Shown: in pieces, positions 1 through 38,434 of the stretch
How positions within the stretch are numbered: the stretch's first letter is position 1
Layout of the letters: the number at the start of each line of letters is the position of its first letter
Virus record (IMG/VR): IMGVR_UViG_3300042514_001698
Coordinates: 1 to 38,434 of that record
Length of the DNA: 38,434 nucleotides
Source of the DNA: a virus
Direction: 5' to 3' (one strand)
Notes under the pieces: generated by a model
The model's database searches: none
The model's input: only the letters and a program-made list of their open reading frames with translations
What the model was told of the DNA's origin: nothing
Position numbers and translations under genes: made by a program

Positions 1-296
1 GAACAGCTCCCGCTCCTCAACCGGATTCTTCATGCACACCGGCCCCGTCATCCCTGGACGGATCCCCGCCCACTCGAGGCCAGCCCGCAGCGCATCCGAC
101 ATCGGCACCCGCCGCGGCGTGTCCACCTTGGAGACCTCCGCCGGCACCATCACCGCAGAGAACCGCCAGTCAATGTCCTCGCACGCCAGCCCCCGCTTGT
201 CCCGCTTCTTCGCCCCCGCCTTCGTCGGCGGCGCGATTTCCTCCGGCCGCAAGCCAGCAAAGGCCCCGAGCACAGCCCACACGCGAAAATCCGGCG
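1..296. repeat. Terminal repeat, left copy (pairs with 38139-38434)
   Basis: This stretch aligns without gaps to 38139-38434 at a constant offset of 38138. I count 11 mismatches, all in positions 1-169. Positions 170-296 (127 nt) are identical to the last 127 nt of the window. Both copies lie in the integrase reading frame. An exact 127-nt end overlap is a common de Bruijn graph k-mer length, which points to a circular or terminally redundant genome with a divergent tip. Tandem related prophages would also produce a repeat. Confidence 0.9.
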
Positions 297-981
297 CCAC
301 CGCGACCAACAGCCGCTTCAGGTCGTCCAACGTCCACACCGCCCTCTCACCCTTCCCCACGGTCACCGTGGGCATCCGCTCCGGCGGCGTGATCGGATCC
401 GCCCCCGCGATCCCCTGCCGCTGCGCCCACCGCCAGAACATGACCAGGTTGGCCCGCAGGTCGTGGCGCGTCTTGTCACTCCGGCCCGCGCCCCGCCGGC
501 GGAACCAATCCTCCAGCTCCGGCGCGAAGATGTCCGCCACCCGCTTCCCCTTGAACGCCACCGCCATCTCCCGCAGCGGCCGGAAGACCCGTTGAAGGTG
601 CGGCGTCACCTCGCCCGCCGACGCCTGCTTCCATGCTGCGAACCGCTCGACAGCCTCCACCACCTCCCCGCTCCGCTTCCGCGCTTCCAGAAAGCCCAAC
701 ACCGCCGCCTCATCCTCCGCGGCTGCCTCCCTATGAACGGCCTCGAGGAACCGCCGGCGCCGACCATCCAGCTCACTCCATGCGAGTCCACCGGCCGCCA
801 CCTCACCCAGCCGCTTCCATGCCTCCTCCTCCGCATCCTTCTTTAGCCGCCTGGTCACGAACTTCCGCTCCCCGGAGGCATCCCGCCCCCACTCGAACCT
901 CCACCCCTTTGGGTGTGGGAACACAATGACCTCCCGCCCGTCTCGCTTCACCTTGAAGCTCGTCTTTGGCTTTGCGCTCAT
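1..981 (-). CDS. int: Tyrosine integrase, N-terminal 327 residues (C-terminus cut by window edge)
   Basis: Site-specific tyrosine recombinase expected to integrate and excise the phage at a tRNA-type attachment site. The frame is open from an ATG at 981 to base 1. Residues 1-100 are charged and rich in Arg/Glu. About 110-190 form a helical core-binding domain ending WRWAQRQG. The catalytic domain follows, with ArgI visible as R245 in AGLRPEE. The catalytic C-terminus lies outside this edge but is seen in the colinear copy at 37854-38434. Joined, the two give one intact 421-codon gene. The gene is transcribed opposite to nearly everything else, with 28 nt between its start and the divergent small membrane gene. 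Its codons end mostly in G, whereas + strand genes end mostly in C. The family is secure; residue assignments were made by eye. Confidence 0.93.
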   Translation of the reverse strand, partial: MSAKPKTSFKVKRDGREVIVFPHPKGWRFEWGRDASGERKFVTRRLKKDAEEEAWKRLGEVAAGGLAWSELDGRRRRFLEAVHREAAAEDEAAVLGFLEARKRSGEVVEAVERFAAWKQASAGEVTPHLQRVFRPLREMAVAFKGKRVADIFAPELEDWFRRRGAGRSDKTRHDLRANLVMFWRWAQRQGIAGADPITPPERMPTVTVGKGERAVWTLDDLKRLLVAVAPDFRVWAVLGAFAGLRPEEIAPPTKAGAKKRDKRGLACEDIDWRFSAVMVPAEVSKVDTPRRVPMSDALRAGLEWAGIRPGMTGPVCMKNPVEERELF

Positions 982-1009
982 CCTTTTGTGGTGTTAGATC
1001 CCCGGAACC

Positions 1010-1222
1010 ATGAAAGTCATCATGCGCGGCCTCGCCGAGGTGTTCGTCCTCCACTTTTTCCCAAAGGGCAAAAACGGGGAATGGGATGCATTCATCTCAT
1101 GCTGCCTTTTTTCTGCCCTCGGATGCGCCATTGCCTTTCCTATTCTCAAGGACTCTTGGTTTGTCTGGTATGGAATGGGCTCGCTCTTCGTTGCCTACAG
1201 CTTGCAGCTCAGGAAGCCATAG
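1010..1222 (+). CDS. Small two-helix membrane protein
   Basis: A 70-residue protein of unrecognised family. After a short amphipathic N-terminus (MKVIMRGLAEVF) there are two hydrophobic stretches suitable as membrane helices, about residues 29-47 (AFISCCLFSALGCAIAFPI) and 50-66 (FVWYGMGSLFVAYSLQL). A Lys/Gly/Asn turn precedes the first. It is divergent from the integrase and sits in the region where temperate phages often carry superinfection-exclusion or immunity peptides, but no motif supports that role. Base composition is much less C-rich than the neighbours, suggesting recent acquisition. An internal Met at residue 5 is an alternative start. Confidence 0.55.
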   Translation: MKVIMRGLAEVFVLHFFPKGKNGEWDAFISCCLFSALGCAIAFPILKDSWFVWYGMGSLFVAYSLQLRKP

Positions 1223-1267
1223 GCCCCCGCCGGCAGAACGCGCACGGATGAAACGCCAGCATCATCT

Positions 1268-1576
1268 CTAGCTGCTGGCCCTGCGCTTGGAGTCTTTCCC
1301 GCCGGCTGGGGATTTCGCCACCCGTAGCGCCGCCGGCGCCTCCTGGTTGCGAGCCGTTTCTTGGAAAGACGCTTCCGCGGCGCGGTAAAATGCCGAGAAG
1401 TCCAACGGAAGCGTAATTTGGCCGCCATTGGCCTCGACGTAGTCGCACAGCGCCTTGAGCGCCCAGCGAATGATGGTTGAGCTACTCACATGGTAGCGGG
1501 CCGCCAGCTCTTCTAGCTGCGCCATCTCATGGTCCTCAAACCGGACCGTGATTCCTTTCTTATTGGGGGATGCCAT
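1268..1576 (-). CDS. Ribbon-helix-helix DNA-binding protein (candidate lysogeny repressor)
   Basis: A 102-residue protein with an Arc/CopG-type ribbon-helix-helix core at residues 6-45. The beta strand is GITVRFED, followed by helix MAQLEELAARYH, the turn VSSST and helix IIRWALKALCDYVE. RHH proteins bind as dimers by inserting the paired beta strand into the major groove. The Lys/Arg/Ala-rich C-terminal tail looks disordered. I chose the ATG at 1576 (MASPNKKG) because the conserved core starts just after it; an upstream in-frame ATG at 1654 would add 26 unlike residues and run across the operator repeats. It is divergent from the second RHH gene at 1654. The start codon lies inside an operator-like repeat, which suggests autoregulation. 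Repressor versus Cro-like role cannot be decided from sequence. Confidence 0.85.
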   Translation of the reverse strand: MASPNKKGITVRFEDHEMAQLEELAARYHVSSSTIIRWALKALCDYVEANGGQITLPLDFSAFYRAAEASFQETARNQEAPAALRVAKSPAGGKDSKRRASS

Positions 1577-1650
1577 GCACCAACCATGCACCTTTTTGGT
1601 TCCTATCCAATCTTTTTCTTGCCAACGGTGCAAAGTGGTGCAAAGTGGTT
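1573..1650. promoter_or_regulatory. Divergent operator/promoter region with GGTGCA repeats
   Basis: The gap between the two divergent RHH genes holds two pairs of short repeats. On the + strand GGTGCAAAGT occurs twice in tandem (1627-1636, 1637-1646), followed by a partial GGTT. On the - strand GGTGCATGG occurs twice, 11 nt apart (+ strand coordinates 1584-1592 and 1573-1581), the last covering the start codon of the leftward gene. All four share GGTGCA, with one pair inverted relative to the other. Spacing of about one helical turn suits cooperative RHH dimers. No convincing -35/-10 pair was seen, though the centre (1593-1620) is the most A/T-rich stretch here. Confidence 0.7.
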
Positions 1651-1653
1651 CCA

Positions 1654-1830
1654 ATGAAGTCCGTGACCATTCGCCTCCCCGACAAAGACCTCAACAAGCT
1701 CCGCGCCATCAAGGACCAAGGCTTTTCCACCCTCGCCGAGGTCATCAAGTGCGCCTCCCTCTCCTTCATCCAGCACGCGGAGAAGCTCAACACCGAGCGC
1801 CTCGCCAAGGAGTCCCGCCGCCCCCGCTAA
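1654..1830 (+). CDS. Second ribbon-helix-helix protein (candidate Cro-like regulator)
   Basis: A 58-residue protein with a minimal RHH fold: beta strand MKSVTIRLPD, helix KDLNKLRAIKDQ, turn GFSTL, helix AEVIKCASLSFIQHAEKL, and a basic tail. It is the first gene of the long rightward transcription unit. It starts directly after the tandem GGTGCAAAGT repeats, so it probably binds or is controlled by them. I took the ATG at 1654 rather than an upstream in-frame ATG at 1570, because the extra residues carry no RHH features and overlap the divergent promoter region. With the leftward RHH gene it forms a two-repressor arrangement like cI/cro, but with RHH proteins in both positions. Confidence 0.8.
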   Translation: MKSVTIRLPDKDLNKLRAIKDQGFSTLAEVIKCASLSFIQHAEKLNTERLAKESRRPR

Positions 1831-1848
1831 CCCCAGCCCCTAACCACC

Positions 1849-2031
1849 ATGGAAATCCCAACCCCAGCCCAGATCCTCGCCGCGCTCAAACAAGAGCACG
1901 GCGCCGATACGTCGGAGGCCCTCCTCCTCGACCACGCCCTCATCGAGATTTCATACCTCCTTGCCCGCTCTGCGATCTACGCCCCCAAAGGTCTCCAGCC
2001 CATCCTCGACCGCCTCACCCCCAAGCCATGA
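1849..2031 (+). CDS. Hypothetical early protein, 60 aa
   Basis: Function not recognised. The protein is mostly helical, with a leucine-rich central segment (SEALLLDHALIEISYLLARSA). The gene starts with ATG preceded by CCTAACCACC, the SD-less leader shared by many genes here. Its stop overlaps the start of the next gene as ATGA, implying translational coupling. The C-ending codon pattern matches the phage core genes, supporting it as real coding sequence. Confidence 0.65.
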   Translation: MEIPTPAQILAALKQEHGADTSEALLLDHALIEISYLLARSAIYAPKGLQPILDRLTPKP

Positions 2032-2282
2032 CCCCCAGCCCCTCAGAGCGCCGGGAACTCCTGGCCTTGGCCGCGGCCCAGCTCGTCACAGAGCTCCGCG
2101 CCAGCGTGGACCTCGATGAGATCAACACCCTGGACATCGCCACCGCCGCCCAGCTCCTCGGCATCTCCAGCAAGCAAGCCCTCCGCATCCTCCCGGTGGT
2201 CGAGGTAGGCCCCCGCACCCACCGCGTCACCGTCCGGGACCTTAAGGCCGCCATCGCCACCCGCACCCGTCAACCCGCCTAA
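2028..2282 (+). CDS. HTH protein, MerR/excisionase-like
   Basis: An 84-residue protein. After a helical N-terminus, residues 35-80 look like a helix-turn-helix of the MerR/excisionase (HTH_17) type: LDIATAAQLLGISSKQALRI, then a wing-like VVEVGPRTHRVTVRDLKAAI. Phage proteins of this shape often act as excisionases or early regulators. With an integrase present and no other excisionase candidate, this is the best one, but its position several genes from int on the other strand weakens the case. Start by ATGA overlap with the upstream gene. Confidence 0.6.
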   Translation: MTPSPSERRELLALAAAQLVTELRASVDLDEINTLDIATAAQLLGISSKQALRILPVVEVGPRTHRVTVRDLKAAIATRTRQPA

Positions 2283-2287
2283 CCACC

Positions 2288-2539
2288 ATGCCCATCCGCA
2301 TCACCGCCGCCCAGGCCGCACGCGCCGGCCTCACCACCACCCCGGAGGCCCCGCCCGCCCCCGGCACCCACGCCGCCATCGTCCGCACCTACTCGGACGA
2401 CCTACTTGAGGACCTCATTGCCGACCTCGGCAAGCGCAACCTCAGCAACCAGCGCGACCACGACACCCGCTTCCTCGCCGATCGGTGCTCCGCCGCCCGC
2501 GCCGAGCGCCGCCGCCGCAAGACTCTCACCCCCGCCTAA
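2288..2539 (+). CDS. Hypothetical early protein, 83 aa
   Basis: Function not recognised. The N-terminus is Ala/Pro-rich (TTTPEAPPAPGTH). The middle (DDLLEDLIADLGKRNLSNQRDHDTRFLADRC) and the Arg-rich end are probably helical. Leader CCTAACCACC precedes the ATG. Codon use matches the core genome. The basic tail (AERRRRK) could bind nucleic acid, but there is no family match to support this. Confidence 0.6.
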   Translation: MPIRITAAQAARAGLTTTPEAPPAPGTHAAIVRTYSDDLLEDLIADLGKRNLSNQRDHDTRFLADRCSAARAERRRRKTLTPA

Positions 2540-2559
2540 CCACACCGCCCTAACCAACC

Positions 2560-2829
2560 ATGGAAACCCAGACCGCCCCGGCCCCCGACTCCCTCCTCTT
2601 CGAGATCGAGGAATCCCTCTCGCCACGCCTCCAATGGATGCGGGACCACGACATCGAGGTCACCGAGCTCAACGAAGGTCCCGCCACCACCGAGCGGGAA
2701 TACCAGGTCAACGGCATTCTCACCCCGGGGAAGTCCTGCCGCTGGCACCTACGCACCTTCGCCGCCGATGAGATCGGCGCACTCATCGACTGGGCGCAAC
2801 GCTACAACGTCACTCTCTGGAATGCCTAA
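2560..2829 (+). CDS. Hypothetical early protein, 89 aa
   Basis: Function not recognised. It is acidic and mixed alpha/beta by eye, with a conserved-looking core: SPRLQWMRDHDIEVTELNE, a strand-rich REYQVNGILTPGKSCRWHLRTF and an aromatic C-terminus (LIDWAQRYNVTLWNA). The gene follows the usual CCTAACCAACC leader. It is part of the compact rightward early unit, with codons ending strongly in C. Confidence 0.6.
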   Translation: METQTAPAPDSLLFEIEESLSPRLQWMRDHDIEVTELNEGPATTEREYQVNGILTPGKSCRWHLRTFAADEIGALIDWAQRYNVTLWNA

Positions 2830-2844
2830 AGGCCGCCCCGCCCC

Positions 2845-3087
2845 GTGAAACCCATCCAGACCCTTTGCCTCAACGAGCTGGAGCACACACCCCCGCCGCT
2901 CCGCCGCTGGCACATCTACCGCACCCGCGCATCCCGCGGCGCCCTCTGCGTCGTCGCCGCACGCACCCGGGAGAGCGCCATCACCACCGCCCGCAGCATG
3001 TTCACCCTTGGCCGGGACGCTCACGCCATCCCGGAGACATGGGAACAACTCGCCTCCACCGCCCGCAACCTTTCCATCGCCCTATGA
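2845..3087 (+). CDS. Hypothetical early protein, 80 aa
   Basis: Function not recognised. The N-terminal half has alternating hydrophobic strands (RRWHIYRTRASRGALCVVAARTRESAITTARSMF), then a helical tail. The pattern HIYRTRA...VVAART.ESAI..A resembles small phage proteins in which one strand pair is followed by a helix with conserved Ala residues, but I cannot name a family. The stop overlaps the next start as ATGA. Confidence 0.6.
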   Translation: MKPIQTLCLNELEHTPPPLRRWHIYRTRASRGALCVVAARTRESAITTARSMFTLGRDAHAIPETWEQLASTARNLSIAL

Positions 3088-3428
3088 TCGCCCAAGCCAT
3101 CACCCACGTCCTCACCCTGAGCGCCGGTCTAACTGTTGGATTCCTCCTCTGGGAGATCCTCCGCCGCCCCCGGCTCGTCAAGCGCGTCACCCTCCGCACC
3201 CTGGAGAACCTCGACGAGGAAATCTCCAAGTCCGCCCTCAAGACATCCTTCGGCTTCATGCTCAACGCCGTCGCCCTCGCCGGCCCGCGGGATGGCTTCG
3301 AGTTCACCGTCCCCGCAGACCTCAACCACGCTGTCATCGACGGCCACCGCTACGACTTCACCAGCCGCACCACCAAGGACGGCCGCTGGGTCTTCCGCTT
3401 CAACCCAAGGCACAAGGAGGCCGCATGA
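3084..3428 (+). CDS. Membrane-anchored early protein, 114 aa
   Basis: An N-terminal hydrophobic helix (about residues 5-24, AITHVLTLSAGLTVGFLLWE) is followed by a positive stretch (RRPRLVKR). This is consistent with a single-pass anchor with its C-terminus in the cytoplasm. The soluble part (about 45-114) is strand-rich and ends HRYDFTSRTTKDGRWVFRF. Function not recognised. Start by ATGA overlap with the upstream gene; the stop overlaps the next start (ATGA). Such early membrane proteins sometimes serve in exclusion or host takeover, but that is only a positional guess. Confidence 0.6.
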   Translation: MIAQAITHVLTLSAGLTVGFLLWEILRRPRLVKRVTLRTLENLDEEISKSALKTSFGFMLNAVALAGPRDGFEFTVPADLNHAVIDGHRYDFTSRTTKDGRWVFRFNPRHKEAA

Positions 3429-3772
3429 GCGCCACCGCGCAAACCCCGCCCAGGCGCCGGTGGTCTTCCACTGAAGACGCCACCATCAAGCGCCTCGCTG
3501 AGGATCTAACCTCCGCGGAACTTGCGGACCTGCTGGGACGCACCCCTGACGCAATCAAACACCGAGCCAAGCGGCTCAGGGTGTCCCTCAGAAAATACGG
3601 CCAAGCGTGCTCCTGGGCAAAATACCCCAACCTCATGGTCGAAGCCGCCAGAGAAATGCATGACGCCGGAAAAGGCCCACGCGTCATCTCTCAAGAGCTC
3701 GGCGTCCCCTATTGGGCCGTGTGCGATTGGGTCTACTACAAGCGCGGCCTCGGACACTCCACCACTGCTTAA
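3425..3772 (+). CDS. HTH regulatory protein, SANT/Myb-like plus second HTH
   Basis: A 115-residue protein with two DNA-binding-like segments. Residues 10-52 read RRRWSSTEDATIKRLAED, then SAELADLLGRTPDAIKHRAKRLRV, the pattern of phage SANT/Myb-like or GcrA-like domains with the conserved W and E-D/L/A spacing. Residues 75-105 (AAREMHDAGKGPRVISQELGVPYWAVCDWVYY) form a second helix-turn-helix like those of resolvase or sigma-70 region 4 type proteins. Probable transcription regulator of early or late genes. No promoter target can be assigned. Confidence 0.7.
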   Translation: MSATAQTPPRRRWSSTEDATIKRLAEDLTSAELADLLGRTPDAIKHRAKRLRVSLRKYGQACSWAKYPNLMVEAAREMHDAGKGPRVISQELGVPYWAVCDWVYYKRGLGHSTTA

Positions 3773-3778
3773 ATCCGC

Positions 3779-4276
3779 ATGAGCGCCCAGCCCACCCTTC
3801 CCCTCTGGCCCCGCCTGGACATCCGGGACCGCCTCTTCGTCGTCCCGTGCTCCGCCACCAAGAGCCGCATCCTCGCCACCCAGCCCATGGCCGCAGGGGA
3901 CGCCTACACCGGCCAGGCATTCCGCATAGCCAAGGCCACCTTGCAGGCTGCCGGCGCCAAGTGGTGCATCCTCTCCGCCTACTACGGCTTCCTGTGGCCC
4001 ACATCCACCATTGAGTTCTACGACCTCAAGATGGAGCCCCTCAAGCCCAACGAAGCATGGGACGAGGCCTTCGGCGCCCTCACCAACCGCCAATACGCCA
4101 AGCTCCTGACCGCCCAGCGCGTCACCGTCCTCGGATCGCATCTTTACTGCAACGCCGCGGAGACCCTCCTCCAGCGCCCCGTGGAGCGCCCAGTCGCCGG
4201 CCTGCCCATCGGCCGCATGCTCTCAGCCCTCAAACATGCCGCATGGCTCCGCCCGGAGCTCGCCGCCACCGCCTAA
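3779..4276 (+). CDS. DUF6884-like protein
   Basis: A 165-residue protein with features I associate with DUF6884: an early strand and Cys-Ser motif (LFVVPCSATKS, residues 19-29), then DAYTGQAFRIAKA, then WCILSAYYGFLWP followed by a conserved Tyr-Asp (EFYDLKM). The family occurs in many phages and plasmids and is sometimes linked by fusion or neighbourhood to tRNA-guanine transglycosylase-type enzymes of base modification, but its activity is not established as far as I know. No deazaguanine genes are seen here. The family call is from motif memory; function is left open. Confidence 0.65.
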   Translation: MSAQPTLPLWPRLDIRDRLFVVPCSATKSRILATQPMAAGDAYTGQAFRIAKATLQAAGAKWCILSAYYGFLWPTSTIEFYDLKMEPLKPNEAWDEAFGALTNRQYAKLLTAQRVTVLGSHLYCNAAETLLQRPVERPVAGLPIGRMLSALKHAAWLRPELAATA

Positions 4277-4297
4277 CCCCTTTCCCTAACCACCCAC

Positions 4298-4948
4298 ATG
4301 AAACTGCCCCACAACACCGACCCCGCGCTGGTCGCCAGCAAGGACCCCGTCCGCCACATCCTCCATAACTGCCACCTCCGCGGCAATCTCCTCCTCGCCA
4401 CGGACGGCCGGCGCGCCCTCGCCATCAAGATCGAGCGGGAAGAGGACGACGACCCCCGCCCGGAAGTCACCCTCCGCGTCGCCGCCATCAAGGAAGCCAT
4501 CAAACAGCGCCCAGGAGGCCGCAAGACCTTCGCCAACCTCCACTTCCGCGGCCGCATCCAGATCGGCGCCACCTCGGTCACCGTTCCGCGGGACGACAAT
4601 GACTCCGTCGAGTTCAAGGACAAGCCGCGCAACGGCGCAGTCTACCCCAACATCGCCAAGGTCCTCCCGGACATCTCTCTCTACACCGGCCGCCTCAATT
4701 TCAACGCCGAGCTCCTCGCCGGCCTCGCCGCGGCCATGGGAGCCGACCAAATCACCCTCCACTACCAACCACAGGACGCGGGCGCCTGCCTTCTCGTCAC
4801 CCACTCAACCGAAAATGGCGCGGCAGAGAAGTGCATCGGCATGCTCATGCCTACCAGGGCCACCGGCGCGCCGCTCTCCACCCGCACCCTCGCAGACAAC
4901 TCCGCCGTCCGCGAGCTCCTCGCCACCCCGGACCTCGCCCCAGCATGA
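4298..4948 (+). CDS. DNA sliding-clamp-like (beta subunit-like) protein
   Basis: A 216-residue protein with clamp-like features. An early strand pair (HLRGNLLLATDGRRALAIKI, residues 26-45) matches the 'ATDGHRLA' signature of DNA polymerase III beta. Later come LNFNAELLAGLAAAMGADQITLHYQ (helix then strand) and a final AEKCIGMLMPTR, resembling the clamp C-terminal MP.R motif. True clamps are about 370 residues with three domains, so this is a shortened phage version or one that mimics or binds the host clamp loader interface. A RusA-like resolvase follows with ATGA overlap, fitting a replication/recombination group. The clamp call is plausible, not certain. Confidence 0.6.
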   Translation: MKLPHNTDPALVASKDPVRHILHNCHLRGNLLLATDGRRALAIKIEREEDDDPRPEVTLRVAAIKEAIKQRPGGRKTFANLHFRGRIQIGATSVTVPRDDNDSVEFKDKPRNGAVYPNIAKVLPDISLYTGRLNFNAELLAGLAAAMGADQITLHYQPQDAGACLLVTHSTENGAAEKCIGMLMPTRATGAPLSTRTLADNSAVRELLATPDLAPA

Positions 4949-5364
4949 AAACCACCTTCCGCCCAGCACCCGCCACCCTTGCCCCGGACGGGTCCCTCAC
5001 CCTCACCCTGCCGCTCCCCGCCCGGGCCGTCTCCCCCAACGCCCGCCGCGGTGAGTCAAAAGGCGCCGCCATTCGGAAGTCCCGCGCCGTCAAGGTCCAC
5101 CGCTTCATCGCCGCCACCATCCTGCGGAACTTCATCAACACCCACCCGCACCCGCTTCCCCCCTTCACCGGCTACCGGCTCGCCTTCTACTTCAAGACCG
5201 CCGCCTTCCGGGATGACGACAACGCCGACGCCTCCGTCAAACCCTACCGCGATGGCCTCGCCGACGTCCTCCAGATCGACGACCGCGGCCTCCGCAAGCT
5301 CGCCCTCTCCACCCACGCCAAAGACGCCCAGAACCCCCGCCTTGAGCTCACCCTCATCCCCTAG
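4945..5364 (+). CDS. rusA: RusA-like Holliday junction resolvase
   Basis: A 139-residue protein fitting the RusA family, which cleaves Holliday junctions and resolves branched replication intermediates before packaging. Visible features are an N-terminal strand with a basic loop (LPLPARAVSPNARRG), a helix with KVHRFIAATIL, and the acidic catalytic patch FRDDDNADASVKPYRDGLADVLQIDDRGLRKL. RusA enzymes use Asp residues in the D-x-DN...K...D-L pattern for metal binding, and all are present. Length fits the family (about 120-140). The gene overlaps the clamp-like gene by ATGA. Confidence 0.85.
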   Translation: MKTTFRPAPATLAPDGSLTLTLPLPARAVSPNARRGESKGAAIRKSRAVKVHRFIAATILRNFINTHPHPLPPFTGYRLAFYFKTAAFRDDDNADASVKPYRDGLADVLQIDDRGLRKLALSTHAKDAQNPRLELTLIP

Positions 5365-5371
5365 CCCCGCC

Positions 5372-5905
5372 ATGCTCCTAGACGATCCCAACGCCCTCCA
5401 CGTCATGCTCGACCTCGAGGCCCTCGCCACCACCGGAGACGCCGCCATCGTCCAAATTGGCGCCGTCGCCTTCACCCTCGGCGGGAAGGCCGGCGCCGCC
5501 TTCCACCGCCACCTCTACGCCCACCCAGCCATGCGCCAGGACCCCGCCACCCTGGACTGGCACAAAACCAAAGGCACCTACCCACCGCCCACCGACGTCC
5601 AAGCCTATTCCCTCCGCACCGCCATCTTTGACTTCAACGACTGGCTCCGGGACCTCGGCACCCCGGACGCCGTCTGGTCATGGGGCAGCACCTACGATTT
5701 TCCCATCCTCGCCCACGCCCACCTCCTCACCGGCATCCCCTGCCGCTGGAAATACTGGCAACAACTCTGCGCCCGCACCGTCTGGCAATGCGCCTTCGGA
5801 GACGCCCGCCACGCACCCCGGCCCCACAACGCCCTGGAGGACGCCCGCGCCGCCGTCGCCGACCTCCAAACCGCATGGAAGGAGCTCACCTTCCCCCGAT
5901 CCTAG
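5372..5905 (+). CDS. DnaQ-fold 3'-5' exonuclease
   Basis: A 177-residue protein of the RNase H-like DEDD exonuclease superfamily, closest by eye to the phage Rv2179c-like type (PF16473). Exo I is MLDLEALATTGDAAIVQIGAVAF (D and E at residues 13 and 15). Exo II is in WSWGSTYDFPIL. Exo III is in HNALEDARAAVADLQ (H and final D). The element PATLDWHKTK is also typical of this subgroup. Probable role: trimming of DNA or RNA 3' ends in recombination or degradation of host nucleic acid. Start chosen at 5372, because the upstream in-frame extension is only a shadow of the RusA gene. Confidence 0.85.
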   Translation: MLLDDPNALHVMLDLEALATTGDAAIVQIGAVAFTLGGKAGAAFHRHLYAHPAMRQDPATLDWHKTKGTYPPPTDVQAYSLRTAIFDFNDWLRDLGTPDAVWSWGSTYDFPILAHAHLLTGIPCRWKYWQQLCARTVWQCAFGDARHAPRPHNALEDARAAVADLQTAWKELTFPRS

Positions 5906-5908
5906 CCC

Positions 5909-5935
5909 GTCAACCCAGTCAATCCCGTCACCTTG
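5909..5935 (+). repeat. 9-nt tandem repeat, GTCAACCCA type (copy 1)
   Basis: Three adjacent units with a 9-nt period (GTCAACCCA, GTCAATCCC, GTCACCTTG) start right after the exonuclease stop codon. Similar arrays occur at 7905-7940 and 8664-8695, each between two genes of the replication region. The third unit here is degenerate and includes the possible TTG start of a small gene. Confidence 0.75.
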
Positions 5936-6100
5936 TCCCTCTTCCGCCGCCTCAAAAAGCCACCACCCCCACGGACCCCGCCGCCAATCAGCCACTACGC
6001 CCGCCACCACGCCGCCCAGGTTGCCGGCCAGTTCAACCCGTGGAAAACCCCGCAATTCACCCACCGACCACCCCATGAAAACCAAAAGCGCCACCACTAA
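5933..6100 (+). CDS. Possible small protein, 55 aa (TTG start)
   Basis: The 169 nt between the exonuclease and the AP2-like gene hold an open frame of 55 codons that shows the C-ending third-position pattern of genuine genes here (for example the run ATC AGC CAC TAC GCC CGC CAC CAC). It begins at a TTG and encodes a basic, Pro-rich N-terminus (LFRRLKKPPPPRTPPP), then HYARHHAAQVAGQFNPWKTPQF. It overlaps the next start by 26 nt. No family recognised. The TTG start and short length make this tentative. Confidence 0.35.
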   Translation: MSLFRRLKKPPPPRTPPPISHYARHHAAQVAGQFNPWKTPQFTHRPPHENQKRHH

Positions 6101-6380
6101 ACTCCCCCGCGGCCTCAGCCGCTTCTCCTACAAGCGCGGCCACGCCTTCCACGGCTACCGCGTCCAGCTAACCCGCCACCACTGGACCTTCCGAATCTAC
6201 ATCTCGGAGCTCGTCCACGGCACCGACGCGGAGACCGTCGCCGGCGGCCTCCGCACCCTCCTCGCCGCGGAGCTCGCCACCCCCGCCAACTGGAAAGGCA
6301 AGAACCCCACCAAGAAGCTAATCCAGCACCTCGACCGCATCGGCTTCTCCGTCACCCTCTCCGCCCCCTCTCCCCGCTAG
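6075..6380 (+). CDS. AP2/ERF-like DNA-binding protein
   Basis: A 101-residue basic protein whose middle resembles phage AP2-like domains: GLSRFSYKRGHAFHGYRVQL (strand, basic turn, strand), then HHWTFRIYISELVHGTDAETVAGGLRTLL, matching the 'F.kyFs...yG...A...A...rd.l' ending with its amphipathic helix. AP2 domains insert a three-stranded sheet into the DNA major groove and in phages often accompany endonucleases or act as regulators. No nuclease domain is fused here. The start at 6075 is the first Met of the recognisable protein. It may share coupling with the small frame upstream. Confidence 0.55.
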   Translation: MKTKSATTKLPRGLSRFSYKRGHAFHGYRVQLTRHHWTFRIYISELVHGTDAETVAGGLRTLLAAELATPANWKGKNPTKKLIQHLDRIGFSVTLSAPSPR

Positions 6381-6381
6381 C

Positions 6382-7056
6382 ATGCCCCCCGCCTTGTCAT
6401 CCCGCCCATTCGCGTATCCGCTGCCAGGCTCCGCCCTCCAGGAGTTTTGCCACCCGGATCCCCTCCACCCGTTTGCCGCACCCCTCCGGTGGGATGATGA
6501 GGCCCTTGCCGCCAACTCCTACATCGCCATCCGCGCCCGCCGGCTGGCGCTTGACCTCCACGATCTCCCCCCGGCCACCCCAGACCTCCTCTCCCGCGTC
6601 GAGCGCCTCCCATGGGCCGCCTTCCCCTCCACCGCCCCGGCCCACCACTGGGGAAACCTGGACGACCACCGCGGAGACATCTACGCCCGCGCCCCCATCC
6701 GCTTCCTTGCCCGCCATGACGGCCGGTGGATCACCGCCCTCTCCCCCGCCTGGCGCATCGCCGGCAGCGTCGTCGTCCCCCTCTCCATGCTCCAGCTCAT
6801 CGCCCGACTCCCCAGGGCGGAAGTCTACCTGGAAGGCCTCGCCAACGGCCCGCTCTACTTCCGCTTCACCGGCGGCCTCGGCATCATGCCTAACCTTGGC
6901 CTTGACCACCCCAACCGCATCATCTTCCGCCCGAAAGTTTACTTCGACGGCACCATCGCCACCCGGGAGCGCCCCCGGTCCCTCATCCTGGACATCACCC
7001 CGCCACCCCCGGAAGCCGCCATCCCGGACTGGCCCCCCGTCGTCGCAGAAGACTGA
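6382..7056 (+). CDS. Hypothetical early protein, 224 aa
   Basis: Function not recognised. The protein is Pro-rich at both ends and alternates strands and short helices in between (RGDIYARAPIRFLARHDGRWITALSPAW, then PLYFRFTGGLGIMPNLG). The arrangement 'NSYIAIRARR' followed by strand-rich segments is faintly clamp-like but too weak to call. One base separates it from the AP2-like gene and 15 nt from the initiator gene, so it is part of the replication operon. Codon use is typical of the phage core. Confidence 0.55.
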   Translation: MPPALSSRPFAYPLPGSALQEFCHPDPLHPFAAPLRWDDEALAANSYIAIRARRLALDLHDLPPATPDLLSRVERLPWAAFPSTAPAHHWGNLDDHRGDIYARAPIRFLARHDGRWITALSPAWRIAGSVVVPLSMLQLIARLPRAEVYLEGLANGPLYFRFTGGLGIMPNLGLDHPNRIIFRPKVYFDGTIATRERPRSLILDITPPPPEAAIPDWPPVVAED

Positions 7057-7071
7057 CCGCCCCCTTTCCCC

Positions 7072-7902
7072 ATGATCTACCTCAACCTAACCACCGCCAT
7101 CATCCGCTCCCCCGAATACGTCGGCGCGGAGCCCACCGAGCGCGCCACATGGCTCAACCTCCTCACCCATTGCGTGGAGCAGGAGAACGCCGGCCGCCTC
7201 GTCGGCGCCCGCCAATGGAAGGACCGCCAATGGCAACAAACCTGCGGCGTCACCCTCACTGAAACCCAAGCAAAAACCCGCCTCTGGACATGGGATGGAG
7301 ACGACCTCGTCGTCGCCTTTTACCCCATCGAAAAAGAAACCCAGGTAAAAACCAAACGCACCGCCGGACGCACCGGAGGAACCCAAACAACCCAAGCAAA
7401 AACCCAAGCAGCCAAAACCAATGGCCGCAAGGGCGGGCGCCCACCCAAAAACCCAAGCGAGCCGGAGAAACCCAAGCAAAACCCAAGCATAAACCCAACG
7501 GAAGAGAAGATAAGAGAAGAGAAGAGAAAGGAAGAAAAGGAAAAGGAAGAACGCGCAAGCGCGCCCGCTGTCGCGGGAGTGAGTGTTCCCGATCTGGTTG
7601 CCCTTTACCCCCGCCGGGAAGGCCTCGCCAACGCCGCCGAGGCACTCGCCCGACACCTCGCCAACGGCGCCGACCCGCTCGCCGTCGCCACCGGCACCCG
7701 CGCCCACGCCGCCGTCATCCGCACACTCCCCGGCGGACACCTCAACAAGTTCGTCAAAAGCGCCGAACGATTCTTCGCCGGCCGCCACTGGGAAGACGAT
7801 CCCCAAACCATCCTCCGCACCGCCGGCACCCAGGACGGTTCCCCCACCCTCCCCCTCGACCTCGGCGGCCGCTCCGCCGCCCGCACCGTCAAAATCTCCT
7901 AA
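7072..7902 (+). CDS. DnaD-like replication initiator with internal iterons
   Basis: A 276-residue protein built like phage replication initiators. An N-terminal winged-helix-like domain (residues 1-85, LNLTTAIIRSPEYVG...ERATWLNLLTHCVEQENAG) is followed by a low-complexity Lys/Gln/Asn/Glu linker (about 90-165, with KIREEKRKEEKEKEER) and a C-terminal helical domain (about 170-250). The N-terminal pattern is that of 'phage replisome organiser' proteins, which bind the origin and recruit a helicase loader. The gene is followed directly by a DnaC-like loader, matching lambda O-P and similar pairs. The DNA coding for the linker contains repeated ACCCAAGC boxes and a polypurine run, annotated separately as a candidate origin. 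Confidence 0.7.
   Translation: MIYLNLTTAIIRSPEYVGAEPTERATWLNLLTHCVEQENAGRLVGARQWKDRQWQQTCGVTLTETQAKTRLWTWDGDDLVVAFYPIEKETQVKTKRTAGRTGGTQTTQAKTQAAKTNGRKGGRPPKNPSEPEKPKQNPSINPTEEKIREEKRKEEKEKEERASAPAVAGVSVPDLVALYPRREGLANAAEALARHLANGADPLAVATGTRAHAAVIRTLPGGHLNKFVKSAERFFAGRHWEDDPQTILRTAGTQDGSPTLPLDLGGRSAARTVKIS
7264..7565 (+). other. Candidate replication origin: ACCCAAGC iterons plus polypurine tract
   Basis: Inside the initiator gene the 8-mer ACCCAAGC occurs six times (7264, 7390, 7402, 7451, 7470, 7481). Near-matches occur at 7339, 7381 and 7493, and most copies extend to ACCCAAGCAAAACCC. Immediately downstream, 7500-7551 is a nearly uninterrupted purine run (one T). It is followed by two small inverted repeats (CGCGC-AA-GCGCG at 7552-7563, and CCCGC/GCGGG just after). 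Iterons within the initiator gene next to an easily melted tract is the layout of the lambda origin in gene O. The same DNA encodes a low-complexity linker, so repeat-driven protein sequence is an alternative explanation. Confidence 0.55.
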
Positions 7903-7904
7903 CC

Positions 7905-7940
7905 GTCAACCAGGTCAACCCAGTCAACCCCGTCCCCAAC
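7905..7940 (+). repeat. 9-nt tandem repeat, GTCAACCCA type (copy 2)
   Basis: Four 9-nt units (GTCAACCAG, GTCAACCCA, GTCAACCCC, GTCCCCAAC) fill almost the whole gap between the initiator stop and the helicase-loader start. This is the most regular of the three arrays. Each full unit carries GTCAAC. A role as operator or translation spacer is possible but not shown. Confidence 0.8.
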
Positions 7941-7941
7941 C

Positions 7942-8664
7942 ATGGAAACCACCAACCCCGCCACCGCCGTCAACACCTGCGCCTGCGGCAGCCCCATCCA
8001 CTACGAGCCCATCCTCGTCTCCGGCCGGGACCTCGCCCGTCCCCTCCACCGCGTCTGTGACCCCTGCAAAGCCCTTGCCACCGCCGCCGCGGAGAAATCC
8101 GCACGCGCCGCCCGCGCCGCACGCCAGGAGGCCCTCGTCGTCGAGCAACTCCCCCCCGACCTCCTCGACACCCAGACCAACCACCCCACCTTCAACACCG
8201 GCCTCTGGGCCGCCGTCGACCTCTGGAGCCCCACCCATGCCGAATACTGGCTTGGCATCATCGGCGGCGCCGGCCGCTGCAAGACCCGCTGCATGGCACT
8301 CATGGCCGCCCGCCTCATCCGCGCCGGCCACCGCCTCACCTGGACCACCTCCAACCGCCTCCGGGACGCCGCCATGGACCGCCACAACCGCAACCTCTCC
8401 ATCTCCACCATCGCCCGCGCCCACCTCGCCGCATGCCTCACCACCCCGTGGCTCTTCCTCGACGACTTCGGCAAGAACGAATGGTCCCCCGCCTTCGAGT
8501 CCCAGCTCTTCCAGATCCTCGACCACCGGAAAAACCACCGCCTCCCCCTCGTCTACTCCTCCAACGCCCACCCCAGCGACTTCTCCCTCACCATCTCCTC
8601 CCTCAACGCCGCTCCCATCATCGGCCGCCTCCTCGACCGCACCACCATCCTCGAGCTCGCCTAG
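7942..8664 (+). CDS. DnaC-like helicase loader (AAA+ ATPase)
   Basis: A 240-residue protein matching the DnaC/IstB-type AAA+ ATPases that load the replicative helicase. The N-terminus has a Cys-rich, zinc-ribbon-like element (CACGSP...CDPCK, residues 12-36). The ATPase part has Walker A GGAGRCKT (about 110-117), Walker B WLFLDDFGKN (about 170-179) and a sensor-like VYSSNAHP (about 209-216). It directly follows the initiator, so the pair probably recruits the host DnaB helicase to the phage origin. No helicase or polymerase gene was found in the window, which fits dependence on the host replisome. Confidence 0.85.
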   Translation: METTNPATAVNTCACGSPIHYEPILVSGRDLARPLHRVCDPCKALATAAAEKSARAARAARQEALVVEQLPPDLLDTQTNHPTFNTGLWAAVDLWSPTHAEYWLGIIGGAGRCKTRCMALMAARLIRAGHRLTWTTSNRLRDAAMDRHNRNLSISTIARAHLAACLTTPWLFLDDFGKNEWSPAFESQLFQILDHRKNHRLPLVYSSNAHPSDFSLTISSLNAAPIIGRLLDRTTILELA

Positions 8665-8695
8665 TCAACCAGGTCAACACCGTCAACACCGTCCT
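8664..8695 (+). repeat. 9-nt tandem repeat, GTCAACCCA type (copy 3)
   Basis: Units GTCAACCAG, GTCAACACC and GTCAACACC, then a truncated GTCCTCC, begin at the last base of the helicase-loader stop codon and lie before the next start at 8707. The period is again 9 nt. The first unit is identical to the first unit of the array at 7905. Confidence 0.8.
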
Positions 8696-8706
8696 CCAAT
8701 AACCCC

Positions 8707-9300
8707 ATGAACTACCACGGCCCACTCTTCGGAAAAATCGGACGGCGCCATATTTTGCTGACAATGACCAGCGAGGATGTCGACCGACTAAAACACGAAC
8801 TCGCCCTCGCCCAGTCCGCCAACAGCGATGTGGCTCGGATTGCCCAAGAGCGCGACGATGCGCTGGAGCTTGTCGAGATGCTCAAAGAAGCCAGAGGCGA
8901 GCGCCCGCCACGGCATGTCGTCAGGGCGCTGGAAAAGCAACTCGCTGAATCCCGCGCCATCGCCGAGAAGCTAGCGGAGGCCCTTCAATGCCAGCAGGAC
9001 GCAGAGGAGTGGATTGAGAACGCGGACCCAGAATCCGCGTTCTTCGAGGCAACCCTGAGCCTCATGCTCAACTCCGCGGCCGACATGAGGAAAGAAACCC
9101 TCGCCGCCCACCGCGCCGCCCGTGCGAATGTTCGCCTCGCTCGCCCACTTCCTCAGAGTGGGGAAGCAAACTGCCCGGAGTGCCTCGCGGCGAAATCAGT
9201 GGCGCGGCATAACGCGGACTGGACGTGCCATAAATGCGGGTTCTGTGAAACCGCAGACCCAGAAACTGAACGCGCCGCCCGTGGAAAGGAGCAGGAATGA
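8707..9300 (+). CDS. Coiled-coil protein with C-terminal zinc ribbon
   Basis: A 197-residue accessory protein in three parts. An N-terminal motif, NYHGPLFGKIGRRHILL (residues 2-18), is one I recall in many unrelated phage proteins. A long coiled-coil region follows (about 20-105, heptad-like LKHELALAQSANSDVARIAQERDDAL and beyond). At the C-terminus is a four-Cys zinc ribbon (CPEC at about 157-160 and CHKCGFC near 174-180). The function is unknown; such proteins can be host-takeover or restriction-alleviation factors, but there is no direct evidence. Base composition is clearly less C-ended than its neighbours, implying later arrival. The stop overlaps the next start (ATGA). Confidence 0.6.
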   Translation: MNYHGPLFGKIGRRHILLTMTSEDVDRLKHELALAQSANSDVARIAQERDDALELVEMLKEARGERPPRHVVRALEKQLAESRAIAEKLAEALQCQQDAEEWIENADPESAFFEATLSLMLNSAADMRKETLAAHRAARANVRLARPLPQSGEANCPECLAAKSVARHNADWTCHKCGFCETADPETERAARGKEQE

Positions 9301-9731
9301 GCACCAACCAAGCAGGCAAAGGAGACAGCCCGCGACCAGTGAACCGCGCAGCATGGGACGCGACATTTGAGCGCATCGAGGCGAGCAAGCGGGCGAAGGA
9401 CAACCCACCATCACTAGAAACCGCACTTGGACTCCCGAAAGGGTCGTTTGCCGAGACTCGCCGACAGATGGCCGAGAAGGAGAAAACCGAAAGCCCACCG
9501 GATGCGGCGACTTGTTCTGGCTGGGTTGGGAAACTGACTCATGACCGATCCGGTTGGTCTGATTGGGGATGGCTCCGTGATGAAATGAACGACCTGATAA
9601 TTATCGTGAAGGCGCCGCCGATGGACGAAGAGGAAGTCAACAAGCACCGCCGCGCTGGGACTGATCCCACACAAGCGCGAGTGGATGCCATTCTCGCTGC
9701 AATTAATGGCCAGAACGCAAAGTGCTACTGA
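9297..9731 (+). CDS. Accessory phage protein with KGDSPRPVN motif
   Basis: A 144-residue protein. The N-terminal KGDSPRPVNRAAWDATFERI resembles the short 'KGD.pRPV....yd..fdrIfg' element found at the start of many phage accessory proteins. Residues about 75-120 carry a Trp-rich acidic segment (GWSDWGWLRDEMNDLIIIVKAPPMDEEEV). Function not recognised. It shares its atypical base composition with the preceding gene, so the two probably moved in as one cassette. Start by ATGA overlap. Confidence 0.55.
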   Translation: MSTNQAGKGDSPRPVNRAAWDATFERIEASKRAKDNPPSLETALGLPKGSFAETRRQMAEKEKTESPPDAATCSGWVGKLTHDRSGWSDWGWLRDEMNDLIIIVKAPPMDEEEVNKHRRAGTDPTQARVDAILAAINGQNAKCY

Positions 9732-9764
9732 TTGACCAGTTGAGTAACCAGCTACACCCGACCC

Positions 9765-10148
9765 ATGAACCCCACCGCCCTCGCCGAAGTCCTCCAGCGC
9801 GTCCCCACGGACATGCTCGATGCCGAGCTCACCCGCCGGCGACACCTCACCCCCGCCGTCCATGCCGCCCTGGCCGCCGTCGCGGAGGAGTTCAACATCC
9901 CCATCTCCTCCATCCTCGGCAAAGCCGACACCACCGTCACCGTCCGCCGCGCCCGCCACATGGCCACCGTCATCGTTTACCGCCACAAGAACAACCTCAC
10001 CCAGTCCGCCCGCGTCCTCAACCGCCAGAGCCACAGCAGCATCTACCACTCCCTCCGCACCCACGCCAAGCTCCTCGCCTACCCGGACTACCAAGCACGC
10101 TTCCACCGCGTCCTCGCCCAGATCAAATCCACCCAGCCCGCCCCATGA
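9765..10148 (+). CDS. Stand-alone DnaA domain IV-like DNA-binding protein
   Basis: A 127-residue protein whose residues 30-115 match the C-terminal DNA-binding domain of the initiator DnaA. The helix pair VHAALAAVAEEFNIPISSILGK and the signature VRRARHMATVIVYRHKNNLTQSARVLNR are followed by QSHSSIYHSLRT, in place of the usual 'RDHSTVLHA'. The ATPase and oligomerisation domains of DnaA are absent. It could bind DnaA boxes to recruit or block host DnaA, or act as a transcription factor. No cluster of DnaA boxes was seen in this window. It sits between the replication genes and the terminase. Confidence 0.8.
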   Translation: MNPTALAEVLQRVPTDMLDAELTRRRHLTPAVHAALAAVAEEFNIPISSILGKADTTVTVRRARHMATVIVYRHKNNLTQSARVLNRQSHSSIYHSLRTHAKLLAYPDYQARFHRVLAQIKSTQPAP

Positions 10149-10519
10149 CCACGCCCGCCCACCTCATCCAGATGGAGTTCGCCGGCTTCCCGGCGGCCAC
10201 CGCCGCCAAAGCCAAGCAAGCCGCCCGCAGCGCCAAAGCCAAGGCCCGCAGCGGCGTCACCCCCATCCTCCTCATCAAGCGAAAGTTCCGCCTCCGCTGG
10301 AGTGACCTCGAGCTCCTCGTCCTCCTGGAGATGGGCCGCCGCCCCGTCACCTTCGCCGGCCTCGTCGAGGAAACCGGCGGATCCACCTCCGGCGTTTGGA
10401 ATGTCCTCAGCCGCTGCATGCTGGTAGAAGAGTTTGCGGAAAAGCAGATCCACGCCGGCCGCACCTACTACGCCCTCACCAACCTCGGCAAGATCGAGCT
10501 CGCCAAGATCCTCGCATGA
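10145..10519 (+). CDS. Winged-helix DNA-binding protein
   Basis: A 124-residue protein. An Ala/Lys-rich helical N-terminus (TAAKAKQAARSAKAKARSG, residues 20-38) is followed by a winged helix at about 48-120: helix SDLELLVLLEM, helix FAGLVEETG, recognition helix STSGVWNVLSRCMLVEE, and wing KQIHAGRTYYALTNLGK. The pattern is MarR/PadR-like. It lies just before the small terminase with ATGA overlaps on both sides, a place where phages often encode a late regulator or a terminase accessory protein. The role is not decided. Confidence 0.7.
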   Translation: MTTPAHLIQMEFAGFPAATAAKAKQAARSAKAKARSGVTPILLIKRKFRLRWSDLELLVLLEMGRRPVTFAGLVEETGGSTSGVWNVLSRCMLVEEFAEKQIHAGRTYYALTNLGKIELAKILA

Positions 10520-10983
10520 ACCCGCCCACTGATCCCCTCAACCCCCGGGAACGCGCATTTGTTGATGCCTACATCGTTTCCGGCCAAGCCACGGACGCCT
10601 ACCGCAAGGCCGGCTATGCCGCCACCACCGCCCGGGCCGCCAACGTCGGCGCCCACAAGATCCTCCACCGCCCCAGAGTCGCCGCAGCCATCGCCGCGGA
10701 GCGCGCCGCCCTCCGCGCCGCCTCCCGCATGACCAAGGAAGACGCCATCGACTGGCTTTGCGACGCCATCCGCACCCCGATCGGGGAAATCGACGAGAAA
10801 AACCAACTCGCCCAGGAATGGACCGTTGAGGAAGTCGGAGAGCTCACCACAAAAACGAAGCTCAAGATGGTCCCCAAGCTGGAAAGCCTCAAACAGCTCG
10901 CCCTCATGCTTGGCTGGAACGCCCCGGAGGAAGTCAACACCCACCACCAGGTCACCATCGTCATCGGCGGCGATGCCGAGTAA
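10516..10983 (+). CDS. terS: Terminase small subunit
   Basis: A 155-residue DNA-recognition subunit of the packaging motor, which binds the packaging start site and hands the DNA to the large subunit. The N-terminus has the Terminase_2 signature: NPRERAFVDAYIVSGQATDAYRKAGY, then ANVGAHKILHRPRVAAAIAAER (an HTH plus helical arm). The middle is helical and the C-terminus is strand-rich (HHQVTIVIGGDAE). Position directly before the large subunit confirms the call. Start by ATGA overlap with the winged-helix gene. Confidence 0.9.
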   Translation: MNPPTDPLNPRERAFVDAYIVSGQATDAYRKAGYAATTARAANVGAHKILHRPRVAAAIAAERAALRAASRMTKEDAIDWLCDAIRTPIGEIDEKNQLAQEWTVEEVGELTTKTKLKMVPKLESLKQLALMLGWNAPEEVNTHHQVTIVIGGDAE

Positions 10984-10995
10984 CCCGCCCCCCTC

Positions 10996-12339
10996 ATGCC
11001 CCCAGCCCCCAAACAGATCGTCCTCGAGCTCCGGCCCCGCCGGCAGTTCCGGGCGTTCATCGAGTCGGAAAAACGCTGGGACTGCCTCGTCGTCCACCGC
11101 CGCGGCGGCAAGACCTTCTCCGCCCTCCAGAAGCTCCTCAAGCGCGCCCTCTCCCACCGCCGCAAAGGCCCGCCCAAACGCTACGCCTACGTCGCCCCCA
11201 CCCGAGACCAAGCCAAGGACATCGTCTGGGGATACCTCAAACGCTTCACCTCCGCCATCCCCGGCGTCATCAAGAACGAGGCCGAACTCACCGTCACCCT
11301 CCCGGACCAAACCGTCATCCGCCTCTACTCCGGGGACAACTACGAGCGCATGCGCGGCCTCTACTTTGATGGCGTCGTCATGGACGAACCGGAAGACATC
11401 GACCCCCTCGCGTGGCCCTCCGTCATTCGCCCCACCCTCACCGATTACCAAGGCTGGGCTATCTGGATCGGCACTATCAAGGGGAAGAAAGGCCAATGGA
11501 AGCGCCTCATGGACGCCCGGGAGAATCCAGACTGGTTCTCCATGCTCCTCCGCGCCTCGGAGTCCGGCATCATCCCGCCGGAGGAACTACGGGACATCGA
11601 GGAAGACGCCCGCCGCCGCGGCATGCATGACATCTACCTCCAGGAATACGAGTGCGACCCCAACATCGGCATCCCCGGCACCCTCTTCGCCAAGTTCTGC
11701 ACGGACGCCATCACCACCGGCCGCGTCATCGACTACCCATGGGAACGCTCGGAGCTCGTCCACACCTTTTGGGACCTCGGCAGCCCGGAGAACATGCGTT
11801 GCACCTACGTCCAATTCGTTGGCCGGGAAATCCTCGTCATCGACCACGATGCCGACCTCCATGACCCGGAGATGACCCCCGCCCGCCGCGTCGCCCACAT
11901 GATGGCCAAAGGCTACCCCTACGGCTACCACTTCTTCCCCCATGATGCCGCCGCCCGGGAAAAGTCCGGCTTGAACTTCCAGCAGCAAATGACCAAGGCC
12001 GGCCTCGAAAATATCCGCATCATCCCCCAATGCCGGACCATTTGGCCAGGCGTCAACAAGCTCGCCGAAATCTTCCCCCGCCTCGTCTTCCACAAGACCA
12101 CCACCCCCTACCTCATCGAGTCCCTGGAGAACTACCGCCGGAAGATCGACAAGGACGGCAACGTCACAGACACCATCCACCAAGACTGGTCATGCCACTC
12201 CACCGACTCCATGCGGATGCTCGCCGAGGCCATGCTCAACGGCCTCCTCAAAGGCCACGCCGAAGTCATCCGGGACCACCGCCCAGCCAACCAACGCCAG
12301 CGGAAAGCGACCGCCGGCCGCTACAAACCAAAGCGATAG
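10996..12339 (+). CDS. terL: Terminase large subunit
   Basis: A 447-residue ATPase-nuclease that pumps DNA into the prohead and cuts it. The Walker A-like HRRGGKT is at residues 34-40, Walker B GVVMDEPED about 126-134, and the coupling motif region IWIGTIKGKKGQW about 155-167. The RNase H-like nuclease domain has its acidic residues in FWDLGSPEN (about 257), FFPHDAAAREKSG (about 313-325) and HSTDSMRM (about 400). The Arg/Lys-rich end (NQRQRKATAGRYKPKR) is typical. The length fits terminases of podoviruses. The packaging mode (pac or cos) cannot be read from it. Confidence 0.96.
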   Translation: MPPAPKQIVLELRPRRQFRAFIESEKRWDCLVVHRRGGKTFSALQKLLKRALSHRRKGPPKRYAYVAPTRDQAKDIVWGYLKRFTSAIPGVIKNEAELTVTLPDQTVIRLYSGDNYERMRGLYFDGVVMDEPEDIDPLAWPSVIRPTLTDYQGWAIWIGTIKGKKGQWKRLMDARENPDWFSMLLRASESGIIPPEELRDIEEDARRRGMHDIYLQEYECDPNIGIPGTLFAKFCTDAITTGRVIDYPWERSELVHTFWDLGSPENMRCTYVQFVGREILVIDHDADLHDPEMTPARRVAHMMAKGYPYGYHFFPHDAAAREKSGLNFQQQMTKAGLENIRIIPQCRTIWPGVNKLAEIFPRLVFHKTTTPYLIESLENYRRKIDKDGNVTDTIHQDWSCHSTDSMRMLAEAMLNGLLKGHAEVIRDHRPANQRQRKATAGRYKPKR

Positions 12340-12364
12340 AGCGCCAATTCACCTAACCACCCAA

Positions 12365-12673
12365 ATGGACCACTACACCAAATCAAAATTGCGGAGCATT
12401 TCATCGGCGGATTCCACCGCCTTATTCAACCTAGTCATGAATGGCAAGGCAGCTTCAGTCATGAATGGCATCCAGCCCACCGAAGTATGGCTAGGACCGA
12501 CCGCCGCCCGCATTCTTTCTGTAGAATCAAACCATCAACTAGCTGAGGGGCGCGTTCCCTCCCCAGCAAGCATGGCCGCACTAATCGCCGACGACATGGA
12601 AGGCGCGCAACTGATGGGTCTTTGCGTGCGCCTCATGGCCAAGGAAGGGGTTCGCGTCGGCACCACGTTCTAG
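12365..12673 (+). CDS. Hypothetical protein, 102 aa
   Basis: Function not recognised. It is largely helical (SADSTALFNLVMNGKAASVMNGI, then MAALIADDMEGAQLMGLCVRLMAKEG). The leader is the usual CCTAACCACCC before ATG. Base composition is less C-ended than the terminase before it and the gene after it, so it may be a later insertion between packaging genes. It could be a small virion or regulatory protein. Confidence 0.5.
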   Translation: MDHYTKSKLRSISSADSTALFNLVMNGKAASVMNGIQPTEVWLGPTAARILSVESNHQLAEGRVPSPASMAALIADDMEGAQLMGLCVRLMAKEGVRVGTTF

Positions 12674-12677
12674 GGCG

Positions 12678-13025
12678 ATGGCATCCCCCTACGAGACCGC
12701 CGCCCGCTGGCACCTCGCCCATTGCCCAGGGGAATCCTTCCGGGACGTCATCGAGGCCCACCTCTTCCACGGCCACCTCATCGCCGGCCCCCGCCTCTTC
12801 CTCCTTGGCCGCCGCGTCTCTCACACATGGCCGGACGAGCTCCTCCGGGACCCATGGCAGACCGAACCGGAGGGAGACGCATGGCACGTCTGGCTTTGCG
12901 CCGGGGACCTCCGCGCCATCCCCGCCGTCGTCCCCTACCCGCTCCCGTGGGTCACCTACCACCGCCGCGGCCGGCTATGCCGCGCCCGCTTTTCCGCCCT
13001 CCTCCATTCCCGCGCTGGGCAATAG
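12678..13025 (+). CDS. Hypothetical protein between terminase and portal, 115 aa
   Basis: Function not recognised. The protein is rich in Trp, His and Arg. The core is strand-rich: DVIEAHLFHGHLIAGPRLFLLGRRV, then DPWQTEPEGDAWHVWLCAGDLRAIPAVVPYPLPWVTYHRRGRLCRARF. Genes of similar size and content occur between terminase and portal in podovirus-like prophages, sometimes annotated as virion-associated. The last codons overlap a 15-nt motif (13009-13023) that recurs before two other virion genes. Confidence 0.55.
   Translation: MASPYETAARWHLAHCPGESFRDVIEAHLFHGHLIAGPRLFLLGRRVSHTWPDELLRDPWQTEPEGDAWHVWLCAGDLRAIPAVVPYPLPWVTYHRRGRLCRARFSALLHSRAGQ
13009..13023 (+). repeat. 15-nt CCCGAGCTGGGCAAT-type motif (copy 1)
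   Basis: CCCGCGCTGGGCAAT differs at one base from the copy at 32566-32580 and at two from the copy at 16761-16775. All three lie 36-200 nt upstream of a virion gene. This one overlaps the end of the preceding coding sequence. Confidence 0.5.
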
Positions 13026-13059
13026 CAGCCACTCCTATCCCCCGGCCATCATCCCGGCC

Positions 13060-13257
13060 ATGGGATCATCCGCAAAGCCACCGGCAGCCCCACCGCCTGC
13101 ACCAGTCCCAAAGTCCGCCGACTCACTGGAAGGCGGCAACGCCCTGGTCAATGACCTTCGCAAGCGGCGCAACAGCTACCGGAACTCGTTCCTTGCTGGC
13201 GAGACCGGCACCACCACCGGCACCACCGGCACCGGCGGATCCTCATACCTCGGATAA
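13060..13257 (+). CDS. Small virion-associated protein before the portal (T7 gp7.3-position)
   Basis: A 65-residue protein. The N-terminus is Pro/Ala-rich (SSAKPPAAPPPAPVPKSADSL). The middle is basic (LVNDLRKRRNSYRNSFLAGE), and the Gly/Thr-rich tail ends GSSYLG. Podoviruses commonly encode such a small basic, Gly-rich protein just before the portal; T7 gp7.3 has this position and a tail-assembly role. The gp14-like protein at 22101 also ends SGSYLG, hinting at a shared terminal interaction motif. The start at 13060 is the first Met in the coding-like part. Two bases separate it from the portal gene. Confidence 0.55.
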   Translation: MGSSAKPPAAPPPAPVPKSADSLEGGNALVNDLRKRRNSYRNSFLAGETGTTTGTTGTGGSSYLG

Positions 13258-13259
13258 CC

Positions 13260-14927
13260 ATGACCGGAGAGGACATCCTAAAGACCCGGGACGCACTCAA
13301 GGCCCAGCGCAACCCGCTGGAAGGCCACTGGGACGAGCTCAGTGAGCTCTTCATGCCGTTCCGCCTCATGGACGTCAACGGCCTCCCGGACATCCTCTCT
13401 GCCGAGCAGTCATTCGATTCCACCCCAAAGCGCGCCGCCCTCATCCTCGCCAACGGCCTCGCCTCACTCGTCACCCCGCGGGAGGAAATTTGGTTCGAGT
13501 TCCAGCCGCCCAAGGCCCTCCGCGCCGATGACGACGCCGTCCGCTTCTACCGCACCGCCTCGGAAACCGCCCGGGAAGCGATCGAGGCATCCAACTTCTA
13601 CGAGGAAATCCAAGAGAGCTACATCGAGAGCCCCGTCTACGGCACCACCGCCCTCTTCTGCGGAGACCTTGACGGCGCCGGCGAGCTCTACTTCCGCCAC
13701 CAACCCATCAAGACCTACCTCATTGGAGAGGACGCCAAGGGAAAGGTCAATTGCATCTACCGGGACCTTAGCCTCACCGCTGACCAAGCCGCCGAGGAGT
13801 TCGGCCGGGACAAACTCCCACCGGAGATTGCCAACAAACTCGGCACCGCCACCGCAAAAACCGAGCGATTCGCATTCGTCCACGCCGTCCACAAGCGCGA
13901 CGAGGAACCCGCCGAGGACGCCCCGGAGAGCGCCAAGAAGCCCTTCCGCTCCTGCGTCGTCTATGAGAAGGGCAAGACGATCGTCCAGGACGAAGGCTTC
14001 GATGAGTTCCCATTCGCCGTCCACCGCTACCGCCGCTTCGGCCGATGCGTCTGGGGATTCGGCCCCGGATCCGTCGCCAAGGGAGACTCCCGCCAGCTCA
14101 ACTTCCTCAACGAGCTCGCCGACGCCGCCGCCGAGAAAGCCGTATTCCCCCCCATGGTTGCCCCCAACAACCTCGAGGGAGAAGTCGGCCAAGGCGCGCT
14201 AGAAATCACCTACGTTGACCCCAGCGACCCCAACTCCGCCGTCCTCCTCCGGGAGCTCACCCCCACCGGTCGCTATGACGTCGCCAAAGACCGCATGCAA
14301 GACAAGCGCCAGCAGGTCGAGCAAGCCTTCCACGTCGACCTCTTCCAACTCTTCGCCGCCCGCGCCATGGAGCGCCAGCCGATGACCGCCACGGAGGCCA
14401 ACCTCGTCGCCGGGGAGAAGCTCACCCAGTTTTCCCCCGTCTTCGGCCGCCTCGTCTCGGAGATGCTGGACCCCATCCTTGCCCGCGTCTTTGGCGTTCT
14501 CCTCCGCGCCGGCAGCTTCGGCAACCCGCCCGCCAGCGTCACCCGCGTCCTCAATGGCAAGTCCACCGGCGTCGCCCTCCCGGCCATCCTCTACAAGAAC
14601 CGCATCATGCTCGCCATGCAGGCCCGCCAGAATGGCAGCCTGGTGGACTTCATGAACCTCGCCACCCCCATCCTCCAGGTCTACCCGGAAGCCGCGGACA
14701 CCCTCGTCTTCTCCACCGTCCTCCGGGACATCGCCCGCAACGCCGGCCTCCCGGAAGGATGGATCCGCGCCAAGAAAGAGGTCGAGGCCATGGCCGCATC
14801 CCGCGCAGACGCCGCCGCCTCACAGCAGGAGCTCGCCGCCGCGGATACCGCCGCCGGCGTCGCCCAGAAACTCAGCAGCGCCAACCCAGCCGTCGTCAAC
14901 AACCTAACCGGCGCCGTCATGCAATGA
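13260..14927 (+). CDS. Portal (head-to-tail connector), T7 gp8-like
   Basis: A 555-residue portal protein that forms the dodecameric DNA entry channel and tail attachment point. The N-terminus (ILKTRDALKAQRNPLEGHWDELSELFMPFR) is the signature of the podoviral head-tail connector family (PF12236). Further matches are the ANGLASLVTPREEIWFEF segment, the RFGRCVWGFGPGSVAKGDSRQLNFLNELADAAAEKAVFPP region, and the C-terminal helical part with MTATEANLVAGEKLTQFSPVFGRLVSEMLDPI. The length is close to T7 gp8 (536). It follows the usual AACC-ATG leader. Next gene by ATGA overlap. Confidence 0.94.
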   Translation: MTGEDILKTRDALKAQRNPLEGHWDELSELFMPFRLMDVNGLPDILSAEQSFDSTPKRAALILANGLASLVTPREEIWFEFQPPKALRADDDAVRFYRTASETAREAIEASNFYEEIQESYIESPVYGTTALFCGDLDGAGELYFRHQPIKTYLIGEDAKGKVNCIYRDLSLTADQAAEEFGRDKLPPEIANKLGTATAKTERFAFVHAVHKRDEEPAEDAPESAKKPFRSCVVYEKGKTIVQDEGFDEFPFAVHRYRRFGRCVWGFGPGSVAKGDSRQLNFLNELADAAAEKAVFPPMVAPNNLEGEVGQGALEITYVDPSDPNSAVLLRELTPTGRYDVAKDRMQDKRQQVEQAFHVDLFQLFAARAMERQPMTATEANLVAGEKLTQFSPVFGRLVSEMLDPILARVFGVLLRAGSFGNPPASVTRVLNGKSTGVALPAILYKNRIMLAMQARQNGSLVDFMNLATPILQVYPEAADTLVFSTVLRDIARNAGLPEGWIRAKKEVEAMAASRADAAASQQELAAADTAAGVAQKLSSANPAVVNNLTGAVMQ

Positions 14928-15208
14928 GCCTCCAAGACCGCAAAGCCGCCGCCGCCATCCACGCAGACCACGCCCGCAAGGCGCAGGACCGCCTATTCCA
15001 GCAATTCGCCGCCGTCTTCTCCACGGATGACGGCCAAGCCGTCCTCGCCCACCTCGAGGCCCGCTTCGACATCAAAGGCCGCACCTTCATCGCCACCGAG
15101 ACCGGCACCCTCTGCCCGCTCCGTGCCGCCGTCCGGGATGGCGAGCGCGCCGCGGTAAACTACATCCTCACCCTCATCGAAAAAGCCAACCACCCTAACC
15201 ACCCATGA
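14924..15208 (+). CDS. Bbp19-like small structural protein
   Basis: A 94-residue protein with the pattern of the Bbp19 family named from Bordetella phage BPP-1: a helical start, then LFQQFAAVFSTDDGQAVLAHLEARFDI and a second half with GTLCPLRAAVRDGERAAVNYILTLIEKA. Members lie beside the portal in temperate podoviruses and are presumed virion or assembly proteins. Position here is the same. Both ends overlap neighbours as ATGA. Confidence 0.7.
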   Translation: MSLQDRKAAAAIHADHARKAQDRLFQQFAAVFSTDDGQAVLAHLEARFDIKGRTFIATETGTLCPLRAAVRDGERAAVNYILTLIEKANHPNHP

Positions 15209-15558
15209 GCTTCCAGAAAATCGGCAACGAGATCCACTTCGACGGCGTCAAAGTCGGCGCATTCCAAGACCCCGGCGGACACCTCCGCATGGTCCAGGGG
15301 AAAACCAACCTCCGCCCCGTCGTCCTCGCATGGCTAGAGAAACAAGGCGGGGAGCCGGTAACCGAGCCAACGGCCCCGGAACCAGAGGCCACCGCGGCAC
15401 CCACGCCACCCGCGCCCAAGTCCTCGAAGTCCATCCCCCCATGCCCGCCGATGGACCCCGCCGCCGGAGACAAGACCCCCGCCGTCATTGACTGGTGGTT
15501 CACCTACCACCCGGAAGCCGCCGCTACCAAATACCACGGCCGCAAGTTCACCCGCTAA
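15205..15558 (+). CDS. Hypothetical head-region protein, 117 aa
   Basis: Two parts are visible. Residues 1-48 are strand-rich (FQKIGNEIHFDGVKVGAFQDPGGHLRMV). A Pro/Ala/Thr-rich linker (about 50-95) follows, then a short conserved-looking end (VIDWWFTYHPEAAATKYHGRKFTR). Function not recognised. Its place between the Bbp19-like and scaffold genes suggests a head-assembly or portal-associated role. The Pro/Ala linker is like that at the start of the scaffold protein. Confidence 0.55.
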   Translation: MSFQKIGNEIHFDGVKVGAFQDPGGHLRMVQGKTNLRPVVLAWLEKQGGEPVTEPTAPEPEATAAPTPPAPKSSKSIPPCPPMDPAAGDKTPAVIDWWFTYHPEAAATKYHGRKFTR

Positions 15559-15572
15559 CCCACCGCCCCAAC

Positions 15573-15645
15573 CGCGGGGCGAAGCGGTCCAAGCGTGGAC
15601 CTCATTGCCACGCCCACGCGGGTTCAAATCCCGCCCCCGCCACCA
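15573..15645 (+). tRNA. tRNA-like gene, initiator (fMet)-type acceptor, CCA encoded
   Basis: A 73-nt element with a 3' half typical of tRNA: T stem GCGGG, loop TTCAAAT, CCCGC, acceptor strand CCCCGCC, then A and encoded CCA (15643-15645). The 5' acceptor CGCGGGG pairs at six of seven positions, leaving a C.C mismatch at position 1-72. An unpaired C1 is the hallmark of bacterial initiator tRNA, whose acceptor is also CGCGGGG. A stem GTGG/CCAC (15595-15598, 15608-15611) encloses CTCAT, so the anticodon may be CAT. However, the loop is 9 nt in the best fold, the D arm is weak, and another fold gives TCA. It may be a functional odd tRNA, a decayed one, or a tRNA mimic. Confidence 0.45.
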
Positions 15646-15671
15646 ACACCCTCACCTACCCCTAACCGACC

Positions 15672-16682
15672 ATGTCAGAACCAGCACTAGCACCAGCCGC
15701 CCCAGCCGTAGCCACCCCGGAGCCCGCAGCACCAGCGCCAGCCGCCGCAGCCGCGGCAGCGGCAGCAACCCCAACCCCGGCACCAGCCGCCCCCGCGCCA
15801 TCATCCGGCTTCCTCGCCGGCACACCACCACCGGCCGCAACGCCCCCCGCCACCCCCTCCCATTTCTTCGGGGAGCACATCCAGAAAGACGGCCAATTCG
15901 CTGAAGGCTGGACAGAAAGCCTCCGCGCCGCCGGCTTCGAGCGCCTCGCCAACACCGCCGCCACCGTCAAGGATGAGGCCGCCCTCCTCCGCCGCCTGGA
16001 TGAAACCATTGGCTTTGTTGGCAAGAAAACCACCGGCATCACCTACCCCAAGGAAGGCGCCAGTGATGCGGACATCTCCGCCTTCCGCCATGAGGCCGGC
16101 GTCCCGGACACCCCGGACGGCTACGAACTCAAGCCCGCCCAGCTCCCGGACAACGTCCAGTGGAATGATGCCGAGATGGCCGGCTATGCCGAAATCTTCC
16201 ACAAGCACCACGTCCCGAAAGCCGCGGCCCAAGAGCTCCTCGCCCGCCACCTCGAGCAAGTCTCCACCCAGGCCGGCCAGATCGGGGAGCAATTCAACGC
16301 TAAAATCTCCCAGTTCGCCCAGACCAGCGAGGCCACCTTCCAAAAAGAATGGGGAGAAAACTACGACTCCCGCCTCGAGGCCAACAAAGCCTTCACCCAA
16401 GCCCGCTTCACCCCGGAGGAGCTCGCCGACCCCGCCCTCCAGGCCGCCCTCTCTCACCCCAAAATCGTCCGCGTCATTGACGAGGCCCGCCGCGCCCTCC
16501 GGGAAGCCCCCCTCCCCGGCGTCGGCACAGAGATCACCGGCGGCAACATGAACCCGCGCCAGCAGGCCGTTGCCATCATGTCCGCCAACCCGGGATGGCG
16601 GAAAGATGCCGCCCTCAACGCCCGCGTCAATGAGCTCTACGCCCTCCAGGCCGCCCATGATAAGCGCGGCGCCAAGAAATAG
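15672..16682 (+). CDS. Scaffolding protein
   Basis: A 336-residue protein in the scaffold position (between portal and capsid, as T7 gp9). Residues 1-55 are almost pure Ala/Pro/Thr. The middle carries FFGEHIQKDGQFAEGWTESLRAAGFERLANTAATVKDEAALLRRLDETIGFVGKKT, then PDTPDGYELKPAQLPDNVQWND, a segment common to podoviral scaffold-type proteins. The C-terminal half is charged and helical (EQVSTQAGQIGEQFNAKISQFAQTSEATFQKEWGE), ending in Lys. Scaffolds shape the prohead and leave or are cleaved before packaging. A strong hairpin terminator follows the stop. Confidence 0.85.
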   Translation: MSEPALAPAAPAVATPEPAAPAPAAAAAAAAATPTPAPAAPAPSSGFLAGTPPPAATPPATPSHFFGEHIQKDGQFAEGWTESLRAAGFERLANTAATVKDEAALLRRLDETIGFVGKKTTGITYPKEGASDADISAFRHEAGVPDTPDGYELKPAQLPDNVQWNDAEMAGYAEIFHKHHVPKAAAQELLARHLEQVSTQAGQIGEQFNAKISQFAQTSEATFQKEWGENYDSRLEANKAFTQARFTPEELADPALQAALSHPKIVRVIDEARRALREAPLPGVGTEITGGNMNPRQQAVAIMSANPGWRKDAALNARVNELYALQAAHDKRGAKK

Positions 16683-16704
16683 TTTTCCCTGTGGTTAGGG
16701 GGAG

Positions 16705-16757
16705 AGCCCCGGCGCGCTGGTTCTTTCCATGGCCAGTCCGCGCCGGGGCTTAATTTT
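16705..16757 (+). terminator. Rho-independent terminator after the scaffold gene
   Basis: A perfect 12-bp GC-rich stem (AGCCCCGGCGCG at 16705-16716 with its complement at 16739-16750) has a 22-nt loop that contains a further CTGG/CCAG pair. It is followed by TAATTTTG. It would separate scaffold from capsid transcription or tune their ratio. The T run is short and interrupted, so efficiency may be partial. Confidence 0.75.
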
Positions 16758-16974
16758 GTTCCCGAGTTGGGCAATGGCACAACCGCGCCCCTTTCCCTCA
16801 TCGTGCCACCGTAGTCCCGCAGGATACTCGCCAGCAATGGCGACCCGGGAGCGGCAGACAACCACGGAGACAACTCCGTAGGCGACCCGCAGAGGCGGAC
16901 ACTCGCGCAACGCGTCAGTGATAACCCGCGGCCCAACAGCCGCACACCTCAAAACTACCAACTCAACTCCAGAT
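16751..16974 (+). promoter_or_regulatory. Structured leader upstream of the capsid gene
   Basis: This is most of the longest gene-free stretch of the window (16683-16974, 292 nt). It begins with a CCCGAGTTGGGCAAT motif (16761-16775) that recurs near two other virion genes. It contains a perfect ACGGAG-ACAA-CTCCGT hairpin (16864-16879) and two related segments starting GGCGACCCG. No open frame with phage-like codon use was seen. As the capsid is the most expressed virion protein, a promoter and a stabilising 5' leader are expected here, but no clear -35/-10 could be named. Confidence 0.5.
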
Positions 16975-17901
16975 ATGGCCTTTGATTCCATCATCCCGGA
17001 CGCCTTCCCGAACATGTATTCGGACGAATGGCGCCTCGGCCTCCAACAACTCGGCTCGCGTCTCGACTCCTACGTCGATACCGAGATCATCGCCGGCGAG
17101 GGCAAACGCTACTCGAAGCTCGCCCCTGTCACCGCCCGTGACATCACCACCCGCCACGGGGACACCAACCCGGATGAGGCGGACATTGAGTTCCGTTGGC
17201 TCTACGTCAACTTCAAGGACTCCGCCCACATCATCGACCGCCGTGAAGCCATGATGCTTGGCAGCATCGGCAGCCCGCACGCCAAGATCCTCCGTTTGCA
17301 GCTCGCCGCCGCGGGTCGCAACATGGACAAGACCTTGATCGACGGGATCATCGGCACCGTCCAGAGCGGCAAGACCGGCGCCACCCCGATCACTCTCCCG
17401 AGTGACCAGGCCATCCCGGTCAACTTCAAGCACACCGGAACCCCGGCCAACAGCGGCATGACCTTCGACAAGATTGTCGAAATCTCCCGCATCTTTGGCG
17501 TCAACGAGGTCACCGGCCAAGACTTGGAAAACCAATCCGCCGGCACCATCATCATCTCGCACACCCAGATTGCTGACCTTCTCCATGACGAGAAGTTCAC
17601 CAGCGCGGACTTCAGCGAGATTCGCCGCCTCCACACTGGCCAAGTCATCAACCTGATGGGCCTCTCCATCAAGGCCGTCTCGCCGGCGCTCCTGCCATAC
17701 AACGCAGGCACCGACGTCCGCACGTGCGTCGCCTTCGCCCGCAACAGCGTGGTCTTCGGCATCGCCGAAAACCCGACCGCCTGGGTGGACGAGTTGCCGA
17801 CCAAGCTCCACAACGTCCAGCTCCGCACCGAGTGGGGTTGGGGCGCCACCCGTCTCGACGACGAGGGCGTCATCACCATCGCCTGCGACGAGTCGCCTTG
17901 A
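16975..17901 (+). CDS. Major capsid protein
   Basis: A 308-residue protein in the T7 gp10 position that forms the head shell, presumably of HK97 fold. Typical features are the start AFDSIIPDAFPNMYSDEWRLGLQQLGSRLDSYVDTEII, the segment ITTRHGDTNPDEADIEFRWLYVNFKDSAHIIDRREAMM, and LRLQLAAAGRNMDKTLIDGIIG. This resembles the 'phage capsid protein' family of BPP-1/LUZ24-like podoviruses. The late segment NSVVFGIAENPTAWVDELPTKLHNVQLRTEWGWGATRLDDEGVITIACDES is the usual capsid ending. Codons are a little more balanced than elsewhere, as for a highly expressed gene. It is flanked by terminators on both sides. Confidence 0.92.
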   Translation: MAFDSIIPDAFPNMYSDEWRLGLQQLGSRLDSYVDTEIIAGEGKRYSKLAPVTARDITTRHGDTNPDEADIEFRWLYVNFKDSAHIIDRREAMMLGSIGSPHAKILRLQLAAAGRNMDKTLIDGIIGTVQSGKTGATPITLPSDQAIPVNFKHTGTPANSGMTFDKIVEISRIFGVNEVTGQDLENQSAGTIIISHTQIADLLHDEKFTSADFSEIRRLHTGQVINLMGLSIKAVSPALLPYNAGTDVRTCVAFARNSVVFGIAENPTAWVDELPTKLHNVQLRTEWGWGATRLDDEGVITIACDESP

Positions 17902-17920
17902 TCCGCCGCTAGTTCAAACC

Positions 17921-17950
17921 GGGGCGGGGCCGCAAGGTCCCGCCCCTTTC
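17921..17950 (+). terminator. Rho-independent terminator after the capsid gene
   Basis: An 11-bp stem, GGGGCGGGGCC paired with GGTCCCGCCCC (one G.T pair), is closed by a GCAA tetraloop and followed by TTTCC. A GNRA loop and a GC-only stem make the hairpin very stable. The T run is short, so it may act as a partial terminator or an RNA 3'-end stabiliser for the capsid message. Confidence 0.8.
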
Positions 17951-17983
17951 CAAAACTTCATTCCCATCTAACGCCTCACCATT

Positions 17984-18460
17984 ATGGCCAAAACCGTTTC
18001 CTCCATCCAATTCCTCGCCATGGTCGCTGCCGCGGCCAACTTCAACGACCGCATCGACGACAACCGTCAGATCGGCGGATCCGTTCAATATGCCACGATT
18101 CAAGTCCCGATCACCGCGGACAACGAGGCCCTCGACGTCATCAACCTGATCCAACTGCCCCCTGGCGCCATCGTGCTCCCGGAGCTGTCGAAGATCATCG
18201 TTACCAACGATGCCACCTCGGGAGCCCTCACCATTGACATCGGCGACGTTGTCAACCCGGATCGCTATTGCGATGGAGCCAACTGCGCCGCCACTGGCAC
18301 CGTCGACTTCTGCGCACCGGCCTTCCCTGAAGGTCTCTTGACCCGCCACAAGGTTGACCCCGGCACCGTCACCGACATCGTCACCATGACGCTGGCCACC
18401 TTCACGGCCACCATCGAGGCCGGTGAGGTCGTCGTCGTCCTCGCCTACAAGACCCTGTAG
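17984..18460 (+). CDS. Head decoration or minor head protein (putative)
   Basis: A 158-residue strand-rich protein directly after the capsid gene: MAKTVSSIQFLAMVAAAANFNDRIDDNRQIGGSV..., then ATIQVPITADNEALDVINLIQLPPGAIVLPELSKIIVTND and VTMTLATFTATIEAGEVVVVLAYKTL. The pattern of an N-terminal helix followed by a beta-sandwich is seen in small capsid-associated proteins of podoviruses, often near the capsid. Its own strong terminators before and after suggest separate high-level expression, as expected for a decoration protein. Family not firmly identified. Confidence 0.6.
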   Translation: MAKTVSSIQFLAMVAAAANFNDRIDDNRQIGGSVQYATIQVPITADNEALDVINLIQLPPGAIVLPELSKIIVTNDATSGALTIDIGDVVNPDRYCDGANCAATGTVDFCAPAFPEGLLTRHKVDPGTVTDIVTMTLATFTATIEAGEVVVVLAYKTL

Positions 18461-18484
18461 GTCGCTGACCGCCCCGCATCACCA

Positions 18485-18528
18485 AGGGCGGGCGGGCATC
18501 TCCAGATGTTCGTCCGCCCTTTCTTTTT
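18485..18528 (+). terminator. Rho-independent terminator after the decoration-type gene
   Basis: A long hairpin: AGGGCGGGCG (18485-18494) pairs with CGTCCGCCCT (18511-18520) with one G.T pair, and an inner GCATCT/AGATGT helix continues it. TTTCTTTTT follows. This is the clearest terminator of the window, with both a long stem and a T-rich tail, and it closes the capsid/decoration unit. Confidence 0.9.
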
Positions 18529-18537
18529 CCCCTGGCC

Positions 18538-19182
18538 ATGACCACCACCACCCAGCTTGCCAACTACGCACTCGCCCACCTAGGCGAGGCGAAGATTTCC
18601 GACATCGACGACACCAACAGCAAGCCGGCCCGCGTCTGCAAGGAGTTCATCCAGCCGACCATTGACGAGGTCCTCCGCACCCACCGTTGGAATTGTGCCA
18701 CCAAGCGCGCCACCTTGAGCGCCAGCTCCACCCCGCCCACCCACGGCTACACCACCGCCTACGTCCTCCCCTCTGACTTCCTCCGCCTCCTGGAGATCAA
18801 TGGCGAGCCATGGAACGGCTCCGAGGAGTTCTTCGAGCTCGAGGCCAACCGCCGCATCCTCATCGACTCGGACGAGTGCCAAATCCGCTACATCGCCCGC
18901 ATCCCCGTCAACGAGTTTGACCCGCTCCTAACCAAGGCCGTCGCCGCCACTCTGGCCATGACGATCGTCGTCCCGCTCACCGGCAACCTCCAACTCCAAG
19001 GGCAACTCTCCATCCTCCTCCAGCGCGCCCTCAGCGCCGCCCGCCAGGTGGACGCCATCGAGGTCGGCGCCCGGGAAGGCCGCGGCCTCCGCCGGATACT
19101 GGACAACTCCCCCCTCATCCAGTCCCGCTTCACCTCCGCCTATAACATCCGCCGCCTCCTCAACCGATTCCCCCGCTGGTAA
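18538..19182 (+). CDS. Tail tubular protein A (T7 gp11-like)
   Basis: A 214-residue adaptor protein. The start TTTTQLANYALAHLGEAKISDIDDTNSKPARVCKEFIQPTIDEVLRTHRWNCATKRATLS is the family signature, as is YVLPSDFLRLLEINGE followed by strands. The helical end carries IEVGAREGRGLRRIL. Gp11 sits between portal and nozzle (T7 gp11 is 196 residues). Its stop shares one base with the start of the nozzle gene (TAATG), in the same order as in T7. Confidence 0.9.
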   Translation: MTTTTQLANYALAHLGEAKISDIDDTNSKPARVCKEFIQPTIDEVLRTHRWNCATKRATLSASSTPPTHGYTTAYVLPSDFLRLLEINGEPWNGSEEFFELEANRRILIDSDECQIRYIARIPVNEFDPLLTKAVAATLAMTIVVPLTGNLQLQGQLSILLQRALSAARQVDAIEVGAREGRGLRRILDNSPLIQSRFTSAYNIRRLLNRFPRW

Positions 19183-21704
19183 TGCCTGAGATTCTCGACC
19201 GGCGCGTTTCATTCAACGGCGGGGAGCTATCCCCGTGGACGGACCCGCGCATTGACCTGGAGAAATACCGGACCGCCTGCCGGACCATGGAGAACATCCG
19301 CCCCACCGTCTACGGCGGCGCCTTCTCCCGCCCCGGCACCGTCTTCATCGGGGAGGCCGCGGACCCGGACTTCCCCCACCGGCTTGTTGAGTTCGAGTTT
19401 TCCGTCACCACCACCTTCATCCTCGAGTTCGGCCAATACACCCTCCGCTTCTGGACCACCGGGGACACCCCCGGCCTTGTCCTCGACCCAACGGATGACC
19501 CGCTTGTCCTAGCCACCCCGTGGACCGCTGCGGAGGCGTTCGAGCTCCAATTCTCCCAGCAAAACGACGTCGTCTTCATCGTCCACCCCAGCCACGCCCC
19601 GCTCACCCTCTCCCGCTTCTCGAACAGCGATTGGCAGCTCACCCCCCTCCGCCTCCGCTGGCCCGCCACCCTGGACGAGAACCTCACCACCACCACCATC
19701 GCCATCACCGGCGCCTCCACCGCCACCCCCGGCACCCAAACCGCATGGGCCTCCGGCACCTACGCCGTGGGCGCCAAGGTCACCCACTCCGCCGTGGACT
19801 ACGTCTGCATCGCCGCGGTGGACGGCTACGTCTCCACCCTCGCCCCCGGCTCATGGTCCGGCTGGGAGACCTACTGGAGCCGCCTGGACGTCTCCCGCGC
19901 CCTTGGCATCGGCCAAGCGGTCACCCTGACCGCCTCGTCCGCCCTGTTTTCCGCCGATCACATCGGCTCCCGCTGGCTCGTCAACCACATCCGGGAGACC
20001 CCGGCCGCCGCATTCTCCATCAACACCGCCGTCAACGGGGACACCACCACCTCCCTCTTTGTCCTCGGGGAATGGTCCGCCTCCATGCGCTCAGACTCGG
20101 ACGGCTCCGGGGACTGGTCCGTCATCGTCGCCGTGGAACGCTCCTATGATCTCCTCACATGGGAGACCCGCCGCACCATCACCGGCACCAAGTCGGAGGT
20201 CCAGGCACTCCTCACCGGCACCGAGCTCGAGCCATGCTGGATACGCCTCAAGCTCCAGAGCAAGTCCGGCACCATCCCCAGCCAATACCGCGCAGAGATT
20301 GAGGCAGTCGACCCCTACCACTACGGCATCGTCCAGATCACCGCCCGCGCATCGTCCACCTCCGCCACCGCCATCCTCCTCTTCCCGGTCTCCACCACCA
20401 CCGCCACCACCCGTTGGAACGAAGCCGCGTGGAGTGATTACCGCGGTTGGCCCCGCTCCGTCGCCATCCATGAGGCCCGCCTGTTTTTCGGCGGCACCAC
20501 CCACAAGCCCCAAACCGTCTGGGGCAGCGTCATTGACGATTACTCCTCCTACCGCATCGGCGCCGACGACGACCTTGGTCTCGCCATCACTCTCGCCAGT
20601 GATGCCGCCAACGGCGTCCAGTGGCTCGTCTCCCAGGAGTCCCTTGTCATCGGCACCACCGGATCCGAATGGATCTTCGGCGCCCGCGCCAGTGACCGCA
20701 CCCTCACCGCCACCAACGCCGCGGTGAAGCGCAACACCTCGTTCGGCTCCGCCTACATTCAGGCCCGCGCCGTCCATGACGCCACCCTCTTCGTCCAGCG
20801 CAGCGCCCGCAAGGTCCGGGAGTTCGTCTACACCTTTGAGAAAGACGGCTTCTCCGCCCAGGACCTCACCATGCTCGCCGAGCACATCACCGCCGGCCGC
20901 ATCCTCCAAATCACCATCCAGCGCAACCCGGAAACCGTCCTTTGGGCTGTCACCGGCGACGGCGCCCTCATTGGCCTGACCTACGAGCGCGGACAAAATG
21001 TCGCAGGCTGGTTCCGCTTTGAGACCGATGGCGCCTTCGAGTCCATCGCCGTCGTCTCCGGCACCGGGGAGGAAGACGAAGTCTGGGTCGCCGTCAACCG
21101 CACCATCGACGGCGATACCGTCCGCTACGTTGAACGCTTCCAGCTCGACCAGATCCGCGCCCTCAAGGAAGACCGCCAGGAGGACCTCGTCTGCGTCGAC
21201 TCCGCCGTCGTCTACGATGGCGCCCCCATCACCACCATCACCGGCCTCGACCACCTCGAGGCTTGTGAGGTCTCCATCCTCGCCGATGGCGCGCCCCACC
21301 CCGCCCGCACCGTCCTCGGCGGGGAGATTGAGCTCCAGCTTGAAGCCTCCAAGGTAGCCGTCGGCCTCGCCTTCACCGCCACCATCGAGCCCACCTTCCT
21401 TGAGACCGGAGACCCCGGCAGCCTCAGCAAGGCCGGCGTCAAGCGCCTCCACCGCGTCATCGCGGAAGTCTGGAAGACCCTCGGCATGGAAGTCTCAGGG
21501 GACGCCGGCGCCACCTGGTCACGCATCGAGTTCCGCACCCCGGGCAATGACATGGACGCCGCCCCGCCCCTCTTCACCGGCATCATCGAGGAACACTTGG
21601 AAGGCTCATCCCAGCGCCAATCCACCGCCATCATCCGCCAGCGCCAACCGCTCCCCCTCAACATCATGTCCCTCACCTTCCGCTACGAGCTCAACGCCCT
21701 GTGA
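19182..21704 (+). CDS. Tail tubular protein B (T7 gp12-like nozzle)
   Basis: An 840-residue tail nozzle protein (T7 gp12 is 794). The N-terminus RRVSFNGGELSPWTDPRIDLEKYRTACRTMENIRPTVYGGAFSRPGTVFI is the well-known opening of podoviral gp12-type proteins. Later landmarks are FGGTTHKPQTVWGSVIDDYSSYRIG, SQESLVIGTTGSEWIFGA and RSARKVREFVYTFEKDGFSAQDLTMLAEHIT, all usual in the family. The inserted segment around residues 185-240 (TGASTATPGTQTAWASGTYAVGAKVTHSAVDYVCIAAVDG) resembles a carbohydrate-binding or chitin-binding-like repeat. The nozzle forms the tail tip through which DNA leaves. Confidence 0.92.
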   Translation: MPEILDRRVSFNGGELSPWTDPRIDLEKYRTACRTMENIRPTVYGGAFSRPGTVFIGEAADPDFPHRLVEFEFSVTTTFILEFGQYTLRFWTTGDTPGLVLDPTDDPLVLATPWTAAEAFELQFSQQNDVVFIVHPSHAPLTLSRFSNSDWQLTPLRLRWPATLDENLTTTTIAITGASTATPGTQTAWASGTYAVGAKVTHSAVDYVCIAAVDGYVSTLAPGSWSGWETYWSRLDVSRALGIGQAVTLTASSALFSADHIGSRWLVNHIRETPAAAFSINTAVNGDTTTSLFVLGEWSASMRSDSDGSGDWSVIVAVERSYDLLTWETRRTITGTKSEVQALLTGTELEPCWIRLKLQSKSGTIPSQYRAEIEAVDPYHYGIVQITARASSTSATAILLFPVSTTTATTRWNEAAWSDYRGWPRSVAIHEARLFFGGTTHKPQTVWGSVIDDYSSYRIGADDDLGLAITLASDAANGVQWLVSQESLVIGTTGSEWIFGARASDRTLTATNAAVKRNTSFGSAYIQARAVHDATLFVQRSARKVREFVYTFEKDGFSAQDLTMLAEHITAGRILQITIQRNPETVLWAVTGDGALIGLTYERGQNVAGWFRFETDGAFESIAVVSGTGEEDEVWVAVNRTIDGDTVRYVERFQLDQIRALKEDRQEDLVCVDSAVVYDGAPITTITGLDHLEACEVSILADGAPHPARTVLGGEIELQLEASKVAVGLAFTATIEPTFLETGDPGSLSKAGVKRLHRVIAEVWKTLGMEVSGDAGATWSRIEFRTPGNDMDAAPPLFTGIIEEHLEGSSQRQSTAIIRQRQPLPLNIMSLTFRYELNAL

Positions 21705-22096
21705 TCCAGCTCCGCACAATAACCCCGGAAGACTACCCGCTTTTCGCCTCATGGTGGGAGGGGCATCAAGTTGCGCCAACTCCGCAAGAATGCCTCCCAG
21801 CCCTTGGGATACTAGCCACTTACCAAGATCGCCCAACCTTCGCCGCTTGGGTCTCCATGGATAACTCCTGCGGCCTCTGTTTCCTCCTTTGGCCAATCGG
21901 CAACCCGTCATCACCCGCCCGCCACATTGGCCAAACCGTCCCCCATGTCATTGGCCACCTGAAGTCGCTCGCTCGCCAATTCGGCTACCACACCATGCTG
22001 GCCATGACTCACCGCGAAAGCCTCGCCCGCAAATTCACTCGCCTCGGATTTCGGCCGGATGACCAACAAATCCGCCTCCACTCCATCCACGTTTAA
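21701..22096 (+). CDS. GNAT-like protein in the T7 gp13 position
   Basis: A 131-residue protein with a GNAT N-acetyltransferase-like outline: IQLRTITPEDYPLFASWWEGH, a central beta hairpin (FAAWVSMDNSCGLCFLLWPI), a helix (HIGQTVPHVIGHLKSLARQFG) and LAMTHRESLARKFTRLGF, the typical final helix and strand. Many podoviruses carry a GNAT-like internal virion protein between gp12 and gp14 homologues, so a virion role is as likely as catalysis. GTG start overlaps the previous stop (GTGA). Base composition is less C-ended than its neighbours. Confidence 0.7.
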   Translation: MIQLRTITPEDYPLFASWWEGHQVAPTPQECLPALGILATYQDRPTFAAWVSMDNSCGLCFLLWPIGNPSSPARHIGQTVPHVIGHLKSLARQFGYHTMLAMTHRESLARKFTRLGFRPDDQQIRLHSIHV

Positions 22097-22100
22097 TCCC

Positions 22101-22613
22101 ATGCCATTTCTCGCAGCAGCAGCAGCCGTCGCTTCTATCGTCGGCACCGGCGTCGCCGTATACGGCCAACAGCAGGCCGCCAAGGCCGCCGAAGCCACCG
22201 GCCGCTACAATGCCGAGCTCGCCCGCAACCAAGCCGCCCAAGAGACGTCCGTGGCCGCGGAGAACGCCCGCCGCAAGGCCCGGGACAATGCCCGCTACAT
22301 CGGCGCCCAGCGCGCCGCCCTCGCCAAGGCTGGCCTCTCCATGGAAGGAACCCCCCTCGCTGTCCTCGGAGAGACTGCCAGCGCCCTAGAGCGGGACATC
22401 ATGGACCTCGGCTTTGACGCCGCCAACAAGTCCCGTTCGCTCCTCGCCGGAGCCAACCTTTCCATTTGGAAAGGCAACCAAGAAGCCAGCGCCATGCGGA
22501 TCGACGGCGCCTCCACCGCCCTCCGCGGATTCGCCACCACCGCCTCAGGCTTCACCAAGGCCACCGGCACCCAAGCACCCGCCGCCTCCACCTCCGGCTC
22601 CTACCTCGGCTAA
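22101..22613 (+). CDS. Internal virion protein B (T7 gp14-like)
   Basis: A 170-residue protein with the usual gp14 outline. A hydrophobic N-terminal helix (FLAAAAAVASIVGTGVAVYG, residues 3-22) is followed by a long Ala/Gln/Arg-rich helix (QQAAKAAEATGRYNAELARNQAAQETSVAAENARRKA), the segment GTPLAVLGETASALERDIMDLGFDAANKSRSLLAGANLS, and a Gly/Ser tail ending SGSYLG. Gp14-type proteins are ejected first and form a pore in the outer membrane. T7 gp14 is 196 residues. The start at 22101 sits right before the hydrophobic helix. Confidence 0.85.
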   Translation: MPFLAAAAAVASIVGTGVAVYGQQQAAKAAEATGRYNAELARNQAAQETSVAAENARRKARDNARYIGAQRAALAKAGLSMEGTPLAVLGETASALERDIMDLGFDAANKSRSLLAGANLSIWKGNQEASAMRIDGASTALRGFATTASGFTKATGTQAPAASTSGSYLG

Positions 22614-22625
22614 CCGCTCCCAACC

Positions 22626-24200
22626 ATGCCACTCCCGCCCACCCGCTACATCTCCGCCGGCCCCGCACTCCCGCAGGCTGACACCCGCACCGCCGCCGCC
22701 ACCAGTGAGGCCATGGCCCGCATGGGCAACACCATCGCCCAAGTCGGCGAGGAAGGGTTCAAAATCGCCGAGAAGGTCCGCAAGATCGAGGAAGCCGGCA
22801 AAGCCGCCTCCTATTTCGCCGACATCGACGAGCGCGCCAGCAAGTTCGCCAACGACCTCCTCACCCGCACCGACCCGGAGAAATGGGGCGAAGACTGGCG
22901 CGCCCTCAACGAGGAGTTCAAATCCGGCGCCCGCGGCCTCGGCCTCTCACCTGAAGGCGCCGCCCAGGTCGACCTCCAAGTCCAGGACTGGTCCACCCAA
23001 CGCACCATCCGCTTCGAGTCCCTCGCCGCCCAACGCTCCGCAGCCGAAGGCAAGGCCCGCATCGCCAATGCCCTCGACCGCTTTACTAAGCGCGGTGACC
23101 GGGAAGGCGTCGCCCGCACTCTCCCGCTTCTCGAAAAAGCCGGATTCACGCCCTCCGAAATTGAGCAAGTCACCCGGGAAACCGATCGCACCCTCAACAC
23201 CTACGACATCGAGGCGGACATGGACACCGACCCCATCCTCGTCATGCGCCAACTCGAGGACCCCAACTTCCTCGCCGCCAACCCCAACCTCACCATCGAG
23301 GACCGCCGCCGCCTCACCAAGCTCGCCCAGCAAAAGACCGAGGAACGCCGCTCCCAGAGTATTGACTTGTTCGACGTCGCCCTCATGGAGGGCCAGCTCA
23401 CCCCGGAAGACATCGACGCCGCCGCCTTCCTCACCAAGAAGGACAAGGCCGTCTTCAAACAAGCCCTCGCCAAGAACGATCCACCCACCAACGAGGCCCA
23501 CGCCCAGGCATGGCAAGCACTCGACAAGCTCAGGGAAGCCCGTCTCGACCCGTCCATCGACACCACCACCTACCGCCGCCTCTGGAACGAGGCACGCGGC
23601 GACGTCCTTTCCCGCATCCCCGCCGACTGGCGCGGAGACCTGAAAAAGGAACTCAACTACCTCGACCCCACCGGCCGGAACGCCGCCACCACCGCCGGCC
23701 CCCTCACCCGGGAAGACCTGGAGGCCGTTGGCCGCGGCACCGCCTTCCGCGCCCGGGACGCCGGACTCTTTGGCCGCGTCGATGAAGATGCCACCCCAGC
23801 CCAACGGGAAAAAGCCTACCGCCGCGCAGAAGACATCCGCCTAGAAATCAAACGCTTCACCGCCACCAACCCGCCCCCAACCGTCGAACAAGTCCGGGAG
23901 TTTACCGACCGCCTCATCGCCGGCCAAGCCACCACCGCCGCCGCCACCCAGATCCAGAACACCCTTCCCGGATCCGGCATGCGCTTCCGCTTGGCTCCTC
24001 CCACCTCACCCGCACCGGTTCCACGACAGGCTACCCCGCAAGCAGCGCCGGCGACCCAGCCGCCCGCCCCACCGCGGCCCTTGGAGCCCGCCACCGATGG
24101 CGCATACTCGCCCCTCCCTAATGACGAGGACGGCCTCGGCCCCGTCAACCCCTCCGCGCTCCCGCCCCGGGAACAACTCCGCTCCCTCCTTTCCGAATAA
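22626..24200 (+). CDS. Internal virion protein C (T7 gp15-like)
   Basis: A 524-residue, mostly helical, highly charged protein between the gp14-like and gp16-position genes. The N-terminus has PPTRYISAGPALPQADTRTAAATSEAMARMGNTIAQVGEEGFKIAEKVRKIEEAGKAASYFADID, the usual opening of such 'internal core' proteins in temperate podoviruses. Long helices follow, and a Pro/Thr/Ala-rich tail (about 450-500). Gp15 builds the periplasmic conduit for DNA ejection. T7 gp15 is longer (747), so the assignment rests on position and outline more than on sequence. Confidence 0.75.
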   Translation: MPLPPTRYISAGPALPQADTRTAAATSEAMARMGNTIAQVGEEGFKIAEKVRKIEEAGKAASYFADIDERASKFANDLLTRTDPEKWGEDWRALNEEFKSGARGLGLSPEGAAQVDLQVQDWSTQRTIRFESLAAQRSAAEGKARIANALDRFTKRGDREGVARTLPLLEKAGFTPSEIEQVTRETDRTLNTYDIEADMDTDPILVMRQLEDPNFLAANPNLTIEDRRRLTKLAQQKTEERRSQSIDLFDVALMEGQLTPEDIDAAAFLTKKDKAVFKQALAKNDPPTNEAHAQAWQALDKLREARLDPSIDTTTYRRLWNEARGDVLSRIPADWRGDLKKELNYLDPTGRNAATTAGPLTREDLEAVGRGTAFRARDAGLFGRVDEDATPAQREKAYRRAEDIRLEIKRFTATNPPPTVEQVREFTDRLIAGQATTAAATQIQNTLPGSGMRFRLAPPTSPAPVPRQATPQAAPATQPPAPPRPLEPATDGAYSPLPNDEDGLGPVNPSALPPREQLRSLLSE

Positions 24201-24209
24201 CCCACCACC

Positions 24210-27200
24210 ATGGCCGAACTCCTTGCCGACCCGTCGCCCGTCGCCCCAGCCGCGGACGACCTTTCCCTCTACCCGACCCCCCAGAGCCCGCGCACCCCGC
24301 TGGACATCGCCACCTCCCGGGAAGCACTCATCCCGGAGCTCATGGAGCCACTCAAGCCGGAGAACCAAGTCGCCTACTTGGACCCGGACGGCCGCCCGCT
24401 CACCCAGCTCGACGTCGAGCTCAAGGCATGGCAGCAGCTCCAGAACGCCCAATACTGGCGGGACTATCAACCCGGAGCCACCCCAACCCCACAGGACCGC
24501 CTCAAGGAACCCCTCCTTGCCCGCAACAAGGCAGAGCTCGCCAAGTATGAGGCCTACCGCCTCGGCCGCGGGGAAGAGCCATTCCAATACCTCGAGAAAG
24601 CCCAGCAGCAGCAGGAGAGCCGCACCTGGCGCCAGCGCCTCCCGGTCCTCACCAAACTCTTCTCCGGCCCCGCCACCATGGCGGACGCCCTCCCCGCGGA
24701 CCAGCGCCAGCCGTTCCTTGCCAACTTCGCCCATTCCCTCGACCCGGACCGGGACAAGATGCAGGCCGCCAACAAGATGCTCGTCGCAGAGATGACCGGC
24801 ACCCCGATGGACCAGCTTTACGACCTCTGGCCCGCCTACCGCACCCAATACGCCCAAGCCGCCCTCGGTGCCACCGGCCCCGTCGACGACGCCACCTTCT
24901 ACTCCCTCGCCGGAAAGAAGCTCAACCAGGAGAGCACCGACGTCCAAAGCCTCGAGGACGTCGCCAACATCGCCCGCCAAGCCGCCATCCGCTCCATCCC
25001 CGTCAAGCAGGCCATGGCCGAAGCCAAGGCCAAGGCCGGCGACAACTGGACCCGCTACGCCCCCGCCGCCCGCTCCGCCTACGCCGGCATCCTCTCGGAC
25101 TTCTCTGACAAGGAAATCACCCTCGCCCGCACCCTCTTCGAGTTCACCGGCAAACAACAAGGCGTCGAGGTGGCCCAGATCGCCGGCGCTGACCCGGACC
25201 GCTTCGCCGCATACGGCAAGCTCACCCCGCAGGAACGGGAGAACGTCCTCGGCCTCATGGCCATCCAAGCCGCCAGCGAAGGCCAGGACATCGACGCCTA
25301 CTTCTCCCGCCTTGGCGCCGCCGTCACCAGTGGCACCCGCGGCATCGCCGAGGACCTCGTCACCTCGGGAATCAAATCCCAAGCCGACTACGCCGCCGAG
25401 ATCCTCAAATCCGGCGTTCTCTACACCCCCGCGCCCGCTGACGACGCCGAGCCGAACACCAACACCTTCTTCTTTGAGGCGGACAACGCCGAGCAAGTCG
25501 CCAAACGCACCGGCAAACTTGAGGAAGCCGCCCGCCCGATCACCCCCAAGGAACGCGCCTACCTCGAGCGACTCCGGGACAACCAATCCGGCGCCGCCGC
25601 CTTCCTCCAGGACGCCAAGGCCAACCTCCCCAAGCTCCGCCGCTACGTCGACAACGAGCGCAACGGCTTCTGGGACTCCATGGGCGATTACAGCGTCATG
25701 GCCGCGGAATCCCTCCCCGTCATGGTCTACGCCGCCCTCCCCTACGGTGTCGGCCTCCCCGTCGTCGTCGAGACCTACGCCCAGCGGGACCTCCGCGCCC
25801 TGGAACTCAGCTCCCCCAACGCCGACCCGGAGACCCGGGAAGCCCTCGCCTACTCCGGCGCCATCCTCCAGGCCGGCATTGACCGCCTCCAAGTCTTAAC
25901 CCTCGGCGCCCGCCTCCCCAAGCTCAACGCCACCCTCCTCAAGATGGGACTCCCCGGCAAGGCCGCCGTCTTCACCGGACGCTGGGCCGGCGTCACCGCC
26001 ATGGAGACCGTTCAGGAACTCGGCCAGGACATCACCCCCACCGTCCTCCAAGCCGTCGCCTCAGCCTTCAATGATGACATTGGCGGCGTCGACTTCGAGA
26101 AAAAGTTCGGCCAACTCTACGACAGTCTCGGAGACATCGCCGGCGTCTCCATGATTTTCAGCTTCGTTGGTTCACTCGGTTCCACCACCGCGGACTACAT
26201 CAACGCCCCCGAAATTAAGAAGATCCTCACCGATCGGGAAGGCCTCGCCCTCGCCGGATTCTCCCCGGAGACCATCGAGCAAGTCGCCACCACCGCCGCC
26301 ACCAACCCGCTCGCCGCCGCCGAGGAACTCAAGGTTGCCACCATCGAGACCACCCCGGAGCAACGCAAAGCCAACTCCCGCGCCGCCCTGGAGAAGATCA
26401 AGCAGGAAGCCAAGCAAGCGCCCACCGCCCAGGAAGCCGGCATCCCCACCATCGAGCGCCTCGAGGACGGAACCTTCGCCGTCATCTACCCGGACGGCAC
26501 CCAAGACATCGCCGAGACCGACACCGACGCCTGGGCCGCCGTCCGCGCTTGGGAGCTCGACGAGGCAGTCACCCAGGAAACCGCCATCCGGGATTACATC
26601 AAATTCCTTGAAGGCTACCATGAGGGCAACCCGGAGCTCCAAGTCCGCGGCACCTACACCGGCAAGGAAGTATCATTTGATACCTGGGCAAAGGGATCCA
26701 AGGAACGCATCGACCAGGCCCACGCCCGCGTCCGCATCCACATGGCCCAAAGCGGCCTCGACCTCTCCCCGGACGAAGTCGTGGACCTCACCCGCTACCT
26801 CATCCTTGGCAGCTCCCGGAACTCCTACGGCGCCGGCGTCACCCGCATCGCCATCCAGATCAACAAGGCCCGCCAATCCAACGCCCCCGACGCGCCAACC
26901 GGCGCCACCGTCCTCACCCCGATCGAGGAGCACGCCGAAGGCATCGCCAAGTGGATGATGGAGACCGGCAAGAAGTCGGAGGCATGGTTCATCGAGAACA
27001 TCCGCGCCACCGAGGCCGCCACCGGCCAACTCACCCTCCCGGACAACCTCGCCGACCTCTCCCCGGAAGCCCGCTCCCAGCAGATCGTCGAGGCATTCTC
27101 CCGTCTCGCCGTCGCCAACGCCGTTGGAAAGGTCCCGGACAGCAAGCTCCCCGCCGCACTCAAGGCCGTCTTCCGCGCCATCAAGGAGACCATCACCGAG

Positions 27201-30200
27201 ATCCTCCGCCTCGCCACGGACATCGCCCGCATCCGCCAGGACGGCAAGATGGACGCCGAATTTGGTTACTGGCTCGACGTCTCCGCCGGCCTCAACGAGG
27301 AATACTATGGCGAAAACATGCGCATGGCCATGGAGGCCGACCTCCTCGCCGACGCCATGGCCGGCTTCCCGGAAATCTCCACCTCCATCAAGGGCCGGCT
27401 CCCCCACCCGGAGACCCTGGAAAAGTCCGGCCATCCGCTCGCCGGGGAAGTCCGCTCGCTCTACAACGAGATCCGCACCAACCCCCAGTCCGGCGCCTCC
27501 AAGTCCGCACGCACCCGCACCGCCAACGAGTTCTTCCTCGCCCCCGGCGTCAACGAGGACCTCGACTTCATCCGGGACCGCCTCAACCAGATCGGCTTCG
27601 ACTTCCTCACCCCGGCCGAGATGCTCGACGCCGCCATCTCCTCCGTCGCCTACGGCAAACCCGTCTACGCCACCGGCAACCCAGACGTCGAAGCCGCCTT
27701 CGCCGGCGAGTCGTTCGCTATCGCCAAGACCGAAGGAGTATTCCCCAAAGCAAGCGCCGCCGCCGGCTCTCTGGATGGCCCGGACCTTGCCGCCGTCCAC
27801 AACCTTACCGCGGAAAACCTTGCCTTTGCTGACTCCCTTGGCGGCCTCGCGGTTCCCTCGATTGCCATTGTCCCCGTTGGGCAAGCCATCGCCGGATTCG
27901 GGGAAATCACCCTCCTGGGCGGCCGGCCGCTGGCAGACCCGGACCGCAATCCCGTGTTTGACGCAGACGCCTACACCGCCCGCTTCCCGTCACCGGAATA
28001 CAAGAAAGTCCCAATGAAGAAGGCGCAGGCCGCCGTGGACATGCTCCGCCCCTTCACCAAGGCCATGGAAGACCGGTCTTCCATTGACGCACTCTGGGAC
28101 AACTCAGTCAACCGCCCGGACCCGGACCGCATCATCTCCACCCTGAAGCGGGATGCTTCCGCCAAGGCCGCCTATCTCGCCACCCTCGGCATCACCGTCG
28201 AACCCATCCGCCGGGAACTCGTCTCCTCTGACGACATCATCCGCACCAAGGCATTCCAAAAATTCCTCGCCGCCGGCGGATCAGTCAGCCCCGCTTACGA
28301 TGATGAAGCCGGACACTTGGCCCTCGCCGACGTCATCCGCGCCGCCGCCACCGAAAAGGCCAACAAAAAACACAGAGAACCCGCCCGCCGCGAACGCTTC
28401 CTCAAGCTCTACCTTCAAGCCCACCTCAACCCGGACGGCACCGTTTACCGCTTGATGGACTTCGAGCGCCGCGTCCGCAACCTCGGCAGGCAGGAAGTTG
28501 ACCGCCATGCCACCAACGATGCGCTGGATGGCGCCCTCGCCGGCAAGGAAGCAGACTTCTACACCTGGGTCGAAACCACCGTCCGCTCACTCTTTGAGGA
28601 GCCGCGCATCAAGCTCCGCGGCAAACTTGTCCCCTACACCATCGAAAACATTGCCGAGGCAATGATTGCGGGCCGCACCGCAGGCGTCGAAAAGGGCATG
28701 ACCTTCAGCGAAGGCAAGGCCCGCGCCATGGCCTCCCGCCGCTTCTCATCCTTGGAACAGCTCCGCCAAGCCGCCGGCTCTCAAATCCTCCCGGAGGATC
28801 AAGTCACCACCCTCCGGGAAGCAGTCTCCAAACGCCTCAGCCAATGGCGCGAGAACATCGCCCCGTTCTACCGCTGGAAAAGCGTTTGGGACGCCATGGA
28901 CAACTCCATGGAAGCCCTTGGCCGATACCTCAAAGGCCCACGATCAAAGACACGGATGACCTCCGCGCTTGCCGCCCTGGACTTTGTTGACGTTCCCGTG
29001 GAACTTGTCGAAGAAGCCATGGAGATTGGCCAGGACTTCCTTGCCACCCCAGTCCCATACTTCGAGAGCAAGCCTCAGCGCGTTGTCCGCCTCAATGAGT
29101 TCAAGGCCGCCGTGGTTCCTGCCGACGCGTCACCCCAAACCTTGGAGATCCTTTCGCGCCACGGCATCACCGTCCACACCCTCCCGCCAGACGCGTCTTC
29201 CCGCGACCTCTCCGCCCGCGCCGAAGTCATCTCCAGCATTTCCGGCATCTCCTTCGCCATCGCCCGCGCCTCCTCCCCGCTCATCACCGCCATCGAGGAC
29301 CTCGCCGCCGCCCCCAACGCCGAGGCCAAGACCGTCATTTACCAGCGGATGAAATCCAAGGTCCGGGAAGTCCGGGACCGCTTTGAGAGCCGCCGCCTCA
29401 CCGCGCCCCTAATGGGCCTCATGGAAGAGGAAGACCAGGACAGCCGCTTCCGCATGATCCGGGACCTTGCCACCCTAGAAGCCGTCAGCAAAGCCCTACC
29501 ACCCGCCATCCGCGGCAAGCTCATCGGCTCATTCCGCCGCATGGAGAACCTCCGCACCCCCAGCGGCCGGGAAGCCTACATGCTCGTCCTCCTCCCCAAA
29601 ATCGAGCAGGCCCTCGAGAACCACCTCGCCACCCAGTTCCGCGCCCAGATCCGCCGGGAGTTCGACCGCGGCGCCATCAAGGTCAGCGATTCCCGCACCC
29701 GCGGCGGCAAGATCGGCGCCGCCGCCCACAAGGTCTTCGAGGAAGCCCGCAAAGCCATGACCCTCGCCCCGGAGCAGGCAGAGGCCACCGCCGAGAAACT
29801 CCGCGACGAGCTCGAGAACGCCCCCAACGTCACCCCCGAGCGCCTCGAGGAACTCGACGGCCGCATCGCCGCGCTGGAACTCTTCCAGGACTACGAGAAC
29901 GCCGACAGCGCCCGCCTCGAGGAAGCCCTCCAACTCCTCAAGGACGTCTACGCAGACGGACGCCGGGAATGGCTCGAGATCCTCACCGCCCGCCGGGACG
30001 CCCGGGCCGCCTCCGTGGGCGCCCTCCGTGTCGGCCTCAACATGGACCGCCCCATCGACTACTCGGAGCGCCCCAAAGCCAAGCGCGCCGACGAGAAGCT
30101 CCTCCGCAAGCTCTCGGAAGGATTCATGGCCAGCTTCATCTCCAACTCCCAGAAGATCCGCCGGCTTGCCGAACTCACCGACGACCCCACCGCCATCGCC

Positions 30201-32561
30201 GTCGTCGAGCAGATGGAGGCGGACTTCCTCAACGCCGAACTCTCCGAGAACGACCTCAACCGCGCCGACAACGAGGCCCTCGCCCTCGCCATGCGGGAAA
30301 TCTTCGGCGTCTCCAGCCAATACGCCGTGGCCAAGAAGCTCAAGGAGCTCACCTCCACCGACGATCGGGAGATCCCCGTCACCAAGGTCGAGGGATTCCG
30401 GGAGGAACGCATCACCATCCCCATCCGCTTGGTCGACGCCCTCCTCCGCGGGGAAGTCGCCGGATTCGAACACAATGGCCAGATGGTCGAGCTATCGCCC
30501 CATGACATCGCCGCCCTCGATAAGGCATGGGAACGCTTCACCGAGATGGATGAGAGCGCCCAGACCCGCCGCCGCGTCATCCACATCGACCGGAAGGTCT
30601 CCAAAGGCCAGCGCAAGAGCCTCGGCCAGATGAACCAGCTAGAGGCCCTCCAACTCTACCTCACCATGCGCCAGCCGGACCAGGCCGCCAAGCTCGAGGC
30701 CCTCGGATTCGACCAGGTCACCATGGCCGACCTCGAGGCATGGCTCAAACCAGAGACCAAGGCCCTCGGCGCATGGATGTCCACCTACCTCATGCAGGAC
30801 CAAGACGCCGTCGACGCCATCCACCGCGCCGAGAAAGGTGTCGGCCTCGGCCTCGTCGCCAACTACTTCCCCGTCCGCAATGACGTCTCCCGTGCCGACA
30901 ACGGCGGCCTCTCACTCGACGGCCAAGCACCCATGCAGGCCGGCCGCAGCGTCGGCTTCATCAAGGAGCGCGTCACCAACTACGCCAACCCAGCCGTCGT
31001 CAACGCCGTCGCCGTCTTCCTCGCCCACCGATCTCAGGTGAATTTCTGGAAATCCCACGTCGCACCGCTCCGGGAATGGGGCGGCGTCATCCGGGACGAG
31101 GCATTCGCCACCGCCGTCAAGACCCGCATGGGGGAAACCTACTACAAGACCCTCACCGACCTCCTCCAACGCATCGAGTCCGGCGGCTCCCTCAACGCCT
31201 CCGGCCTCCTCGGCTACGAGCGCGCCCTCAAGCGCCTCCAGAAGACCTTCGCCCTCGGCACCCTCGGCATGCGGATGTCCACCATCCTCGTCAACGCCGG
31301 CGCCGCCATCAACGTCTTCTATGAGATCCCCACCAAGGACGTCTTCCGCGGCCTCTTCCTCGCCATCAAGCGCCCGGAGGCCTTCAAGGATGCCTGGAAC
31401 TCCCCCGCCATCCGCCGCCGGCTCGAGGAAGGCGCCACCTTTGAGGCCCGCATCGCCAAAGCCTCCGGCCCCTCTGACAACCCCGTCATGGCCGTCCTCA
31501 ACGCCACCGCGGAGAAAGGCATGTTTCCCATCAACCTGGTGGACACCACCGCCAACATGCTTGGCGCCGTGGTGGTCTGGGAACACACCCGCACCAAGTC
31601 ACTCCGCGCCGGCCTGGATGAGGCCACCGCCCGCCAAGAGGCAGACGCCAAGGTCGAGCGCCTCTTCCTCCGCGCCGCCCAGCCCACCACCCGCCTCGCC
31701 CGCTCCACCATCGAACAGCGCGTCTTGGACAACCCCCTCTCCGCCTTCCTCGCCATGTTCATCAGCGAGCCGCGGAAAAACCTCGCCATCACCTACATGG
31801 CCGTCCGCGAGCTCGCCACCGGCAAAGGCACCTACGGCAAGCAGATGGCCGCCCAGCAAGCATTCGTCGGCCTCGTTGTCGGCCTGGCCCTGGAGCACCT
31901 CCTCCGCTCCTTCTACGCCGCCTTCGCCAAAGCAGAGCCGGAAGACGAGGACACCCTCCTCGCCCGCTTCCTCAGCAACCTCACCGACCCCAAGAGCCTC
32001 GCCCAGCTCTTTCTCGTCTCCCACCTCCGCGCCGTCCCCGTCTTCGGCCAGGCATGGGACTTCGGCGTCGCCAAGGCCCTCGACAAGCCCGTCTTCGACC
32101 GCAGCCCCAACCCCCTCGTCAAGCTCCTCGATTCCCCCAAGCACATCTCCACCCTCTTCGAAGGCACCACCACCCAGCAAGCCGACAGCGCCACCACCCT
32201 CGTCCAGTCCCTCGGCACCACCATCCCCGGCGGCTCAGTCGTCGCCCAGGCCGCCAACATCGCAGACTTCGCCCTCGGCGTCGCCGCCTCCTCCGGCGTC
32301 GACCTGTCTGACGAGGACCGCATTGCCCGCCTCAAGACCCGCTACTCCAAGTTCAACACCGCCCTCCAGGACGAGCTTGGCAAGACCACCCGGGAAGACG
32401 GCACCATCGACAAGGACATCCAGCGCCGCAAACACGCCGCCCTCGCCGACAAACTCCGCGCCGACCTCGCCCCGCTCACCCCCGAGCTCCGCGCCAAAGC
32501 CCTCGAAGCCATCGACCCACCCGAGAAGGTCCTCAAGCTCATGACCCTCCCCAAGCCATAA
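24210..32561 (+). CDS. Giant internal/ejected polyvalent protein, 2783 aa (T7 gp16 position)
   Basis: One uninterrupted frame of 2783 residues, over a fifth of the genome and about twice T7 gp16 (1318). By position it is the inner-membrane ejection protein. A hydrophobic stretch lies near 490-515 (SLPVMVYAALPYGVGLPVVV) and another near 640-660. Around residue 1185 comes LAAVHNLTAENLAFADSLGGLAVPSIAIV followed by GFGEITLLGG, a segment I recall from large polyvalent proteins of phages and conjugative elements. Long charged helices fill 1500-2100. Near 2345-2480 are ALGTLGMRMSTILVNAGAAINVF and related helices of the polyvalent C-terminal type. No lytic transglycosylase motif was seen at the N-terminus. 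Such proteins enter the cell with the DNA and act on defences or DNA; which activities exist here is not known. Confidence 0.8.
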   Translation: MAELLADPSPVAPAADDLSLYPTPQSPRTPLDIATSREALIPELMEPLKPENQVAYLDPDGRPLTQLDVELKAWQQLQNAQYWRDYQPGATPTPQDRLKEPLLARNKAELAKYEAYRLGRGEEPFQYLEKAQQQQESRTWRQRLPVLTKLFSGPATMADALPADQRQPFLANFAHSLDPDRDKMQAANKMLVAEMTGTPMDQLYDLWPAYRTQYAQAALGATGPVDDATFYSLAGKKLNQESTDVQSLEDVANIARQAAIRSIPVKQAMAEAKAKAGDNWTRYAPAARSAYAGILSDFSDKEITLARTLFEFTGKQQGVEVAQIAGADPDRFAAYGKLTPQERENVLGLMAIQAASEGQDIDAYFSRLGAAVTSGTRGIAEDLVTSGIKSQADYAAEILKSGVLYTPAPADDAEPNTNTFFFEADNAEQVAKRTGKLEEAARPITPKERAYLERLRDNQSGAAAFLQDAKANLPKLRRYVDNERNGFWDSMGDYSVMAAESLPVMVYAALPYGVGLPVVVETYAQRDLRALELSSPNADPETREALAYSGAILQAGIDRLQVLTLGARLPKLNATLLKMGLPGKAAVFTGRWAGVTAMETVQELGQDITPTVLQAVASAFNDDIGGVDFEKKFGQLYDSLGDIAGVSMIFSFVGSLGSTTADYINAPEIKKILTDREGLALAGFSPETIEQVATTAATNPLAAAEELKVATIETTPEQRKANSRAALEKIKQEAKQAPTAQEAGIPTIERLEDGTFAVIYPDGTQDIAETDTDAWAAVRAWELDEAVTQETAIRDYIKFLEGYHEGNPELQVRGTYTGKEVSFDTWAKGSKERIDQAHARVRIHMAQSGLDLSPDEVVDLTRYLILGSSRNSYGAGVTRIAIQINKARQSNAPDAPTGATVLTPIEEHAEGIAKWMMETGKKSEAWFIENIRATEAATGQLTLPDNLADLSPEARSQQIVEAFSRLAVANAVGKVPDSKLPAALKAVFRAIKETITEILRLATDIARIRQDGKMDAEFGYWLDVSAGLNEEYYGENMRMAMEADLLADAMAGFPEISTSIKGRLPHPETLEKSGHPLAGEVRSLYNEIRTNPQSGASKSARTRTANEFFLAPGVNEDLDFIRDRLNQIGFDFLTPAEMLDAAISSVAYGKPVYATGNPDVEAAFAGESFAIAKTEGVFPKASAAAGSLDGPDLAAVHNLTAENLAFADSLGGLAVPSIAIVPVGQAIAGFGEITLLGGRPLADPDRNPVFDADAYTARFPSPEYKKVPMKKAQAAVDMLRPFTKAMEDRSSIDALWDNSVNRPDPDRIISTLKRDASAKAAYLATLGITVEPIRRELVSSDDIIRTKAFQKFLAAGGSVSPAYDDEAGHLALADVIRAAATEKANKKHREPARRERFLKLYLQAHLNPDGTVYRLMDFERRVRNLGRQEVDRHATNDALDGALAGKEADFYTWVETTVRSLFEEPRIKLRGKLVPYTIENIAEAMIAGRTAGVEKGMTFSEGKARAMASRRFSSLEQLRQAAGSQILPEDQVTTLREAVSKRLSQWRENIAPFYRWKSVWDAMDNSMEALGRYLKGPRSKTRMTSALAALDFVDVPVELVEEAMEIGQDFLATPVPYFESKPQRVVRLNEFKAAVVPADASPQTLEILSRHGITVHTLPPDASSRDLSARAEVISSISGISFAIARASSPLITAIEDLAAAPNAEAKTVIYQRMKSKVREVRDRFESRRLTAPLMGLMEEEDQDSRFRMIRDLATLEAVSKALPPAIRGKLIGSFRRMENLRTPSGREAYMLVLLPKIEQALENHLATQFRAQIRREFDRGAIKVSDSRTRGGKIGAAAHKVFEEARKAMTLAPEQAEATAEKLRDELENAPNVTPERLEELDGRIAALELFQDYENADSARLEEALQLLKDVYADGRREWLEILTARRDARAASVGALRVGLNMDRPIDYSERPKAKRADEKLLRKLSEGFMASFISNSQKIRRLAELTDDPTAIAVVEQMEADFLNAELSENDLNRADNEALALAMREIFGVSSQYAVAKKLKELTSTDDREIPVTKVEGFREERITIPIRLVDALLRGEVAGFEHNGQMVELSPHDIAALDKAWERFTEMDESAQTRRRVIHIDRKVSKGQRKSLGQMNQLEALQLYLTMRQPDQAAKLEALGFDQVTMADLEAWLKPETKALGAWMSTYLMQDQDAVDAIHRAEKGVGLGLVANYFPVRNDVSRADNGGLSLDGQAPMQAGRSVGFIKERVTNYANPAVVNAVAVFLAHRSQVNFWKSHVAPLREWGGVIRDEAFATAVKTRMGETYYKTLTDLLQRIESGGSLNASGLLGYERALKRLQKTFALGTLGMRMSTILVNAGAAINVFYEIPTKDVFRGLFLAIKRPEAFKDAWNSPAIRRRLEEGATFEARIAKASGPSDNPVMAVLNATAEKGMFPINLVDTTANMLGAVVVWEHTRTKSLRAGLDEATARQEADAKVERLFLRAAQPTTRLARSTIEQRVLDNPLSAFLAMFISEPRKNLAITYMAVRELATGKGTYGKQMAAQQAFVGLVVGLALEHLLRSFYAAFAKAEPEDEDTLLARFLSNLTDPKSLAQLFLVSHLRAVPVFGQAWDFGVAKALDKPVFDRSPNPLVKLLDSPKHISTLFEGTTTQQADSATTLVQSLGTTIPGGSVVAQAANIADFALGVAASSGVDLSDEDRIARLKTRYSKFNTALQDELGKTTREDGTIDKDIQRRKHAALADKLRADLAPLTPELRAKALEAIDPPEKVLKLMTLPKP

Positions 32562-32565
32562 GCTC

Positions 32566-32580
32566 CCGAGCTGGGCAATC
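32566..32580 (+). repeat. 15-nt CCCGAGCTGGGCAAT motif (copy 3)
   Basis: CCCGAGCTGGGCAAT starts four bases after the stop of the giant gene and 49 nt before the tail fibre start, in a gap of only 53 nt. It differs at one base from each of the copies at 13009 and 16761. A promoter or processing signal for the distal tail genes is possible. Confidence 0.5.
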
Positions 32581-32614
32581 GTCCCCCGCCCGCGCCCCGC
32601 CATAGCTTCCCACC

Positions 32615-33616
32615 ATGGCGGTCAGCTCCACGGTTATCCTCTCCCAATACCCCGGGAACGACTCCACCGTCGTCGCCTACCCCACCGACTTCTACTTCCA
32701 GGACGAGGAATGGATCCGCGTCCAGGTCATGGATGAGGACGGCGTCGTCACCGCCCTCGCCCTTGGAGACGACTTCACCGTCACCGGCGCCGGAGATCCA
32801 GACGGCGGAGAGATCCTCACCACCGAGGCATGGGACTCCACCCACACCCTCACCATTTACCGGATCGTCCCCTTCACCCAGACATTGGAGCTGGAATACA
32901 ACGACCGCCTCCCCTCCGCACTCCTGGAGCGGTCCCTGGACAAGCTCACCTACATGGTCCAGCAGCTCGCCGGCAACACCGCCACCGGCGACCGCTCACT
33001 CCGCTTCCCCTTCTCGGAGCCCACCGCCAACGAGACCACCCTCCCGACCCCTGTCCTCCGCCGGGACTCGCTCATTTACTTTAACGCCACCACCGGCGAG
33101 CTTGAAGTCCTCCCCCGCCTGGACCTCATCGAGGACATCACCGCCGCCCTGGGTGATGACTCCACCGACTTCGCCAGCCTCACCACCGGCAACACCTTCG
33201 CCGGCACCCAGACATTTGAGGCAGCCGTCACCCTGGATTCCACCCTGGCCGTCACCGGCACCGCCACCCACAACGGCGCCGTCACCTTCAACAAGCGCGT
33301 CTCCTTTGGCCTCGTCACCCTCACCGACGCCGCCACCGTCACATGGGACGCCAGCCTCGGCAACCTCCTCACCGTCACCCTCGCCGGAGACCGCACCCTC
33401 GCCAACCCCACCAACCTCGCCCCCGGGACCTACATCCTCCGCGTCGTCCAGGGAACCGGCGGAAACCACACCTTGGCCTTTGGCTCCAACTACCGCTTCC
33501 CGGCCGGCGCCGCTCCCGTCCTCACGATCGAGGAAGGCGGCGTCGACATCCTTACGCTCATCAACTTTTCCGGCACAGACGTCCTCGTCCTCGCCTCCAA
33601 CGACTTCCAGGCCTAG
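32615..33616 (+). CDS. Tail fibre protein with T7 gp17-type N-terminus
   Basis: A 333-residue fibre. Residues 1-120 match the T7 tail-fibre N-terminal domain (PF03906) that attaches to the tail: STVILSQYPGNDSTVVAYPTDFYFQDEEWIRVQVMDEDGVVTAL, then LTIYRIVPFTQTLELEYNDRLPSALLERSLDKLTYMVQQL. The rest is repetitive beta structure (TFAGTQTFEAAVTLDSTLAVTGTATHNGAVTFNKRVSFG) ending in a compact domain (NHTLAFGSNYRFPAGAAPVLTIEEGGVDILTLINF) common at fibre tips. No receptor-binding head is present, so the following proteins probably dock on it. Leader CCCACC before ATG. Confidence 0.88.
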   Translation: MAVSSTVILSQYPGNDSTVVAYPTDFYFQDEEWIRVQVMDEDGVVTALALGDDFTVTGAGDPDGGEILTTEAWDSTHTLTIYRIVPFTQTLELEYNDRLPSALLERSLDKLTYMVQQLAGNTATGDRSLRFPFSEPTANETTLPTPVLRRDSLIYFNATTGELEVLPRLDLIEDITAALGDDSTDFASLTTGNTFAGTQTFEAAVTLDSTLAVTGTATHNGAVTFNKRVSFGLVTLTDAATVTWDASLGNLLTVTLAGDRTLANPTNLAPGTYILRVVQGTGGNHTLAFGSNYRFPAGAAPVLTIEEGGVDILTLINFSGTDVLVLASNDFQA

Positions 33617-33621
33617 CCCTC

Positions 33622-34386
33622 ATGTCACTCCCCTTCCCAGCCGGCTTCCTTAGCCCCGCCCTCGCCTCCATGACATGGCAGGAGATCGCCGCCGACCTCG
33701 GCGCATGGGGCGTCTACCGCGCCGACACCGGCGTCACCGTCGACGGCTCGGATGGCATCATCTCCATCGCCGACCAGTCCGGCAACGGCCGCACCCTCAC
33801 CGACACCTACGCCACCACCACCAAGCGCGCCATCTCCTCCGCCGGCCTCCTCGTCACCGACCTCACCGCCCAGGACTCATTCCGCGGCACCCACGCCGAC
33901 CTCAGCAGCGCCAACCACCAATACGGCCGCATCATCGTCGCCGTCAAAGAAGTCACCGCCTTCGGCCGCCACCTCATCAACATCTACCAGGAGAACAACA
34001 CCTCCACCGCCAAGCTCTCCGGCGTCGGCGAAAGCTCCGGGAACTGGGCCACCAACCTCGACGAACTTTCCGGCACTAGCCACAACGGCTACCAACTCCC
34101 CGGCACCGCCACCCCGTTCATCGTCGACTACTCGACCAGCCCCAGCACCACCACCGCCGCCGCCACCCTCTACCGGGACAACATCCCCATCCGCACCCTC
34201 ACCGGCAGCAGCGCCCAGGGCATGAACATCATCGGCTTTGGCTCCCGCGCAGACAAAGGAAACTTCGGCAGCGACGCCAAGATCGCAGCATGGGTCATCC
34301 TCGCAGACAACCGCGCCCACCTCAACAACACCGACGCCATCAAGATCGCCCGCATGAAACAGCTCATGCTTGCAGAGTTCTCCTAG
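33622..34386 (+). CDS. Lectin-like (LamG/concanavalin-type) tail protein
   Basis: A 254-residue strand-rich protein. LGAWGVYRADTGVTVDGSDGIISIADQSGNGRTLTDTYATTTKRA is the usual start of concanavalin-like jelly-roll domains in phage and secreted proteins ('w.D.SGNG...'). Strands continue to GMNIIGFGSRADKGNFGSDAKIAAWVILADNRAHLNNTDAIKIARMKQLMLAEF, the typical ending. It probably binds cell-surface glycan as a fibre accessory or receptor-binding unit. The start at 33622 follows the fibre stop by 5 nt. Confidence 0.7.
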   Translation: MSLPFPAGFLSPALASMTWQEIAADLGAWGVYRADTGVTVDGSDGIISIADQSGNGRTLTDTYATTTKRAISSAGLLVTDLTAQDSFRGTHADLSSANHQYGRIIVAVKEVTAFGRHLINIYQENNTSTAKLSGVGESSGNWATNLDELSGTSHNGYQLPGTATPFIVDYSTSPSTTTAAATLYRDNIPIRTLTGSSAQGMNIIGFGSRADKGNFGSDAKIAAWVILADNRAHLNNTDAIKIARMKQLMLAEFS

Positions 34387-34407
34387 CACCACCCCATCAC
34401 CAACCTT

Positions 34408-34704
34408 ATGCCAAACCTCACCGCCGCCAACAACCCGCTCACCGAAAACGGCGAGTTCATCCTCTCCGGCCTCATCCCCGGCAAGGAATACCTCCTCACC
34501 CTCAAGGGAGAATTTGACGGCGCCACCGTCACCCTCACCACCCAGTCATCCGCGGACCTCTCCGTCTTTGACCCCGTCACCGATGGCGCATGGACCGCAG
34601 ACGCCGAGGACCGCGTTGTCATGCCCTCCTCCCAGGCATGCTTCACCGTCACCGACGCCGACACCGCCACCGCCATCCGCCTCACCTTCGTCCCCATCTC
34701 CTAA
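34408..34704 (+). CDS. Small beta-rich tail accessory protein, 98 aa
   Basis: A 98-residue protein made almost wholly of strands: NPLTENGEFILSGLIPGKEYLLTLKGEFDGATVTLTTQSSADLSVFDPVTDGAWTADAEDRVVMPSSQACFTVTDADTATAIRLTFVPI. The outline (Leu-Ile-Pro-Gly-Lys-x-Tyr, ending FVPI) is that of small beta-sandwich proteins often found between fibre genes. A structural or fibre-capping role is likely. The stop shares a base with the next start (TAATG). Confidence 0.6.
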   Translation: MPNLTAANNPLTENGEFILSGLIPGKEYLLTLKGEFDGATVTLTTQSSADLSVFDPVTDGAWTADAEDRVVMPSSQACFTVTDADTATAIRLTFVPIS

Positions 34705-36383
34705 TGTCCCTCCTCGCCTCCACCGGCATCCTCGCAGCCACCGGCATCCTCTCCGGCCGCGGGATACTCTCCAGCCCCCCGGCGGTGGAGCCGCGAGTCA
34801 TCACCGGGACGCCATATCCCGGTGAAACCTTGACGAGCACGATTACCGGACAGTGGGCAGTCGATGGCGTGTCGATTGATGGCGAGACTAGCGCAACTCT
34901 TGTCGTGCCGGACACCGCGACCGCTGGCGATCTAATCACCTGCGGCAATAGCAACGCGCTAGAGGTAATTGGAATCCTCGATTACATCGACCCTTATGTC
35001 GCGTTTGAGAAGGCGTCTGGCGTTCTGGAATCTGACAACAGCGCAGCGGAGGATGGCGAAATCGTCACGACGTGGCAAAATCGCGGCTCTTACAACGACG
35101 CGTTGCTAACCCTTGCGGGTGGGCCAACATGGAACAACACCAACTCGCGGGTTGCGTTCAGCGGGGCTACTGGAATCGGAATGCGCTCCAGCTTGGCGCG
35201 CTTCGCATATTCAACGAACATTCCCGACGGTGCCGGGGAAACCGCCGGAAATGGATTCACGATCACCGGGCTCTGCCGAGCCTCAGACGGAACGTGGTGG
35301 GCGGCGAACCACGGGCAAGGTCTTGGCTCAAGCGTTTTTGCGACATCGCTGGTTCACCTTTCCGCTGACTTCACCACCAAACTTGACGAGATCCTGCTGG
35401 TGCCGCTTTTCCCCTCGATCGGCTCAATCCAGGGTATCACGCTTGAGGCTGACGGGTCGATCTGGTTTGCGTCGACCGACGAAAACAAGCTACGCCATGT
35501 CTCTACGTCTGGCGTCGATTTGGGAAGTATCAACACCGCATCATCGCCGAACGCTTTGGTTTATCGCGCGAGCGACAACAAGCTGATTACCGGCGCAGGT
35601 GCTGCGGTTAACCTCTACGATGCGACCAGTGGATCGCTCACAGGGACATTGCCATACACGGCCGGGATGGATCATTTCCACCTTTGTGCAAACGGTGATT
35701 TGCTCGCGACGATTGGCAGCAACGGCAGCGATGCCGAGGTTTGGCTCCTCCACTCTGGCGGCACCGCTTGGCGGCGCTTGTGCGTGCTGCACGGCTCACT
35801 CGCCGTGGAGGGCATTTATTGGGATGAGTCCGCCAACCTGCTCCACATCGCAAACGATGAGCGATATCATCTCGGAGCCGCTTACAAAAACCGGATCGCG
35901 ACCTACAACGTGCCGCCGCGCTATCTGTCGGTGGTGGAATTGCACGCGCGGGTCAAGTTGGGGACGCGCGCCAAAACCGAATGCTTTCTCGGCATCGGTG
36001 AACCAGTCGACGGGTCAGGGTTTGGCCTATTTGTGCTGAGCGGCAACAACACCGCCCTGCGGATTTTCGCCAACACCTCGTCCGGCACCAGCCAGCGCGT
36101 GCAGCGGGATGTCACGGTTTCCAACCTGACGACCGAGAGCGTCATCCGGGTCAAGCTCGATCTCGCCAACGATGTCATCTCCATCTGGCAAAACGGGACA
36201 CTGATTTCCAACTCCCAATCCGCCGCCGCCTGCGGGCCGGAAATGCTAATGCGCGCGGTTGGCATCGGTCGCGCCGCCGAAGAAGGCGACCGGAGTTGCT
36301 CCGGTGAAGTCGCATCGGCCTATGTAACGCCTGCGCTCACCACCCGCCAGGCCGCCGACCTCCTCGCCCACATGCAAGCCTAG
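34704..36383 (+). CDS. Receptor-binding protein: beta-propeller-like plus lectin-like domain
   Basis: A 559-residue protein. Residues 1-90 are a short repetitive start (LLASTGILAATGILSGRGIL) and an Ig-like segment (TGTPYPGETLTSTITGQWAVDGVSIDGETSATLVV). About 100-160 and 430-559 together look like a split lectin-like jelly roll. The middle (about 185-430) has repeated blades such as ITGLCRASDGTWWAANHG, IQGITLEADGSIWFASTDENKLRHVSTSG and HFHLCANGDLLATIGSNGSDAEVW, the style of a beta-propeller. Codon use changes sharply at about 34790 and returns to the phage norm only near 36340, so the receptor-binding part was exchanged as a module. Confidence 0.75.
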   Translation: MSLLASTGILAATGILSGRGILSSPPAVEPRVITGTPYPGETLTSTITGQWAVDGVSIDGETSATLVVPDTATAGDLITCGNSNALEVIGILDYIDPYVAFEKASGVLESDNSAAEDGEIVTTWQNRGSYNDALLTLAGGPTWNNTNSRVAFSGATGIGMRSSLARFAYSTNIPDGAGETAGNGFTITGLCRASDGTWWAANHGQGLGSSVFATSLVHLSADFTTKLDEILLVPLFPSIGSIQGITLEADGSIWFASTDENKLRHVSTSGVDLGSINTASSPNALVYRASDNKLITGAGAAVNLYDATSGSLTGTLPYTAGMDHFHLCANGDLLATIGSNGSDAEVWLLHSGGTAWRRLCVLHGSLAVEGIYWDESANLLHIANDERYHLGAAYKNRIATYNVPPRYLSVVELHARVKLGTRAKTECFLGIGEPVDGSGFGLFVLSGNNTALRIFANTSSGTSQRVQRDVTVSNLTTESVIRVKLDLANDVISIWQNGTLISNSQSAAACGPEMLMRAVGIGRAAEEGDRSCSGEVASAYVTPALTTRQAADLLAHMQA

Positions 36384-36394
36384 CAAGCAAACCC

Positions 36395-36772
36395 ATGACC
36401 CCCGCCTTCCCTCTACCGCTGAAGTTCTCCGACGCCGGAATGCGCGGCGGCAGCCGGCTCTTCGCCTTGGATGCCCCCTTCGAGTATGTCGGCAGCGTCA
36501 TCATTCGGGTCCCGGAAGGATTTGTCACCGATGGCGCCAGCGTCCCCCGCCTGTTCTGGTCCCTCCTCGGACCATTCGGGTCCTACTTCTCCGCCGCCAT
36601 TATCCACGATTTCCTCTACTCCGAGCACAACCGCATCTTCCCCCGCCAGGAGTGCGACTGGATCTTCCTCGAGGCCATGGCCGCCTCCGGCGTCGGCTGG
36701 CTCACCCGCCGCACCATCTACCGCGCCGTCCGCCTCGGTGGCGCCAGCCGCTTCAAAGGACGCCTATCATGA
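36395..36772 (+). CDS. DUF1353 protein
   Basis: A 125-residue protein matching DUF1353 (PF07087): a strand with FEYVGSVIIRVPEGFVTDGASVPRLFWSLLGPFGSYFSAAIIHDFLYS, a second helix with RQECDWIFLEAMAASGVGWLTRRTIYRAVRLGG. The conserved HD.LY and the DxxF positions are present. The family is common in phages near lysis and tail genes; its function is not established. The stop overlaps a 39-residue frame (ATGA). Confidence 0.9.
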   Translation: MTPAFPLPLKFSDAGMRGGSRLFALDAPFEYVGSVIIRVPEGFVTDGASVPRLFWSLLGPFGSYFSAAIIHDFLYSEHNRIFPRQECDWIFLEAMAASGVGWLTRRTIYRAVRLGGASRFKGRLS

Positions 36773-36888
36773 AATTCATGCCGCTCCTTACCGCCCTCTA
36801 TTTCTCCGGCGCTCAAGTGCTCGGCGAGATCATGCCGCGCCTCCCACAGCGCAACCTCGAACGATTTGAACGCCCCCGCGCCCGATGA
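36769..36888 (+). CDS. Possible 39-aa peptide in the lysis cassette
   Basis: This frame is coupled at both ends by ATGA overlaps (36769-36772 with DUF1353 and 36885-36888 with the endolysin), which argues that it is translated. The product has a hydrophobic first third (MKFMPLLTALYFSGAQVLGEI) and a basic end (RLPQRNLERFERPRAR), compatible with a small membrane or signal-like peptide. It may be a lysis accessory, or only a translational bridge between the two genes. Confidence 0.5.
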   Translation: MKFMPLLTALYFSGAQVLGEIMPRLPQRNLERFERPRAR

Positions 36889-37448
36889 CACCCGCCCAAA
36901 TCTCCGCCCTCCAAGAGCGCATCGGCACCACCCCGGACGGATTCTGGGGACCCAAGTCCATCGCCGCCTGCCAAGCGCACCTCCGCGCCCTCATGCCCCG
37001 GGACAACCCATGGCCAGCCACCTACCAAGCAAGCCTCACCGCATTCTACGGCGCCCCCGGTGATGAATCGCGCCTCGTCAACCTCCCCGTCCACGACCTC
37101 CCCGTCTACTACGACGGCATCCGCTGCAAAACCATCCGCTGCAACGCCAAGGTAGCCACCACCCTCCGCGCCATCCTCGAGGACATCGCCGCCGGCCCGC
37201 ACTCCCTATTCCTCGCCCACTACGCCGGATGCTACAACAACCGCGTCATGCGCGGCGGATCCACCCCCAGCCTCCACGCCCGCGGCGCCGCCATCGACCT
37301 CTGGCCCGACAACAACGGCAACCACGCCCACTGGCCCACCGCCGCCACCATGCCCCTGGACATCATGGAAGCCTTCGCCCGCCGCGGCTGGCTATCCGCC
37401 GGCGCATTCTGGTCCCGCGACGCCATGCATTTCCAAGCCACCCGCTAG
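36885..37448 (+). CDS. Endolysin, M15-type peptidase with peptidoglycan-binding start
   Basis: A 187-residue lysis enzyme. Residues 1-35 (AQISALQERIGTTPDGFWGPKSIAACQAHL) match the repeat of a peptidoglycan-binding domain. The catalytic part has the zinc-site motif SLHARGAAIDLWP (H at about 131, D at about 138) and the late WSRDAMHFQ (H at about 182), as in D-Ala-D-Ala/M15 peptidases that cut the stem peptide. No signal peptide is visible, so release must depend on a holin; the next gene is a candidate. Start by ATGA overlap with the 39-residue frame. Confidence 0.85.
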   Translation: MTPAQISALQERIGTTPDGFWGPKSIAACQAHLRALMPRDNPWPATYQASLTAFYGAPGDESRLVNLPVHDLPVYYDGIRCKTIRCNAKVATTLRAILEDIAAGPHSLFLAHYAGCYNNRVMRGGSTPSLHARGAAIDLWPDNNGNHAHWPTAATMPLDIMEAFARRGWLSAGAFWSRDAMHFQATR

Positions 37449-37472
37449 CCCACCCACAACCCACCCGCACCC

Positions 37473-37700
37473 ATGGAAGTCCCTAGCTCCGTCATCATCA
37501 CCGTCATCACCGTCCTCGCCGGTGCCATCGCCACCATGGGCCGCGTCATCTGGTCCAGCATGCAGCGCCGGGAGCGGGAACTCGGCGAACGCATCGACGA
37601 GCAAGGCGGCATCATCCATACCCTCCAAAAGGACATCAAGCACCTCTCCGGCGGCTGCGGCCTCGAATCATGCCACTGGAAATTCCGCCGCCGCGACTGA
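37473..37700 (+). CDS. Holin-like or lysis-accessory membrane protein, 75 aa
   Basis: A 75-residue protein with one N-terminal membrane helix (about 4-24, PSSVIITVITVLAGAIATMGR). An amphipathic, coiled-coil-like segment (MQRRERELGERIDEQGGIIHTLQKDIKHL) follows, then a Cys-containing basic end (GCGLESCHWKFRRRD). Single-helix proteins of this shape directly after an endolysin are often holins (class III) or spanin-like components. It is the last phage gene before the attachment site. No terminator hairpin was seen behind it. Confidence 0.65.
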   Translation: MEVPSSVIITVITVLAGAIATMGRVIWSSMQRRERELGERIDEQGGIIHTLQKDIKHLSGGCGLESCHWKFRRRD

Positions 37701-37778
37701 CCTCCCACCAATTAACCAAAGTCACCTCCCAATCTGCGGAACTCTTGCGGAACCCAAGCCCGGATTCCTTGAAGAATG

Positions 37779-37829
37779 AAGCTCCTGAGGTAGGGTTCGA
37801 ACCTAACGAAGCGAGTCCGCTAAACGGAC
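37779..37829 (-). other. tRNA 3'-half-like att core
   Basis: Read on the - strand, this has a T-arm-like TTAGG-TTCGAAC-CCTAC with one mismatch at its base, then an acceptor-like CTCAGGA and G. A 5-bp hairpin GTCCG/CGGAC (37815-37829) lies where an anticodon arm would be, but its 5-nt loop is not a normal anticodon loop. No 5' half (D arm, TCCTGAG acceptor strand) is present. Phages that integrate into tRNA genes carry exactly such 3' ends to restore the gene. The AGGA-G end suggests tRNA-Asn as target, at low certainty. Confidence 0.55.
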
Positions 37830-37842
37830 ACATCCCCGCCTT

Positions 37843-37860
37843 TTGTTGATTTCTCAACAA
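37843..37860. repeat. Inverted repeat at the integrase stop codon
   Basis: TTGTTGA (37843-37849) and TCAACAA (37854-37860) form a perfect 7-bp palindrome with a TTTC spacer, covering the integrase stop codon. No T run follows on the integrase strand, so a standard terminator is unlikely. It may be a core-type or Xis-type binding site, or a weak hairpin. Confidence 0.55.
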
Positions 37861-38434
37861 ATCGCCCGCGCCGGATTCTCCCCCGACCGTTGTTCCAAGT
37901 CCAATTCTGCGGAACTTTTGCGGAACTCATCCGCGGCGAAATCCAGCCCGAACCACGCCTCCCCCAGCTCCTCCGGCTGGGGATTGTGATACCGGTGGTT
38001 GAGCATCCCCACGCTGGTCCCCATCTCCTCCGCCAGCCTTGGAAGGTCCCGGATCACCGCGTTGCGGTATGACCCATACGAATGCCGGAGCGCGTTCTTT
38101 GGCCAACCGGCCGCCCCAAACAACAATTTCCCCAGGCGGAACAACTCCCGCTCCTCGACAGGATTCTTGAGGCACACCGGCCCCGTCATCCCTGGACGGA
38201 TCCCGGCCCACTCGAGGCCCGCCCGCAGCGCGTCAGACATCGGCACCCGCCGCGGCGTGTCGACCTTGGAGACCTCCGCCGGCACCATCACCGCAGAGAA
38301 CCGCCAATCAATGTCCTCGCACGCCAGCCCCCGCTTGTCCCGCTTCTTCGCCCCCGCCTTCGTCGGCGGCGCGATTTCCTCCGGCCGCAAGCCAGCAAAG
38401 GCCCCGAGCACAGCCCACACGCGAAAATCCGGCG
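37854..38434 (-). CDS. int: Tyrosine integrase, C-terminal 193 residues (N-terminus cut by window edge)
   Basis: Catalytic end of the integrase, corresponding to residues 229-421 when aligned with the copy at 1-981. R245 (AGLRPEE), R345-H346 in NALRHSYGSY and the probable nucleophile Y377 in NHRYHNP are visible. The box before R345 reads N-x-x-R where H-x-x-R is usual, and the position after the helix reads MGTS where most relatives have MGH/MGN. Such ends (LRHSY.SYR...AEEMG) are what I recall from PVC-group integrases. The stop lies in the inverted repeat beside the att core. At its start it matches 1-296 at all but 11 of 296 bases. Confidence 0.93.
   Translation of the reverse strand, partial: PDFRVWAVLGAFAGLRPEEIAPPTKAGAKKRDKRGLACEDIDWRFSAVMVPAEVSKVDTPRRVPMSDALRAGLEWAGIRPGMTGPVCLKNPVEERELFRLGKLLFGAAGWPKNALRHSYGSYRNAVIRDLPRLAEEMGTSVGMLNHRYHNPQPEELGEAWFGLDFAADEFRKSSAELDLEQRSGENPARAIC
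38139..38434. repeat. Terminal repeat, right copy (pairs with 1-296)
   Basis: Colinear with 1-296, 11 mismatches, none in the last 127 nt (38308-38434). The window therefore ends exactly where the exact match with its own left part reaches 127 nt. If the genome is circular, 38434 joins to 297 and the integrase continues without a frameshift (581 + 685 = 1266 nt, 422 codons with stop). Confidence 0.9.

What the first reader, a model, noticed from the sequence alone, without database searches (positions are those of the whole stretch)
24210..32561. 2,783-residue ejected protein joining the T7 gp16 position with polyvalent-protein segments
Over a fifth of the genome encodes one protein. Its middle and end carry segments that I recall from large polyvalent proteins, which enter the recipient with the DNA and counter defences. 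A fusion of the ejection machine with a polyvalent payload would deliver counter-defence activities at the moment of DNA entry. No transglycosylase site was seen, so the payload may have replaced it.
Basis: partly seen in the sequence, partly recalled or inferred. Interest (0 to 1): 0.75.

Follow-up and report, generated by a model that had tools for sequence, protein, structure and literature searches.

The report
Giant ejected phage protein carrying enzyme
This phage spends a fifth of its genome on one giant protein that sits where the DNA-injection protein gp16 sits in phage T7 and that carries an intact enzyme domain in its middle; in related phages the neighbouring spot in the same protein holds different enzymes, so it looks like an injection part that doubles as an interchangeable delivery vehicle.

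Summary
The ORF (24210-32561, 2,783 aa) is real and lies in the gp16 slot: gate, nozzle, gp14-like, gp15-slot, giant, tail-fibre N-terminus. It carries one clear polyvalent-protein domain, PBECR5 (E = 3.6e-22). AlphaFold2 (pLDDT 93.9) shows that this domain is larger than the Pfam model: residues ~1190-1660, a catalytic core split by a ~350-residue helical insert. The only solved structures aligning to the core strands are two ADP-ribosyltransferase-fold proteins (Z 7.5 and 6.5), not BECR RNases; profile comparison gives no support either way. His1197, Ser1217, Asp1253, Glu1619 and Lys1621 are essentially invariant in 69 homologues. A zincin peptidase upstream is recognisable but dead (HExxH became EEHAE). 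Of 85 related giants, 47 also carry ART-like, 42 zincin and 11 RadC domains; the window has none. Two near-identical phages differ by a clean 1,602-bp in-frame RadC cassette just before PBECR5, so that site exchanges payloads. The giant has no cysteine, like T7 gp15/gp16, N4 vRNAP and the P22 ejection proteins. No sequence homology to T7 gp16 and no transglycosylase were found; relatives keep SLT in the gp15 slot, so the payload did not replace it. Ejection and enzymatic activity remain untested.

The parts
24210..32561 (+). giant gp16-slot protein, 2,783 aa, no cysteine
   Evidence: synteny
24747..27431 (+). N-terminal body (res ~180-1074), mostly helical, shared with closest relatives whatever payload they carry
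   Evidence: blastp to L041, L005, L006, L004; low-confidence helical AF2 model, pLDDT 55.8, of res 380-1190
25713..25769 (+). hydrophobic segment (res 502-520), possible membrane helix
   Evidence: Kyte-Doolittle 1.78
26730..27419 (+). degenerate zincin metallopeptidase domain (res ~841-1070)
   Evidence: profile match to zincins of related giants, E 1.1e-4, score 37 against at most 20.6 elsewhere in the protein and weak controls
26925..26939 (+). EEHAE (res 906-910) where HExxH should be: metal site lost
27432..27761 (+). payload-exchange site (res 1075-1184), short here; holds RadC, PBECR1 or ART in relatives
27762..29204 (+). complete PBECR5 module (res 1185-1665): split core plus ~350-residue helical insert
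   Evidence: Pfam E 3.6e-22; AF2 pLDDT 93.9; 69-sequence alignment
27798..27800 (+). His1197, putative catalytic residue in strand 1
   Evidence: 68 of 68 homologues with a residue there
29262..29336 (+). second insertion point (res 1685-1709); LPD3 sits here in L005
29337..29951 (+). conserved segment after the module (res 1710-1914)
   Evidence: blastp to L005, L006, L007, L004
30708..32054 (+). conserved C-terminal segment (res 2167-2615), no named domain, also weakly in Vibrio podophages
31848..31916 (+). hydrophobic segment (res 2547-2569) near the C-terminus
   Evidence: Kyte-Doolittle 1.43
18538..19182 (+). tail gate protein
   Evidence: phrog_394 1.4e-43
19182..21704 (+). tail nozzle protein
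   Evidence: phrog_376 7.1e-183
22059..22613 (+). gp14-like internal virion protein, no cysteine
   Evidence: phrog_418 6.7e-19
22626..24200 (+). gp15-slot protein, no cysteine, no detectable transglycosylase; homologous to the gp15-slot protein of L041
32615..33616 (+). tail fibre with conserved N-terminal attachment domain
   Evidence: phrog_1640 2.9e-25

Best explanation
The giant is the third ejection protein of a small podovirus, in the place of T7 gp16. A mostly helical body is packaged with gp14-like and gp15-slot partners and is threaded out through the tail. Its central part is an enzyme domain (PBECR5, residues ~1190-1660) that reaches the host cytoplasm with the first DNA. My reading of the predicted fold is that the enzyme is an ADP-ribosyltransferase-like NAD-dependent transferase (His1197, Ser1217, Glu1619/Glu1630) rather than a BECR RNase. 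The site just before it (residues ~1075-1184) is a cassette slot that carries further effectors in relatives and is nearly empty here. The self-processing zincin is a dead remnant, so this variant probably works as one uncut chain or is cut by something else. Shown: gene order, domain, conserved residues, dead zincin motif, cassette presence/absence in two near-identical relatives, absence of cysteine. Inferred: packaging, ejection, activity, target. My estimate is ~0.85 for ejected body plus enzyme payload and ~0.6 for ART-like rather than RNase.
For: Gene order. PBECR5 in the window and in all 69 aligned modules. AF2 pLDDT 93.9. Near-invariant H, S, D, E, K. The two PDB chains that align from strand 1 to the last strand are ART-fold: Tpt1 7yw4 Z 7.5 (98 of 120 residues, 3.2 A) and the effector 8htd Z 6.5; all other rows cover helices of the insert. 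Cysteine: 0 in 3,491 residues of gp14+gp15+giant against 44 expected from the other genes; 26 in 234,119 residues of 82 related giants against 8.8 per 1,000 elsewhere; T7 gp15/gp16, N4 vRNAP and P22 gp7/gp20/gp16 also have none. Cassette pair L005/L087. Other payloads at the same site: PBECR1 in L006/L007, ART-PolyVal in L013. Census of 85 giants.
Against: No virion proteomics or ejection data. No sequence similarity to T7 gp16, P22 or N4 proteins. Z of 7-8 is common for models without a true relative (tool note), Foldseek alone gave no significant PDB match, and profile comparison of the core to DarT, KptA and ART-PolyVal was not significant. Curators named the family an RNase. The N-terminal body model is poor.
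Confidence: 0.6

Rival explanations
1. Same ejected vehicle, but PBECR5 is what its name says: a metal-independent BECR-fold endoRNase that cuts host mRNA or CRISPR RNA on entry.
For: Pfam/Iyer et al. 2017 assignment (PMC5512222); invariant His, Ser, Glu, Lys, Arg could also serve acid-base RNA cleavage.
Against: The model puts the His in a strand before the first helix and completes the sheet with strands 350 residues later that the Pfam matches do not reach; no BECR structure among the rows, two ART folds at the top; profile comparison with a ParE-type BECR family not significant.
Confidence: 0.3
2. The giant is purely structural: a long gp16-like body in which the PBECR5 region is an inert passenger or a scaffold for packing in the head.
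For: Most of the protein looks helical; the window variant has lost the zincin active site and lacks the other payloads.
Against: Polar active-site candidates are kept in essentially all 69 homologues while the rest drifts to 21-49% identity; in most giants the module sits beside known enzymes.
Confidence: 0.1
3. The protein is a virion RNA polymerase like that of phage N4, as was proposed for cysteine-free giants in StenR_269.
For: Large size, no cysteine, gp16-like position (PMC10747016).
Against: No RNA polymerase domain in Pfam or PHROGs scans down to E 1; PBECR5 instead.
Confidence: 0.04

Closest known systems
Polyvalent proteins of phages (Iyer et al. 2017, PMC5512222), PBECR5 (PF18814) class
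   Same: PBECR5 domain over the curated cut-off; coded among virion genes; relatives combine it with ART, zincin, RadC, LPD3, LPD22 and others
   Different: only one recognisable live effector domain; zincin present but dead; occupies the gp16 slot of a podoviral tail module; catalytic module larger than the Pfam model and ART-like by structure
T7 gp16 (internal virion protein D) and its functional counterparts in P22
   Same: position after gp14/gp15 and before the tail fibre; helical body; no cysteine
   Different: twice the length, no detectable sequence homology, no transglycosylase, embedded enzyme module
Cobetia phage Carin1 gp32 and Acinetobacter phage Ab9 KXESLGME_CDS0016
   Same: same gene order, similar size (2,854 and 2,839 aa), PBECR5 module at 32% and 25% identity
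   Different: both have an active-looking zincin (HExGH) after the module, and an SLT lysozyme in the gp15-slot protein, which the window lacks
N4 virion RNA polymerase
   Same: giant, cysteine-free, beside virion genes
   Different: no polymerase domain detected here

Membership tests
Phage polyvalent proteins | contains domains of the polyvalent set | tested here: met
   PBECR5 79.8 bits, cut-off 25
Phage polyvalent proteins | two or more disparate biochemical domains in one chain | tested here: inconclusive
   one live module plus a dead zincin; large parts remain without a named domain
Phage polyvalent proteins | encoded with late virion genes | tested here: met
Phage polyvalent proteins | injected with the DNA | not testable with these tools
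   only indirect: no cysteine, as in known ejected proteins
PBECR5 (PF18814) | match over the curated score | tested here: met
   all 69 aligned homologues match
PBECR5 (PF18814) | conserved His and Ser/Thr of the active site | tested here: met
   H1197 68/68, S1217 69/69, T/S at 1234 in 68/69
[quoted passage not shown]
   model places His in a strand before the helix; no BECR chain listed, which does not exclude it
ADP-ribosyltransferase superfamily | ART fold of the core | tested here: inconclusive
   two ART-fold chains top the list, Z 7.5 and 6.5, covering the split core; Z under 8 alone is not proof
ADP-ribosyltransferase superfamily | detectable profile similarity to an ART family | tested here: inconclusive
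   hhalign of the spliced core against DarT, KptA and ART-PolyVal not significant
T7 gp16 family | position after gp14/gp15 and before tail fibre | tested here: met
T7 gp16 family | sequence homology to T7 gp16 | tested here: not met
   blastp and profile search against T7, P22 and N4 proteins found none
T7 gp16 family | N-terminal lytic transglycosylase (present in T7, absent in P22) | tested here: not met
   no SLT in the giant or the window's gp15 at E 1
T7 gp16 family | predicted membrane helices | tested here: inconclusive
   hydrophobic segments at res 502-520 and 2547-2569
Zincin metallopeptidase (MPTase) of polyvalent proteins | HExxH metal site | tested here: not met
   EEHAE at res 906-910 in a region with the zincin profile
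N4-like virion RNA polymerase | RNA polymerase domain | tested here: not met
   no such domain in Pfam or PHROGs at E 1

The most novel reading that the evidence does not exclude
PBECR5 is misfiled: it is an ADP-ribosyltransferase-fold enzyme whose core is split by a ~350-residue helical insert, so that Pfam's model covers only its first half. Podoviruses deliver it inside their gp16-slot ejection protein and change the accompanying effectors by cassette exchange at one defined site next to it.
Probability: 0.5. Interest if true: 0.7.

Novelty: new variant of a known kind. Interest (0 to 1): 0.55.

Why it matters
Polyvalent proteins were predicted to be injected, but without a clear physical route. 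Finding them in the gp16 slot of T7-order tail modules gives that route and makes it testable with ordinary virion biochemistry. The L005/L087 pair shows effectors entering or leaving at a fixed site in nearly identical phages. A corrected boundary and fold for PBECR5 would change the predicted chemistry for a widespread family from RNA cutting to NAD-dependent modification.

Tried and rejected
Megablast of the gene against phage records: no match. Single-sequence scan of viral contigs with the giant: none; the three-member alignment worked. A C-terminal LPD38 domain was suspected and not found. Alignments of the N- and C-terminal parts were too divergent for collection scans. PDB sequence searches with the giant and with the spliced module core gave nothing useful. 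Foldseek on the module gave no significant PDB match; BECR folds did not appear in the VIA list, which is not evidence of absence. Profile comparisons with DarT, KptA, ParE and ART-PolyVal were not significant, so the ART reading rests on structure only. The AF2 model of residues 380-1190 is low confidence (pLDDT 55.8); its structural rows are weak and tied, though one is a zincin peptidase (1j7n, Z 5.0) over the degenerate-zincin region. Weak Pfam hits (DUF4170 E 0.2) were disregarded. 'Payload replaced the transglycosylase' was rejected. MuF_C and EndoU reference sets were too small to use.

Full report
Observation. The frame 24210-32561 is open for 2,783 codons from ATG. The longest stop-free frame in 30 shuffles of the window was 556 codons. 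The gene takes 21.7% of the window. Both ends of the contig carry the same 296-bp sequence at 96.3% identity, so the genome looks complete.

Surroundings. The order is portal, capsid protein, gate (18538), nozzle (19182), a 131-aa protein, a gp14-like internal virion protein (22059, phrog_418 6.7e-19), a 524-aa gp15-slot protein, the giant, and a tail fibre with a conserved N-terminal attachment domain. The nozzle is closest to those of HTVC010P-type pelagiphages and of BcepC6B. The same order occurs in Cobetia phage Carin1 and Acinetobacter phage Ab9 and in dozens of metagenomic phage contigs. The window's gp15-slot protein is homologous to that of L041 (E 2.6e-23), whose giant is also collinear with the window's over residues 78-1685. 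'gp16 slot' is therefore a statement about gene order. No sequence similarity to T7 gp16, P22 gp16 or N4 proteins was found by blastp or by profiles of the N- and C-terminal parts.

The enzyme module. Pfam finds PBECR5 at residues 1191-1336 (E 3.6e-22, cut-off 25 bits, score 79.8). A scan of IMG/VR found 241 loci coding for relatives (80 kept), nearly all sharing residues ~1190-1655. All 69 members of the module alignment match PBECR5. AlphaFold2 on that alignment gave pLDDT 93.9 and pTM 0.82 over 481 residues: strands 9-15, 34-38 and 49-53, then ~350 residues that are almost all helix, then strands 434-436, 447-453 and 470-474. The matches to the 239-position Pfam model end at window residue ~1336 here and reach only the equivalent of ~1414 in L007, so the closing strands lie outside it. 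Conserved polar residues fall in both halves of the core: His1197 (68 of 68), Ser1217, Asp1253, Glu1619 and Lys1621 (69 of 69), Arg1624 (65) and Glu1630 (66).

Fold. VIA-align's two best PDB chains are the only ones that run from the first to the last strand of the model: tRNA 2'-phosphotransferase Tpt1 (7yw4, Z 7.5, 98 of 120 residues, 3.2 A) and a Chromobacterium effector in complex with ubiquitin (8htd, Z 6.5, 131 residues). From established knowledge both belong to the ADP-ribosyltransferase superfamily. All other rows match helices of the insert. Foldseek by itself had no significant PDB match but matched eleven giant phage proteins in BFVD at E below 1e-9. Tpt1/KptA has an HGT motif before a helix and a '..GL.P' turn that resembles 'AVHNLTAENLAFADSLGGLAVPS' here; this is a resemblance by eye. 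Profile comparison of the spliced core with DarT, KptA, ART-PolyVal and a ParE-type BECR family was not significant for any. I therefore hold the ART reading at about 0.6 and the published RNase reading (PMC5512222) at about 0.3.

A dead zincin. Iyer et al. place a zincin peptidase at the centre of polyvalent architecture, as the likely self-processing enzyme (PMC5512222). Among 85 related giants 42 have a zincin matched by the profile; the window does not. Yet residues ~841-1070 align to the zincin profile of those relatives with E 1.1e-4 over 127 columns. Sliding the comparison over the N-terminal, module and C-terminal alignments gave scores of 26.5-31.9 only for windows overlapping this region, and 20.6 or less elsewhere. 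The metal motif reads EEHAE in the window and EExxH in L006 and L007. The peptidase has evidently lost its metal site, so this clade probably does not process itself that way.

A payload slot. In the closest relatives the flanks are shared but the stretch before PBECR5 differs: RadC in L005, a PBECR1-like domain below its curated cut-off in L006 and L007, ART-PolyVal in L013, and about 110 residues with no named domain in the window. L005 also has LPD3 inserted at the equivalent of window residues 1684-1710. L041 is collinear with the window to residue 1685 and then ends in an ART-PolyVal domain. Most telling, L087 and L005, from different metagenomes, have giants 95.6% and 98% identical on the two sides of this site, but L005 has an extra 534 codons (1,602 bp, in frame) carrying RadC, and L087 does not. 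That is a natural filled and empty site. Across the 85 giants 47 have ART-like domains and 11 RadC; some loci are near-duplicates, so these are not independent counts.

Ejection. The giant, gp15-slot and gp14-like proteins have no cysteine in 3,491 residues, against about 44 expected from the other genes (Poisson 8e-20). In 82 related giants there are 26 cysteines in 234,119 residues, against 8.8 per 1,000 in other long ORFs of the same loci. The yardsticks behave the same way: T7 gp15 and gp16, N4 vRNAP and P22 gp7, gp20 and gp16 have none, T7 gp14 has one, while most other virion proteins checked have some, the N4 capsid protein being an exception. The trait was noted before for StenR_269 and Zobellviridae giants (PMC10747016). 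It fits passage through the tail and periplasm but does not prove it.

Transglycosylase. None was found in the giant or in the window's gp15. Carin1 and Ab9 have an SLT domain in the gp15-slot protein (E 8.5e-20 and 4.9e-10) together with a PBECR5 giant, while the gp15-slot proteins of L041, L005 and L013 have none. The review PMC8954989 already describes the hydrolase moving between gp16 and gp15 and its absence from P22. The payload is therefore not a replacement for it.

Conclusion. The kind is known. What is new is the variant (gp16 slot, dead zincin, one live module), the filled/empty cassette pair, and the likely wrong boundary and possibly wrong fold of PBECR5. Function, target and ejection remain to be tested.

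Noticed in passing
window 1-296 and 38139-38434: Direct repeat of 296 bp, 96.3% identical, reaching both contig ends: the genome looks complete although the record is classed as having no end repeats.
   Followed up: partly
window 27762-29204: GC3 of the PBECR5 module is 0.76 against 0.85-0.90 in the rest of the same gene, which may point to separate origin or to codon constraint.
   Followed up: no
L005 11977-13579 versus L087 9988-10006: A RadC cassette of 534 codons present in one of two near-identical phages; short imperfect similarity at the junction, mechanism unknown.
   Followed up: partly
window 34590-36383: 597-aa protein with 8 cysteines and no significant PHROGs or Pfam match.
   Followed up: no
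window 19182-21704: The nozzle is closest to those of HTVC010P-type pelagiphages and BcepC6B, though HTVC010P has no giant annotated after it.
   Followed up: partly
window 24170-24212: No recognisable Shine-Dalgarno sequence before the giant's ATG, which starts 9 bases after the gp15-slot stop codon; translation may be coupled.
   Followed up: no
L088: A Deltaproteobacteria MAG contig carries a related 3,530-aa giant with PBECR5, ART-PolyVal and LPD23, a possible prophage.
   Followed up: no
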